This document shows, in pieces, positions 1 to 64,000 of a stretch of 64,000 nt of DNA. The stretch is taken from assembly GCA_032622095.1 (NCBI GenBank), contig CP136064.1, positions 178,328,247-178,392,246 on the forward strand, read 5' to 3'. Origin of the DNA: Siphonodentalium dalli. Taxonomy: Eukaryota; Mollusca; Scaphopoda; Gadilida; Siphonodentaliidae. The notes under the pieces are model-generated. The model ran no database searches, was not told the DNA's origin, and saw only the letters and a list, made by a program, of their open reading frames with translations. A program made the translations under genes and the position numbers. Position 1 is the first letter of the stretch, and each line of letters begins with the position of its first letter.

Positions 1-42
1 ACTCTTAAAAGTCTGATGCTCTACCGACTGAGCTAACCGGGC
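1..42 (-). tRNA. tRNA-Lys(UUU), 3' part outside window
   Basis: First 38 bases of the gene and the start of its intron are present. The window edge cuts the rest. Confidence 0.85.
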
Positions 43-305
43 TGGTTGCTAGTGGGGCCACCATTTGCTTTCTGCACAAAACGGGTGATATCTATTTGAG
101 AAGTTTGTGGCGCCAAATTTTAAGGCCAGAATATTATGCGCACAGCATATAAGTGGAATAATTTGGGGCTCGATTTTATTGTGTATTGCGCAAACACGCT
201 ATTTGATGTTTGTAAACTATCCAATTGGGAACCAGGTGGTCGGGTGTTATGATTTTGTGATGGAAACCGAGATGGTGCATCGTTTTCGAGTATAAAAACT
301 AACGT

Positions 306-400
306 CGCCCGATATGGGACTTGAACCCATGACCCTCAGATGACTCTGAATTTAGCAGACTCTTAAAAGTCTGATGCTCTACCGACTGAGCTAACCGGGC
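306..400 (-). tRNA. tRNA-Lys(UUU) with 22-nt intron (reference copy)
   Basis: Lysine tRNA reading AAA/AAG. The minus strand gives a complete cloverleaf: a seven-pair acceptor stem with one G-U pair, D stem GCTC/GAGC, anticodon stem TCAGA/TCTGA, loop CTTTTAA with anticodon TTT, T arm ATGGG-TTCAAGT-CCCAT and discriminator G (position 306). An intron of 22 nt (342-363) lies after base 37, the normal place in eukaryotes; its AAA can pair with the anticodon, and its third-last base, G, can pair with C32 as the splicing endonuclease requires. A box TAGCTCAGTCGG and B box GGTTCAAGTCC are consensus. TTTTT follows 8 bases after the gene (near 294-298). Length without the intron is 73 nt. The gene should be transcribed by pol III and spliced. 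Confidence 0.97.
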
Positions 401-663
401 TGGTTGCTAGTGGGGCCACCATTTGCTTTCTGCACAAAACGGGTGATATCTATTTGAGAAGTTTGTGGCGCCAAATTTTAAGGCCAGAATATTATGCGCA
501 CAGCATATAAGTGGAATAATTTGGGGCTCGATTTTATTGTGTATTGCGCAAACACGCTATTTGATGTTTGTAAACTATCCAATTGGGAACCAGGTGGTCG
601 GGTGTTATGATTTTGTGATGGAAACCGAGATGGTGCATCGTTTTCGAGTATAAAAACTAACGT

Positions 664-758
664 CGCCCGATATGGGACTTGAACCCATGACCCTCAGATG
701 ACTCTGAATTTAGCAGACTCTTAAAAGTCTGATGCTCTACCGACTGAGCTAACCGGGC
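664..758 (-). tRNA. tRNA-Lys(UUU), intron-containing
   Basis: Copy of the 306-400 gene. Confidence 0.95.
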
Positions 759-1021
759 TGGTTGCTAGTGGGGCCACCATTTGCTTTCTGCACAAAACGG
801 GTGATATCTATTTGAGAAGTTTGTGGCGCCAAATTTTAAGGCCAGAATATTATGCGCACAGCATATAAGTGGAATAATTTGGGGCTCGATTTTATTGTGT
901 ATTGCGCAAACACGCTATTTGATGTTTGTAAACTATCCAATTGGGAACCAGGTGGTCGGGTGTTATGATTTTGTGATGGAAACCGAGATGGTGCATCGTT
1001 TTCGAGTATAAAAACTAACGT

Positions 1022-1116
1022 CGCCCGATATGGGACTTGAACCCATGACCCTCAGATGACTCTGAATTTAGCAGACTCTTAAAAGTCTGATGCTCTACCG
1101 ACTGAGCTAACCGGGC
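1022..1116 (-). tRNA. tRNA-Lys(UUU), intron-containing
   Basis: Copy of the 306-400 gene. Confidence 0.95.
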
Positions 1117-1379
1117 TGGTTGCTAGTGGGGCCACCATTTGCTTTCTGCACAAAACGGGTGATATCTATTTGAGAAGTTTGTGGCGCCAAATTTTAAGGC
1201 CAGAATATTATGCGCACAGCATATAAGTGGAATAATTTGGGGCTCGATTTTATTGTGTATTGCGCAAACACGCTATTTGATGTTTGTAAACTATCCAATT
1301 GGGAACCAGGTGGTCGGGTGTTATGATTTTGTGATGGAAACCGAGATGGTGCATCGTTTTCGAGTATAAAAACTAACGT

Positions 1380-1474
1380 CGCCCGATATGGGACTTGAAC
1401 CCATGACCCTCAGATGACTCTGAATTTAGCAGACTCTTAAAAGTCTGACGCTCTACCGACTGAGCTAACCGGGC
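1380..1474 (-). tRNA. tRNA-Lys(UUU), intron-containing, base 26 variant
   Basis: Copy of the 306-400 gene with A to G at tRNA base 26 (window position 1449). A purine is kept, so it is probably harmless. Confidence 0.94.
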
Positions 1475-1737
1475 TGGTTGCTAGTGGGGCCACCATTTGC
1501 TTTCTGCACAAAACGGGTGATATCTATTTGAGAAGTTTGTGGCGCCAAATTTTAAGGCCAGAATATTATGCGCACAGCATATAAGTGGAATAATTTGGGG
1601 CTCGATTTTATTGTGTATTGCGCAAACACGCTATTTGATGTTTGTAAACTATCCAATTGGGAACCAGGTGGTCGGGTGTTATGATTTTGTGATGGAAACC
1701 GAGATGGTGCATCGTTTTCGAGTATAAAAACTAACGT

Positions 1738-1832
1738 CGCCCGATATGGGACTTGAACCCATGACCCTCAGATGACTCTGAATTTAGCAGACTCTTAAAA
1801 GTCTGATGCTCTACCGACTGAGCTAACCGGGC
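1738..1832 (-). tRNA. tRNA-Lys(UUU), intron-containing
   Basis: Copy of the 306-400 gene. Confidence 0.95.
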
Positions 1833-2095
1833 TGGTTGCTAGTGGGGCCACCATTTGCTTTCTGCACAAAACGGGTGATATCTATTTGAGAAGTTTGTGG
1901 CGCCAAATTTTAAGGCCAGAATATTATGCGCACAGCATATAAGTGGAATAATTTGGGGCTCGATTTTATTGTGTATTGCGCAAACACGCTATTTGATGTT
2001 TGTAAACTATCCAATTGGGAACCAGGTGGTCGGGTGTTATGATTTTGTGATGGAAACCGAGATGGTGCATCGTTTTCGAGTATAAAAACTAACGT

Positions 2096-2190
2096 CGCCC
2101 GATATGGGACTTGAACCCATGACCCTCAGATGACTCTGAATTTAGCAGACTCTTAAAAGTCTGATGCTCTACCGACTGAGCTAACCGGGC
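2096..2190 (-). tRNA. tRNA-Lys(UUU), intron-containing
   Basis: Copy of the 306-400 gene. Confidence 0.95.
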
Positions 2191-2453
2191 TGGTTGCTAG
2201 TGGGGCCACCATTTGCTTTCTGCACAAAACGGGTGATATCTATTTGAGAAGTTTGTGGCGCCAAATTTTAAGGCCAGAATATTATGCGCACAGCATATAA
2301 GTGGAATAATTTGGGGCTCGATTTTATTGTGTATTGCGCAAACACGCTATTTGATGTTTGTAAACTATCCAATTGGGAACCAGGTGGTCGGGTGTTATGA
2401 TTTTGTGATGGAAACCGAGATGGTGCATCGTTTTCGAGTATAAAAACTAACGT

Positions 2454-2548
2454 CGCCCGATATGGGACTTGAACCCATGACCCTCAGATGACTCTGAATT
2501 TAGCAGACTCTTAAAAGTCTGATGCTCTACCGACTGAGCTAACCGGGC
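2454..2548 (-). tRNA. tRNA-Lys(UUU), intron-containing
   Basis: Copy of the 306-400 gene. Confidence 0.95.
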
Positions 2549-2811
2549 TGGTTGCTAGTGGGGCCACCATTTGCTTTCTGCACAAAACGGGTGATATCTA
2601 TTTGAGAAGTTTGTGGCGCCAAATTTTAAGGCCAGAATATTATGCGCACAGCATATAAGTGGAATAATTTGGGGCTCGATTTTATTGTGTATTGCGCAAA
2701 CACGCTATTTGATGTTTGTAAACTATCCAATTGGGAACCAGGTGGTCGGGTGTTATGATTTTGTGATGGAAACCGAGATGGTGCATCGTTTTCGAGTATA
2801 AAAACTAACGT

Positions 2812-2906
2812 CGCCCGATATGGGACTTGAACCCATGACCCTCAGATGACTCTGAATTTAGCAGACTCTTAAAAGTCTGATGCTCTACCGACTGAGCTAA
2901 CCGGGC
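2812..2906 (-). tRNA. tRNA-Lys(UUU), intron-containing
   Basis: Copy of the 306-400 gene. Confidence 0.95.
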
Positions 2907-3169
2907 TGGTTGCTAGTGGGGCCACCATTTGCTTTCTGCACAAAACGGGTGATATCTATTTGAGAAGTTTGTGGCGCCAAATTTTAAGGCCAGAATATTA
3001 TGCGCACAGCATATAAGTGGAATAATTTGGGGCTCGATTTTATTGTGTATTGCGCAAACACGCTATTTAATGTTTGTAAACTATCCAATTGGGAACCAGG
3101 TGGTCGGGTGTTATGATTTTGTGATGGAAACCGAGATGGTGCATCGTTTTCGAGTATAAAAACTAACGT

Positions 3170-3264
3170 CGCCCGATATGGGACTTGAACCCATGACCCT
3201 CAGATGACTCTGAATTTAGCAGACTCTTAAAAGTCTGATGCTCTACCGACTGAGCTAACCGGGC
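3170..3264 (-). tRNA. tRNA-Lys(UUU), intron-containing
   Basis: Copy of the 306-400 gene. Confidence 0.95.
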
Positions 3265-3527
3265 TGGTTGCTAGTGGGGCCACCATTTGCTTTCTGCACA
3301 AAACGGGTGATATCTATTTGAGAAGTTTGTGGCGCCAAATTTTAAGGCCAGAATATTATGCGCACAGCATATAAGTGGAATAATTTGGGGCTCGATTTTA
3401 TTGTGTATTGCGCAAACACGCTATTTGATGTTTGTAAACTATCCAATTGGGAACCAGGTGGTCGGGTGTTATGATTTTGTGATGGAAACCGAGATGGTGC
3501 ATCGTTTTCGAGTATAAAAACTAACGT

Positions 3528-3602
3528 CGCCCGATATGGGACTTGAACCCATGACCCTCAGATGACTCTGAATTTAGCAGACTCTTAAAAGTCTGATGCT
3601 CT
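3528..3602 (-). pseudogene. tRNA-Lys gene cut by element A (3' part)
   Basis: Keeps tRNA base 21 onward, including the intron and B box. The first 20 bases, with most of the A box, are separated from it by the retrotransposon. Confidence 0.95.
3585..3602. repeat. Target-site duplication of element A, left copy
   Basis: TTAAAAGTCTGATGCTCT lies immediately before the poly(T). The same 18 bases recur at 11671-11688, immediately after the far end of the element. It corresponds to tRNA bases 21-37 plus one intron base. Confidence 0.92.
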
Positions 3603-6162
3603 TTTTTTTTTTTTTATCTTTTATTATAAAAACATTATTAAGCAATGTGCTACAGTAAAAACAAAACGACAACATTTGTATACACATGAGATTACAATGA
3701 AAACAATGATAGTTCTTATATGTTATGTTTCCTAATAGAAAGCTGAATAGAAGCCTATAGTATGAAATATATATCAGGTATATGCGATAGTTGTCGTTGG
3801 TTGTTGACTTTCCTTGTTAATTTTTAATTATTTCCTCGACTAATGTTAGTTCCATGGAATTTTTAGCAGTGTATCGAAATTATAATGTTTCGGTATGATG
3901 TAGGCGAAGTAACTCTAAAATTTGTCGAGTATTTGCATTTGGCAATCTCCGTGTATCTCCGTAAGCATACGAAGATTGACGAGGTTTACGGAATTATTCG
4001 GACCAGTTATTGCACGTGTTTTTGGCTAAACATTTTCTTTCTAAAATGGACTAATATCCATATAATTAGGTTATTGAAGTGTTGTCGATGTTGACTGTTA
4101 TCTCTATGAAATCTACGGTGAGTTTCCCAAAGTAAAATAACCATATTTCTGTAGGAAAAAGCACTTTTGTTTCGCCAAATTTTTGTGTTGATGTCTTCGG
4201 CATCTTCCGTGTTCAGCCGAGCCCGATGGGGCCAACATCGGTCATCCAATGTGAAACATGTCAAAATGTGAATATGAAAATTGGTACTGATGCTGTGATA
4301 GAATTTTTACTTCAAGAGTCTTAATTTGACATGATAGTTAAACATCTCACCAGTTTTTGTGATAAAATGAATATGATTTTATGAATATATTTGTTGTTTC
4401 GCCTTGCAATTGGGTGAATTTATAAATTATAAATAATGTTTAATAATAATAATATATTAATAATAAATTGGTTTGTTATTATACCATCAACATGACTTCC
4501 CGGTGCGCCACGGTTCATCGGCATCCCGACATGAATGACCAACAACCATAAGGCCCACCAGAGGCCCGAGACAACAGTCAAAGGCCTCTAATAGGCCCGA
4601 GGGCCGCCAAACACGCATGGAGGTCTGCCAAAAAATATATACACCATGGCGCCTGACAAAAAAACGCCGTTACTTTTATTACCATTCTGGCCTGGTATGA
4701 TCACGTGGTCTGTGACTTGACCAGAAAAGGGCGGCGGCCCCAGCGAAAACAAAAATTCACTAAATCTTGCCGCACACCTCTAGTCAATTTTATCTCAAAC
4801 TTGTAAATCTTATTGTGCAGGTAAATACTCTTAATCTACTTGAGAAAGCCCTCTAAAATGGTAATAATTATTCATAGCAACATACATGCACATGATTCTG
4901 TGTACATTTATATTTTTACGACTGATTTGTGTTAACATTGTTCCATTATGATAATCATGAAATCTGAATGGCATAGAATTGTGTCTGTTTTGCATACAGA
5001 TGGATACTTATTGTCTGTTTACTTGTTTTTTCCAGGTAAAACTTATTTGTATGCTGCATCTGACGACTCGGTGACAAGTTGGAAATTTCAGAAACTGGCA
5101 CTTGTGGGATTTGGCCTTGAATAGGTATTCTTCGGCATGTCGGTTTGACTATGCTCTGTTCTAGAAAAGGGCTGCAGACCAAAACTTATCAGTTATGATG
5201 TGTCTTATCCCATGATACAGTCTGTGAACAGTGGACCAGTTTTCTTGTATGGCTTAAAACTGGGATCTAAAGATCAATAACATATTTTTAGGTGAGAAAA
5301 AGTCATGTAAAGTATCCATACTCAATGTACTCACTATCGTATATATTACATTACATCCTCCGGGAAAATCTGTGGGTTCTGTGAGGTTTCGGCAGCTTTG
5401 TATAGTAAATGTGTTGTGGCGAGCGCCAACTTATCACTGTGTATCATGCATAATGCTACACTAGTGATTGCGTACTCCATCACAGAACCCAGAGACACCC
5501 CTAAGGACAAAATATAAATTATACATGTAATACTTAGGATAACTGACAAAGTACATATGACCTTTTAAATGTCTGTGAAAGGAAAAGTATACAAACATTT
5601 AACAACAACAACAAAAAAAAACCACCTAGATGTATGCATTGCAATAGAAATATATATATACTGGGTTTTAAATTGTAGTGAGGTCCTACCGGTATAGTTT
5701 TACTGGGTTATAAATTAAGGTGGAGTCCTATAGTTTACACAAGTGTTTCTTTGCAAAATTTTAATTGTTGAAAATTTGATTTAAAAAAAAACAAGAAAAC
5801 ATTCTTTTGTCTGGGACGTCGCGTGCCTTATCAGTACACATTGGCGATGTTGATGAGGGGGCAGTGTGTAACCTTTTAAAGTTGCTAGAACCAAAAATAT
5901 TAATATATATATTAGTTCTTTGAAAAAATAGTTCATATTACATTAAGCTAATGGAAACACCCTTCTGGTATAGGTTGTTCAGGTCTGCCGCTTTCAATAA
6001 AAAAATAAAAAAGGGGGGGGGGTCTTTTTCGAATAATTTCTGGAAGGCGTTTTTCTGTGAGGATGTTTATGGGAGGATATTCATGATATCCTTAGCATTC
6101 TCTACTGTATGCTTTTATACCGTATGTTACTTTCTTCAGAAATATTTTTATAATTTTATTTC
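3603..6162 (-). other. 3' UTR of element A
   Basis: No gene seen. The 3' terminus next to the poly(A) reads, on +, oligo-T then ATCTTTTATTATAAAAA, which recurs with one extra T in element B. It contains a GC-rich patch with repeated AGGCC (about 4550-4620) and a G run at 6013-6022. The short ORFs on either strand lack recognisable domains. Confidence 0.6.
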
Positions 6163-9100
6163 TTAACTCAAATCCAATTTTGGTTCTGATCCCTGATAAT
6201 AGAAAATAGGGTTTCCTTCTACAAAATATTTTATAAAAAGAGAATGGCTGCTATTGTTTTGTGTATAATTGAAATACATTTCTTTATGATTGATTAGCAT
6301 CTTGGTGAATAAAAAGTCAATATCAATTACTTTCCCCTCCATCAAGCAATAATTACGTCTTCGCCACACTGATAATCTATAGCAACTATATAATAAATTC
6401 AGAAAGTAATAGTTAGGCAATTTTGATTTTGTATTGTTGCCTAACAATAAATTGATTTGGAAATCTTTCTCTTTTACACAACCTGTTCCACTGTGCATTA
6501 TATCAATATATCTTCTGAACTTTGACTGAAAATTTTTCAGACAGGGACATGACAGAAATAAATGAATGATATCTTCCTGGTGACTCTTACAAATTGGACA
6601 AATATTGGTTTCACTAGCTCCAGTCAATGATTGTTTCTTCAATGTGTAAACTATATTCTGATGTACTTTGAAATCTAAATCTTTCATTTCCGAAGACTTT
6701 GGCTGAATATAAATAGATTTCCATGAAATCTCTCTCTGAATTTGATTGATTTGAAAGTACTTTTCCCAAAATGATTCACCTGTGGCCGGTTTAAAGAATT
6801 TTGATCTCATGATATCATAAGCTATCTTTGTTGATATATTTCGAATATCAAGTAAATCTCCTTTTGGATGCAGATATTTTAGAGGGACCGGTTCCCTTCC
6901 TTGACTGTTTTCAGCTACTGCTGAATGTGATATAATTTCTTTCCACTTATGTGGTATAGACTCTATGATAATCTCATATTGTTTTGTCACTTTACAGCTT
7001 TTGCATGATGACGAGCCACATACTAGATCATGAATGGAACTACTGGGCAAAAATCCAGGTACATATTCATATATAATGTCTTGAATCTTTGTAATGCCTT
7101 TCTCCACAAAATTTGTGAAACTAATGGGTTTTTGTTGAAAAGTTATTTGATTGTTATCAAAAAGACACATATATTGTATGTCGGCATCTTCATAGATGAA
7201 TTTGCCTTCTCTGCGAGACATCAAATTCCATGCATATAAAACTTCTCTATAAAATAGAGGCATGTGTTTGGTGTGCTTTTGATCAATATTTTGAAAATAT
7301 ATACCTTTACCCAGGCTGTATGATTTATACTCTCTGAAATAATATTCCATAAAAATGACCCATGGAAAATTACTGGTGTAACTTCTTTTGATCCACTTTA
7401 TTCTCATTGCATCTCGTTTTAGAATTAGGTCTGCTAAATTGAGACCTCCATCTGAAATTTTACCAATCACTGTGCTGTATTTGATAACGTTATAACTACT
7501 TCCCCATAAGAAATTTAAGCATAGAGATTTAATTTTATTGACATACAATTCTGGCATTGGTATAACATTTAAAGGATACCATAGTGTTGACAATAATAGA
7601 CTATTGATTACTAAACATTTTCCATGTAATGTTAAATTCCTTTCTTTCCAAAAATGTAAGGTGCAGGAAATTTTCTGGACTTTCTTTGACCAATTAAGTG
7701 TTTCACATTCTTTTTCATCATTTCCCAAATAAATACCCAATATTTCTATGCTTTTGTCTGTGCATTGGAGTGGTAAATTTTCTCTGGTCTCAATCTTGGA
7801 TGAACCAAGAGGAAGAATTTTAGATTTTGCTTTATTGATAATAGAACAGGAACCTTTTGAAAACATTTCAAAACATTTCATTACTTCTACTATAGAATTT
7901 TTGTCTGACACCGTGACCTTGTTATCATCTGCATGTTGAAATATTTTACATTCTTTATTAGTGAATGGTATTTTTATTCCCTTTATATTCAGGTTCTGAT
8001 TGATCATAGCTGCTAGGGGTTCAGAGCAAATGACATAAAGAAGAGGTGACAAAGGACATCCTTGTCTAACTGAAGATTCAACTGGGAAGTAGGAAGATGT
8101 GTGTCCATTAATTTTGATGCAGCTTTTACAATTTGAGTACATGAGTTTAATTCTGTTAATGAACCTTTCGCCAAAGTTGAAATTCTTCAAAACATCAAAC
8201 ATATACTGGTGTGAAATCTTATCAAAGGCTTTATACAAATCCAATTTCATGAGATAACCTGGATAGTTATGTGCTTCTGTGAAATCTACTATATCCCGAA
8301 TACTGGAAACTGTTTCGCTGAGATCGCGACCGGGGATGCTGCAAGTTTGGAAAGGAGAGATAATGTCTGGTAGAAACATTTTAACTCTATCGGCCAGAAC
8401 CTTCGCAAATAACTTTCGATCTACGCCTAGAAGTGAGATTGGCCTCCAATTTTCTAAGGATGTCTTGTCACCTTTCTTGTATAATAAAGTAATAAGACCA
8501 CGATCCATAGACCTTGGCATTATACCTTCCTGCTCTGCGGTATTGAATATGTATACAAGTGTGTGTCCTAATTGTTCCCAGAATTTCAATAGAAAATTTC
8601 TAGTTATACCATCGAGACCTGGCGATTTGGAGGGAGCCATTGATTTTAGAGCCTGATGCAATTCTTCGTGAGTAAGTGGCTGTTCAAGTGCTAAACACTG
8701 ATCCTCTGATAACTTATTCTGGATTGAATTGAGCAATGAATTTTCTGCTTCGGGTTCTATTGCGTTTTTCTGATATAATTTGGTGTAAAAATCTTCAGCC
8801 ACTTTAAGTATATCAAAAATACTCTTAACCTCATTTCCATGTGAATCATTTAATTGCCGTATAGAATTTTTTTCCTGCCTGTAGCGTTCTAATTGTAAGA
8901 AATATTTAGTACTTTTATCACTTTCCAAATGATGTTTTGATTTTGACCTGAGGATAGCTGCTTGGCATTTCTGTTCCTCAAATTTGGCCAAAGAATTCTT
9001 TAAATCTACTATTTTATATAAATTTTGGAATTGTTGAGGTCTAGATAACTCAATACATAATTGTTTTTGTAAGTTCCTCTCTTCTGCTTTTTCATTCTGA

Positions 9101-10044
9101 TTTTTACTTTTTGAATACTGTTGACTAAATTTTTTTATCTGGTATTTTAAATTATCCCACCATATCAATGGCTCTCTCTCAAATAGGGGACACTCTTCGG
9201 ACTTTGCTATGAGATTCTTGATGTCGTTAACAAAATCTTCATCACATAGCAAAGTGTCGTTCAATATCCATACGCCAGGGCCTCGGTCAATTTTTTCAAC
9301 ATTTATTTTTGCAACTAGAATAGCATGGTCGCTGAATGAGCTGTACTGTATGTATGAGTATTGGGTAAATTGTTTGATATTTTTGGAGCATAATATATAA
9401 TCAATTCTACTTTGCTGCAAGAGACCAAGTTTTAACTTATGCCACGTGTATTGTCTTTTATCATAGTTTTTGTACCGCCATATGTCTGTTAGGTCTTGTT
9501 TTGCAACAAAAATTTTAAAATCTTTTGATGAAATATCTTCTAGACCTGTTTGTCTATCAATACCTTCTAATACTGTGTTAAAATCTCCCATGATGATACT
9601 TTGTTCCATATCTTTCACATACTCGCGCAAATCTGTTAAGAAAACTTTTCTCTGTCTATGCTTGTTGGGCAAATATACATTTATTAGATCAAGAATCTGG
9701 TCTTCTATCTGTATATTTAAATGAATTAGTCTCCCTTCTGAATCAATTTGAACATTTTTGACACAATGCTTGAATTGTTTTGAGATTAAAAAGGCAACTC
9801 CATTAGACTGATTACTAAAATGACTACACTTTATTGTTCCATTCCACATGTGTTTGACTTGTTTAACAAAATCCTCATCCCAATGGGTCTCTTGCAGCGC
9901 AATAAAGTCATACCGTTTCAAATCACATAATTCAAAAACATTTTTAACCTTTTTAAAGCTACGTAGGCCATTCACATTGAAGGTAGCAAACAATACCATT
10001 ATAATGGTTAAAAAGTTATATGTTATTGTTACAACAAAAGCCAT
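6163..10044 (-). CDS. ORF2 of Tx1-like element A: endonuclease-reverse transcriptase
   Basis: A 1293-residue polyprotein that nicks target DNA and copies the element's RNA into the nick. The APE endonuclease fills about residues 20-245: N in TFNVNG, E in LQETH (about 52), GDFN (about 153), RIDYIL (about 213), SDH (about 238). The reverse transcriptase spans about 450-780, with NWRPISLL, LDLYKAFD (catalytic Asp about 602), RQGCPLSPLLY and FQHADD (about 704). A C-terminal CCHC knuckle, C-x2-C-x8-H-x4-C, lies at about 1149-1166. The start chosen is the ATG at 10044, because the open frame upstream of it offers only TTG. That ATG is two bases after the ORF1 stop (TAACAATGG), which suggests coupled reinitiation. 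HADD replaces the usual YADD. The frame is fully open. Confidence 0.93.
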   Translation of the reverse strand: MAFVVTITYNFLTIIMVLFATFNVNGLRSFKKVKNVFELCDLKRYDFIALQETHWDEDFVKQVKHMWNGTIKCSHFSNQSNGVAFLISKQFKHCVKNVQIDSEGRLIHLNIQIEDQILDLINVYLPNKHRQRKVFLTDLREYVKDMEQSIIMGDFNTVLEGIDRQTGLEDISSKDFKIFVAKQDLTDIWRYKNYDKRQYTWHKLKLGLLQQSRIDYILCSKNIKQFTQYSYIQYSSFSDHAILVAKINVEKIDRGPGVWILNDTLLCDEDFVNDIKNLIAKSEECPLFEREPLIWWDNLKYQIKKFSQQYSKSKNQNEKAEERNLQKQLCIELSRPQQFQNLYKIVDLKNSLAKFEEQKCQAAILRSKSKHHLESDKSTKYFLQLERYRQEKNSIRQLNDSHGNEVKSIFDILKVAEDFYTKLYQKNAIEPEAENSLLNSIQNKLSEDQCLALEQPLTHEELHQALKSMAPSKSPGLDGITRNFLLKFWEQLGHTLVYIFNTAEQEGIMPRSMDRGLITLLYKKGDKTSLENWRPISLLGVDRKLFAKVLADRVKMFLPDIISPFQTCSIPGRDLSETVSSIRDIVDFTEAHNYPGYLMKLDLYKAFDKISHQYMFDVLKNFNFGERFINRIKLMYSNCKSCIKINGHTSSYFPVESSVRQGCPLSPLLYVICSEPLAAMINQNLNIKGIKIPFTNKECKIFQHADDNKVTVSDKNSIVEVMKCFEMFSKGSCSIINKAKSKILPLGSSKIETRENLPLQCTDKSIEILGIYLGNDEKECETLNWSKKVQKISCTLHFWKERNLTLHGKCLVINSLLLSTLWYPLNVIPMPELYVNKIKSLCLNFLWGSSYNVIKYSTVIGKISDGGLNLADLILKRDAMRIKWIKRSYTSNFPWVIFMEYYFREYKSYSLGKGIYFQNIDQKHTKHMPLFYREVLYAWNLMSRREGKFIYEDADIQYMCLFDNNQITFQQKPISFTNFVEKGITKIQDIIYEYVPGFLPSSSIHDLVCGSSSCKSCKVTKQYEIIIESIPHKWKEIISHSAVAENSQGREPVPLKYLHPKGDLLDIRNISTKIAYDIMRSKFFKPATGESFWEKYFQINQIQREISWKSIYIQPKSSEMKDLDFKVHQNIVYTLKKQSLTGASETNICPICKSHQEDIIHLFLSCPCLKNFQSKFRRYIDIMHSGTGCVKEKDFQINLLLGNNTKSKLPNYYFLNLLYSCYRLSVWRRRNYCLMEGKVIDIDFLFTKMLINHKEMYFNYTQNNSSHSLFIKYFVEGNPIFYYQGSEPKLDLS

Positions 10045-10046
10045 TG

Positions 10047-11462
10047 TTAACAAGATTGGTTTTGGGTATTAGATGAATTCACTCCCTGATGTTTCATCCG
10101 TTCATCGTGCGCCTTCTTAGCTGCCTCCACATTAGGCGCTGGGTGAAATCGCTTATGTTTTTTGTACTTCTGTGATTTCCCGATATTTGATGATTGAGTT
10201 TGCCACCCCTCGTCATCAAAACCGTTACTTTCCTTCGTGTCATTAAATTCATCAGTTTCATCAATTCTGGTACCGACTCCTGACATTAGATCTTCATTCT
10301 CTGTTACATTAGTTTTTACACTTTCTGTCATCTCACCTTTCTTCTCTTCTGATATTTTTACCTCCTTCTTTGCATTTCCTTCTATGTCTTGACTCTCCTT
10401 TTCTATGTTTTCCTCGGTTTGTTCTCCTATGATCTCCATAGACTCCATTCCTTCTTTGCATTCACATTCACCTGACAACCCACAGCTGAAACATAAAACT
10501 GGTGGCTCAGACTGATCATTGCCAGGTGTGTCCTCCTTTATTTGAACATTTTCGAACTGTTTTTCCTCTGCAATTTTAACAGTGTCTTCTTGCGGTACTT
10601 CACTGTGATTTTCCTTATCATTTTCCTTCGCACTTTTCTTTTCTTCTTCATACTTGCGAATTAACTTTTTCTCGAGCTCTGATTTTCTTCTTAATTCTTC
10701 TATGTCTGTTTCTATTTCATCTTCTTCTCCACATGTGCAGTCTGATGTCATTTCTTTGCATCCAGGGCAACAAACTCTGTCTATTTTCCTATGTCCACTC
10801 CTTGAACAGTTATAACACACAAGATTTGGGCAAGATTTATATTCGTGTTGGTCCGAGTAACACAAACTGCAGACTTTCCTCTGACCGTTGTGAATTAAGC
10901 GATATGACTTGGATCCATCGACTGTATTGAAGCGAACCAAATTTGGTAATGACCTAATTTCCGGAGGAAATGTGACTTTTGCGTACCTCGTTCCATCTGC
11001 AATATTTGTATTTCTGTAATACCGTCTCCTTAAATCTTCAATTTCGGTGATTCCAAAAGATTTAAGTTTCTCTTTTATTTCATCATCTGTGATGTATGCT
11101 GGTAAATGCATAAAAGAAACAGTCATTCTGTTGTCAGAAATCAACTTTGGCCTGAATTGGGGCCTTGTAACTGCTAACTTTTCAACTAATAGTTCTGCAT
11201 GCTCTCTTTTTTCCATTGTTAACTCGTAACTGTTATTTCCAACCGGTACGCAAGCAACCACTGAGTCGAAGCCCACCATTTTTTCCACATTTTCAATAGT
11301 TTTAGCTGCAGATACTGTTCTGATATCCCCCACTGTTAGCCTCAGTGTTGACTCCTTCTGAAAATGTGAACGTTCACATTTAAATTCTTCATTTTTAAGG
11401 GCATTAGCATATGATGACTGTCCCTGTCCCTGGTCCACATCTCCCATTTTCGAAGTAGCCAT
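10047..11462 (-). CDS. ORF1 of element A: RRM-like zinc-knuckle RNA-binding protein
   Basis: A 471-residue protein, first ATG at 11462. Two compact domains come first: about 40-95 (LRLTVGDIRTV...VVACVPVG) and about 113-190 (MTVSFMHLPAYITDDEI... to the knuckles), the second like the RRM-type fold of Tx1/L1-group ORF1 proteins. Two zinc knuckles follow: C-x2-C-x4-H-x4-C at about 198-211 and C-x2-C-x4-H-x6-C at about 216-231, then further Cys pairs. The C-terminal half is acidic and low in complexity. Its role is presumably to coat the element's RNA and chaperone nucleic acid. It overlaps nothing and ends two bases before ORF2. Confidence 0.88.
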   Translation of the reverse strand: MATSKMGDVDQGQGQSSYANALKNEEFKCERSHFQKESTLRLTVGDIRTVSAAKTIENVEKMVGFDSVVACVPVGNNSYELTMEKREHAELLVEKLAVTRPQFRPKLISDNRMTVSFMHLPAYITDDEIKEKLKSFGITEIEDLRRRYYRNTNIADGTRYAKVTFPPEIRSLPNLVRFNTVDGSKSYRLIHNGQRKVCSLCYSDQHEYKSCPNLVCYNCSRSGHRKIDRVCCPGCKEMTSDCTCGEEDEIETDIEELRRKSELEKKLIRKYEEEKKSAKENDKENHSEVPQEDTVKIAEEKQFENVQIKEDTPGNDQSEPPVLCFSCGLSGECECKEGMESMEIIGEQTEENIEKESQDIEGNAKKEVKISEEKKGEMTESVKTNVTENEDLMSGVGTRIDETDEFNDTKESNGFDDEGWQTQSSNIGKSQKYKKHKRFHPAPNVEAAKKAHDERMKHQGVNSSNTQNQSC

Positions 11463-11670
11463 CTCCCCCACCAAAAGAAATAAAGAAACAACTCACTATT
11501 GGTGAGTATTTACCTCTGTATTTCTGATCACATGTTTGCCTTTAAAGTCTAAATGATTTTCTTTATAAATCAGTTGTGAAATGTCGAGTTATTGCCGATA
11601 ATTCTTCAAAATATCTTCGTCGAAAATCGGGTTTGTTTATCCCGCCATTGACAACCGGAAGTGTCTCCTG

Positions 11671-11847
11671 TTAAAAGTCTGATGCTCTACCATTTGGGAA
11701 CCAGGTGGTCGGGTGTTATGATTTTGTGATGGAAACCGAGATGGTGCATCGTTTTCGAGTATAAAAACTAACGTCGCCCGATATGGGACTTGAACCCATG
11801 ACCCTCAGATGACTCTGAATTTAGCAGACTCTTAAAAGTCTGATGCT
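11671..11847. repeat. Rearranged array remnant between element A and the CR1 element
   Basis: Starts with the 18-bp duplication plus ACC, jumps at about 11691-11697 to the spacer part GGGAACCAGG, and then runs normally into a tRNA gene (11775-11847) cut by the CR1 element. About 150 bp of the unit, including the first 20 tRNA bases, is missing. Confidence 0.9.
11775..11847 (-). pseudogene. tRNA-Lys gene cut by CR1 element (3' part)
   Basis: Intact from the D stem to the 3' end. The 5' part lies beyond the CR1 insertion, near 15820-15841. Confidence 0.93.
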
Positions 11848-11909
11848 GAATCTGAATGGTTTCCGCTGCAGATCCCAATTCTGGTAATTTCGCAGCGGTC
11901 GAGAGAGTC

Positions 11910-14900
11910 TCAGATATTTTCCTTCAGCGCACTCTTGAAGGAATCCACAGGCTGTTGTTGTAGTATTAAGGATTCCTCCAGCTGATTCCAGTCGCATATA
12001 GTTCTAACAAATATGGAATTAGCGAACTGAGCTGACACGTATGGTATTGCCTCGTAGCACTGACTGTTGTTTCTTATTAGGTGTCGAGGAATTTGGCTGG
12101 TGACGTAGCCTGTCAGAATTTTGCTTTGCGATCTAAGACGCCTTGTTTCGGGTGTAAAGTATTGATTAGGGGGTATAGCCGGGACCAATCCGCCCACCAC
12201 CTTACTCATGAATCCCAGTCGGTTTATTTTTCGCCGTTTCTTCAGTGTTGGTAGATCTAGCTCGTGGAGGATCTTGGTCATGTATCCGTCTTCTTTGCTT
12301 TTGTAGTCTCTTTTGATGAACCGGGCTGCTCTACGCTGGATTCTTTCCAGCTTGTCGATGTGGTTTTGTTGGTAGGGGTCCCAGATGGTGTCTGCGTAGT
12401 CCATGATGGATCTGACCAGCGATATGTAGCCCATTTTTCTGCAGTCCTCTGAGCAGTGTCGTATGTTTCTTCGCAGGAAGCCAAGAGTGCATGCTGCTTT
12501 CCTGGAAACATTTCTAATGTGGGCGTCCCATGTCATGGTGTTGCTTATAGTTAGGCCAAGGTACGGGTGTTCTTGTACTTCCTTAAGTATATCTCCTTTC
12601 AGTCTGTAGTAATAGTCGGTGATTTTCCGGGATGACATTATGAAGCATTTTTTGGTGTTAAATTTCATTCCCCATGTGTCGGCCCATTCATCCAGGATGG
12701 AGAGATCTTCCTGCATGGCTAGGTGGTCCTCAAAGTTGTCGATTTCTCGATACAGGAGACAGTCGTCAGCAAATAGACGCACCTTCGATTGGATCTTGTT
12801 TGGGAGGTCGTTAATGTGACATAGAAATAATAATGGACCGAGTACAGTCCCCTGTGGTACCCCGGAGTCTACTGTTTCCTCTCTTGATGTTTTCCCATCT
12901 ACTACTACGCGCATTTTTCTGTTTACGAGGAATGATGTCATCCATCTCAGTAGTGGTCCTCTGATCCCGTAGTTTTCCAATTTTTGTAGTAATCTCCGGT
13001 GAGGCACGGTGTCAAATGCCTTTGAGAAATCGAGGATGGCAATGTCCACTTGTCGCCGATTGTCAAATGATTGGAGTAGGTCATGTGTGGTGACGGCCAG
13101 TTGTGTCTCGCATGAAAAACCGCGCCGAAAACCATGGTTCAACGATGTGAGGATCTCGTGCTGCTCTAGATGGTTGAGGACATGTCTACATACGATATGT
13201 TCGAGTATTTTACATGGAACAGATGTTAAAGATACCGGTCTGTAGTTCTCGGCAGCATGCTTGTCCCCTTTCTTGTATATGGCCGATATATTTGCACTCT
13301 TCCAGTCTGATGGTAGTGTCCCCGTTTTTATAGACTGCTTGAAGATCCTGGTGAGTGGTGGTGCTATATCCCTTGCACATTCTTTAAGCACCATGTTTGG
13401 GATGTTGTCCGGTCCTGGTGCTTTGTGAACATTCTGTTTTCGCAGCAACTTTTCGACTCCTTCGACTGCTATTTCTAGGTCTGGTATCGAAGGTAGGTGG
13501 AGGTCGTCCAGTTTCGGCGGCTGTCGTTTAGGGTCATCGATGGTGAATACGGATTTGAATTGTTTCAGCAATATTTCTGCTTTTTCCTGTGGGTCTGGTG
13601 TGATGTTCCCATCCATCTTAAGGGGCGCCACTCCGATTGAGTCATTTCTCTTTGATTTGATGTAGCTCCAGAAGGGTTTAGAATTATTTTTGTCAAAGCC
13701 TTCTTTGATGTTGTTGTTTATATATGTCCACTCTGATTTCCTTATGGATCTTTGACACTCCTTCTGGTAATGGCGATAGTTTTTCCAGTCGTTTTTCTTT
13801 CTCGCTTGTTTGTATAGCCTCTTCTTCTTCCTCAGCATCTTATGGATTGATCTATTGATCCATGGTGGGTTGTGATTTGTCCTGACCACTGACGATGGTA
13901 TATGCTTCTCCATGGATTTGGTTACAGCATCTCTGAATTTTGTCCACATGTTATCAGTGTCTTGTTCACCTGCTATCACGCTGCGCAACATGTCAATATC
14001 GGCTTGTCTGATGTCTGCTTGAATTAGGTCCCATTCTGCCTTTTTGAAGTTGAAGCGTCGACGTTTACATTTCGGAGCGTAGTGTGGTTTCGTCTCCATG
14101 TCTGTAATAATGATGTCATGGTCTGATAGTCCTGGGATGTTTGTGGTGTTTTTTATCAATGAGGCGTTTGATGTAAATACTAGATCAAGTAAATTGTCTC
14201 CTCTAGTGGGTTTCCTTTGTACTTGCGTCAGTCGGTCGGTGATGTCTACTAGCTTCTGGTGTATGGCTTTATCTGGCGCATCCTTGTCGATGGTAAGGGA
14301 ATCCCAATTTATCCCAGGGCAGTTGAAGTCACCCGTCAGAAAGATGTTTTGTTGGCTTGTTTGCCGTATTTTCTGTAGAGAGTCGTCAAGTAGCTTCAGG
14401 TCACTCTCATTTCTATGTGGCATATAGAAAGAACCAATCAGTAAATCTTTGCTGTTGATTAGCTTCACCTTCACCCATTCCAGCTCGCATTCTGTAACGT
14501 ACTCAGCCCTTTCTTCTGAGATCAGCTCTTTGTTGACTAATATGAAGACACCCCCGCCTAGTGAGTCTCTATCATTTCGGTATACCTCATATCCAGGTGG
14601 AAACACTTCACAGGATTTTGTTGAGTTCTGGGTTGGGTTTTGTCCAGGTTTTATCCCCCTTAACCAAGATTCACAACCGCATATGACATCAGGTTTGGTG
14701 TAATTTAGAAGGGCGTGGAATTCTGATGTTTTCCCATTGATACTTTGGCAGTTGATAGTCATTACTCTTAGGTTTTCTTTCGGTTTCGGGTTGCAGATGT
14801 TTGATGACATGGATCCGTGGTCCGAGGCATGTATGTTTGGGCTTGGTATGTCCCGCGGACTGCTTGCCTTAAGAGGGCTGAATGTGGTGCTGTTTAGCGT

Positions 14901-15404
14901 CGTATTCAGTGTTATGTTGGATTGGTCCAATGGGTCATAATAGTTTGAGCAGTTGACCTCATAACTGTGGAAGGTGAATGATGATACGTTTATGTTGTCG
15001 CATCGACAGCACAGCCATGACACGTTTTTTAGGTTGCTGATTTCTCGGGTACACATTTCAAGGCAGGACTTATGGTACCATATACTACATTTGTCGCAGC
15101 ATGCTCCTCCATTTGTCCAGTTGGTGGCGTCATCACAGAAACCGCATGGGAAGATATTTGCATCCTTCTTGGTGGGACCAGGATTTTTCTCGATATCTCC
15201 TGCTAGCACAAGCAGTAAGAGGATGATGGGTGTGTTACTGCCAGATTTTATGGGCAACGTTATGGGCGAGCTCCCAGAAGACCTCAGTCTTTGCTGTAAT
15301 AGTGACGCTACTTGTTGATAGTTGGTTGGGATCTCAGTGTTCTTCCTTATCAAATAGTGAGCGATGGCGAATGGAATCAACAGACATAGTACAAACTTCC
15401 ACAT
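11910..15404 (-). CDS. CR1-type ORF2: 2A peptide, PHD finger, endonuclease, reverse transcriptase
   Basis: A 1164-residue protein, ATG at 15404. Residues 1-25 are hydrophobic and signal-like. At about 70-77 DIEKNPGP (15174-15197) follows a Leu-rich stretch, the form of active 2A-like peptides, which make the ribosome release the chain before the final Pro. A PHD-type zinc finger follows at about 87-136 (CGFC, CDKC, HKSC, CCRC). The APE endonuclease begins near 213 (MTINCQSING, Glu in CESWL, GDFN, LSDHD). Reverse transcriptase motifs are NYRPVSLT, LDFSKAFD, SGVPQGTVLGPLLF and FADD. Esterase and PHD domains, and 2A peptides, are known from CR1-type elements of several invertebrates. The frame is fully open. 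The 2A would split a short leader from the catalytic protein. Confidence 0.93.
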   Translation of the reverse strand: MWKFVLCLLIPFAIAHYLIRKNTEIPTNYQQVASLLQQRLRSSGSSPITLPIKSGSNTPIILLLLVLAGDIEKNPGPTKKDANIFPCGFCDDATNWTNGGACCDKCSIWYHKSCLEMCTREISNLKNVSWLCCRCDNINVSSFTFHSYEVNCSNYYDPLDQSNITLNTTLNSTTFSPLKASSPRDIPSPNIHASDHGSMSSNICNPKPKENLRVMTINCQSINGKTSEFHALLNYTKPDVICGCESWLRGIKPGQNPTQNSTKSCEVFPPGYEVYRNDRDSLGGGVFILVNKELISEERAEYVTECELEWVKVKLINSKDLLIGSFYMPHRNESDLKLLDDSLQKIRQTSQQNIFLTGDFNCPGINWDSLTIDKDAPDKAIHQKLVDITDRLTQVQRKPTRGDNLLDLVFTSNASLIKNTTNIPGLSDHDIIITDMETKPHYAPKCKRRRFNFKKAEWDLIQADIRQADIDMLRSVIAGEQDTDNMWTKFRDAVTKSMEKHIPSSVVRTNHNPPWINRSIHKMLRKKKRLYKQARKKNDWKNYRHYQKECQRSIRKSEWTYINNNIKEGFDKNNSKPFWSYIKSKRNDSIGVAPLKMDGNITPDPQEKAEILLKQFKSVFTIDDPKRQPPKLDDLHLPSIPDLEIAVEGVEKLLRKQNVHKAPGPDNIPNMVLKECARDIAPPLTRIFKQSIKTGTLPSDWKSANISAIYKKGDKHAAENYRPVSLTSVPCKILEHIVCRHVLNHLEQHEILTSLNHGFRRGFSCETQLAVTTHDLLQSFDNRRQVDIAILDFSKAFDTVPHRRLLQKLENYGIRGPLLRWMTSFLVNRKMRVVVDGKTSREETVDSGVPQGTVLGPLLFLCHINDLPNKIQSKVRLFADDCLLYREIDNFEDHLAMQEDLSILDEWADTWGMKFNTKKCFIMSSRKITDYYYRLKGDILKEVQEHPYLGLTISNTMTWDAHIRNVSRKAACTLGFLRRNIRHCSEDCRKMGYISLVRSIMDYADTIWDPYQQNHIDKLERIQRRAARFIKRDYKSKEDGYMTKILHELDLPTLKKRRKINRLGFMSKVVGGLVPAIPPNQYFTPETRRLRSQSKILTGYVTSQIPRHLIRNNSQCYEAIPYVSAQFANSIFVRTICDWNQLEESLILQQQPVDSFKSALKENI

Positions 15405-15477
15405 CACAACAAGTATAGCGTGGAAAAACCCACAGCTGACTTGCGTGATAATGTGAAAGTGTATACCCTGGTGTGTT

Positions 15478-15819
15478 TTACTCCTCTTCCCAGCAGTCCC
15501 TCTTCATTTGTTCACCAATCTTTTTGAGCCAAGCCTTTGCGAGAGTCGGTGATGGATGCAGTCCGTCTGTGTATACGTTGAAATTATACACGTGTCTTGG
15601 TAACTTCGAATTTTTCTTTGATGTTACCGGATTTCTGGAGATATCACTAGAGAATTGTGGTGAGTGAGAATTTAGTTCCCCATTTAGCCTTCTAATCCCG
15701 CTATTAAGTTGGTAGACTTGTTCCAGTAGTAGCTTGTCACTATCGGCAAATATTGATGGGTCTTGGTGTTTTCTGCTTCGATTAAACTCTACTATTGAAT
15801 AGATTGGAGTCTCTAGTCT
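15478..15819 (-). pseudogene. CR1-type ORF1, C-terminal fragment (SGNH-esterase-like)
   Basis: An open frame with no start codon, entering from the truncated 5' end and stopping at 15478, 73 bp before ORF2. About 113 codons remain. Its end carries TDGLHPSPTLAKAW, which resembles the Asp-x2-His block closing SGNH hydrolase domains; CR1 ORF1 proteins are known to carry an esterase domain. The rest of the domain is lost by 5' truncation, so this copy cannot make a whole ORF1. Confidence 0.7.
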
Positions 15820-16104
15820 CTACCGACTGAGCTAACCGGGCTGGTTGCTAGTGGGGCCACCATTTGCTTTCTGCACAAAACGGGTGATATCTATTTGAGA
15901 AGTTTGTGGCGCCAAATTTTAAGGCCAGAATATTATGCGCACAGCATATAAGTGGAATAATTTGGGGCTCGATTTTATTGTGTATTGCGCAAACACGCTA
16001 TTTGATGTTTGTAAACTATCCAATTGGGAACCAGGTGGTCGGGTGTTATGATTTTGTGATGGAAACCGAGATGGTGCATCGTTTTCGAGTATAAAAACTA
16101 ACGT

Positions 16105-16199
16105 CGCCCGATATGGGACTTGAACCCATGACCCTCAGATGACTCTGAATTTAGCAGACTCTTAAAAGTCTGATGCTCTACCGACTGAGCTAACCGGGC
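16105..16199 (-). tRNA. tRNA-Lys(UUU), intron-containing
   Basis: Copy of the 306-400 gene. Confidence 0.95.
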
Positions 16200-16462
16200 T
16201 GGTTGCTAGTGGGGCCACCATTTGCTTTCTGCACAAAACGGGTGATATCTATTTGAGAAGTTTGTGGCGCCAAATTTTAAGGCCAGAATATTATGCGCAC
16301 AGCATATAAGTGGAATAATTTGGGGCTCGATTTTATTGTGTATTGCGCAAACACGCTATTTGATGTTTGTAAACTATCCAATTGGGAACCAGGTGGTCGG
16401 GTGTTATGATTTTGTGATGGAAACCGAGATGGTGCATCGTTTTCGAGTATAAAAACTAACGT

Positions 16463-16557
16463 CGCCCGATATGGGACTTGAACCCATGACCCTCAGATGA
16501 CTCTGAATTTAGCAGACTCTTAAAAGTCTGATGCTCTACCGACTGAGCTAACCGGGC
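16463..16557 (-). tRNA. tRNA-Lys(UUU), intron-containing
   Basis: Copy of the 306-400 gene. Confidence 0.95.
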
Positions 16558-16820
16558 TGGTTGCTAGTGGGGCCACCATTTGCTTTCTGCACAAAACGGG
16601 TGATATCTATTTGAGAAGTTTGTGGCGCCAAATTTTAAGGCCAGAATATTATGCGCACAGCATATAAGTGGAATAATTTGGGGCTCGATTTTATTGTGTA
16701 TTGCGCAAACACGCTATTTGATGTTTGTAAACTATCCAATTGGGAACCAGGTGGTCGGGTGTTATGATTTTGTGATGGAAACCGAGATGGTGCATCGTTT
16801 TCGAGTATAAAAACTAACGT

Positions 16821-16915
16821 CGCCCGATATGGGACTTGAACCCATGACCCTCAGATGACTCTGAATTTAGCAGACTCTTAAAAGTCTGATGCTCTACCGA
16901 CTGAGCTAACCGGGC
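16821..16915 (-). tRNA. tRNA-Lys(UUU), intron-containing
   Basis: Copy of the 306-400 gene. Confidence 0.95.
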
Positions 16916-17178
16916 TGGTTGCTAGTGGGGCCACCATTTGCTTTCTGCACAAAACGGGTGATATCTATTTGAGAAGTTTGTGGCGCCAAATTTTAAGGCC
17001 AGAATATTATGCGCACAGCATATAAGTGGAATAATTTGGGGCTCGATTTTATTGTGTATTGCGCAAACACGCTATTTGATGTTTGTAAACTATCCAATTG
17101 GGAACCAGGTGGTCGGGTGTTATGATTTTGTGATGGAAACCGAGATGGTGCATCGTTTTCGAGTATAAAAACTAACGT

Positions 17179-17273
17179 CGCCCGATATGGGACTTGAACC
17201 CATGACCCTCAGATGACTCTGAATTTAGCAGACTCTTAAAAGTCTGATGCTCTACCGACTGAGCTAACCGGGC
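17179..17273 (-). tRNA. tRNA-Lys(UUU), intron-containing
   Basis: Copy of the 306-400 gene. Confidence 0.95.
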
Positions 17274-17536
17274 TGGTTGCTAGTGGGGCCACCATTTGCT
17301 TTCTGCACAAAACGGGTGATATCTATTTGAGAAGTTTGTGGCGCCAAATTTTAAGGCCAGAATATTATGCGCACAGCATATAAGTGGAATAATTTGGGGC
17401 TCGATTTTATTGTGTATTGCGCAAACACGCTATTTGATGTTTGTAAACTATCCAATTGGGAACCAGGTGGTCGGGTGTTATGATTTTGTGATGGAAACCG
17501 AGATGGTGCATCGTTTTCGAGTATAAAAACTAACGT

Positions 17537-17631
17537 CGCCCGATATGGGACTTGAACCCATGACCCTCAGATGACTCTGAATTTAGCAGACTCTTAAAAG
17601 TCTGATGCTCTACCGACTGAGCTAACCGGGC
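17537..17631 (-). tRNA. tRNA-Lys(UUU), intron-containing
   Basis: Copy of the 306-400 gene. Confidence 0.95.
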
Positions 17632-17894
17632 TGGTTGCTAGTGGGGCCACCATTTGCTTTCTGCACAAAACGGGTGATATCTATTTGAGAAGTTTGTGGC
17701 GCCAAATTTTAAGGCCAGAATATTATGCGCACAGCATATAAGTGGAATAATTTGGGGCTCGATTTTATTGTGTATTGCGCAAACACGCTATTTGATGTTT
17801 GTAAACTATCCAATTGGGAACCAGGTGGTCGGGTGTTATGATTTTGTGATGGAAACCGAGATGGTGCATCGTTTTCGAGTATAAAAACTAACGT

Positions 17895-17989
17895 CGCCCG
17901 ATATGGGACTTGAACCCATGACCCTCAGATGACTCTGAATTTAGCAGACTCTTAAAAGTCTGATGCTCTACCGACTGAGCTAACCGGGC
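17895..17989 (-). tRNA. tRNA-Lys(UUU), intron-containing
   Basis: Copy of the 306-400 gene. Confidence 0.95.
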
Positions 17990-18252
17990 TGGTTGCTAGT
18001 GGGGCCACCATTTGCTTTCTGCACAAAACGGGTGATATCTATTTGAGAAGTTTGTGGCGCCAAATTTTAAGGCCAGAATATTATGCGCACAGCATATAAG
18101 TGGAATAATTTGGGGCTCGATTTTATTGTGTATTGCGCAAACACGCTATTTGATGTTTGTAAACTATCCAATTGGGAACCAGGTGGTCGGGTGTTATGAT
18201 TTTGTGATGGAAACCGAGATGGTGCATCGTTTTCGAGTATAAAAACTAACGT

Positions 18253-18347
18253 CGCCCGATATGGGACTTGAACCCATGACCCTCAGATGACTCTGAATTT
18301 AGCAGACTCTTAAAAGTCTGATGCTCTACCGACTGAGCTAACCGGGC
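18253..18347 (-). tRNA. tRNA-Lys(UUU), intron-containing
   Basis: Copy of the 306-400 gene. Confidence 0.95.
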
Positions 18348-18610
18348 TGGTTGCTAGTGGGGCCACCATTTGCTTTCTGCACAAAACGGGTGATATCTAT
18401 TTGAGAAGTTTGTGGCGCCAAATTTTAAGGCCAGAATATTATGCGCACAGCATATAAGTGGAATAATTTGGGGCTCGATTTTATTGTGTATTGCGCAAAC
18501 ACGCTATTTGATGTTTGTAAACTATCCAATTGGGAACCAGGTGGTCGGGTGTTATGATTTTGTGATGGAAACCGAGATGGTGCATCGTTTTCGAGTATAA
18601 AAACTAACGT

Positions 18611-18705
18611 CGCCCGATATGGGACTTGAACCCATGACCCTCAGATGACTCTGAATTTAGCAGACTCTTAAAAGTCTGATGCTCTACCGACTGAGCTAAC
18701 CGGGC
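18611..18705 (-). tRNA. tRNA-Lys(UUU), intron-containing
   Basis: Copy of the 306-400 gene. Confidence 0.95.
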
Positions 18706-18968
18706 TGGTTGCTAGTGGGGCCACCATTTGCTTTCTGCACAAAACGGGTGATATCTATTTGAGAAGTTTGTGGCGCCAAATTTTAAGGCCAGAATATTAT
18801 GCGCACAGCATATAAGTGGAATAATTTGGGGCTCGATTTTATTGTGTATTGCGCAAACACGCAATTTGATGTTTGTAAACTATCCAATTGGGAACCAGGT
18901 GGTCGGGTGTTATGATTTTGTGATGGAAACCGAGATGGTGCATCGTTTTCGAGTATAAAAACTAACGT

Positions 18969-19063
18969 CGCCCGATATGGGACTTGAACCCATGACCCTC
19001 AGATGACTCTGAATTTAGCAGACTCTTAAAAGTCTGATGCTCTACCGACTGAGCTAACCGGGC
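18969..19063 (-). tRNA. tRNA-Lys(UUU), intron-containing
   Basis: Copy of the 306-400 gene. Confidence 0.95.
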
Positions 19064-19326
19064 TGGTTGCTAGTGGGGCCACCATTTGCTTTCTGCACAA
19101 AACGGGTGATATCTATTTGAGAAGTTTGTGGCGCCAAATTTTAAGGCCAGAATATTATGCGCACAGCATATAAGTGGAATAATTTGGGGCTCGATTTTAT
19201 TGTGTATTGCGCAAACACGCTATTTGATGTTTGTAAACTATCCAATTGGGAACCAGGTGGTCGGGTGTTATGATTTTGTGATGGAAACCGAGATGGTGCA
19301 TCGTTTTCGAGTATAAAAACTAACGT

Positions 19327-19421
19327 CGCCCGATATGGGACTTGAACCCATGACCCTCAGATGACTCTGAATTTAGCAGACTCTTAAAAGTCTGATGCTC
19401 TACCGACTGAGCTAACCGGGC
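19327..19421 (-). tRNA. tRNA-Lys(UUU), intron-containing
   Basis: Copy of the 306-400 gene. Confidence 0.95.
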
Positions 19422-19684
19422 TGGTTGCTAGTGGGGCCACCATTTGCTTTCTGCACAAAACGGGTGATATCTATTTGAGAAGTTTGTGGCGCCAAATTTT
19501 AAGGCCAGAATATTATGCGCACAGCATATAAGTGGAATAATTTGGGGCTCGATTTTATTGTGTATTGCGCAAACACGCTATTTGATGTTTGTAAACTATC
19601 CAATTGGGAACCAGGTGGTCGGGTGTTATGATTTTGTGATGGAAACCGAGATGGTGCATCGTTTTCGAGTATAAAAACTAACGT

Positions 19685-19779
19685 CGCCCGATATGGGACT
19701 TGAACCCATGACCCTCAGATGACTCTGAATTTAGCAGACTCTTAAAAGTCTGATGCTCTACCGACTGAGCTAACCGGGC
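19685..19779 (-). tRNA. tRNA-Lys(UUU), intron-containing
   Basis: Copy of the 306-400 gene. Confidence 0.95.
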
Positions 19780-20042
19780 TGGTTGCTAGTGGGGCCACCA
19801 TTTGCTTTCTGCACAAAACGGGTGATATCTATTTGAGAAGTTTGTGGCGCCAAATTTTAAGGCCAGAATATTATGCGCACAGCATATAAGTGGAATAATT
19901 TGGGGCTCGATTTTATTGTGTATTGCGCAAACACGCTATTTGATGTTTGTAAACTATCCAATTGGGAACCAGGTGGTCGGGTGTTATGATTTTGTGATGG
20001 AAACCGAGATGGTGCATCGTTTTCGAGTATAAAAACTAACGT

Positions 20043-20137
20043 CGCCCGATATGGGACTTGAACCCATGACCCTCAGATGACTCTGAATTTAGCAGACTCT
20101 TAAAAGTCTGATGCTCTACCGACTGAGCTAACCGGGC
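20043..20137 (-). tRNA. tRNA-Lys(UUU), intron-containing
   Basis: Copy of the 306-400 gene. Confidence 0.95.
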
Positions 20138-20400
20138 TGGTTGCTAGTGGGGCCACCATTTGCTTTCTGCACAAAACGGGTGATATCTATTTGAGAAGTT
20201 TGTGGCGCCAAATTTTAAGGCCAGAATATTATGCGCACAGCATATAAGTGGAATAATTTGGGGCTCGATTTTATTGTGTATTGCGCAAACACGCTATTTG
20301 ATGTTTGTAAACTATCCAATTGGGAACCAGGTGGTCGGGTGTTATGATTTTGTGATGGAAACCGAGATGGTGCATCGTTTTCGAGTATAAAAACTAACGT

Positions 20401-20495
20401 CGCCCGATATGGGACTTGAACCCATGACCCTCAGATGACTCTGAATTTAGCAGACTCTTAAAAGTCTGATGCTCTACCGACTGAGCTAACCGGGC
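20401..20495 (-). tRNA. tRNA-Lys(UUU), intron-containing
   Basis: Copy of the 306-400 gene. Confidence 0.95.
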
Positions 20496-20758
20496 TGGTT
20501 GCTAGTGGGGCCACCATTTGCTTTCTGCACAAAACGGGTGATATCTATTTGAGAAGTTTGTGGCGCCAAATTTTAAGGCCAGAATATTATGCGCACAGCA
20601 TATAAGTGGAATAATTTGGGGCTCGATTTTATTGTGTATTGCGCAAACACGCTATTTGATGTTTGTAAACTATCCAATTGGGAACCAGGTGGTCGGGTGT
20701 TATGATTTTGTGATGGAAACCGAGATGGTGCATCGTTTTCGAGTATAAAAACTAACGT

Positions 20759-20853
20759 CGCCCGATATGGGACTTGAACCCATGACCCTCAGATGACTCT
20801 GAATTTAGCAGACTCTTAAAAGTCTGATGCTCTACCGACTGAGCTAACCGGGC
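20759..20853 (-). tRNA. tRNA-Lys(UUU), intron-containing
   Basis: Copy of the 306-400 gene. Confidence 0.95.
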
Positions 20854-21116
20854 TGGTTGCTAGTGGGGCCACCATTTGCTTTCTGCACAAAACGGGTGAT
20901 ATCTATTTGAGAAGTTTGTGGCGCCAAATTTTAAGGCCAGAATATTATGCGCACAGCATATAAGTGGAATAATTTGGGGCTCGATTTTATTGTGTATTGC
21001 GCAAACACGCTATTTGATGTTTGTAAACTATCCAATTGGGAACCAGGTGGTCGGGTGTTATGATTTTGTGATGGAAACCGAGATGGTGCATCGTTTTCGA
21101 GTATAAAAACTAACGT

Positions 21117-21211
21117 CGCCCGATATGGGACTTGAACCCATGACCCTCAGATGACTCTGAATTTAGCAGACTCTTAAAAGTCTGAAGCTCTACCGACTGA
21201 GCTAACCGGGC
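21117..21211 (-). tRNA. tRNA-Lys(UUU), base 26 variant
   Basis: Copy of the 306-400 gene with A to U at tRNA base 26 (window 21186). The same change occurs in the copy at 23267. Confidence 0.93.
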
Positions 21212-21474
21212 TGGTTGCTAGTGGGGCCACCATTTGCTTTCTGCACAAAACGGGTGATATCTATTTGAGAAGTTTGTGGCGCCAAATTTTATGGCCAGAA
21301 TATTATGCGCACAGCATATAAGTGGAATAATTTGGGGCTCGATTTTATTGTGTATTGCGCAAACACGCTATTTGATGTTTGTAAACTATCCAATTGGGAA
21401 CCAGGTGGTCGGGTGTTATGATTTTGTGATGGAAACCGAGATGGTGCATCGTTTTCGAGTATAAAAACTAACGT

Positions 21475-21569
21475 CGCCCGATATGGGACTTGAACCCATG
21501 ACCCTCAGATGACTCTGAATTTAGCAGACTCTTAAAAGTCTGATGCTCTACCGACTGAGCTAACCGGGC
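21475..21569 (-). tRNA. tRNA-Lys(UUU), intron-containing
   Basis: Copy of the 306-400 gene. The spacer upstream of it has an extra TA near 21579. Confidence 0.95.
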
Positions 21570-21834
21570 TGGTTGCTATAGTGGGGCCACCATTTGCTTT
21601 CTGCACAAAACGGGTGATATCTATTTGAGAAGTTTGTGGCGCCAAATTTTAAGGCCAGAATATAATACGCACATCATATAAGTGGAATAATTTGGGGCTC
21701 GATTTTATTGTGTATTGCGCAAACACGCTATTTGATGTTTGTAAACTATCCAATTGGGAACCAGGTGGTCGGGTGTTATGATTTTGTGATGGAAACCGAG
21801 ATGGTGCATCGTTTTCGAGTATAAAAACTAACGT

Positions 21835-21929
21835 CGCCCGATATGGGACTTGAACCCATGACCCTCAGATGACTCTGAATTTAGCAGACTCTTAAAAGTC
21901 TGATGCTCTACCGACTGAGCTAACCGGGC
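21835..21929 (-). tRNA. tRNA-Lys(UUU), intron-containing
   Basis: Copy of the 306-400 gene. Confidence 0.95.
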
Positions 21930-22192
21930 TGGTTGCTAGTGGGGCCACCATTTGCTTTCTGCACAAAACGGGTGATATCTATTTGAGAAGTTTGTGGCGC
22001 CAAATTTTAAGGCCAGAATATTATGCGCACAGCATATAAGTGGAATAATTTGGGGCTCGATTTTATTGTGTATTGCGCAAACACGCTATTTGATGTTTGT
22101 AAACTATCCAATTGGGAACCAGGTGGTCGGGTGTTATGATTTTGTGATGGAAACCGAGATGGTGCATCGTTTTCGAGTATAAAAACTAACGT

Positions 22193-22287
22193 CGCCCGAT
22201 ATGGGACTTGAACCCATGACCCTCAGATGACTCTGAATTTAGCAGACTCTTAAAAGTCTGATGCTCTACCGACTGAGCTAACCGGGC
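22193..22287 (-). tRNA. tRNA-Lys(UUU), intron-containing
   Basis: Copy of the 306-400 gene. Confidence 0.95.
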
Positions 22288-22550
22288 TGGTTGCTAGTGG
22301 GGCCACCATTTGCTTTCTGCACAAAACGGGTGATATCTATTTGAGAAGTTTGTGGCGCCAAATTTTAAGGCCAGAATATTATGCGCACAGCATATAAGTG
22401 GAATAATTTGGGGCTCGATTTTATTGTGTATTGCGCAAACACGCTATTTGATGTTTGTAAACTATCCAATTGGGAACCAGGTGGTCGGGTGTTATGATTT
22501 TGTGATGGAAACCGAGATGGTGCATCGTTTTCGAGTATAAAAACTAACGT

Positions 22551-22645
22551 CGCCCGATATGGGACTTGAACCCATGACCCTCAGATGACTCTGAATTTAG
22601 CAGACTCTTAAAAGTCTGATGCTCTACCGACTGAGCTAACCGGGC
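22551..22645 (-). tRNA. tRNA-Lys(UUU), intron-containing
   Basis: Copy of the 306-400 gene. Confidence 0.95.
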
Positions 22646-22908
22646 TGGTTGCTAGTGGGGCCACCATTTGCTTTCTGCACAAAACGGGTGATATCTATTT
22701 GAGAAGTTTGTGGCGCCAAATTTTAAGGCCAGAATATTATGCGCACAGCATATAAGTGGAATAATTTGGGGCTCGATTTTATTGTGTATTGCGCAAACAC
22801 GCTATTTGATGTTTGTAAACTATCCAATTGGGAACCAGGTGGTCGGGTGTTATGATTTTGTGATGGAAACCGAGATGGTGCATCGTTTTCGAGTATAAAA
22901 ACTAACGT

Positions 22909-23003
22909 CGCCCGATATGGGACTTGAACCCATGACCCTCAGATGACTCTGAATTTAGCAGACTCTTAAAAGTCTGATGCTCTACCGACTGAGCTAACCG
23001 GGC
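22909..23003 (-). tRNA. tRNA-Lys(UUU), intron-containing
   Basis: Copy of the 306-400 gene. Confidence 0.95.
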
Positions 23004-23266
23004 TGGTTGCTAGTGGGGCCACCATTTGCTTTCTGCACAAAACGGGTGATATCTATTTGAGAAGTTTGTGGCGCCAAATTTTAAGGCCAGAATATTATGC
23101 GCACAGCATATAAGTGGAATAATTTGGGGCTCGATTTTATTGTGTATTGCGCAAACACGCTATTTGATGTTTGTAAACTATCCAATTGGGAACCAGGTGG
23201 TCGGGTGTTATGATTTTGTGATGGAAACCGAGATGGTGCATCGTTTTCGAGTATAAAAACTAACGT

Positions 23267-23361
23267 CGCCCGATATGGGACTTGAACCCATGACCCTCAG
23301 ATGACTCTGAATTTAGCAGACTCTTAAAAGTCTGAAGCTCTACCGACTGAGCTAACCGGGC
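23267..23361 (-). tRNA. tRNA-Lys(UUU), base 26 variant
   Basis: Copy of the 306-400 gene with A to U at tRNA base 26, as in the copy at 21117. Confidence 0.93.
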
Positions 23362-23624
23362 TGGTTGCTAGTGGGGCCACCATTTGCTTTCTGCACAAAA
23401 CGGGTGATATCTATTTGAGAAGTTTGTGGCGCCAAATTTTAAGGCCAGAATATTATGCGCACAGCATATAAGTGGAATAATTTGGGGCTCGATTTTATTG
23501 TGTATTGCGCAAACACGCTATTTGATGTTTGTAAACTATCCAATTGGGAACCAGGTGGTCGGGTGTTATGATTTTGTGATGGAAACCGAGATGGTGCATC
23601 GTTTTCGAGTATAAAAACTAACGT

Positions 23625-23699
23625 CGCCCGATATGGGACTTGAACCCATGACCCTCAGATGACTCTGAATTTAGCAGACTCTTAAAAGTCTGATGCTCT
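23625..23699 (-). pseudogene. tRNA-Lys gene cut by element B (3' part)
   Basis: Ends at GATGCTCT followed by oligo-T, the same joint as at 3602. Confidence 0.95.
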
Positions 23700-25667
23700 T
23701 TTTTTTATCTTTTATTTATAAAAATCATAATGTAATATGACATATACAAAATATTATAACATTGCACAAACATATAAAAATAATGATAATAATAACAGTA
23801 TTCACTACAATAAATGGAATTTGTCATCACTTGTTGTTATATAACATGTGTTCTTACAATACAAAATTGTATGCTGTATTTATGTAGCGAACTCTATTCT
23901 TATTCCTAAAAGGAAGTTGAACTGGATTTTTAGCATTATAAACTGGATCTCCTGTTATTCAATTGGTAAATAGCTGATATGATTCAAATTTATTTGTGAT
24001 AATATTCAACTCGATTGTACTATGACGTACAGTTTTGTCGGCAAATTGTCGTACAGTAATCGATAGCGTGGAAGTGATGATAGAGTTACTTCCCTTCCGT
24101 TGCACATGGAATTTTGAAAAAGAAAAGTTTTTTCTGCTGGAGATTATTGTAAAATTCCAAATAACCATGGGTCTATATGCTCTTTAATCTAATTCGAAAG
24201 GTATGTAAGAGTGTTGTCTCGGCGAGGATAGGGTTCCATAGTGTTCAGGGCGGTTATGAAAGGCGTCAACGTTTGAGCAAAATGTACGTGTCCATTTTTC
24301 GTGTAATCCCAGTTCAGCCACAGGTTTTGGTAGTTTTATAAAAAAAAAAAGGACTATATGTAAGAATAAAGTCCAGGTATATAAGTAATTATGTAGCAGA
24401 AATCACGAAATTTTAAAACATGTTTTTTATTTACCCACACTTCCGAAATGTCTGTACTATACACGCTTATATATACTTAATGACATCAAGATATATAATA
24501 CTACCTTCTTTTGCCACAATTCGTACCTTGAAATGTTTATTTTGAAGTAATAAATTTGTTAAAATATTACGTCTGTTTCAGGTAGCACCATTACTTTAGT
24601 TGTACTCGATTACAGAACTAGCTACTCCCGGTTGTGTTCGATTGCCGAGCCCGTGATGTTCCAGCTGCCCAGACTAAGCCGGCACTCTTTGTCAATAGCA
24701 AGAACTTGAAATGTTATATTGTCTATTAAAAGTTTTAAAAATATTTTGATGTAAAAAATGATAAAAATAAAGTTGCCATATTTATGTGGGTTTTATGTTG
24801 TATATATATCAATTCTCCTTTCTATATTTCTTTGTTACCAATAGTGTTTAATTGAATGGGTCACGGTGCGACTAAATATAGAAGTTACAAGGAAAACCAG
24901 TTCTATTTATATTCACTAGGCTTGATACATGAATGGAGTTTGAGCACATTTGAATGATTTTGAGTGATAGAATACCCCGTGCGTTAATTTCCCCTTGACC
25001 CGATTCCACGTTGCATGGTCGAATCACGAATGTCGATAAAAGTTGAAACATAAGACTTACAAATTATCTGTTTAGTTTTTTTCATTTGTGATTGGCATAA
25101 CTTACCACAAACCAAAATTCATCATTATTGGAATTATATTAACGACAATAAACGAAATTGAAACTCCCAACTACACATTTTACTGGACTCGACCTCGGAC
25201 TCGGACTACAACTATTAGTGTGTCCCAATTGAACCGGAACTAAGTTCTGGTGTCACGCGGGTGCTCAACCGACAGAAACATTCCCGTAAACGGTTGCAAA
25301 AAACCTTTGTTTCTTTCTAATAGTTGGAAGAATCTATAGTAAGACGAACACTGTAAGTAAAGCTAGTGTTAATTATATGTGTATGAACGCGCGACGGTTA
25401 ATTAACGTCGATAGGGTAAATAGTATTACAACGAAAGAAATTCCAATTTCCTCACTGGATATTTAATCTACTTCCGGTTTTCTAGTTAGACACCTGGTCA
25501 TTTATTTACTAGAATGGTCATCTCATTCTCATGAAAAAGGTCTATAAAACTACCAAAACCTGTGGTTCAGCGTGACAACAATCGTGACCTCATATCTATA
25601 TTGAGATTGAAAATTACCAATCTAACGTTATCCATCAAATATATTAACTGGTTCCCCCAGTTGTATG

Positions 25668-25985
25668 TTCAGCTATCATCAGCCATTGACTCGGCACCCT
25701 AGATCATGCCACGAATCCCCACTCTGGCTACTGCATAGTGGAGATTCGTGGCATGATCCATCGGCACCCCAGGCCTCTGTCAGTGTCAAATCTGATTACG
25801 ACAATGGCGACTCCAGTAGTATTTTCAGCAATCATCAGCCATTGACTAGGCACTCTAGATCATGCCATGAACCTCCACTCTGGCTAACGCCCGTGTATAG
25901 TAGAGATTCATGGCATGATCCATCGGCACCCCAGACCTCTGTCAGTGTAAATTCTGTTTACGACAATGGTGATTCCTCCTCTTAA
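25668..25985. repeat. Two-copy tandem repeat (period 156-162 bp), each with a long hairpin
   Basis: Copy 1 starts at 25668 and copy 2 at 25824. Each has an inverted repeat: arms 25702-25722 and 25738-25758 (20 of 21 pair, 15-nt loop), and arms 25858-25873 and 25905-25920 (15 of 16 pair, longer loop). Copy 1 has GCCACGAA facing TTCGTGGC and copy 2 has GCCATGAA facing TTCATGGC, a compensated change. A 106-codon frame on + (25665-25985) spans both copies, but nothing else supports it as a gene. Confidence 0.85.
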
Positions 25986-26984
25986 AATTCTGTTCTGAAA
26001 ATAATCGTTTCGTGTAAATGTGCAATTTATAATTTAATAATACAGTTATGTACACATAATTTTTCAACATTATTGTGGGCACATGATGATGCCGCACATC
26101 CGAGCAGCTTCACCATAATATTTATTTCTTTTTTTCCTTTAAAATGATCATTCACTAATTTGTTATGCCTTAATATGAGAAGCGTAGCATATCGCTTAAC
26201 ATTAAATGTTGTTCCTGAATAACTTTCTTCCCGTGGCAAATTTTCGACTCGTAAATAAACCATTTATTGATTCTGAACTCCTTGTGACCTACTTGCGATT
26301 ACCAGTTTGTCACGTGATCTTCGAAATTAATCTAATTTGAAATATACATATTCTTTCAGATACCCATTGGAAGTTAACAGAAATTGGTACGGTTATGGCT
26401 CCCTGCTAACATGGGTGCAGATAATCGGATGAGAATAAGGTAATTATTACTAGTTAGAAGCATGTCTAGTAAATTATAAGATATTTCAGCTATGAAACAA
26501 ACTCTAATAGAGCACTACTAGTACTGGTGGCCACATGAAATCAGTCAAAATGACAGGCTATATTTTCTGAATGGTTACTTAATTAATCACAAAGGGTGAC
26601 TGTTAGTGTTTCCTGTAGCATGGCATACGCTCCACAATAAACATCAACCCTTTATAATAAGGCCAGGAGTGGTATGAATAATGGGGTGGGTGATGTGGTT
26701 CGGGGGGGGTGTAATTGGGATGCATTGAAATATAAAAACAATTTAAAAAACTGGAAAGTTTGGTCATGATAATCCTTTTACACTCTTTCTCTTTGATAGC
26801 TCGCTAGCATTGTAATAACATTTCTGCCGGGATGTTTACGAGACCGGGCGAGGGGGGGGGGTGCCAAAAATTAGAATTTTTCCTTTATATATATATAATT
26901 TTTCTCATTTTAGTTCTTTTCTACTTTGTAAATTATTCGTGATCCACTTTTTTTTGTTTTTTGGAGGATTTGGGTGGAGTATAC

Positions 26985-27029
26985 AAAAAAAAAAAAAAAA
27001 AAAAAAAAAAAATTAAAATTTTTTTCAAT

Positions 27030-27064
<35 letters not shown>
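26985..27064. repeat. Facing poly(A) and poly(T) runs
   Basis: About 28 A (26985-27012), a short AT-rich centre, then about 30 T (27035-27064). The T run is in the orientation of a poly(A) tail for a minus-strand retrotransposon. Confidence 0.9.
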
Positions 27065-27070
<6 letters not shown>

Positions 27071-27446
27071 TAAACTTTTGACTTTTATTGATTGCTGCTT
27101 AATGCCATCTCAGTTATTACATTGTTGATATGAATTTTTAACCAATTTTCTTATTTATATGTTTTGTTATTCTATTTCAGCACAGATATGCATGGGCATC
27201 TCTACCAGAATCCAGAACTGAAAAAAGAATGGATACTGCTGGATGAAGTTGTTTTGTATGACAGATCTTGCTAATTACATTTGACATTGGTTGCTCAACA
27301 TTAAAAGGAAACAGCTTCATATACATTGGATTGCCGTTGGAAAATCATATGCATGTCAGGTCATGCATGCAAGCTAATTCTTTCTACGGTTTCTTAACTT
27401 TAAAGGAGGATATCTTTATATGGATCAGAAGTTGTGTCTTCTGTTT

Positions 27447-30400
27447 TCAAATTGAAAAGTGGATCTGTTCGGCGATATAATATATTAGTGTGTTATTATT
27501 CAGGATAAATTTATCGAATAATTCAGACTTGTTTTTCCTATCGTAATAAATCCTCAGCATTGTTATGTGATTTTTCAAAACTGGCTGTAGTAATTTATTT
27601 GCTGGTAATCTTTTGTTATCATACAAGTAGAAATTCCTTGACCGATATACAGCTATTCTGTATGCACTCAATAACAGGTTGATAAACATAATATTTATAT
27701 TTTTTCCTTTTCTACCTGAGCCGAAGATCAACATTTTGCTAAATTCATCTTCGGTGACAATTTTGTCTTTTGCAAAGAGGTGATCTATATATAGTCTACA
27801 TTTATCTTTAATCTCCTGTAAATATTTACATCCAAAAAATATATGCTTTATATCCTCAACGTCAATGTGACATAAAGGACATGTATCAGTGTCTGATTGC
27901 TTGACTATAAATTGTCTGCGCCGAGTAAATAACATGTTATGATATATTTTCAGATCCAGTTCAATCATCTCTGTTGACTTTACACATAAATGGACTAAAG
28001 TCCAATTCAATTTGAAATCGGGACCATATTGCTTCTGCCAATAGGACACACTTGTTGGCATTTCAAATACCTTTGCTATTATTTGTAAATATGCAATCTT
28101 AGTGGTAAGATGAGAAGTAGATGTTAGTTCTCCATTGTTAACGAATGGAATGGCATTTTCCCCACAGGTTTTTCCATTTATATCACTGTAGGAATTTGCC
28201 ATTTCATTTCCATTAACAAGTTCTTTCCATTCACAAGGCAGTGCATTCAAAATAGACGTGTAGTTATTCGATACAGTTACACAGTTACACATTGAATCAC
28301 CGCATACCATTTCATGTATGGCCATTTCTGGCAAAAATCCAGGAATGACCTCATATGTCAGGTGTTTAATTCTTACTAGCCCAGCCATAACAAAGGAGTC
28401 AAAATAGAACATTTTCCCCTCTGATGTTATTAGCCCATTGTCAAATAAGGGTTGGTCTAGTACATTTAACGTGGAATTAATGAGATGACGCGAATCGTCA
28501 GTTATGATTTTCCAAGCTCTTAAGACATCAGCATAGAACTGAGGTAATTTGACTGCATACCTCTCATATATATTAATGAAGAGTGTGTCTTTTCCTAATC
28601 TTAAGTTACGGTACTTATCAAAATAGAAAAGCATAAAATATTTCCAAGGGAATTGACTGACTTCCATTTTTTTTATCCATTTGCATCTCAAGGCTAATTT
28701 TTTCTTTTCAACATCGGGTAGCTTTAATCCGCCCACATTAAGGTCACCAATCAAGGTTGTGTACTTAATTTTATGGATCGTATTATCCCAAAGAAAGCTC
28801 AACACTATTGCTTTTAGCTTCTTCTCGTACATTTCTGGCAATTCTGTTACATTTAAAGTGTACCACAATGTTGAAAGATAAAGTGATTGAAGAACAGTAA
28901 TTTTACCTTTAATAGTTAACTTTCTTTGCTTCCATAAATGCAAAATATTAGAAATTTTCTGTAACTTTTTGGACCAATTTACATCAATTGCTTCTTTCTC
29001 ATTATTGCCGAGATAAATTCCTAAGATTTCAACTGGACCTTGAACAATTTGTAAAGGCAAATCTCTGGGCAAAATTACATTGCCAATAGGCATTATCTCT
29101 GATTTATCATAATTAATTTGACTTCCTGATCCTTTTGCAAATGTTTCGAAACATTGTAAAACTAATTTGACTGAATTCTCATCAGCAACGACTAATTTGT
29201 TATCATCAGCATGTTGGAAGAGCTTTGCTGGCATATTACATCCTGGAATGGGAATACCCCGTATGTTATGATTATTATTTATCAATTGTGCAATAGGTTC
29301 TGAACACAGTATATACAAGAGTGGTGACAAAGGGCATCCCTGTCTAACTGAAGATTCAATTTTGATCCATGAAGATAAATGACCATTCATTTTTATACTG
29401 CTTTTCGAATTTTGATACAAAATTTTAACCCAACGGACAAAATTTTCACCAAAGCCTACTTCCTCTAGAACTTTGAAAAGGTAACCGTGGTCAATTTTGT
29501 CGAAAGCTTTATACAAATCTATCTTCAAAAGGACTGCATCCAGATTGCTGTCGTTAATATACCGAATCATGTCTTTTAGACTTAGAACGGTTTCACTCAA
29601 GTCTCTACCTGGTACTGAGCAAGTTTGAAAATCGGATACTAATGTTGCAATAATCGTCTTCATCCTATTGGCTAGAATTTTGGCAATTAATTTTCTATCA
29701 ACACCTAATAAGGAAATTGGTCTCCAGTTAGAGAGGTCTCTCTTGTCACCTTTTTTCTTATAAATCAAAGTGATAAGGCCTTTTTCCATTGAAGGAGATA
29801 GTCTGCCATTACAACTAATTTCTGTGATCAGCTTTACAAACAGCGGTTCAAAAATGGTATAAAACCTCTTTAAAAATGTTGCTGTTAATCCATCTAAACC
29901 TGGGGATTTCCCATCTGACATTGAAAATAAGGCCTCATAAATTTCACTACTTTCAAAATCAGTGTCAATTATATCTGAATTTTCTTTGTTCAGTTTTTTC
30001 TCAATCACTTCAAGTAAAATATTTTGTTTTTCCTCTATGATAATTGGTGTTGAATATAGATTTCCATAGAAGTGTTCGGCTATTTTCAACATATCAAATG
30101 GATTGGTGACAATTGAACCATTCCTATCTACAACTGCTGGAAATGTGTTGAAATCTTGTCTGTATTTTTCCAAAGACAAAAAATATTTTGTACAACGGTC
30201 ATCTTCAAATGCATGATTACACTTACTTCTTATGATAGCTCCCTGGCATTTGAGTATTTCATGTTCTTCGATATCGGATTTTAGAAGGGAAATTTTGGAA
30301 ATGTCTGTAAATTGAGAGGGTCTGCTTAATTCAATCGAAAGTTTTCTTTGTAGCTCATATTCATTTGACTTGCGCTCTCTAGATAATTTTTGAGCATAAA

Positions 30401-31316
30401 AGATAGAGGCTTTCTTTATTTTATACTTTAGATTGTCCCACCATACCAGATATTCCCTGTCAAATAATGGACAACTTTTTTCTTTGTTGACTAGCTCATT
30501 TATTAACAACACATAGTTGGGATTGTCTAAAAGTGAGTCATTCAGGATCCAAACGCCTGGACCTTTCTCTACCCCATGGAAATTAAACTTGGCAATTACC
30601 AGGGAGTGATCACTAAAGGAAGTGTAGTTCATGAAACAATACATATTCAAGCTAATCAATGAGTTTGTACATAAAATATAATCAATTCTGCTTTGTTGTA
30701 ATTTATTTTCAACAATTCTGAGCCAGCTGTATTGTTTTTTCCCGGGGTTTCGATACCTCCAAGAATCTAGTAAATGATTTTTAGTTAAAAAATTTTGAAA
30801 GTCCACTGTTGTTCCATCAGTGTTGCCACTGTATCTGTCAATACTCTGGTACACTGTGTTGAAATCACCCATGATAATCTTTTCTGAACTAATTTTACAG
30901 ATGTTTTCTAGGGATTTGAGGAAAAGTTTCCGGTCTTTATAATCATTCGGGGCATATACTGAAAAAAAGGAATATTTTTTGTCATTGAACATTAAGTTAA
31001 TGCCAACTAGTCGTCCATGGTCATCTTTAATTTTTAATTCACATGTTTTACCAAATTCTTTGCTGACCAAAATAGCTACACCTCTGCTGTTATCTTTATA
31101 GTTGGAGCTGAAACATTTACCCTTCCACAAGTGCTTAATGCTATCAACATAATCATCATCCCAAAAAGTCTCCTGTAAAGCAATCACGCCAAATCTGCGC
31201 TCCTCAAATAAGCTGAACAACCCTTTAATCTTATTCACATTTCTCATACCTCTCACATTCAAGGAGCACAGAGTTGCCATGAATGCAACCAGAAAAACTT
31301 TCTGCAAAAATTCCAT
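27447..31316 (-). CDS. ORF2 of Tx1-like element B: endonuclease-reverse transcriptase
   Basis: 1289 residues from an ATG at 31316, collinear with ORF2 of element A but clearly diverged. The APE endonuclease has SLNVRG, LQETFW (Glu about 49), IIMGDFNTV, SRIDYIL and SFSDHS. The reverse transcriptase has NWRPISLLGVDRKL, LKIDLYKAFD, RQGCPLSPLLY and FQHADD. The C-terminal CCHC is CPLCHIDVEDIKHIFFGC, the same spacing as in A. The start is 9 bp after the ORF1 stop. The whole frame is open although its ORF1 is broken. Shared HADD and a shared target site argue that A and B are one site-specific lineage. Confidence 0.92.
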   Translation of the reverse strand: MEFLQKVFLVAFMATLCSLNVRGMRNVNKIKGLFSLFEERRFGVIALQETFWDDDYVDSIKHLWKGKCFSSNYKDNSRGVAILVSKEFGKTCELKIKDDHGRLVGINLMFNDKKYSFFSVYAPNDYKDRKLFLKSLENICKISSEKIIMGDFNTVYQSIDRYSGNTDGTTVDFQNFLTKNHLLDSWRYRNPGKKQYSWLRIVENKLQQSRIDYILCTNSLISLNMYCFMNYTSFSDHSLVIAKFNFHGVEKGPGVWILNDSLLDNPNYVLLINELVNKEKSCPLFDREYLVWWDNLKYKIKKASIFYAQKLSRERKSNEYELQRKLSIELSRPSQFTDISKISLLKSDIEEHEILKCQGAIIRSKCNHAFEDDRCTKYFLSLEKYRQDFNTFPAVVDRNGSIVTNPFDMLKIAEHFYGNLYSTPIIIEEKQNILLEVIEKKLNKENSDIIDTDFESSEIYEALFSMSDGKSPGLDGLTATFLKRFYTIFEPLFVKLITEISCNGRLSPSMEKGLITLIYKKKGDKRDLSNWRPISLLGVDRKLIAKILANRMKTIIATLVSDFQTCSVPGRDLSETVLSLKDMIRYINDSNLDAVLLKIDLYKAFDKIDHGYLFKVLEEVGFGENFVRWVKILYQNSKSSIKMNGHLSSWIKIESSVRQGCPLSPLLYILCSEPIAQLINNNHNIRGIPIPGCNMPAKLFQHADDNKLVVADENSVKLVLQCFETFAKGSGSQINYDKSEIMPIGNVILPRDLPLQIVQGPVEILGIYLGNNEKEAIDVNWSKKLQKISNILHLWKQRKLTIKGKITVLQSLYLSTLWYTLNVTELPEMYEKKLKAIVLSFLWDNTIHKIKYTTLIGDLNVGGLKLPDVEKKKLALRCKWIKKMEVSQFPWKYFMLFYFDKYRNLRLGKDTLFINIYERYAVKLPQFYADVLRAWKIITDDSRHLINSTLNVLDQPLFDNGLITSEGKMFYFDSFVMAGLVRIKHLTYEVIPGFLPEMAIHEMVCGDSMCNCVTVSNNYTSILNALPCEWKELVNGNEMANSYSDINGKTCGENAIPFVNNGELTSTSHLTTKIAYLQIIAKVFEMPTSVSYWQKQYGPDFKLNWTLVHLCVKSTEMIELDLKIYHNMLFTRRRQFIVKQSDTDTCPLCHIDVEDIKHIFFGCKYLQEIKDKCRLYIDHLFAKDKIVTEDEFSKMLIFGSGRKGKNINIMFINLLLSAYRIAVYRSRNFYLYDNKRLPANKLLQPVLKNHITMLRIYYDRKNKSELFDKFILNNNTLIYYIAEQIHFSI

Positions 31317-31325
31317 TATTAAAAA

Positions 31326-32916
31326 TTATACATTCTGATCATTCGAAGCATCAATATCAATATTAACTTTAGATTTTATCTTAATTTTAGATCTCTTGTT
31401 ATTGTCAATTGGTTGATCTTTGACTTCCTGTTTCGGAGAACCGTCTCTGTCATGTTTTCTCTTAATTGAACTTTTCCTGGTTTCCTCTCCCATTTCGTGA
31501 TCAGACTCAGAATAACTAATGGAAAGGCGAGAATCGTTCATCTCAGAATCTGCATCCTCGAAATACTCCTCTCCCTCAGATTTTGAACTACCAAGAGGTG
31601 AATAGGTGAATTCTTCCATTTCCACTCCATCGATAGAAACTTTTACTTTTCCATCAGAATTTTCTGCTGATCCAGTCTTCACTGTTTCCAAACTTTTAAT
31701 TGTCAAATTTTCTTTCACAGAATTTTCCTCTGACCCAACCACATTTTCCTCCGACATTTTTTCCTTCGTTAGATTTTCCTTTTCAGAATTTTCCACTGAC
31801 ACAATAACCACATTTTCTTCAGGTAATTTATCTGTCGTTAAATTTTCCTTTTCAGAATTTTCCGCTGACCCAATAACCACATTTTCTTCAGGTAATTTAT
31901 TTGTCGTTGAATTTTCCTTCGCAGAATTTTCCGCTGACCCAATAACCACTTTTTCCTCAGACATTTTTTCCTTTGAATTTTCCTTTTCAATTTTTTCAGA
32001 AATGTTCGCATCATCAGCTTCTTTATCCCAATCTTCCTTTTCACCCGTTTCCTGAATTTTTTCCTTAGGGGCGGGGCCTTCAATGTCCAAGGTTCTGTCG
32101 TCGCAGCTGCCCAATTACCACTGTCGCTTGAAGGCTGGATTATTCCTTCATTTTCCTCCGCGTTGTCTTGCTCCATATCGTTCGCTGCTGATTTATTAAC
32201 ATTTCCTTTTTTGGCATTCCTTTCCCTGCGTTCTTCTTCAAATCTCGGGCATACACAGACATATCTTGCACATGTAAAACATTTCGTCTTCTCACACCGT
32301 CTGGAAACATGACCATATTCTCGACATTTAAAACATTGAGTCTTCGGACATGAGACATAGATATGTTGATCAGACCCACACTCTGAACAAACTTTGACTT
32401 GATTGTCATGTAACACTCGAAAATATCTAAAACTGTCAGCCGTCTCGAATTTCATTGAGTAAGGTAGAGCCTTTACTTCTGGTGGGAACTCCACTTTCAT
32501 GAATCGTGTTCCATCTAGTCTACTATATTGGTTTTTGGATAAACTCTTCGTTTAATTGGCGAAATGATTTTCAGATTAAAGTCATTTGTTAATCTCTCTG
32601 TAATTTTTTCATCAGTGATATATGCGGGCAAATGTAGTATTGATACAACTACCTGCCTTGTGTAAACACGCGCTCCATTTATCTTCTTGCCATGAACCTC
32701 GATTCCACCACTGAGAATATCAGTGGCAGCTATGTCACAGACTGTCACCTCAAATGTATCACTGCCAACTGGGACACAAGCCAGAATAGCATCATTCCCA
32801 CAAAAGCTGCCTGTAGCTTCAATAATATCAATAGCTTTGATTTTGCTATTATCACCAACATTTAGTCGGACAGTGTGTTCTTTTATTGGAGGGCCACTGT
32901 TGCCCTCCACACCCAT
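31326..32916 (-). pseudogene. ORF1 of element B, broken by two frame changes
   Basis: Homologous to ORF1 of element A: VGD...ACVPVG near the N-terminus, VSILHLPAYITDEKI, then zinc knuckles CSECGSDQHIYVSC and CFKCREYGHVSRRC plus a third Cys pair. First break: near 32505-32517 the frame stops after KTNIVD and resumes one frame away at GTRFMKVEFPP, explained by about 5 extra bases. Second break: near 32100-32114 the acidic C-terminal part is in another frame. ATG at 32916 is the first Met of the N-terminal piece; the open frame extends to 32997 without ATG. As it stands no whole ORF1 is made. Confidence 0.85.
31710..31975 (-). repeat. Degenerate 69-bp tandem repeat in ORF1 of element B
   Basis: About four copies encoding 23-residue acidic repeats of the type EENVVIGSAENSEKEN. 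In-frame tandem repeats of this kind change length easily. Confidence 0.75.
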
Positions 32917-33456
32917 TTTCGTTTCAATTTCGTCTGCTCCACATTTTTGTAAATGCGTTTTTTTGGAAGGTATTTTTGGCTGAGCGTGTCGGCCCAACCT
33001 CTACCTGCAACATGTTCGCAGCCCAAATATCACCAGGTCAAACACCAAAAATCTCCTATAATTCTTAGGCCTCTTCATTTACACAGAGATAGTCAGTTAC
33101 CTTACTGTATGTATACCGAGCAGAAGATTTCAATGACTCGCGTTAATTTATTCCGAGGTTTACGAACACCATATTGTCATATCTAATTGCACTGAAGTTT
33201 AAATGTTATCTATTATTGTGGAATGTAATATCATTAAAAATTAATTCTATCACATTTAATACTCTATTTTCTTTCTGCTCGGTCTTTAGCGCAACCCGTG
33301 ACTTGTGGTTCCATGTGACGGTGCATGATGCGACCCTTTGGTAATAGCGGCATGATGCTTGAAACTAAACTCTCACGAAATGTCTCTAATAAATACAGAC
33401 AATTAAGATATCGCTATGAACCATCACACCATATTATAGTCGAGAATGTCTCCTGT

Positions 33457-33825
33457 CCAACCGCGCATGTGACATCTTCATAAGTCAAGGCACCCAGGAG
33501 CCATGGAGGTTTTAATATATGTGGCAAAAATCTTTCGGTTGATGGGCGTGGCTTCTAAAGGTCATAATCTCGAAGAGTTCATCGTATACACCGTACAGTT
33601 CTAGTAAATTGAGACTCATCGTGGTCGCAAAAAAGATGAAATCTATCAAATCGAGAATTCCCTGATAGTTGGTGAACTCGATTTCACGCGAAATGGCGGA
33701 TAAATGCCTGTTTGAACGCAATTGCAAATATCTGGTCGCAAAAAGGGTAATCTTCATTTTGACGCGGGGCGGAGCTAATTTAAATATTTTTTTGTATTTC
33801 CGACGAAACGAAATAGCTAGTTGTG
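33457..33825. other. Unassigned sequence between element B and array block C
   Basis: Not similar to the 358-bp unit. A 121-codon minus-strand frame (33512-33877) runs across the junction into the array, so it is probably chance. GCTAGTTGTGTTGCTTTC at 33816-33833 may be a shortened piece of the spacer, in which case the junction is near 33815. Confidence 0.4.
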
Positions 33826-34066
33826 TTGCTTTCTGCACAAAACGGGTGATATCTATTTGAGAAGTTTGTGGCGCCAAATTTTAAGGCCAGAATATTATGC
33901 GCACAGCATATAAGTGGAATAATTTGGGGCTCGATTTTATTGTGTATTGCGCAAACACGCTATTTGATGTTTGTAAACTATCCAATTGGGAACCAGGTGG
34001 TCGGGTGTTATGATTTTGTGATGGAAACCGAGATGGTGCATCGTTTTCGAGTATAAAAACTAACGT

Positions 34067-34161
34067 CGCCCGATATGGGACTTGAACCCATGACCCTCAG
34101 ATGACTCTGAATTTAGCAGACTCTTAAAAGTCTGATGCTCTACCGACTGAGCTAACCGGGC
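34067..34161 (-). tRNA. tRNA-Lys(UUU), intron-containing
   Basis: Copy of the 306-400 gene. Confidence 0.95.
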
Positions 34162-34424
34162 TGGTTGCTAGTGGGGCCACCATTTGCTTTCTGCACAAAA
34201 CGGGTGATATCTATTTGAGAAGTTTGTGGCGCCAAATTTTAAGGCCAGAATATTATGCGCACAGCATATAAGTGGAATAATTTGGGGCTCGATTTTATTG
34301 TGTATTGCGCAAACACGCTATTTGATGTTTGTAAACTATCCAATTGGGAACCAGGTGGTCGGGTGTTATGATTTTGTGATGGAAACCGAGATGGTGCATC
34401 GTTTTCGAGTATAAAAACTAACGT

Positions 34425-34519
34425 CGCCCGATATGGGACTTGAACCCATGACCCTCAGATGACTCTGAATTTAGCAGACTCTTAAAAGTCTGATGCTCTA
34501 CCGACTGAGCTAACCGGGC
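34425..34519 (-). tRNA. tRNA-Lys(UUU), intron-containing
   Basis: Copy of the 306-400 gene. Confidence 0.95.
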
Positions 34520-34782
34520 TGGTTGCTAGTGGGGCCACCATTTGCTTTCTGCACAAAACGGGTGATATCTATTTGAGAAGTTTGTGGCGCCAAATTTTAA
34601 GGCCAGAATATTATGCGCACAGCATATAAGTGGAATAATTTGGGGCTCGATTTTATTGTGTATTGCGCAAACACGCTATTTGATGTTTGTAAACTATCCA
34701 ATTGGGAACCAGGTGGTCGGGTGTTATGATTTTGTGATGGAAACCGAGATGGTGCATCGTTTTCGAGTATAAAAACTAACGT

Positions 34783-34877
34783 CGCCCGATATGGGACTTG
34801 AACCCATGACCCTCAGATGACTCTGAATTTAGCAGACTCTTAAAAGTCTGATGCTCTACCGACTGAGCTAACCGGGC
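34783..34877 (-). tRNA. tRNA-Lys(UUU), intron-containing
   Basis: Copy of the 306-400 gene. Confidence 0.95.
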
Positions 34878-35140
34878 TGGTTGCTAGTGGGGCCACCATT
34901 TGCTTTCTGCACAAAACGGGTGATATCTATTTGAGAAGTTTGTGGCGCCAAATTTTAAGGCCAGAATATTATGCGCACAGCATATAAGTGGAATAATTTG
35001 GGGCTCGATTTTATTGTGTATTGCGCAAACACGCTATTTGATGTTTGTAAACTATCCAATTGGGAACCAGGTGGTCGGGTGTTATGATTTTGTGATGGAA
35101 ACCGAGATGGTGCATCGTTTTCGAGTATAAAAACTAACGT

Positions 35141-35235
35141 CGCCCGATATGGGACTTGAACCCATGACCCTCAGATGACTCTGAATTTAGCAGACTCTTA
35201 AAAGTCTGATGCTCTACCGACTGAGCTAACCGGGC
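35141..35235 (-). tRNA. tRNA-Lys(UUU), intron-containing
   Basis: Copy of the 306-400 gene. Confidence 0.95.
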
Positions 35236-35498
35236 TGGTTGCTAGTGGGGCCACCATTTGCTTTCTGCACAAAACGGGTGATATCTATTTGAGAAGTTTG
35301 TGGCGCCAAATTTTAAGGCCAGAATATTATGCGCACAGCATATAAGTGGAATAATTTGGGGCTCGATTTTATTGTGTATTGCGCAAACACGCTATTTGAT
35401 GTTTGTAAACTATCCAATTGGGAACCAGGTGGTCGGGTGTTATGATTTTGTGATGGAAACCGAGATGGTGCATCGTTTTCGAGTATAAAAACTAACGT

Positions 35499-35593
35499 CG
35501 CCCGATATGGGACTTGAACCCATGACCCTCAGATGACTCTGAATTTAGCAGACTCTTAAAAGTCTGATGCTCTACCGACTGAGCTAACCGGGC
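35499..35593 (-). tRNA. tRNA-Lys(UUU), intron-containing
   Basis: Copy of the 306-400 gene. Confidence 0.95.
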
Positions 35594-35856
35594 TGGTTGC
35601 TAGTGGTGCCACCATTTGCTTTCTGCACAAAACGGGTGATATCTATTTGAGAAGTTTGTGGCGCCAAATTTTAAGGCCAGAATATTATGCGCACAGCATA
35701 TAAGTGGAATAATTTGGGGCTCGATTTTATTGTGTATTGCGCAAACACGCTATTTGATGTTTGTAAACTATCCAATTGGGAACCAGGTGGTCGGGTGTTA
35801 TGATTTTGTGATGGAAACCGAGATGGTGCATCGTTTTCGAGTATAAAAACTAACGT

Positions 35857-35951
35857 CGCCCGATATGGGACTTGAACCCATGACCCTCAGATGACTCTGA
35901 ATTTAGCAGACTCTTAAAAGTCTGATGCTCTACCGACTGAGCTAACCGGGC
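35857..35951 (-). tRNA. tRNA-Lys(UUU), intron-containing
   Basis: Copy of the 306-400 gene. Confidence 0.95.
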
Positions 35952-36215
35952 TGGTTGCTAGTGGGGGCCACCATTTGCTTTCTGCACAAAACGGGTGATA
36001 TCTATTTGAGAAGTTTGTGGCGCCAAATTTTAAGGCCAGAATATTATGCGCACAGCATATAAGTGGAATAATTTGGGGCTCGATTTTATTGTGTATTGCG
36101 CAAACACGCTATTTGATGTTTGTAAACTATCCAATTGGGAACCAGGTGGTCGGGTGTTATGATTTTGTGATGGAAACCGAGATGGTGCATCGTTTTCGAG
36201 TATAAAAACTAACGT

Positions 36216-36310
36216 CGCCCGATATGGGACTTGAACCCATGACCCTCAGATGACTCTGAATTTAGCAGACTCTTAAAAGTCTGATGCTCTACCGACTGAG
36301 CTAACCGGGC
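36216..36310 (-). tRNA. tRNA-Lys(UUU), intron-containing
   Basis: Copy of the 306-400 gene. Confidence 0.95.
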
Positions 36311-36573
36311 TGGTTGCTAGTGGGGCCACCATTTGCTTTCTGCACAAAACGGGTGATATCTATTTGAGAAGTTTGTGGCGCCAAATTTTAAGGCCAGAAT
36401 ATTATGCGCACAGCATATAAGTGGAATAATTTGGGGCTCGATTTTATTGTGTATTGCGCAAACACGCTATTTGATGTTTGTAAACTATCCAATTGGGAAC
36501 CAGGTGGTCGGGTGTTATGATTTTGTGATGGAAACCGAGATGGTGCATCGTTTTCGAGTATAAAAACTAACGT

Positions 36574-36668
36574 CGCCCGATATGGGACTTGAACCCATGA
36601 CCCTCAGATGACTCTGAATTTAGCAGACTCTTAAAAGTCTGATGCTCTACCGACTGAGCTAACCGGGC
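36574..36668 (-). tRNA. tRNA-Lys(UUU), intron-containing
   Basis: Copy of the 306-400 gene. Confidence 0.95.
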
Positions 36669-36931
36669 TGGTTGATAGTGGGGCCACCATTTGCTTTCTG
36701 CACAAAACGGGTGATATCTATTTGAGAAGTTTGTGGCGCCAAATTTTAAGGCCAGAATATTATGCGCACAGCATATAAGTGGAATAATTTGGGGCTCGAT
36801 TTTATTGTGTATTGCGCAAACACGCTATTTGATGTTTGTAAACTATCCAATTGGGAACCAGGTGGTCGGGTGTTATGATTTTGTGATGGAAACCGAGATG
36901 GTGCATCGTTTTCGAGTATAAAAACTAACGT

Positions 36932-37026
36932 CGCCCGATATGGGACTTGAACCCATGACCCTCAGATGACTCTGAATTTAGCAGACTCTTAAAAGTCTGA
37001 TGCTCTACCGACTGCGCTAACCGGGC
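36932..37026 (-). tRNA. tRNA-Lys(UUU), D-stem/A-box variant
   Basis: U to G at tRNA base 12 (window 37015) breaks one D-stem pair and alters the A box to TAGCGCAG. It may be a weak or dead copy. The same change is in the copy at 42234. Confidence 0.85.
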
Positions 37027-37289
37027 TGGTTGCTAGTGTGGCCACCATTTGCTTTCTGCACAAAACGGGTGATATCTATTTGAGAAGTTTGTGGCGCCAA
37101 ATTTTAAGGCCAGAATATTATGCGCACAGCATATAAGTGGAATAATTTGGGGCTCGATTTTATTGTGTATTGCGCAAACACGCTATTTGATGTTTGTAAA
37201 CTATCCAATTGGGAACCAGGTGGTCGGGTGTTATGATTTTGTGATGGAAACCGAGATGGTGCATCGTTTTCGAGTATAAAAACTAACGT

Positions 37290-37384
37290 CGCCCGATATG
37301 GGACTTGAACCCATGACCCTCAGATGACTCTGAATTTAGCAGACTCTTAAAAGTCTGATGCTCTACCGACTGAGCTAACCGGGC
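37290..37384 (-). tRNA. tRNA-Lys(UUU), intron-containing
   Basis: Copy of the 306-400 gene. Confidence 0.95.
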
Positions 37385-37647
37385 TGGTTGCTAGTGGGGC
37401 CACCATTTGCTTTCTGCACAAAACGGGTGATATCTATTTGAGAAGTTTGTGGCGCCAAATTTTAAGGCCAGAATATTATGCGCACAGCATATAAGTGGAA
37501 TAATTTGGGGCTCGATTTTATTGTGTATTGCGCAAACACGCTATTTGATGTTTGTAAACTATCCAATTGGGAACCAGGTGGTCGGGTGTTATGATTTTGT
37601 GATGGAAACCGAGATGGTGCATCGTTTTCGAGTATAAAAACTAACGT

Positions 37648-37742
37648 CGCCCGATATGGGACTTGAACCCATGACCCTCAGATGACTCTGAATTTAGCAG
37701 ACTCTTAAAAGTCTGATGCTCTACCGACTGAGCTAACCGGGC
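37648..37742 (-). tRNA. tRNA-Lys(UUU), intron-containing
   Basis: Copy of the 306-400 gene. Confidence 0.95.
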
Positions 37743-38005
37743 TGGTTGCTAGTGGTGCCACCATTTGCTTTCTGCACAAAACGGGTGATATCTATTTGAG
37801 AAGTTTGTGGCGCCAAATTTTAAGGCCAGAATATTATGCGCACAGCATATAAGTGGAATAATTTGGGGCTCGATTTTATTGTGTATTGCGCAAACACGCT
37901 ATTTGATGTTTGTAAACTATCCAATTGGGAACCAGGTGGTCGGGTGTTATGATTTTGTGATGGAAACCGAGATGGTGCATCGTTTTCGAGTATAAAAACT
38001 AACGT

Positions 38006-38100
38006 CGCCCGATATGGGACTTGAACCCATGACCCTCAGATGACTCTGAATTTAGCAGACTCTTAAAAGTCTGATGCTCTACCGACTGAGCTAACCGGGC
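38006..38100 (-). tRNA. tRNA-Lys(UUU), intron-containing
   Basis: Copy of the 306-400 gene. Confidence 0.95.
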
Positions 38101-38363
38101 TGGTTGCTAGTGGGGCCACCATTTGCTTTCTGCACAAAACGGGTGATATCTATTTGAGAAGTTTGTGGCGCCAAATTTTAAGGCCAGAATATTATGCGCA
38201 CAGCATATAAGTGGAATAATTTGGGGCTCGATTTTATTGTGTATTGCGCAAACACGCTATTTGATGTTTGTAAACTATCCAATTGGGAACCAGGTGGTCG
38301 GGTGTTATGATTTTGTGATGGAAACCGAGATGGTGCATCGTTTTCGAGTATAAAAACTAACGT

Positions 38364-38458
38364 CGCCCGATATGGGACTTGAACCCATGACCCTCAGATG
38401 ACTCTGAATTTAGCAGACTCTTAAAAGTCTGATGCTCTACCGACTGAGCTAACCGGGC
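38364..38458 (-). tRNA. tRNA-Lys(UUU), intron-containing
   Basis: Copy of the 306-400 gene. Confidence 0.95.
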
Positions 38459-38721
38459 TGGTTGCTAGTGGGGCCACCATTTGCTTTCTGCACAAAACGG
38501 GTGATATCTATTTGAGAAGTTTGTGGCGCCAAATTTTAAGGCCAGAATATTATGCGCACAGCATATAAGTGGAATAATTTGGGGCTCGATTTTATTGTGT
38601 ATTGCGCAAACACGCTATTTGATGTTTGTAAACTATCCAATTGGGAACCAGGTGGTCGGGTGTTATGATTTTGTGATGGAAACCGAGATGGTGCATCGTT
38701 TTCGAGTATAAAAACTAACGT

Positions 38722-38816
38722 CGCCCGATATGGGACTTGAACCCATGACCCTCAGATGACTCTGAATTTAGCAGACTCTTAAAAGTCTGATGCTCTACCG
38801 ACTGAGCTAACCGGGC
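38722..38816 (-). tRNA. tRNA-Lys(UUU), intron-containing
   Basis: Copy of the 306-400 gene. Confidence 0.95.
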
Positions 38817-38979
38817 TGGTTGCTAGTGGGGCCACCATTTGCTTTCTGCACAAAACGGGTGATATCTATTTGAGAAGTTTGTGGCGCCAAATTTTAAGGC
38901 CAGAATATTATGCGCACAGCATATAAGTGGAATAATTTGGGGCTCGATTTTATTGTGTATTGCGCAAACACGCTATCTG

Positions 38980-41772
38980 CAGTCAGATGCTCGTACCCCG
39001 TTTATATATAACCATGGGTATATGCGAAAAATACACAACGAAAACACACTCCACAGTTTGGATCGATAAGTCTTGCCCTGTGTATTTTGATGTTGAATTT
39101 TTTGACAATCGGTCTTTCGTATCAATTCTACAACACAATTATCGTCTTACTTGCAGCACGACTTTATCCATATGTTATCGTGTGATCGTCACGGAAGCGT
39201 TTTATTTCAGAGTATGGTTAATACATTGCTGCCGGTGAAGTGTATTATCGGATAAGAAACAAATAAGCCTATGCCGAGGGCAGAAACTAAAGTTGCGAGA
39301 GGCACCCCTGGTTGAGTGTGGGATATTTGGCAGTCGAGACTTGGTTAGAGGGTTTTCGTTGGGGTGGTCTCCACCTTGGAATTTCCAACTGCACCCCCAC
39401 CCCATTGAACCACACCAAACTCATAAATTTGCGTAAATTAATTTGCACCCCCCCCCCCCTTTGATTTTTCCCAAATGTTCCCTCACAGACTACCAGATGG
39501 TAGACTATTCCAAATGAACCAGTAATATTGTGGCCACTTGTCGTGCGGGGGGGGGGGGGTGAAAAAGATGGTTCGGCCCAGTATGAGATTAAAACATCTT
39601 AACATCTAGTGGTATAACACCACTCAAATTTACACCCCGATCTATTTGTTCTTAAATTAATTAGCGAGTAACTACTGGCAAGGACACATAACACACGGGT
39701 CGGCCGATGGTTAGGCCCGATGTGAGAACATTTTTGAAATATGAACATGAACATTTGACAATCCTATAGCAAAGACCGGCCTCAAGTTTTCCAATTCTGG
39801 GAAATTATTAACCTGACACTCACCCATAGGTTTCAAAATTGACAACAGATGGCCATTTGATTTTTTTGTCTAAAAACAACGAATTCGTCACTAAGAAAGT
39901 GTTGGAAAATCAAACTACGAGAACAATTTCAACCTAATTTTGGTGTGAATTTTCCAATTAATTTTGCTCGGGGTATTAGGTATGACTAGAATTGGGGGTA
40001 AGACCCCTGCATAACCACCCCTGTCGACAATTCCTACTTGACACCCCATTCTAAATAATCGATACTAAGTTATGTTGGGTGGCACCGGGGGGAGTCAGGG
40101 GCTACATCCCAGCCCTGTCGGGGAGTCATAGCCATCCCCCGTCGGTGAGTTATGTAATTGTCAACCCGGCAGCTAGAGCCCGCCCCCTGTCGGGGATATC
40201 CTGGTGCCACCCCTGTTTGAAATCATATAAACTTTTAAAGAAGCAGACCACATATTGAACAGAAATCAGGGGGAAATGAGCTCCCGTAACCACAAAAGTG
40301 CACTAAAGACATCCCAATAAATCCAAATTAGATGCAACCGTAAATTGTATATATATGGTATCGTTCTGTTTGCCTCTCTATATCCAGGGACGTGGCTATA
40401 TGGTTTCCGTTAGGGGTGTCCACCATGGGAAATTCCAACTGCACCCCCCTTGAATCAGAATCACCCCAAACACAAATTCCATTTGTACCACCCCCTTACA
40501 TCAGTGCTCACGCCTAATATCCTATATATTTTTTTTTTTAAACCTATATTCCAGGTTTGAAAATTCAGATAGTTTAACCTGAACAATTGCATAAATCATA
40601 ACATCTAATGGTCTAACTCCAGACAAATTCCCACGGCTACGGGCAAGAGGCGGGGACACACCGGATTGGCCATGGTTATTCGGCCCGGTGTGAGAAAAAT
40701 GTTAAAACTATAAAAGAAAATATTAAATCCTAGCATGCATCTAGACTGGCCTCAATTGAACCTTTCCTGGTGTTGGAAATATCCAACCTCATACTCCCCC
40801 TCAGGTTGGAAAACTCTCCAACTGATGACTATTTCAGTCCACAAGTTTGACCAAATGAAGTAAAATATGTTTTGCAGTTTTGTATTGGCCACGGGGGAAT
40901 GGACAATGACAACGATAGTCGGCAATTTTTTTTTAATCTGAACAAGAAAATCTCAAAATCCTAGCATCTAGACTAGCCTCAAACCTTCCTAGAGTTGGAC
41001 ATTTCAAACCTGACACCCCACTTAGGTTGGAAAATTTCAACTGATGACAATTCCAATGACAATATTTACCAAATGCATGACAGTATTGTTTTCTTAAATT
41101 AACTAGCAGTTTTTTTGACTGGCCACGGGGGAGGGACCAGGACACAAACTGTCCAAGTGTTGGAAATTTCCAACCTGTCACCCTCCTAAGGTTGGAAATT
41201 TCCGACTGATGACCATTTCAGTCCAAAATATTTACCAAAAATAGGAAAATATGCAAATAAACTGTTTGAAAATAAAACTACAAGAACATTTTCAACTTAA
41301 TGTTGGTGTGAAATTTCCAACTAATGTTTTGGCAGGTATGAAATTTCCAACTGTTGAACATTTTGACCAAAGTTTGGGGGTGAGACATCCCAACCCCCAC
41401 CCCTGTCGCCACGTCTCTGTCTATATCATATAAATACTTTTTCTAAAAACCTTAAAACAACTCGACGTGCGATTTCCCTGCGCTCCTGTTGCGCAAATTC
41501 TAGTATAAAAAGTGCGTCTATTTCAGACAAAGTTCAAACAGTAAATGTGACCAGACAAGACATAGAAACCGCTAATCTCATATTACCAATCTGACAACAC
41601 CAGTCGAACATGATTACCTTTCAAAGCAATAACACCGGGCACCATGTTACGGACAACCACAGGCACGCACACCATGGATAAATACACGGTGAAAAGAACG
41701 GCGTTTTTTTTGTACGGTTATATCTGACATATACCCATGGTTATATATAAACGGGCTACGAGCATCTGACTG
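38980..41772. mobile_element. Non-autonomous DNA transposon with 45-bp inverted ends
   Basis: Inverted terminal repeats at 38980-39024 and 41728-41772 match at 44 of 45 positions and begin CAGTCAGATGCTCGTA. CTG flanks both sides (38977-38979, 41773-41775), consistent with a 3-bp target duplication in a spacer site that reads TTG in other copies. No transposase frame is present, so it would move in trans. Superfamily is uncertain: 3-bp duplications fit CACTA or Harbinger groups, but the terminal bases match neither well. The interior is AT-rich with C runs, diverged internal duplications and GTTGGAAATTTCCAAC-type palindromes. No gene is seen in it. Confidence 0.85.
39340..41420. repeat. Diverged internal duplications inside the inverted-end transposon
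   Basis: A stretch starting with TTTCCAACTGCACCCC occurs near 39380 and again near 40435 and is followed both times by AACATCTA(A/G)TGGT, then (C/A)GG(C/T)C(C/G)G(A/G)TGTGAGAA. From 40770 to 41400 a shorter block recurs several times, with TTGGAAATTTCCAAC at 41161 and diverged forms near 39795, 40774, 40993 and 41190. Confidence 0.65.
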
Positions 41773-41875
41773 CTGATGTTTGTAAACTATCCAATTGGGA
41801 ACCAGGTGGTCGGGTGTTATGATTTTGTGATGGAAACCGAGATGGTGCATCGTTTTCGAGTATAAAAACTAACGT

Positions 41876-41970
41876 CGCCCGATATGGGACTTGAACCCAT
41901 GACCCTCAGATGACTCTGAATTTAGCAGACTCTTAAAAGTCTGATGCTCTACCGACTGAGCTAACCGGGC
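41876..41970 (-). tRNA. tRNA-Lys(UUU), intron-containing
   Basis: Copy of the 306-400 gene. Confidence 0.95.
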
Positions 41971-42233
41971 TGGTTGCTAGTGGGGCCACCATTTGCTTTC
42001 TGCACAAAACGGGTGATATCTATTTGAGAAGTTTGTGGCGCCAAATTTTAAGGCCAGAATATTATGCGCACAGCATATAAGTGGAATAATTTGGGGCTCG
42101 ATTTTATTGTGTATTGCGCAAACACGCTATTTGATGTTTGTAAACTATCCAATTGGGAACCAGGTGGTCGGGTGTTATGATTTTGTGATGGAAACCGAGA
42201 TGGTGCATCGTTTTCGAGTATAAAAACTAACGT

Positions 42234-42328
42234 CGCCCGATATGGGACTTGAACCCATGACCCTCAGATGACTCTGAATTTAGCAGACTCTTAAAAGTCT
42301 GATGCTCTACCGACTGCGCTAACCGGGC
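42234..42328 (-). tRNA. tRNA-Lys(UUU), D-stem/A-box variant
   Basis: Same U12 to G change (window 42317) as the copy at 36932. Confidence 0.85.
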
Positions 42329-42591
42329 TGGTTGCTAGTGGGGCCACCATTTGCTTTCTGCACAAAACGGGTGATATCTATTTGAGAAGTTTGTGGCGCC
42401 AAATTTTAAGGCCAGAATATTATGCGCACAGCATATAAGTGGAATAATTTGGGGCTCGATTTTATTGTGTATTGCGCAAACACGCTATTTTATGTTTGTA
42501 AACTATCCAATTGGGAACCAGGTGGTCGGGTGTTATGATTTTGTGATGGAAACCGAGATGGTGCATCGTTTTCGAGTATAAAAACTAACGT

Positions 42592-42686
42592 CGCCCGATA
42601 TGGGACTTGAACCCATGACCCTCAGATGACTCTGAATTTAGCAGACTCTTAAAAGTCTGATGCTCTACCGACTGAGCTAACCGGGC
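42592..42686 (-). tRNA. tRNA-Lys(UUU), intron-containing
   Basis: Copy of the 306-400 gene. Confidence 0.95.
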
Positions 42687-42949
42687 TGGTTGCTAGTGGG
42701 GCCACCATTTGCTTTCTGCACAAAACGGGTGATATCTATTTGAGAAGTTTGTGGCGCCAAATTTTAAGGCCAGAATATTATGCGCACAGCATATAAGTGG
42801 AATAATTTGGGGCTCGATTTTATTGTGTATTGCGCAAACACGCTATTTGATGTTTGTAAACTATCCAATTGGGAACCAGGTGGTCGGGTGTTATGATTTT
42901 GTGATGGAAACCGAGATGGTGCATCGTTTTCGAGTATAAAAACTAACGT

Positions 42950-43044
42950 CGCCCGATATGGGACTTGAACCCATGACCCTCAGATGACTCTGAATTTAGC
43001 AGACTCTTAAAAGTCTGATGCTCTACCGACTGAGCTAACCGGGC
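42950..43044 (-). tRNA. tRNA-Lys(UUU), intron-containing
   Basis: Copy of the 306-400 gene. Confidence 0.95.
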
Positions 43045-43307
43045 TGGTTGCTAGTGGGGCCACCATTTGCTTTCTGCACAAAACGGGTGATATCTATTTG
43101 AGAAGTTTGTGGCGCCAAATTTTAAGGCCAGAATATTATGCGCACAGCATATAAGTGGAATAATTTGGGGCTCGATTTTATTGTGTATTGCGCAAACACG
43201 CTATTTGATGTTTGTAAACTATCCAATTGGGAACCAGGTGGTCGGGTGTTATGATTTTGTGATGGAAACCGAGATGGTGCATCGTTTTCGAGTATAAAAA
43301 CTAACGT

Positions 43308-43402
43308 CGCCCGATATGGGACTTGAACCCATGACCCTCAGATGACTCTGAATTTAGCAGACTCTTAAAAGTCTGATGCTCTACCGACTGAGCTAACCGG
43401 GC
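43308..43402 (-). tRNA. tRNA-Lys(UUU), intron-containing
   Basis: Copy of the 306-400 gene. Confidence 0.95.
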
Positions 43403-43665
43403 TGGTTGCTAGTGGGGCCACCATTTGCTTTCTGCACAAAACGGGTGATATCTATTTGAGAAGTTTGTGGCGCCAAATTTTAAGGCCAGAATATTATGCG
43501 CACAGCATATAAGTGGAATAATTTGGGGCTCGATTTTATTGTGTATTGCGCAAACACGCTATTTGATGTTTGTAAACTATCCAATTGGGAACCAGGTGGT
43601 CGGGTGTTATGATTTTGTGATGGAAACCGAGATGGTGCATCGTTTTCGAGTATAAAAACTAACGT

Positions 43666-43760
43666 CGCCCGATATGGGACTTGAACCCATGACCCTCAGA
43701 TGACTCTGAATTTAGCAGACTCTTAAAAGTCTGATGCTCTACCGACTGAGCTAACCGGGC
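43666..43760 (-). tRNA. tRNA-Lys(UUU), intron-containing
   Basis: Copy of the 306-400 gene. The first unit with the GGGCTTGTTG flank lies upstream of it. Confidence 0.95.
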
Positions 43761-43920
43761 TTGTTGCTAGTGGGGCCACCATTTGCTTTCTGCACAAAAC
43801 GGGCGATATCTATTTGAGAAGTTTGTGGCGCCAAATTTTAAGGCCAGAATATTATGCGCACAGCATATAAGTGGAATAATTTGGGGCTCGATTTTATTGT
43901 GTATTGCGCAAACACGCTAT

Positions 43921-43958
43921 TTAAAAGTCTGATGCTCTACCGACTGAGCTAACCGGGC
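43921..43958 (-). pseudogene. tRNA-Lys gene lacking its 3' half (160-bp deletion)
   Basis: Only the 5' exon and first intron base remain. The deletion joins CGCTATT in the spacer to TAAAAGTCTGATG in the gene. Confidence 0.93.
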
Positions 43959-44221
43959 TTGTTGCTAGTGGGGCCACCATTTGCTTTCTGCACAAAACGG
44001 GTGATATCTATTTGAGAAGTTTGTGGCGCCAAATTTTAAGGCCAGAATATTATGCGCACAGCATATAAGTGGAATAATTTGGGGCTCGATTTTATTGTGT
44101 ATTGCGCAAACACGCTATTTGATGTTTGTAAACTATCCAATTGGGAACCAGGTAGTCGGGTATTATGATTTTGTGATGGAATCCGAGATGGTGCATCGTT
44201 TTCGAGTATAAAAACTAACGT

Positions 44222-44316
44222 CGCCCGATATGGGACTTGAACCCATGACCCTCAGATGACTCTGAATTTAGCAGACTCTTAAAAGTCTGATGCTCTACCG
44301 ACTGAGCTAACCGGGC
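44222..44316 (-). tRNA. tRNA-Lys(UUU), intron-containing
   Basis: Copy of the 306-400 gene. Confidence 0.95.
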
Positions 44317-44579
44317 TTGTTGCTAGTGGGGCCACCATTTGCTTTCTGCACAAAACGGGTGATATCTATTTGAGAAGTTTGTGGCGCCAAATTTTAAGGC
44401 CAGAATATTATGCGCACAGCATATAAGTGGAATAATTTGGGGCTCGATTTTATTGTGTATTGCGCAAACACGCTATTTGATATTTGTAAACTATCCAATT
44501 GGGAACCAGGTAGTCGGGTATTATGATTTTGTGATGGAAACCGAGATGGTGCATCGTTTTCGAGTATAAAAACTAACGT

Positions 44580-44674
44580 CGCCCGATATGGGACTTGAAC
44601 CCATGACCCTCAGATGACTCTGAATTTAGCAGACTCTTAAAAGTCTGATGCTCTACCGACTGAGCTAACCGGGC
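44580..44674 (-). tRNA. tRNA-Lys(UUU), intron-containing
   Basis: Copy of the 306-400 gene. Confidence 0.95.
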
Positions 44675-44937
44675 TTGTTGCTAGTGGGGCCACCATTTGC
44701 TTTCTGCACAAAACGGGCGATATCTATTTGAGAAGTTTGTGGCGCCAAATTTTAAGGCCAGAATATTATGCGCACAGCATATAAGTGGAATAATTTGGGC
44801 CTCGATTTTATTGTGTATTGCGCAAACACGCTATTTGATGTTTGTAAACTATCCAATTGGGAACCAGGTAGTCGGGTATTATGATTTTGTGATGGAAACC
44901 GAGATGGTGCATCGTTTTCGAGTATAAAAACTAACGT

Positions 44938-45032
44938 CGCCCGATATGGGACTTGAACCCATGACCCTCAGATGACTCTGAATTTAGCAGACTCTTAAAA
45001 GTCTGATGCTCTACCGACTGAGCTAACCGGGC
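44938..45032 (-). tRNA. tRNA-Lys(UUU), intron-containing
   Basis: Copy of the 306-400 gene. Confidence 0.95.
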
Positions 45033-45295
45033 TTGTTGCTAGTGGGGCCACCATTTGCTTTCTGCACAAACCGGGTGATATCTATTTGAGAAGTTTGTGG
45101 CGCCAAATGTTAAGGCCAGAATATTATGCGCACAGCATATAAGTGGAATAATTTGGGCCTCGATTTTATTGTGTATTGCGCAAACACGCTATTTGATGTT
45201 TGTAAACTATCCAATTGGGAACCAGGTGGTCGGGTGTTATGATTTTGTGATGGAAACCGAGATGGTGCATCGTTTTCGAGTATAAAAACTAACGT

Positions 45296-45390
45296 CGCCC
45301 GATATGGGACTTGAACCCATGACCCTCAGATGACTCTGAATTTAGCAGACTCTTAAAAGTCTGATGCTCTACCGACTGAGCTAACCGGGC
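45296..45390 (-). tRNA. tRNA-Lys(UUU), intron-containing
   Basis: Copy of the 306-400 gene. Confidence 0.95.
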
Positions 45391-45653
45391 TGGTTGCTAG
45401 TGGGGCCACCATTTGCTTTCTGCACAAAACGGGCGATATCTATTTGAGAAGTTTGTGGCGCCAAATTTTAAGGCCAGAATATTATGCGCACAGCATATAA
45501 GTGGAATAATTTGGGCCTCGATTTTATTGTGTATTGCGCAAACACGCTATTTGATGTTTGTAAACTATCCAATTGGGAACCAGGTAGTCGGGTATTATGA
45601 TTTTGTGATGGAAACCGAGATGGTGCATCGTTTTCGAGTATAAAAACTAACGT

Positions 45654-45748
45654 CGCCCGATATGGGACTTGAACCCATGACCCTCAGATGACTCTGAATT
45701 TAGCAGACTCTTAAAAGTCTGATGCTCTACCGACTGAGCTAACCGGGC
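45654..45748 (-). tRNA. tRNA-Lys(UUU), intron-containing
   Basis: Copy of the 306-400 gene. Confidence 0.95.
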
Positions 45749-46013
45749 TTGTTGCTAGTGGGGCCACCATTTGCTTTCTGCACAAACCGGGTGATATCTA
45801 TTTGAGAAGTTTGTGGCGCCAAATGTTAAGGCCAGAATATTATGCGCACAGCATATAAGTGGAATAATTTGGGCCTCGATTTTATTGTGTATTGCGCAAA
45901 CACGCTATTTGATGTTTGTAAACTATCCAATTGGGAACCAGGTAGTCGGGTATTATGATTTTGTGATGGAAACCGAGATGGTGCACATCGTTTTCGAGTA
46001 TAAAAACTAACGT

Positions 46014-46108
46014 CGCCCGATATGGGACTTGAACCCATGACCCTCAGATGACTCTGAATTTAGCAGACTCTTAAAAGTCTGATGCTCTACCGACTGAGCT
46101 AACCGGGC
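46014..46108 (-). tRNA. tRNA-Lys(UUU), intron-containing
   Basis: Copy of the 306-400 gene. The spacer 3' of it carries a 2-bp insertion (GCACATCG) shared with the unit at 58537. Confidence 0.95.
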
Positions 46109-46251
46109 TTGTTGCTAGTGGGGCCACCATTTGCTTTCTGCACAAAACGGGTGATATCTATTTGAGAAGTTTGTGGCGCCAAATTTTAAGGCCAGAATAT
46201 TATGCGCACAGCATATAAGTGGAATAATTTGGGGCTCGATTTTATTGTCTA

Positions 46252-48914
46252 CTAGCAGGGTTACCCGGCGTTGCCCAGGTTAATGCGATGTGAAACCATA
46301 TGTATGCTGTGGATATTTGTTGGGAATAAAGAACACTCTTGTTCAAAGTGTTATACGTTTTCTCATAAATTGTATATTCAAATAGCATCACAAAACATGA
46401 TTATTACAGTCATGGAATATAAGTAGTGGCCCACCTTGTCAATTGTCATTCTGTTTATCGCGATTAATCCGTTCCACCAATAATGAAGTATTTATTTATT
46501 TACAACTGCGTATACGTCAGACGTTATAATATGATACATGGACATCATAAAGACATTAGTTCGCATAAATAAAAGATGACAATTGGGTTTTACATATTGA
46601 GATGCATCAATCAATCTAGTGGGTTGGACTAAGATCTCGAGGATACCTGGCTATCATATCTCCATGAAGATACAGATGTTTTAAAGAAATTTCCAGGTGC
46701 TCCTCTGTTCATGGTGCTATATATTGGCTAAATATTCTCAGTTTCAACGAAATGTTGCTGCGCGGGCATATCAGCTACATTTGCCAGACACAGAGCGAGA
46801 TTTTGAGTTGTTTATGGCAGTCGATGAGTCTGTTATAAACCCCTTGTCAGATGTCAGTATTGGGAGGATCCTGAAAAGTCATGTGCTATATACTAACTGC
46901 ATTTTATTGTATATCAGAAGAAACTATATATGACTGCACACTGTGACCACTATTTTTGAACAGGCCTTCCATATATCCTGACAAATTGTAACTTTTTTTG
47001 TGGAAACTGTATTGAATGGAACAGACTCAATTTTGTTATAATATATATGCAATCCTCTGACGGTTCGAGGTCTCTCAGTTTATACGTTTAATGCTTCTTC
47101 TATGTATCTCTTTTTGCTATCTCATTGTGTGAATGTCCTGATTGCCATCCCCATATAAATATGACAATTAAGAAGATATAATTGTTCAAGTGACTTATAA
47201 GTAGGTTACCATTTGTCGGGATTGTGAAATGTGAACGCCCAAATCTCCTTAAAATGATATGGAGATGGCCAGGGTGACTATATATAACTTATATGTGGAT
47301 ATCGGCGAATAGCAATCTTATCTATAATACTGCATATCCGCTCGCCACCCGTGACGCAAACGACACCAAATGTGATTTAATTCATGGTATATCATTAGAT
47401 AAAAACATGTATGAATTTGTTGGAAATATATTTGTATCAGCTTTTGCCTCTTCGATTGTTCCGCGTGAAGTTATATATATAACACACAGACAGACAGAAA
47501 GACAGACAGCACAATTTGATTTATTGTATCATTTGAGAAGAACGTGTCTGAATTTGATGGTAATTGGTACTAAAACTATTTTGTATCAGTTTTTGGTGAC
47601 CCCCCCCCCCCCCCGTCCCTATTTCGGACTCAAGCTGCACACACTAAGTAAGTCTCATTAGAGATTAGAGATGCATATATATGAAATTGGTGAAAATTGG
47701 CGAGTATACAAATTCGTATCAAATTGAAGTTCCCCATATCTCTCACCCATAGGGCACCAATTTGTTGTGTCTAAACAACACGATAAGATTCCTCGTATAA
47801 CGGAGAAGAATATGTATCAATCTGGTGGAAATCGGCCATAAACATATAAATATAAAGTCCCTCTCATCTCTATACACCACTGACTCGAATGGCCCCACTT
47901 GTGACATCCTTAAACCACACAATTACACTCCTGATATCATGTTGATGATTGTTTATAAGTTTGGTGATAATCGGCGACTAAACAATGTTTTTTTTAATCA
48001 AATTTTGTGTCAATCCCTCCCTCCCCATCTCTCACCTAAACAGCACCACTATGGCGTCTTTAAATCACACAATCAGATTCCTCGTATCATGGATAAGAAC
48101 GTGTATCAATTTGGTGGAAATTGGCGCCAAAAAAAATGTGCATCAATTTTGGTGCCCCTGTCCCTTTCAATACACCCCTGACTCGAATGAGGCCACACTT
48201 GACAGATATAAGCCACACCATTAGACTCCTCATACCATGGGGATGCTTTTGTATAAGTGTGGTGGCAATCGGCGACTAAACCAATTATTATCAAATTTAG
48301 TGCCCACCCCCCCCCCCCTCCCAATCTCTCATCCAAAACGACAACAATTTGGTGTTGTTGAATCGCACAATTAGATTCCTTGTATCATGAAGAAGAATAT
48401 ATATCAATTTGGTGGAAATCGGCGCTAAAATTAGTTTTTATCAATTTTGGTGCCCCTCTCCCCTTTCGTGCAAATCTGACTCGAACGACGCCACTTTCGA
48501 CATATTTAAACCATACCGTTGGATTCTTCATATCATGGGGATAATTATATGTAAGTTTCGTGGCAATCGGCGACAGAAAAAAAAATCTGCCCCCCCCCCC
48601 TTCCGGGCACCCCTGACGCGAACGGCGCGACTTTTGCCATATTTAAAACACACCATTAGATTCCTCATATTATGGGGATGATTATATATAAGTTTCGTGG
48701 CAATCGCCGACAATATTTTTTTCTGCCCCTCCCCATTTTCTGCCCCTGACAACAACGGCGTCACTTTAGAAAATTTTAACCCCGACCATTATCTTTCTCG
48801 TAAAAAGTTACTCCTAGTAGACCCCTTTGGCATCATCTAGATGGTCCGCTGTGAATTTCTATAGAACACAGACAGACAGACAGACAGACAGACATTCGCA
48901 AATATAGATATAGA
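46252..48914 (-). mobile_element. Non-autonomous Helitron, copy 1
   Basis: On the minus strand it begins TCTATATCTATATTTGCG and ends CTAG. A short GC hairpin (CCTGG/CCGGG, loop GCAACG) lies 8 bases before the CTAG. It sits exactly between A and T of the spacer without target duplication: host GCGCAA continues as TA(C/G)ACAATAAAATC. These are the standard Helitron marks. There is no Rep/helicase frame in 2.66 kb, so it depends on an autonomous partner. The interior holds short repeats (see 47780-48720), C runs and (GACA)n near 48866-48893. Confidence 0.88.
47780..48720. repeat. Seven diverged repeats of about 147 bp in Helitron copy 1
   Basis: Each has a core of the form GATTCCTCGTATCATGG followed by (A/G)TTTGGTGGAAATCGGCG. 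Cores lie near 47790, 47927, 48072, 48224, 48374, 48522 and 48660. Odd and even copies alternate in part (GGTGGAAATCGGCGC versus GGTGGCAATCGGCGAC), so the true unit may be a dimer of about 295 bp. They also occur in copy 2. Confidence 0.75.
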
Positions 48915-49211
48915 TTGCGCAAACACACTATTTGATGTTTGTAAACTATCCAATTGGAACCAGGTAGTCGGGTATTATGATTTTGTGATGGAATCCGAGA
49001 TGGTGCATCGTTTTTCGAGTATAAAAACTAACGTCGCCCGATATGGGACTTGAACCCATGACCCTCAGATGACTCTGAATTTAGCAGACTCTTAAAAGTC
49101 TGATGCTCTACCGACTGAGCTAACCGGGCTTGTTGCTAGTGGGGGCCACCATTTGCTTTCTGCACAAAACGGGTGATATCTATTTGAGAAGTTTGTGGCG
49201 CCAAATTTTAA
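48915..49211. repeat. tRNA-Lys array, block E (part unit)
   Basis: Rest of the unit split by the Helitron, plus the start of the next unit, interrupted by the TTAA element. It has more small indels than its neighbours (G lost near 48956, extra T at 49015, extra G near 49145). Confidence 0.93.
49035..49129 (-). tRNA. tRNA-Lys(UUU), intron-containing
   Basis: Copy of the 306-400 gene, second-subfamily flank. Confidence 0.94.
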
Positions 49212-49540
49212 AGACCAGCTGAATAATACAATTAATTTAGCTCCCAAACATATCTAAATATGTCTTACTCATGCTAAATAAGGTTTATAACATGTATCCT
49301 TTCCATTTTGTTCACATTTTTACAAAAAAGTACTATTTCCAGACATTTGAATAAAACGGCTTCTTTGTTTACAATAGTCATTTTTGAATCGGGTGTTTCC
49401 GTCGCGACTCGGAAATGACGTCACCGAGGGTACACAGACGGAAGAAATTTTATGCGCCGTTTTTAAAATCACGTATTTTGAAATCGTCTTTTTTTTATTG
49501 TTGTTTATTTTTTTGAAGAATAAAACGTATTCGTCGCTAC

Positions 49541-49753
49541 ATGGCTGCAAACTGTAGCCATAAATGTTCAAGTGGCACAAGAATTAATGCAGCCATTCAA
49601 CAACAGTGGACGGCGTTTGTCCACAACCGTTGACAACGAGAGTTTGGAATTGGAATGGGCTGTCACAATACAGCTGCTTGTGTTCCAAGCACTTTGAAGA
49701 AGGATCTTTCACAAATATTGTGAAATGCAAGTTGGGACATACAAAAGTGTGAT
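49541..49753 (+). pseudogene. THAP-domain relic
   Basis: ATG at 49541 opens MAANCSHKCSSGTRI, with the first Cys pair (C-x3-C), then QQQWTAFVHNR and a stop. A frame shift later (from about 49636) the second half continues as WNWNGLSQYSCLCSKHFEEGS, ending with the C-x2-H pair and Phe typical of THAP zinc fingers. The two halves are in different frames, so the gene is broken. THAP domains bind DNA and occur in P-element and Kolobok transposases as well as host proteins; here the flanking TTAA ends favour a transposon origin. Confidence 0.75.
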
Positions 49754-49829
49754 TCACATTGTCAAACAAAATGTTATCTACGTGAATACCGGTACCAATA
49801 AACACCCATGCACTCACGGTCCTTGTGGT

Positions 49830-49854
49830 GGGGGGGGGGGGGGGGGGGGGGGGG
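49830..49854. repeat. Poly(G) run
   Basis: About 25 G in a row, likely length-variable and error-prone in sequencing. Confidence 0.95.
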
Positions 49855-52068
49855 TAACAGTAGTCTAGTAGACCTACGGCTACGTCGTAGTACATGGATC
49901 ATACATGAGGATTTACTTTCGGCGATGTGTGAATCGTGACTTGTTCTACTCAAGCGTGAATACATAAATCGGCACCTTGACAATACAAAATGTCAGCTAT
50001 GCATGACAATATGCAAAATTAAGCATGATTTACAAGGCTACCAATCAACAATCTGTGTAATATAAGTGACTGTTCTACGTTAATTCTAGTCTAACGTGAC
50101 GTAAACATCGATTAGAACCTGAACTTGAAATGTAATGATTCAATGAAAATCATTAGTAAGTCTACTCACCAGATTGAATGTTTCGAATAATTAAATTCCA
50201 ATACGAATCACCAATGTATTAATCCATTTGTGAAAGCATATAAATGAAATCAGACGAAAAGGTACCGCACTGCATCCACGTGTTATAGTGTTACGAGCTG
50301 TGTCGATCATGTCAGTTTGTCACGATTTTTCGCCAATATTTCCACCAACAAAACATAATTCCTTGTATTCCAATCGAATTGTTCAGAGAAATTCTTGACG
50401 GTACTTCGAATTATATACATGGCTACGATTTATATGACTACATCAGTCATTAAGCAGTAACCGAGCATTAACAAACTGGTATTTGAACTATAAACACAAA
50501 CAATATTATGCAGGTGATGTGACCTATACATCTGACCTTACCTCGACGTCATACACGTGCGTGTGCATATCCATACTCGACAATAATTTGTCTAAAGTTG
50601 ACTATGAAACACCTACTATCGTAAAAGATAGATCAATTATGGAATTATGTCACCTTTTAACATGCCTTCAGTCCACTGTATGGGTATTATTTTTAAAATA
50701 AGAACAGCAATCGCGAGGGACTATTTTGTTTTTGCGAACGTAGCTTGCGTAAAATATCGTTCGATTTGTGATCAAAGCGCAGTGACCGTAGGCCTCGTAA
50801 GTACTACGTTCGTCATATGCACAGGAACGCCCACATTTCCACCGAGTGTGGTAGATATATAGGCCCTAGAAAGTTGGTCCGTGTGGAAATTGTGCGTACT
50901 GGTCTTGATTCATTTGAAACAATAAATTGAATAAACATAATACATACTGAAAATAATATATATACGTACGCCTTTTGCGGTTTTTGTTTTGTTGACAGAT
51001 TGTCAAAAAATGTGTTTTATATGATAATCTAAAGGCAATGCATGATACTGCATTTAGACTTCAGGTCAGTATCGGTACGTAGACAGCAATTTGGAAATTC
51101 TTGATAGTATAAAATGTTTGATGTTTCACACTTATACCTACCATTAGTGACAAGACATTCTCAATGAGAACTTGGGTGTCTATATAAAGCCAGTTGAAAA
51201 ATTTAAACATAAAGAGCATTTAATTGGAGGATTATAGGGCCTACTATAGTAATGGAATATATATAGGTCAAGCTTTTGCGGATTTCTGCTCACTATGTTC
51301 ATGACTGACTAGATGAAATAATTACATACCAACAAATCTAATACCCAGTATCGTGAATATCAAGTTAAAACATAATTGTTTATTTAATCATGGAGCGATC
51401 TACTTGTGATATGCAGTTTCTGCATAAATGGTGAAAGGGTGTGTCTCCCACCCCCCCCCCCCCCACCCGCAGTTAACTGCTTGACGTACACAACATAAGT
51501 TGAAAATTATACACCACATACAGCCATGATACAGGCTGAACTGTCTAACTGTTTGAATTTCAATTCAGTTATTGTTGAGGATTGGGAAATGTGTTGACGT
51601 TTAGACCAACGTACAGCAGCATATCTTTCTACTTTTGGTCCGAAAGAGGGGGAACCGGTGCAAATGCATGGTCCATGGATGCGATGATTTATTGTCGGAT
51701 CGTCGGTCACCGGTCTCTCGCCGATATGTGGAGGATCATTGTCATCAGGCTCGAATGCAGCAAGATCAAAATCATCTTTACAACGTTAGCGCTGACCTGC
51801 CATCGCCATTATAGCCGCACGTTGCAATGACGCAAAGCAGAACTGTGCATTTGTGTTCCCTCCGTGACGTCATGTCACGTGCTCCTCCATAGCCATGTGC
51901 GCGCAGTGCAAAATGAAAACAAATCTTCGGCGACTGTTTCGTTCCAATATATAAAAAATAATTGCAGGATATTTTGACGGGATTTTTTTTGCGGATTTGT
52001 GTTAAGGGACTTAGATACACACGGGATGATATATCAATACTCAAATTAGGTTACAGTTCAGCTGGACT
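49855..52068. other. Rest of the TTAA element, no gene recognised
   Basis: A minus-strand frame at 51507-51710, open somewhat further upstream with an acidic stretch (DLAAFEPDDNDPP), might be a decayed transposase exon, but no motif identifies it. A C run lies at 51451-51464. Confidence 0.4.
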
Positions 52069-52338
52069 TTAAGGCCAGAATATTATGCGCACAGCATATA
52101 AGTGGAATAATTTGGGGCTCGATTTTATTGTGTATTGCGCAAACACACTATTTGATGTTTGTAAACTATCCAATTGGGAACCAGGGGAACCAGGTAGTCG
52201 GGTATTATGATTTTGTGATGGAATCCGAGATGGTGCATCGTTTTCGAGTATAAAAACTAACGTCGCCCGATATGGAACTTGAACCCATGACCCTCAGATG
52301 ACTCTGAATTTAGCAGACTCTTAAAAGTCTGATGCTCT
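52069..52338. repeat. tRNA-Lys array remnant between TTAA element and ORF1-only element
   Basis: Continues the split unit. It has an 8-bp tandem duplication (GGGAACCA) near 52176-52193 and ends in a tRNA gene at GATGCTCT followed by poly(T). Confidence 0.93.
52264..52338 (-). pseudogene. tRNA-Lys gene cut by ORF1-only element (3' part)
   Basis: Bases 21 onward only. One T-stem C is changed to U (window 52276), leaving a G-U pair; the same change is in the copy at 62993. Confidence 0.93.
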
Positions 52339-53097
52339 TTTTTTTTTTTTTTTTAAATATAAAATCGACTCAGTTCTGGTTTTCGGGCTCACGGGACCAC
52401 AAACCAGAAACTATTTTCTGGTGTAAGACGCATTAATTGTGTGGTCTGCGAGTATGCGAATAACCGGTTCATCACTGTCGAAATGGGGATAACTTTATTG
52501 AAAAGAAAATACAATACAAAATTATTACAAAAAAACAAAACGAGAACTAGTAAGAGAGCAAGATATTGAGAAAAAGAACATCATATAAGAAGAGAAAAAG
52601 AAGTCCGAAAAAATTAGAAGCATGCAGCAAAGGGCAGAAAGATAAAGATAATCATCAGTATCAGAGCTAAAGTGAAGAAGGAAGCAGCAAGAAGGTAAGT
52701 ACAATTAAAGGTTTGTAAACTCAATAATAAATTACCATAGTCTTTCTATGAAAAGCTAAATTCTATGTATTTACAAATTATCGTGCTCGTAACACGAATT
52801 GGAAACAAAAATAAACTTGTATTAAATTGATCTGAACACGCCAATTAACTGATCAAAGATACGAAAATTTTGCGAAATAAGTCTAATAATAATTAAAAAA
52901 AAAAAAAAAAAAAAATAAATTAAAATAAATAAATAAATAAATAAATAAAAAAAAAAATTAAAAAATATATGATTCAAAATGAAAACATTTTTTTTTTATC
53001 TAGGCAATATGTGTTTATATCCGAAATCTAGCTCAAAATTCAATAGACATAGCAACGGTCGTTATACTCAATGTTCAGGATGTGGAACTTTAAAAAC
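52339..53097 (-). other. 3' UTR of the ORF1-only element
   Basis: No gene. Near the tail is an inverted repeat TTCTGGTTT (52374-52382) with AAACCAGAA (52401-52409), which in the RNA would form a 9-bp hairpin close to the poly(A). An A- and (AAAT)n-rich tract lies at about 52887-52970. Unlike elements A and B it lacks the ATCTTTTATT terminus. Confidence 0.65.
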
Positions 53098-54159
53098 TCA
53101 TCCAACCTGCATGTCGTCTGGATCGATCATCTGAAGTCCCGGTTGCCGCTCATACCAATACATAAACGAACAAGTAAGTTTTGACAACCTCTCTCCCATA
53201 ACTGCACGCTTCAGGGTGTGCACATATTTCCTATATAAACCTCCCGGGTCATAATCAGCATACTTTTCATCCTGTTTCAACAAGATCGACATCGGCGTCC
53301 GGTCTACACCGTCAAATTTCTCAGCTCGATAACATTTGGGAATTGTTTCAACATGCATTCTGTCGACCTTGACATCAGATGGTGTCAGATAGTACTTTTC
53401 GTGCGCCGAGTCATCTTTCTTTAAAGAATTATTGGTTCTGGGTTTCTCAATTGTACTGTCTTGTTTGGATTTCACATCTCGAACACTTTCCTTCTCTATC
53501 GGCTTTGCAATTTCAATAGCATCGGTCTGAGTAGATGCTTCGTGTACGTCCTGTGCGGATGAAATACCATCTGTTTGCGTATAAATATCCACTGGTCTCA
53601 CTGGAATTTTGTTTTGAGTACATGAACTTATTTTGTGGTTTGGAGACAGACATCTCACACAAACATGCGGGCGGCCAAGCATGGTGATTATAGCATGACC
53701 ATTTTCGAAGTTAATCACATAAGGCACCTCATTGAAATCAGCGACAACAATGATTAGTTCGCGAACACCATCTCGGATAAACACACCGTCACACTCTATA
53801 CCCATATAGCGATGATTGACAAGTCTCCCGAAAGAAGAACAAAGCGACGCTACTTCCTCAGGAGACACACGATATGGTAAACCATGCACACGCACTGATG
53901 CGATCACTGAATTGGGCTCAAATAAACACAGCGTTGATCCGTCTGCACTAAATGGCGATAAACCAACAGCATTAATCATCGCGTCACGGTCTCTAAACAC
54001 AACTGTCCAGTCGTTCTGTTGGCCACTGCACACCGCTTCGACATCGCTCAGATTAACACAATGGCCGACCAGCTTTAACACGGTACGATGATCACGTCCA
54101 CCAGGACCGCTGACAATCAGCCTCGCACTTCTCTCAATAATTTCATCCACGCAGCCCAT
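53098..54159 (-). CDS. ORF1-type zinc-knuckle protein of the ORF1-only element
   Basis: 353 residues, ATG at 54159. An RRM-like region at about 86-155 (VRVHGLPYRVSPEEVASLC... ending in the strand before LGRPHV) runs straight into a zinc knuckle C-x2-C-x4-H-x4-C at 167-180. This is the same order as in ORF1 of A and B (HLPAYITDDEI then the knuckle) and as in ZCCHC3-like proteins, but the sequence is far diverged and only one knuckle is present. The rest is polar and charged, with two TQTD repeats near 205-230. The frame is intact in a 2-kb element with no other gene, so the protein may matter to the element's own spread. It is probably an RNA-binding protein. Confidence 0.8.
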   Translation of the reverse strand: MGCVDEIIERSARLIVSGPGGRDHRTVLKLVGHCVNLSDVEAVCSGQQNDWTVVFRDRDAMINAVGLSPFSADGSTLCLFEPNSVIASVRVHGLPYRVSPEEVASLCSSFGRLVNHRYMGIECDGVFIRDGVRELIIVVADFNEVPYVINFENGHAIITMLGRPHVCVRCLSPNHKISSCTQNKIPVRPVDIYTQTDGISSAQDVHEASTQTDAIEIAKPIEKESVRDVKSKQDSTIEKPRTNNSLKKDDSAHEKYYLTPSDVKVDRMHVETIPKCYRAEKFDGVDRTPMSILLKQDEKYADYDPGGLYRKYVHTLKRAVMGERLSKLTCSFMYWYERQPGLQMIDPDDMQVG

Positions 54160-54596
54160 TTCGGATCAAATAATATTTCACGTACCTTGAATATAAACTA
54201 TCCAACAATCATACGTCGAATTTAGGGCCAGATGACCCTCACAAATACAATAAATCACCGGATTTTCATAGACACAAATCAAACACGACCTCCGTCATCA
54301 ACAGCTATACCGCTCTTCCTGAGCTAACCGGGCTTGTTGCTAGTGGGGCCACCATTTGCTTTCTGCACAAAACGGGTGATATCTATATGAGAAGTTTGTG
54401 GCGCCAAATTTTAAGGCCAGAATATTATGCGCACAGCATATAAGTGGAATAATTTGGGGCTCGATTTTATTGTGTATTGCGCAAACACGCTATTTGATAT
54501 TTGTAAACTATCCAATTGGGAACCAAGTAGTCGGGTATTATGATTTTGTGATGGAAACTGAGATGGTGCATCGTTTTCGAGTATAAAAACTAACGT

Positions 54597-54691
54597 CGCC
54601 CGATATGGGACTTGAACCCATGACCCTCAGATGACTCTGAATTTAGCAGACTCTTAAAAGTCTGATGCTCTACCGACTGAGCTAACCGGGC
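54597..54691 (-). tRNA. tRNA-Lys(UUU), intron-containing
   Basis: Copy of the 306-400 gene. Confidence 0.95.
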
Positions 54692-54954
54692 TTGTTGCTA
54701 GTGGGGCCACCATTTGCTTTCTGCACAAAACGGGTGATATCTATTTGAGAAGTTTGTGGCGCCAAATTTTAAGGCCAGAATATTATGCGCACAGCATATA
54801 AGTGGAATAATTTGGGGCTCGATTTTATTGTGTATTGCGCAAACACGCTATTTGATGTTTGTAAACTATCCAATTGGGAACCAGGTAGTCGGGTATTATG
54901 ATTTTGTGATGGAAACCGAGATGGTGCATCGTTTTCGAGTAAAAAAACTAACGT

Positions 54955-55049
54955 CGCCCGATATGGGACTTGAACCCATGACCCTCAGATGACTCTGAAT
55001 TTAGCAGACTCTTAAAAGTCTGATGCTCTACCGACTGAGCTAACCGGGC
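54955..55049 (-). tRNA. tRNA-Lys(UUU), intron-containing
   Basis: Copy of the 306-400 gene. Its terminator is a longer T run (T7). Confidence 0.95.
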
Positions 55050-55312
55050 TTGTTGCTAGTGGGGCCACCATTTGCTTTCTGCACAAAACGGGTGATATCT
55101 ATTTGATAAGTTTGTGGCGCCAAATTTTAAGGCCAGAATATTATGCGCACAGCATATAAGTGGAATAATTTGGGGCTCGATTTTATTGTGTATTGCGCAA
55201 ACACGCTATTTGATGTTTGTAAACTATCCAATTGGGAACCAGGTAGTCGGGTATTATGATTTTGTGATGGAAACTGAGATGGTGCATCGTTTTCGAGTAT
55301 AAAAACTAACGT

Positions 55313-55407
55313 CGCCCGATATGGGACTTGAACCCATGACCCTCAGATGACTCTGAATTTAGCAGACTCTTAAAAGTCTGATGCTCTACCGACTGAGCTA
55401 ACCGGGC
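55313..55407 (-). tRNA. tRNA-Lys(UUU), intron-containing
   Basis: Copy of the 306-400 gene. Confidence 0.95.
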
Positions 55408-55670
55408 TTGTTGCTAGTGGGGCCACCATTTGCTTTCTGCACAAAACGGGTGATATCTATTTGAGAAGTTTGTGGCGCCAAATTTTAAGGCCAGAATATT
55501 ATGCCCACAGCATATAAGTGGAATAATTTGGGGCTCGATTTTATTGTGTATTGCGCAAACACACTATTTGATGTTTGTAAACTATCCAATTGGGAACCAG
55601 GTAGTCGGGTATTATGATTTTGTGATGGAATCCGAGATGGTGCATCGTTTTCGAGTATAAAAACTAACGT

Positions 55671-55765
55671 CGCCCGATATGGGACTTGAACCCATGACCC
55701 TCAGATGACTCTGAATTTAGCAGACTCTTAAAAGTCTGATGCTCTACCGACTGAGCTAACCGGGC
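55671..55765 (-). tRNA. tRNA-Lys(UUU), intron-containing
   Basis: Copy of the 306-400 gene. Confidence 0.95.
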
Positions 55766-56028
55766 TTGTTGCTAGTGGGGCCACCATTTGCTTTCTGCAC
55801 AAAACGGGTGATATCTATTTGAGAAGTTTGTGGCGCCAAATTTTAAGGCCAGAATATTATGCGCACAGCATATAAGTGGAATAATTTGGGGCTCGATTTT
55901 ATTGTGTATTGCGCAAACACGCTATTTGATATTTGTAAACTATCCAATTGGGAACCAGGTAGTCGGGTATTATGATTTTGTGATGGAAACCGAGATGGTG
56001 CATCGTTTTCGAGTATAAAAACTAACGT

Positions 56029-56123
56029 CGCCCGATATGGGACTTGAACCCATGACCCTCAGATGACTCTGAATTTAGCAGACTCTTAAAAGTCTGATGC
56101 TCTACCGACTGAGCTAACCGGGC
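56029..56123 (-). tRNA. tRNA-Lys(UUU), intron-containing
   Basis: Copy of the 306-400 gene. Confidence 0.95.
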
Positions 56124-56386
56124 TTGTTGCTAGTGGGGCCACCATTTGCTTTCTGCACAAAACGGGTGATATCTATTTGAGAAGTTTGTGGCGCCAAATT
56201 TTAAGGCCAGAATATTATGCGCACAGCATATAAGTGGAATAATTTGGGGCTCGATTTTATTGTGTATTGCGCAAACACACTATTTGATGTTTGTAAACTA
56301 TCCAATTGGGAACCAGGTAGTCGGGTATTATGATTTTGTGATGGAATCCGAGATGGTGCATCGTTTTCGAGTATAAAAACTAACGT

Positions 56387-56481
56387 CGCCCGATATGGGA
56401 CTTGAACCCATGACCCTCAGATGACTCTGAATTTAGCAGACTCTTAAAAGTCTGATGCTCTACCGACTGAGCTAACCGGGC
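56387..56481 (-). tRNA. tRNA-Lys(UUU), intron-containing
   Basis: Copy of the 306-400 gene. Confidence 0.95.
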
Positions 56482-56744
56482 TTGTTGCTAGTGGGGCCAC
56501 CATTTGCTTTCTGCACAAAACGGGTGATATCTATTTGAGAAGTTTGTGGCGCCAAATTTTAAGGCCAGAATATTATGCGCACAGCATATAAGTGGAATAA
56601 TTTGGGGCTCGATTTTATTGTGTATTGCGCAAACACGCTATTTGATGTTTGTAAACTATCCAATTGGGAACCAGGTAGTCGGGTATTATGATTTTGTGAT
56701 GGAAACCGAGATGGTGCATCGTTTTCGAGTAAAAAAACTAACGT

Positions 56745-56839
56745 CGCCCGATATGGGACTTGAACCCATGACCCTCAGATGACTCTGAATTTAGCAGACT
56801 CTTAAAAGTCTGATGCTCTACCGACTGAGCTAACCGGGC
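56745..56839 (-). tRNA. tRNA-Lys(UUU), intron-containing
   Basis: Copy of the 306-400 gene, with the T7 terminator also seen at 54955. Confidence 0.95.
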
Positions 56840-57102
56840 TTGTTGCTAGTGGGGCCACCATTTGCTTTCTGCACAAAACGGGTGATATCTATTTGATAAG
56901 TTTGTGGCGCCAAATTTTAAGGCCAGAATATTATGCGCACAGCATATAAGTGGAATAATTTGGGGCTCGATTTTATTGTGTATTGCGCAAACACGCTATT
57001 TGATGTTTGTAAACTATCCAATTGGGAACCAGGTAGTCGGGTATTATGATTTTGTGATGGAAACTGAGATGGTGCATCGTTTTCGAGTATAAAAACTAAC
57101 GT

Positions 57103-57197
57103 CGCCCGATATGGGACTTGAACCCATGACCCTCAGATGACTCTGAATTTAGCAGACTCTTAAAAGTCTGATGCTCTACCGACTGAGCTAACCGGGC
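57103..57197 (-). tRNA. tRNA-Lys(UUU), intron-containing
   Basis: Copy of the 306-400 gene. Confidence 0.95.
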
Positions 57198-57460
57198 TTG
57201 TTGCTAGTGGGGCCACCATTTGCTTTCTGCACAAAACGGGTGATATCTATTTGAGAAGTTTGTGGCGCCAAATTTTAAGGCCAGAATATTATGCCCACAG
57301 CATATAAGTGGAATAATTTGGGGCTCGATTTTATTGTGTATTGCGCAAACACACTATTTGATGTTTGTAAACTATCCAATTGGGAACCAGGTAGTCGGGT
57401 ATTATGATTTTGTGATGGAATCCGAGATGGTGCATCGTTTTCGAGTATAAAAACTAACGT

Positions 57461-57555
57461 CGCCCGATATGGGACTTGAACCCATGACCCTCAGATGACT
57501 CTGAATTTAGCAGACTCTTAAAAGTCTGATGCTCTACCGACTGAGCTAACCGGGC
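57461..57555 (-). tRNA. tRNA-Lys(UUU), intron-containing
   Basis: Copy of the 306-400 gene. Confidence 0.95.
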
Positions 57556-57818
57556 TTGTTGCTAGTGGGGCCACCATTTGCTTTCTGCACAAAACGGGTG
57601 ATATCTATTTGAGAAGTTTGTGGCGCCAAATTTTAAGGCCAGAATATTATGCGCACAGCATATAAGTGGAATAATTTGGGGCTCGATTTTATTGTGTATT
57701 GCGCAAACACGCTATTTGATATTTGTAAACTATCCAATTGGGAACCAGGTAGTCGGGTATTATGATTTTGTGATGGAAACCGAGATGGTGCATCGTTTTC
57801 GGGTATAAAAACTAACGT

Positions 57819-57913
57819 CGCCCGATATGGGACTTGAACCCATGACCCTCAGATGACTCTGAATTTAGCAGACTCTTAAAAGTCTGATGCTCTACCGACT
57901 GAGCTAACCGGGC
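57819..57913 (-). tRNA. tRNA-Lys(UUU), intron-containing
   Basis: Copy of the 306-400 gene. Confidence 0.95.
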
Positions 57914-58176
57914 TTGTTGCTAGTGGGGCCACCATTTGCTTTCTGCACAAAACGGGCGATATCTATTTGAGAAGTTTGTGGCGCCAAATTTTAAGGCCAG
58001 AATATTATGCGCACAGCATATAAGTGGAATAATTTGGGGCTCGATTTTATTGTATATTGCGCAAACACACTATTTGATGTTTGTAAACTATCCAATTGGG
58101 AACCAGGTAGTCGGGTATTATGATTTTGTGATGGAAACCGAGATGGTGCATCGTTTTCGAGTATAAAAACTAACGT

Positions 58177-58271
58177 CGCCCGATATGGGACTTGAACCCA
58201 TGACCCTCAGATGACTCTGAATTTAGCAGACTCTTAAAAGTCTGATGCTCTACCGACTGAGCTAACCGGGC
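58177..58271 (-). tRNA. tRNA-Lys(UUU), intron-containing
   Basis: Copy of the 306-400 gene. Confidence 0.95.
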
Positions 58272-58536
58272 TTGTTGCTAGTGGGGCCACCATTTGCTTT
58301 CTGCACAAAACGGGCGATATCTATTTGAGAAGTTTGTGGCGCCAAATTTTAAGGCCAGAATATTATGCGCACAGCATATAAGTGGAATAATTTGGGCCTC
58401 GATTTTATTGTGTATTGCGCAAACACGCTATTTGATGTTTGTAAACTATCCAATTGGGAACCAGGTAGTCGGGTATTATGATTTTGTGATGGAAACCGAG
58501 ATGGTGCACATCGTTTTCGAGTATAAAAACTAACGT

Positions 58537-58631
58537 CGCCCGATATGGGACTTGAACCCATGACCCTCAGATGACTCTGAATTTAGCAGACTCTTAAAAG
58601 TCTGATGCTCTACCGACTGAGCTAACCGGGC
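58537..58631 (-). tRNA. tRNA-Lys(UUU), intron-containing
   Basis: Copy of the 306-400 gene. It has the GCACATCG flank shared with the copy at 46014. Confidence 0.95.
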
Positions 58632-58774
58632 TTGTTGCTAGTGGGGCCACCATTTGCTTTCTGCACAAAACGGGTGATATCTATTTGAGAAGTTTGTGGC
58701 GCCAAATTTTAAGGCCAGAATATTATGCGCACAGCATATAAGTGGAATAATTTGGGGCTCGATTTTATTGTCTA

Positions 58775-61440
58775 CTAGCAGGGTTACCCGGCGTTGCCCA
58801 GGTTAATGCGATGTGAAACCATATGTATGCTGTGGATATTTGTTGGGAATAAAGAACACTCTTGTTCAAAGTGTTATACGTTTTCTCATAAATTGTATAT
58901 TCAAATAGCATCACAAAACATGATTATTACAGTCATGGAATATAAGTAGTGGCCCACCTTGTCAATTGTCATTCTGTTTATCGCGATTAATCCGTTCCAC
59001 CAATAATGAAGTATTTATTTATTTACAACTGCGTATACGTCAGACGTTATAATATGATACATGGACATCATAAAGACATTAGTTCGCATAAATAAAAGAT
59101 GACAATTGGGTTTTACATATTGAGATGCATCAATCAATCTAGTGGGTTGGACTAAGATCTCGAGGATACCTGGCTATCATATCTCCATGAAGATACAGAT
59201 GTTTTAAAGAAATTTCCAGGTGCTCCTCTGTTCATGTTGCTATATATTGGCTAAATATTCTCAGTTTCAACGAAATGTTGCTGCGCGGGCATATCAGCTA
59301 CATTTGCCAGACACAGAGCGAGATTTTGAGTTGTTTATGGCAGTCGATGAGTCTGTTATAAACCCCTTGTCAGATGTCAGTATTGGGAGGATCCTGAAAA
59401 GTCATGTGCTATATACTAACTGCATTTTATTGTATATCAGAAGAAACTATATATGACTGCACACTGTGACCACTATTTTTGAACAGGCCTTCCATATATC
59501 CTGACAAATTGTAACTTTTTTTGTGGGAAACTGTATTGAATGGAACAGACTCAATTTTGTTATAATATATATGCAATCCTCTGACGGTTCGAGGTCTCTC
59601 AGTTTATACGTTTAATGCTTCTTCTATGTATCTCTTTTTGCTATCTCATTGTGTGAATGTCCTGATTGCCATCCCCATATAAATATGACAATTAAGAAGA
59701 TATAATTGTTCAAGTGACTTATAAGTAGGTTACCATTTGTCGGGATTGTGAAATGTGAACGCCCAAATCTCCTTAAAATGATATGGAGATGGCCAGGGTG
59801 ACTATATATAACTTATATGTGGATATCGGCGAATAGCAATCTTATCTATAATACTGCATATCCGCTCGCCACCCGTGACGCAAACGACACCAAATGTGAT
59901 TTAATTCATGGTATATCATTAGATAAAAACATGTATGAATTTGTTGGAAATATATTTGTATCAGCTTTTGCCTCTTCGATTGTTCCGCGTGAAGTTATAT
60001 ATATAACACACAGACAGACAGAAAGACAGACAGCACAATTTGATTTATTGTATCATTTGAGAAGAACGTGTCTGAATTTGATGGTAATTGGTACTAAAAC
60101 TATTTTGTATCAGTTTTTGGTGACCCCCCCCCCCCCCCCCGTCCCTATTTCGGACTCAAGCTGCACACACTAAGTAAGTCTCATTAGAGATTAGAGATGC
60201 ATATATATGAAATTGGTGAAAATTGGCGAGTATACAAATTCGTATCAAATTGAAGTTCCCCATATCTCTCACCCATAGGGCACCAATTTGTTGTGTCTAA
60301 ACAACACGATAAGATTCCTCGTATAACGGAGAAGAATATGTATCAATCTGGTGGAAATCGGCCATAAACATATAAATATAAAGTCCCTCTCATCTCTATA
60401 CACCACTGACTCGAATGGCCCCACTTGTGACATCCTTAAACCACACAATTACACTCCTGATATCATGTTGATGATTGTTTATAAGTTTGGTGATAATCGG
60501 CGACTAAACAATGTTTTTTTTAATCAAATTTTGTGTCAATCCCTCCCTCCCCATCTCTCACCTAAACAGCACCACTATGGCGTCTTTAAATCACACAATC
60601 AGATTCCTCGTATCATGGATAAGAACGTGTATCAATTTGGTGGAAATTGGCGCCAAAAAAAATGTGCATCAATTTTGGTGCCCCTGTCCCTTTCAATACA
60701 CCCCTGACTCGAATGAGGCCACACTTGACAGATATAAGCCACACCATTAGACTCCTCATACCATGGGGATGCTTTTGTATAAGTGTGGTGGCAATCGGCG
60801 ACTAAACCAATTATTATCAAATTTAGTGCCCACCCCCCCCCCTCCCAATCTCTCATCCAAAACGACAACAATTTGGTGTTGTTGAATCGCACAATTAGAT
60901 TCCTTGTATCATGAAGAAGAATATATATCAATTTGGTGGAAATCGGCGCTAAAATTAGTTTTTATCAATTTTGGTGCCCCTCTCCCCTTTCGTGCAAATC
61001 TGACTCGAGCGACGCCACTTTCGACATATTTAAACCATACCGTTGGATTCTTCATATCATGGGGATAATTATATGTAAGTTGCGTGGCAATCGGCGACAG
61101 AAAAAAAAATCTGCCCCCCCCCCCCCTTCCGGGCACCCCTGACGCGAACGGCGCGACTTTTGCCATATTTAAAACACACCATTAGATTCCTCATATTATG
61201 GGGATGATTATATATAAGTTTCGTGGCAATCGCCGACAATATTTTTTTCTGCCCCTCCCCATTTTCTGCCCCTGACAACAACGGCGTCACTTTAGAAAAT
61301 TTTAACCCCGACCATTATCTTTCTCGTAAAAAGTTACTCCTAGTAGACCCCTTTGGCATCATCTAGATGGTCCGCTGTGAATTTCTATAGAACACAGACA
61401 GACAGACAGACAGACAGACATTCGCAAATATAGATATAGA
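58775..61440 (-). mobile_element. Non-autonomous Helitron, copy 2
   Basis: Nearly base-for-base the same as copy 1, at the same spacer position and with the same flanking markers, so it reflects duplication of a chromosome segment rather than a second insertion. Differences are mostly homopolymer lengths (C runs near 60124, 60834 and 61114; (GACA)n near 61394) and a few substitutions. Confidence 0.9.
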
Positions 61441-61560
61441 TTGCGCAAACACACTATTTGATGTTTGTAAACTATCCAATTGGGAACCAGGTAGTCGGGT
61501 ATTATGATTTTGTGATGGAATCCGAGATGGTGCATCGTTTTCGAGTATAAAAACTAACGT

Positions 61561-61655
61561 CGCCCGATATGGGACTTGAACCCATGACCCTCAGATGACT
61601 CTGAATTTAGCAGACTCTTAAAAGTCTGATGCTCTACCGACTGAGCTAACCGGGC
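61561..61655 (-). tRNA. tRNA-Lys(UUU), intron-containing
   Basis: Copy of the 306-400 gene. Confidence 0.95.
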
Positions 61656-61918
61656 TTGTTGCTAGTGGGGCCACCATTTGCTTTCTGCACAAACCGGGTG
61701 ATATCTATTTGAGAAGTTTGTGGCGCCAAATTTTAAGGCCAGAATATTATGCGCACAGCATATGAGTGGAATAATTTGGGGCTCGATTTTATTGTGTATT
61801 GCGCAAACACGCTATTTGATATTTGTAAACTATCCAATTGGGAACCAGGTAGTCGGGTATTATGATTTTGTGATGGAATCCGAGATGGTGCATCGTTTTC
61901 GAGTATAAAAACTAACGT

Positions 61919-62013
61919 CGCCCGATATGGGACTTGAACCCATGACCCTCAGATGACTCTGAATTTAGCAGACTCTTAAAAGTCTGATGCTCTACCGACT
62001 GAGCTAACCGGGC
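61919..62013 (-). tRNA. tRNA-Lys(UUU), intron-containing
   Basis: Copy of the 306-400 gene. Confidence 0.95.
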
Positions 62014-62276
62014 TTGTTGCTAGTGGGGCCACCATTTGCTTTCTGCACAAACCGGGTGATATCTATTTGAGAAGTTTGTGGCGCCAAATTTTAAGGCCAG
62101 AATATTATGCGCACAGCATATGAGTGGAATAATTTGGGGCTCGATTTTATTGTGTATTGCGCAAACACGCTATTTGATATTTGTAAACTATCCAATTGGG
62201 AACCAGGTAGTCGGGTATTATGATTTTGTGATGGAAACCGAGATGGTGCATCGTTTTCGAGTATAAAAACTAACGT

Positions 62277-62371
62277 CGCCCGATATGGGACTTGAACCCA
62301 TGACCCTCAGATGACTCTGAATTTAGCAGACTCTTAAAAGTCTGATGCTCTACCGACTGAGCTAACCGGGC
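62277..62371 (-). tRNA. tRNA-Lys(UUU), intron-containing
   Basis: Copy of the 306-400 gene. Confidence 0.95.
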
Positions 62372-62634
62372 TTGTTGCTAGTGGGGCCACCATTTGCTTT
62401 CTGCACAAAACGGGTGATATCTATTTGAGAAGTTTGTGGCGCCAAATTTTAAGGCCAGAATATTATGCGCACAGCATATAAGTGGAATAATTTGGGGCTC
62501 GATTTTATTGTGTATTGCGCAAACACACTATTTGATATTTGTAAACTATCCAATTGGGAACCAGGTAGTCGGGTATTATGATTTTGTGATGGAATCCGAG
62601 ATGGTGCATCGTTTTCGAGTATAAAAACTAACGT

Positions 62635-62729
62635 CGCCCAATATGGGACTTGAACCCATGACCCTCAGATGACTCTGAATTTAGCAGACTCTTAAAAGTC
62701 TGATGCTCTACCGACTGAGCTAACCGGGC
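62635..62729 (-). tRNA. tRNA-Lys(UUU), acceptor-stem variant
   Basis: C to U at tRNA base 68 (window 62640) turns one acceptor pair into G-U. Still foldable. Confidence 0.92.
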
Positions 62730-62992
62730 TTGTTGCTAGTGGGGCCACCATTTGCTTTCTGCACAAAACGGGTGATATCTATTTGAGAAGTTTGTGGCGC
62801 CAAATTTTAAGGCCAGAATATTATGCGCACAGCATATAAGTGGAATAATTTGGGGCTCGATTTTATTGTGTATTGCGCAAACACACTATTTGATGTTTGT
62901 AAACTATCCAATTGGGAACCAGGTAGTCGGGTATTATGATTTTGTGATGGAATCCGAGATGGTGCATCGTTTTCGAGTATAAAAACTAACGT

Positions 62993-63067
62993 CGCCCGAT
63001 ATGGAACTTGAACCCATGACCCTCAGATGACTCTGAATTTAGCAGACTCTTAAAAGTCTGATGCTCT
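62993..63067 (-). pseudogene. tRNA-Lys gene cut by ORF1-only element copy 2 (3' part)
   Basis: Same joint and same T-stem change as at 52264-52338. Confidence 0.93.
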
Positions 63068-63632
63068 TTTTTTTTTTTTTTTTAAATATAAAATCGACTC
63101 AGTTCTGGTTTTCGGGCTCACGGGACCACAAACCAGAAACTATTTTCTGGTGTAAGACGCATTAATTGTGTGGTCTGCGAGTATGCGAATAACCGGTTCA
63201 TCACTGTCGAAATGGGGATAACTTTATTGAAAAGAAAATACAATACAAAATTATTACAAAAAAACAAAACGAGAACTAGTAAGAGAGCAAGATATTGAGA
63301 AAAAGAACATCATATAAGAAGAGAAAAAGAAGTCAGAACAAATTAGAAGCATGCAGCAAAGGGCAGAAAGATAAAGATAATCATCAGTATCAGAGCTAAA
63401 GTGAAGAAGGAAGCAGCAAGAAGGTAAGTACAATTAAAGGTTTGTAAACTCAATAATAAATTACCATAGTCTTTCTATGAAAAGCTAAATTCTATGTATT
63501 TACAAATTATCGTGCTCGTAACACGAATTGGAAACAAAAATAAACTTGTATTAAATTGATCTGCACACGCCAATTAACTGATCAAAGATACGAAAATTTT
63601 GCGAAATAAGTCTAATAATAATTTTAAAAAAA

Positions 63633-63663
<31 letters not shown>

Positions 63664-64000
63664 AAAAAAAATAAAAAAATATATGATTCAAAATGAAAAC
63701 ATTTTTTTTTTATCTAGGCAATATGTGTTTATATCCGAAATCTAGCTCAAAATTCAATAGACATAGCAACGGTCGTTATACTCAATGTTCAGGATGTGGA
63801 ACTTTAAAAACTCATCCAACCTGCATGTCGTCTGGATCGATCATCTGAAGTCCCGGTTGCCGCTCATACCAATACATAAACGAACAAGTAAGTTTTGACA
63901 ACCTCTCTCCCATAACTGCACGCTTCAGGGTGTGCACATATTTCCTATATAAACCTCCCGGGTCATAATCAGCATACTTTTCATCCTGTTTCAACAAGAT
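63068..64000 (-). mobile_element. ORF1-only non-LTR element in tRNA-Lys, copy 2 (runs off window)
   Basis: Matches 52339-53286 closely from the poly(T) inward. The (AAAT)n tract differs in length. Shared flanking mutations show it is a duplicate of copy 1. Confidence 0.88.
63812..64000 (-). CDS. ORF1-type protein, C-terminal part (5' end beyond window)
   Basis: The last 62 codons plus the stop, identical in translation to the end of the protein at 53098-54159 (finishing MQVG). The zinc knuckle and RRM-like part lie outside the window. Confidence 0.85.
   Translation of the reverse strand: MLLKQDEKYADYDPGGLYRKYVHTLKRAVMGERLSKLTCSFMYWYERQPGLQMIDPDDMQVG

Follow-up and report, generated by a model that had tools for sequence, protein, structure and literature searches.

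A group of LINE-type elements joined to tRNA genes at nucleotide 20/21 in the scaphopod Siphonodentalium dalli

The elements of three families, designated A, B and C, have their poly(A) end at nucleotide 20/21 of a tandemly repeated tRNA-Lys(UUU) gene in the window, i.e. the whole stretch of 64 kb analysed here. In the genome, nucleotide 21 is the first shared base in 77 of 88 joints, which fall into genes of 23 isoacceptors for 11 amino acids. With a probability of roughly 0.8, we consider A, B and C to be a group of LINEs that is specialised on tRNA genes as a class, inserts at nucleotide 20/21 and is presumably guided to Pol III promoters.

The tRNA array and the elements inserted in it

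The window holds 73 tRNA genes, all on the minus strand and each within a tandem unit of 358 bp. By our own reading of the sequence, from which the anticodon is assigned, the tRNA of this unit is a tRNA-Lys(UUU), and its gene contains an intron of some 22 nt; ARAGORN miscalled the anticodon. The target array, with one such gene per unit, occupies positions 1..3602 (minus strand), and further blocks lie at 15818-23699, 33826-38976, 41776-46251, 48914-49211, 52068-52338, 54319-58774 and 61440-63067. The sequence GATGCTCT followed by a T run is found at 3595, 23692, 52331 and 63060; this confirms the original prediction that the joint of element A recurs at 23699, 52338 and 63067 in the orientation of the tRNA. 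Recurrence beyond chance is likewise borne out: with one mismatch allowed there are six matches, compared to a mean of 0.69 in shuffled sequences, and none of 100 shuffles attains six. The elements at the other joints, described before simply as different from A, are B and C, the latter occurring twice.

Element A is a full-length LINE (3603..11670, minus strand), whose poly(A) reads as T13 at 3603-3615 and whose canonical 5' start, ACTTCCGG, lies at 11662, with 8 extra nucleotides up to 11670. The predicted 18-bp duplication is present: both copies read TTAAAAGTCTGATGCTCT (3585..3602 and 11671..11688, neither assigned to a strand) and correspond to tRNA nucleotides 21-38 in antisense, so that the poly(A) is indeed joined between bases 20 and 21. 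Past the right copy the array is broken by a deletion, passing from unit position 78 to 274. ORF2 (1296 aa; 6163..10053, minus strand) contains an APE endonuclease, a reverse transcriptase and a zf-RVT domain, the last under the Pfam cut-off. ORF1 (475 aa; 10047..11474, minus strand) has no match in Pfam and shows, by eye, a Cys/His-rich stretch resembling a zinc knuckle. The 3' UTR of about 2.5 kb (3616..6162, minus strand) contains only ORFs of at most 85 aa.

Element B (23700..33825, minus strand) has its poly(A) joint at 23699/23700. Its ORF2 (1289 aa; 27447..31316, minus strand), again with APE endonuclease and reverse transcriptase, is 44% identical to that of A at the amino acid level. 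The ORF1 region (31326..32997, minus strand) consists of overlapping broken frames, and the frame at 31838-32500 includes the CCHC knuckle CFKCREYGHVSRRC. The 350 bp at the 5' side are absent from other B copies and have only two other good matches, both within the array of the window; the 5' limit of B given here is therefore tentative.

Pfam assigns RVT_1 and Exo_endo_phos to ORF2 of A (9.4e-32 and 2.1e-17) as well as of B (5.5e-32 and 2.6e-17). Judged by the combination of endonuclease and reverse transcriptase in one ORF2, A and B are APE-type non-LTR retrotransposons. The marks of target-primed reverse transcription, a 3' poly(A) and a target-site duplication, are present, the latter not cleanly in every copy. 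Among PDB structures, the nearest to ORF2 is L1 ORF2p (4.7e-79, residues 21-881), and R2 proteins follow at 7.2e-21 or weaker; by this closest match among solved structures, ORF2 is placed in the L1/Tx1 group. The endonuclease scores 74.5 and 74.9 bits against 2v0r ('LTX'), which we take to carry the Tx1L hairpin, versus 62.0 and 61.3 bits against the native L1 endonuclease, which leans towards a possible membership in the Tx1 clade. Predicted structures for the endonuclease domain of A and the ORF of C, with a mean pLDDT of 50.8 and 35.3, respectively, were too poor for use.

Element C (52339..54318, minus strand; canonical 5' start at 54312) measures about 2 kb, is inserted without target duplication, and tRNA nucleotides 16-20 are missing. 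Its single ORF (353 aa; 53098..54159, minus strand) has a CCHC knuckle, CVRCLSPNHKISSC, and no match in Pfam. Because this only ORF lacks a reverse transcriptase, C probably borrows that of A- or B-like elements. A second copy (63068..64000, minus strand) continues past the end of the window. The two copies are 97.8% identical in the part inside the window and the adjoining array blocks are 99.3% alike; hence both may go back to a single insertion duplicated along with the array.

A further element, the CR1-like LINE D, lies 2 bp from the joint in the window. As a second tRNA specialist it was rejected: the family is dispersed, with 453 candidates in the genome, and none of 20 sampled copies lies in a tRNA, so its closeness to the joint is taken as chance.

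Joints throughout the genome

The 88 three-prime joints comprise 36 A-like, 12 B and 40 C-like ones; of 165 C candidates, 40 were scored. Two loci were left out, L060, which is a second fragment of the L052 copy, and C1:51950610 (L151), which covers query positions 1-44 only and has no 3' end. A tRNA gene in sense orientation is matched by 85 joints, and 86 lie in tRNA sequence; L092 retains only nucleotides 21-26 of a tRNA-Glu, followed by a deletion. The original prediction regarded many copies at unrelated sites as evidence against it, yet only two of the 88 joints are without tRNA (L105 and L106, old C-like copies of 77-78% identity). Its core, an L1/Tx1-type LINE with the poly(A) joint at one tRNA nucleotide and in tRNA orientation, thus stands. 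What falls is the intron-bearing tRNA-Lys as the target: Lys(UUU) accounts for 4 and Lys(CUU) for 1 of the 85 tRNA joints, i.e. 5/85, the remainder belonging to other isotypes, and the targeted genes include some with and some without introns. Many copies are array duplicates; counting each pair of family and isoacceptor once leaves at least 38 pairs (20 A-like, 7 B, 11 C-like). For one target, L054, the call is Ser(AGA) with an identity of 82%, and a different Ser isoacceptor is possible.

Because nucleotide 21 is an A, the joint can be resolved only to 20/21 or 21/22, or to 22/23 where nucleotide 22 is also an A. Joints at other tRNA positions occur at His nucleotide 10 (one), Tyr nucleotide 16 (four) and Asn nucleotide 24 (two). 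The Tyr joints are probably one event copied, and those in Asn may represent nucleotide 21 with a GC deletion. The distance from joint to B box ranges from 31 to 68 nt (excluding Leu(CAA), where the motif fell inside the intron) while the joint remains at nucleotide 21, which indicates that the D arm and A box determine where insertion occurs.

From the side of the coding region, 36 matches were scored among 26,339 ORF2 candidates. Each of the 36 has a tRNA joint no more than 70 kb away, and for 31 the distance is at most 12.1 kb; relatives at 44-67% identity are included. Fifteen near-full-length ORF2 copies are without a stop, which suggests recent activity of the lineage. Among four further ORF2 relatives, the 3' joint is unreadable in three, with N runs between ORF and array in L156 and L157 and another repeat at the end of L158; the fourth, L159, lies at a tRNA-Glu and reads poly(A)-T-GATTCC, near nucleotide 21.

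Clear duplications are mostly 13-18 bp long (13, 14, 14, 15 and 15 bp for the other A copies; 14, 14 and 15 bp for copies that are C or C-like), and a second cut in the anticodon loop is deduced from this length. Several 5' sides lack a clean duplication. Among 11 5' joints of A, one has 2-3 bp, one reaches the T arm, two are without tRNA (L134, L135), and one has half of a tRNA-Met at the 5' side but tRNA-Val at the 3' side. At some 5' ends a tRNA or a tRNA-headed sequence (a 420-nt unit) is found, perhaps owing to template jumps onto Pol III RNAs. The terminal 45 nt of the 420-nt unit recur at places at C3:51M, which were considered as its source and, going by the one of them that was read, rejected: this one consists of zinc-finger-like repeats and has no match in Rfam.

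Relation to known target-specific elements

Mutsu and Dewa are members of the Tx1 clade, as is Keno. Keno targets U2, Mutsu 5S and Dewa the spacer of tRNA-Leu; according to the sections of PMC4640811 and PMC3706591 that treat them, they resemble the present group as APE-type elements that hit an exact position in a small-RNA locus of many copies, but each uses one gene or spacer, whereas here one group uses many tRNA species, and U2 and 5S are not among the targets. In Dictyostelium, TRE5/TRE3 and NLTR-A/B are L1-clade LINEs which, like the present group, are of APE type and choose tRNA genes of all kinds; for TRE5, ORF1 is reported to contact TFIIIB and mutation of the B box to abolish targeting (parts of PMC5911963). 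As described there, these elements insert outside the gene, spread over 2-54 bp on its upstream side or 40-150 bp on its downstream side, in contrast to the single nucleotide inside the gene preferred here. Intragenic insertion is shared with NeSL-1_TV (tRNA-Pro), LIN15_SM (tRNA-Arg) and LIN25_SM (tRNA-Glu), which PMC4640811, in its relevant part, treats among RLE-type, NeSL-related elements with one tRNA each, while the present elements are of APE type and keep to no single isotype. The Dada DNA transposons also insert within tRNA genes, several at nucleotides 8-13 in the A box, a convergent target region; in the portions of PMC8869645 and PMC3706591 on them, they are DDE transposons with short duplications, use a different nucleotide and form families named by their main target tRNA.

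A limited literature search for an isoacceptor-blind intragenic LINE found none, only tRNA-flanking LINEs and intragenic families named by isotype. Known tRNA-seeking retrotransposons either insert beside the gene via Pol III factors or have been described for a single tRNA sequence; the present LINEs combine base-level precision with targets for at least 11 amino acids. This raises the question of whether such precision could be owed to a protein complex instead of the DNA sequence. An enzyme of this kind, which inserts from an RNA template and finds redundant targets by the hundred, is also a possible tool.

Proposed insertion mechanism and its rivals

The model that we favor starts from the 3' poly(A), joined just before nucleotide 21 (the 3' border of the A box), in sense orientation and in any isoacceptor. 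By analogy with known LINE biology, the APE endonuclease of ORF2 would nick the antisense strand opposite the step from nucleotide 20 to 21, the 3' end released there would prime reverse transcription of the poly(A) RNA of the element, and a second nick downstream would yield the duplication. As the local DNA motif occurs much too often to account for the choice of target, the protein is presumably recruited by Pol III machinery at the A box, either TFIIIC or a complex with TFIIIC. A large tandem gene family as target would limit harm to the host. A fuller version we rate as evenly balanced. In it, the Pol III promoter complex would serve as the docking place of the ORF2 complex irrespective of the isoacceptor, the nick would fall inside the gene at the same border of the A box, and the reverse transcriptase would jump from the 5' end of the element onto local Pol III transcripts (pre-tRNA or the tRNA-headed 420-nt RNA), which would then be found at the 5' side of new copies.

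Even under the favored model, ORF2 might read the DNA itself instead of being tethered. Taken as a full alternative, direct recognition of the conserved A box by the endonuclease and other DNA-binding parts of ORF2, as proposed for other target-specific LINEs, would dispense with Pol III factors; we regard it as a serious though rather unlikely competitor. It fits a joint fixed to a single nucleotide, unlike the TRE elements at a distance (parts of PMC5911963 and PMC3706591), and an endonuclease hairpin that is longer than that of L1 and matches the LTX chimera. What speaks against it is that the target contexts have little more in common than GG and A21. Of 25 contexts as cut out, a strict motif from the A box to nucleotide 21 fits only 17; in the 56 kb of the window that are not tRNA sequence it occurs four times, or about 1.6e5 times per genome by expectation, compared to 86 of 88 joints in tRNA sequence.

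Passive accumulation, with insertion anywhere and survival only in redundant tRNA arrays, would explain why copies sit in tRNA clusters, where the loss of one gene is cheap, but we consider it very improbable: selection cannot fix the joint to nucleotide 21 when the spacer should be equally harmless, three other insert types of the window do lie in the spacer, away from the joint, and the dispersed D family implies that dispersed LINEs survive in this genome. An element specific to tRNA-Lys that rarely strikes other tRNAs would suit the four joints of the window, all in tRNA-Lys, but is already refuted by the isotype counts given above.

Finally, transcription of the whole element by Pol III from the promoter of the host tRNA was considered and rejected, as the sense strand of A has 75 runs of four or more T, the first at nucleotide 44. 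C, on which no claim is based here, has no T4 run in its first 1,222 nt (the fraction of synonymous shuffles with none is 0.0165, in a post hoc test), but two of the other copies read have one at nucleotide 484.

The array and genome-wide joints

The window (C4:178328247-178392246) is part of a 2.23-Gb, nine-contig assembly and contains a tandem array with a 358-bp unit and one tRNA gene per unit; 73 genes were found, all on the minus strand. From the sequence, we read the array gene as a tRNA-Lys(UUU) that has a ~22-nt intron. Inserted elements break up the array, and the poly(A) joints of three LINE families, A (3603), B (23700) and C (two copies, 52339 and 63068), all lie at unit position 75, between tRNA nucleotides (nt) 20 and 21. 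A is bracketed by two copies of tRNA nt 21-38, an 18-bp duplication. The two C copies may represent one insertion duplicated along with the array. The original observation of LINE poly(A) joints at one tRNA nucleotide stands.

Further inserts occupy the spacers. One of ~2.8 kb with terminal inverted repeats (38977-41775) is DNA-transposon-like; two others (46252-48913 and 58775-61439) are 99.6% identical, share the same spacer position and contain internal repeats of ~137 to 298 bp; and one of ~2.9 kb (49212-52067) is present in one of two otherwise alike array blocks. A nearby part of the tRNA-Lys array (C4:178096834-178110851) has a period of 357 bp, not 358.

The exact tRNA-Lys joint followed by a run of at least nine T occurs only three times in the genome, always inside the window, because the 3' ends of the same families sit at other tRNAs, as the 3'-end searches revealed. 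The search with the 3' end of A yielded 38 rows from 37 candidates, of which two rows were dropped and 36 A-like flanks read ('A-like' takes in relatives at 72-74% identity and some that match in the last 60 bases only); for B, all 12 candidates and their flanks were read, and for C, 40 C-like flanks, scored out of 165 candidates. In a comparison with 85 intact tRNA genes of the same genome, a sense-oriented tRNA match was obtained for 85 of the 88 flanks. The match begins at nt 21 in 77 of 88 (A-like 34/36, B 10/12, C-like 33/40), and these joints span 23 isoacceptors and 11 amino acids (Arg, Asn, Glu, Gly, Ile, Leu, Lys, Ser, Thr, Tyr, Val). Owing to the A at tRNA nt 21, the joint may be either 20/21 or 21/22. 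One joint in tRNA-Asp starts at nt 20 within a run of A and is compatible with nt 21, as would be two tRNA-Asn joints at nt 24, given a GC deletion. A single tRNA-His joint lies at nt 10, and four near-identical tRNA-Tyr joints at nt 16 probably reflect a single event. One flank (L092; L numbers denote the genome stretches read) retains only nt 21-26 of tRNA-Glu ahead of a deletion; two of the 88 (L105 and L106, 77-78% identical to the query) have no tRNA at the joint. The copies are partly non-independent; when each family-isoacceptor pair is counted once, 38 pairs are obtained. For the control LINE D, 453 candidates are spread across chromosomes, and none of 20 copies read, handled as for A, B and C, has a tRNA at its joint. 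The window copy of this dispersed CR1-like LINE (11848-15817) carries a 2A-like motif (GDIEKNPGP) near its ORF start.

Hence, A, B and C are specialists of tRNA genes and not tRNA-Lys elements, which widens the target originally proposed. In the cited papers, LINEs are described beside tRNA genes (TRE, NLTR; PMC5911963), in a tRNA-Leu spacer (Dewa; PMC4640811, PMC3706591) or as assigned to a single tRNA each (NeSL-1_TV, LIN15, LIN25; PMC4640811), and Dada elements, which are DNA transposons, are described as sitting within tRNA genes (PMC8869645, PMC3706591). The open-access literature searched revealed no LINE hitting many tRNA isotypes at one inner nucleotide; a prior record in subscription journals or Repbase is possible. 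Site-specific LINEs are thus a known kind, and the target rule is new as far as could be seen.

Proteins and relatives

The ORF2 proteins of A (1296 aa) and B (1289 aa) are 44% identical, each with APE endonuclease and RT domains. Among solved structures, A ORF2 matches L1 ORF2p at 4.7e-79 over residues 21-881, and R2 proteins at 7.2e-21 or weaker. For the endonuclease alone, the top score belongs to 2v0r 'LTX' (74.5 and 74.9 bits; native L1 EN 62.0 and 61.3), which we take to be L1 EN carrying the Tx1L hairpin; its gain over native L1 EN lies in the hairpin ahead of the conserved S-(K/R)-I-D. In a genome search with A ORF2 (36 scored of 26,339 candidates, distances measured to 40 joint places), all 36 scored matches lie at most 70 kb from a tRNA joint, 31 of them within 12.1 kb; 15 are stop-free and near full length. 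The relatives form two identity bands, about 57-67% and 44-48%.

Family C has a single ORF (353-365 aa) without RT, open in three of five copies read. In the window copy, sense nt 1-1222 (52339-53560) contain no run of four or more T before the ORF end, and the next 759 nt contain 20; the T-run-free stretch is not kept in two other copies.

Target duplications and choice of site

The 3' joint is constant, whereas the 5' joints vary; poly(A) is present, and target site duplications (TSDs) are mostly 13-18 bp. Eleven 5' joints of A were read (window copy and L134-L143). Duplications measure 18 bp in tRNA-Lys (window copy), 13 bp (L137) and 15 bp (L143) in tRNA-Glu, and 14 bp in tRNA-Leu (L138; also L140 if the first cut is at nt 21). 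At tRNA-His (L139), where the first cut falls at nt 9/10, 15 bp (nt 10-24) are duplicated; a shifted site thus retains its spacing. L136 shows a duplication of 2-3 bp; in L142, the 5' side reads as one half of Met (to nt 35) and the 3' side as Val; L141 continues into the T arm, then a T run; and the 5' ends of L134 and L135 do not directly adjoin a tRNA. Among 15 joints of C (window and L160-L173) and six of C-like elements (L174-L179), duplications are 14 bp in tRNA-Leu (L162/L163) and tRNA-Arg (L174), 15 bp in tRNA-Asn (L177), at most 8 bp in L170 and ~8-9 bp in L179. At the window's own C copies, tRNA nt 16-20 are missing; the remaining joints are chimeric or without clear reading. From LINE biology, target-primed reverse transcription (TPRT) would start from an antisense-strand nick at nt 20/21, with a second nick in the anticodon loop.

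The distance from joint to B box ranges from 31 to 68 nt; therefore, the site is set at the D arm and A box. In the contexts compared, the joint tracks A21 though one to three bases separate it from G18-G19. Of 25 contexts as cut out, 17 fit a strict motif from A box to A21, which occurs seven times in 56 kb of the window with whole tRNAs masked. Three of these are tRNA remnants; the four left correspond to roughly 1.6e5 per genome, so that an enzyme guided by sequence only should mostly land elsewhere. We thus prefer, with a probability of about 0.6, tethering to the Pol III promoter complex: the element machinery would dock on this complex, which together with the endonuclease would position the cut. 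Such docking has been shown for TRE5-A (PMC5911963). That ORF2 reads tRNA-gene DNA directly, with no Pol III docking, seems rather unlikely, as the same abundance of motif sites would draw most insertions away from tRNA genes.

Chimeric 5' ends

Several C copies carry foreign tRNA sequence at the 5' end: 48 nt of a tRNA-Leu(CAA) locus (nt 1-27 preceded by 21 nt of leader) in L169/L171 at tRNA-Glu, nt 1-27 of tRNA-Leu(CAA) behind a 9-nt leader in L168 at tRNA-Arg, and a tRNA-Thr(CGU) piece in L165-L167 at Leu-CAA. Furthermore, a ~420-nt unit is found at LINE 5' ends (L155:51-478; also L181, L182, L183, L184 and L185), and its 3' end (TTTTTT) also in L134 (A), L164/L185 and L168/L155 (C), and L178 (C-like). 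The head of this unit looks tRNA-like, with an Rfam tRNA score of 23.3 bits that falls short of the 29-bit cut-off. A genome search with its last 197 nt gave 36 matches, 27 of them long; among the 16 long ones read, the source gene was not found, and 15 precede a LINE-type 5' start of several families. In the other (L180, C5:203437500-203438900), the unit is fused ahead of a U2-like 5' part (Rfam U2 57.0 bits, above the cut-off of 46). The T run, extra bases and U2 chimera would all be accounted for by template jumping of the RT, at the element 5' end, onto Pol III-type RNAs. Alternatively, the chimeras could stem from a donor tRNA locus by read-through, or be swappable 5' promoter units, such as mouse L1 has. 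The ~420-nt unit occurs singly or in tandem, with up to four copies (L181).
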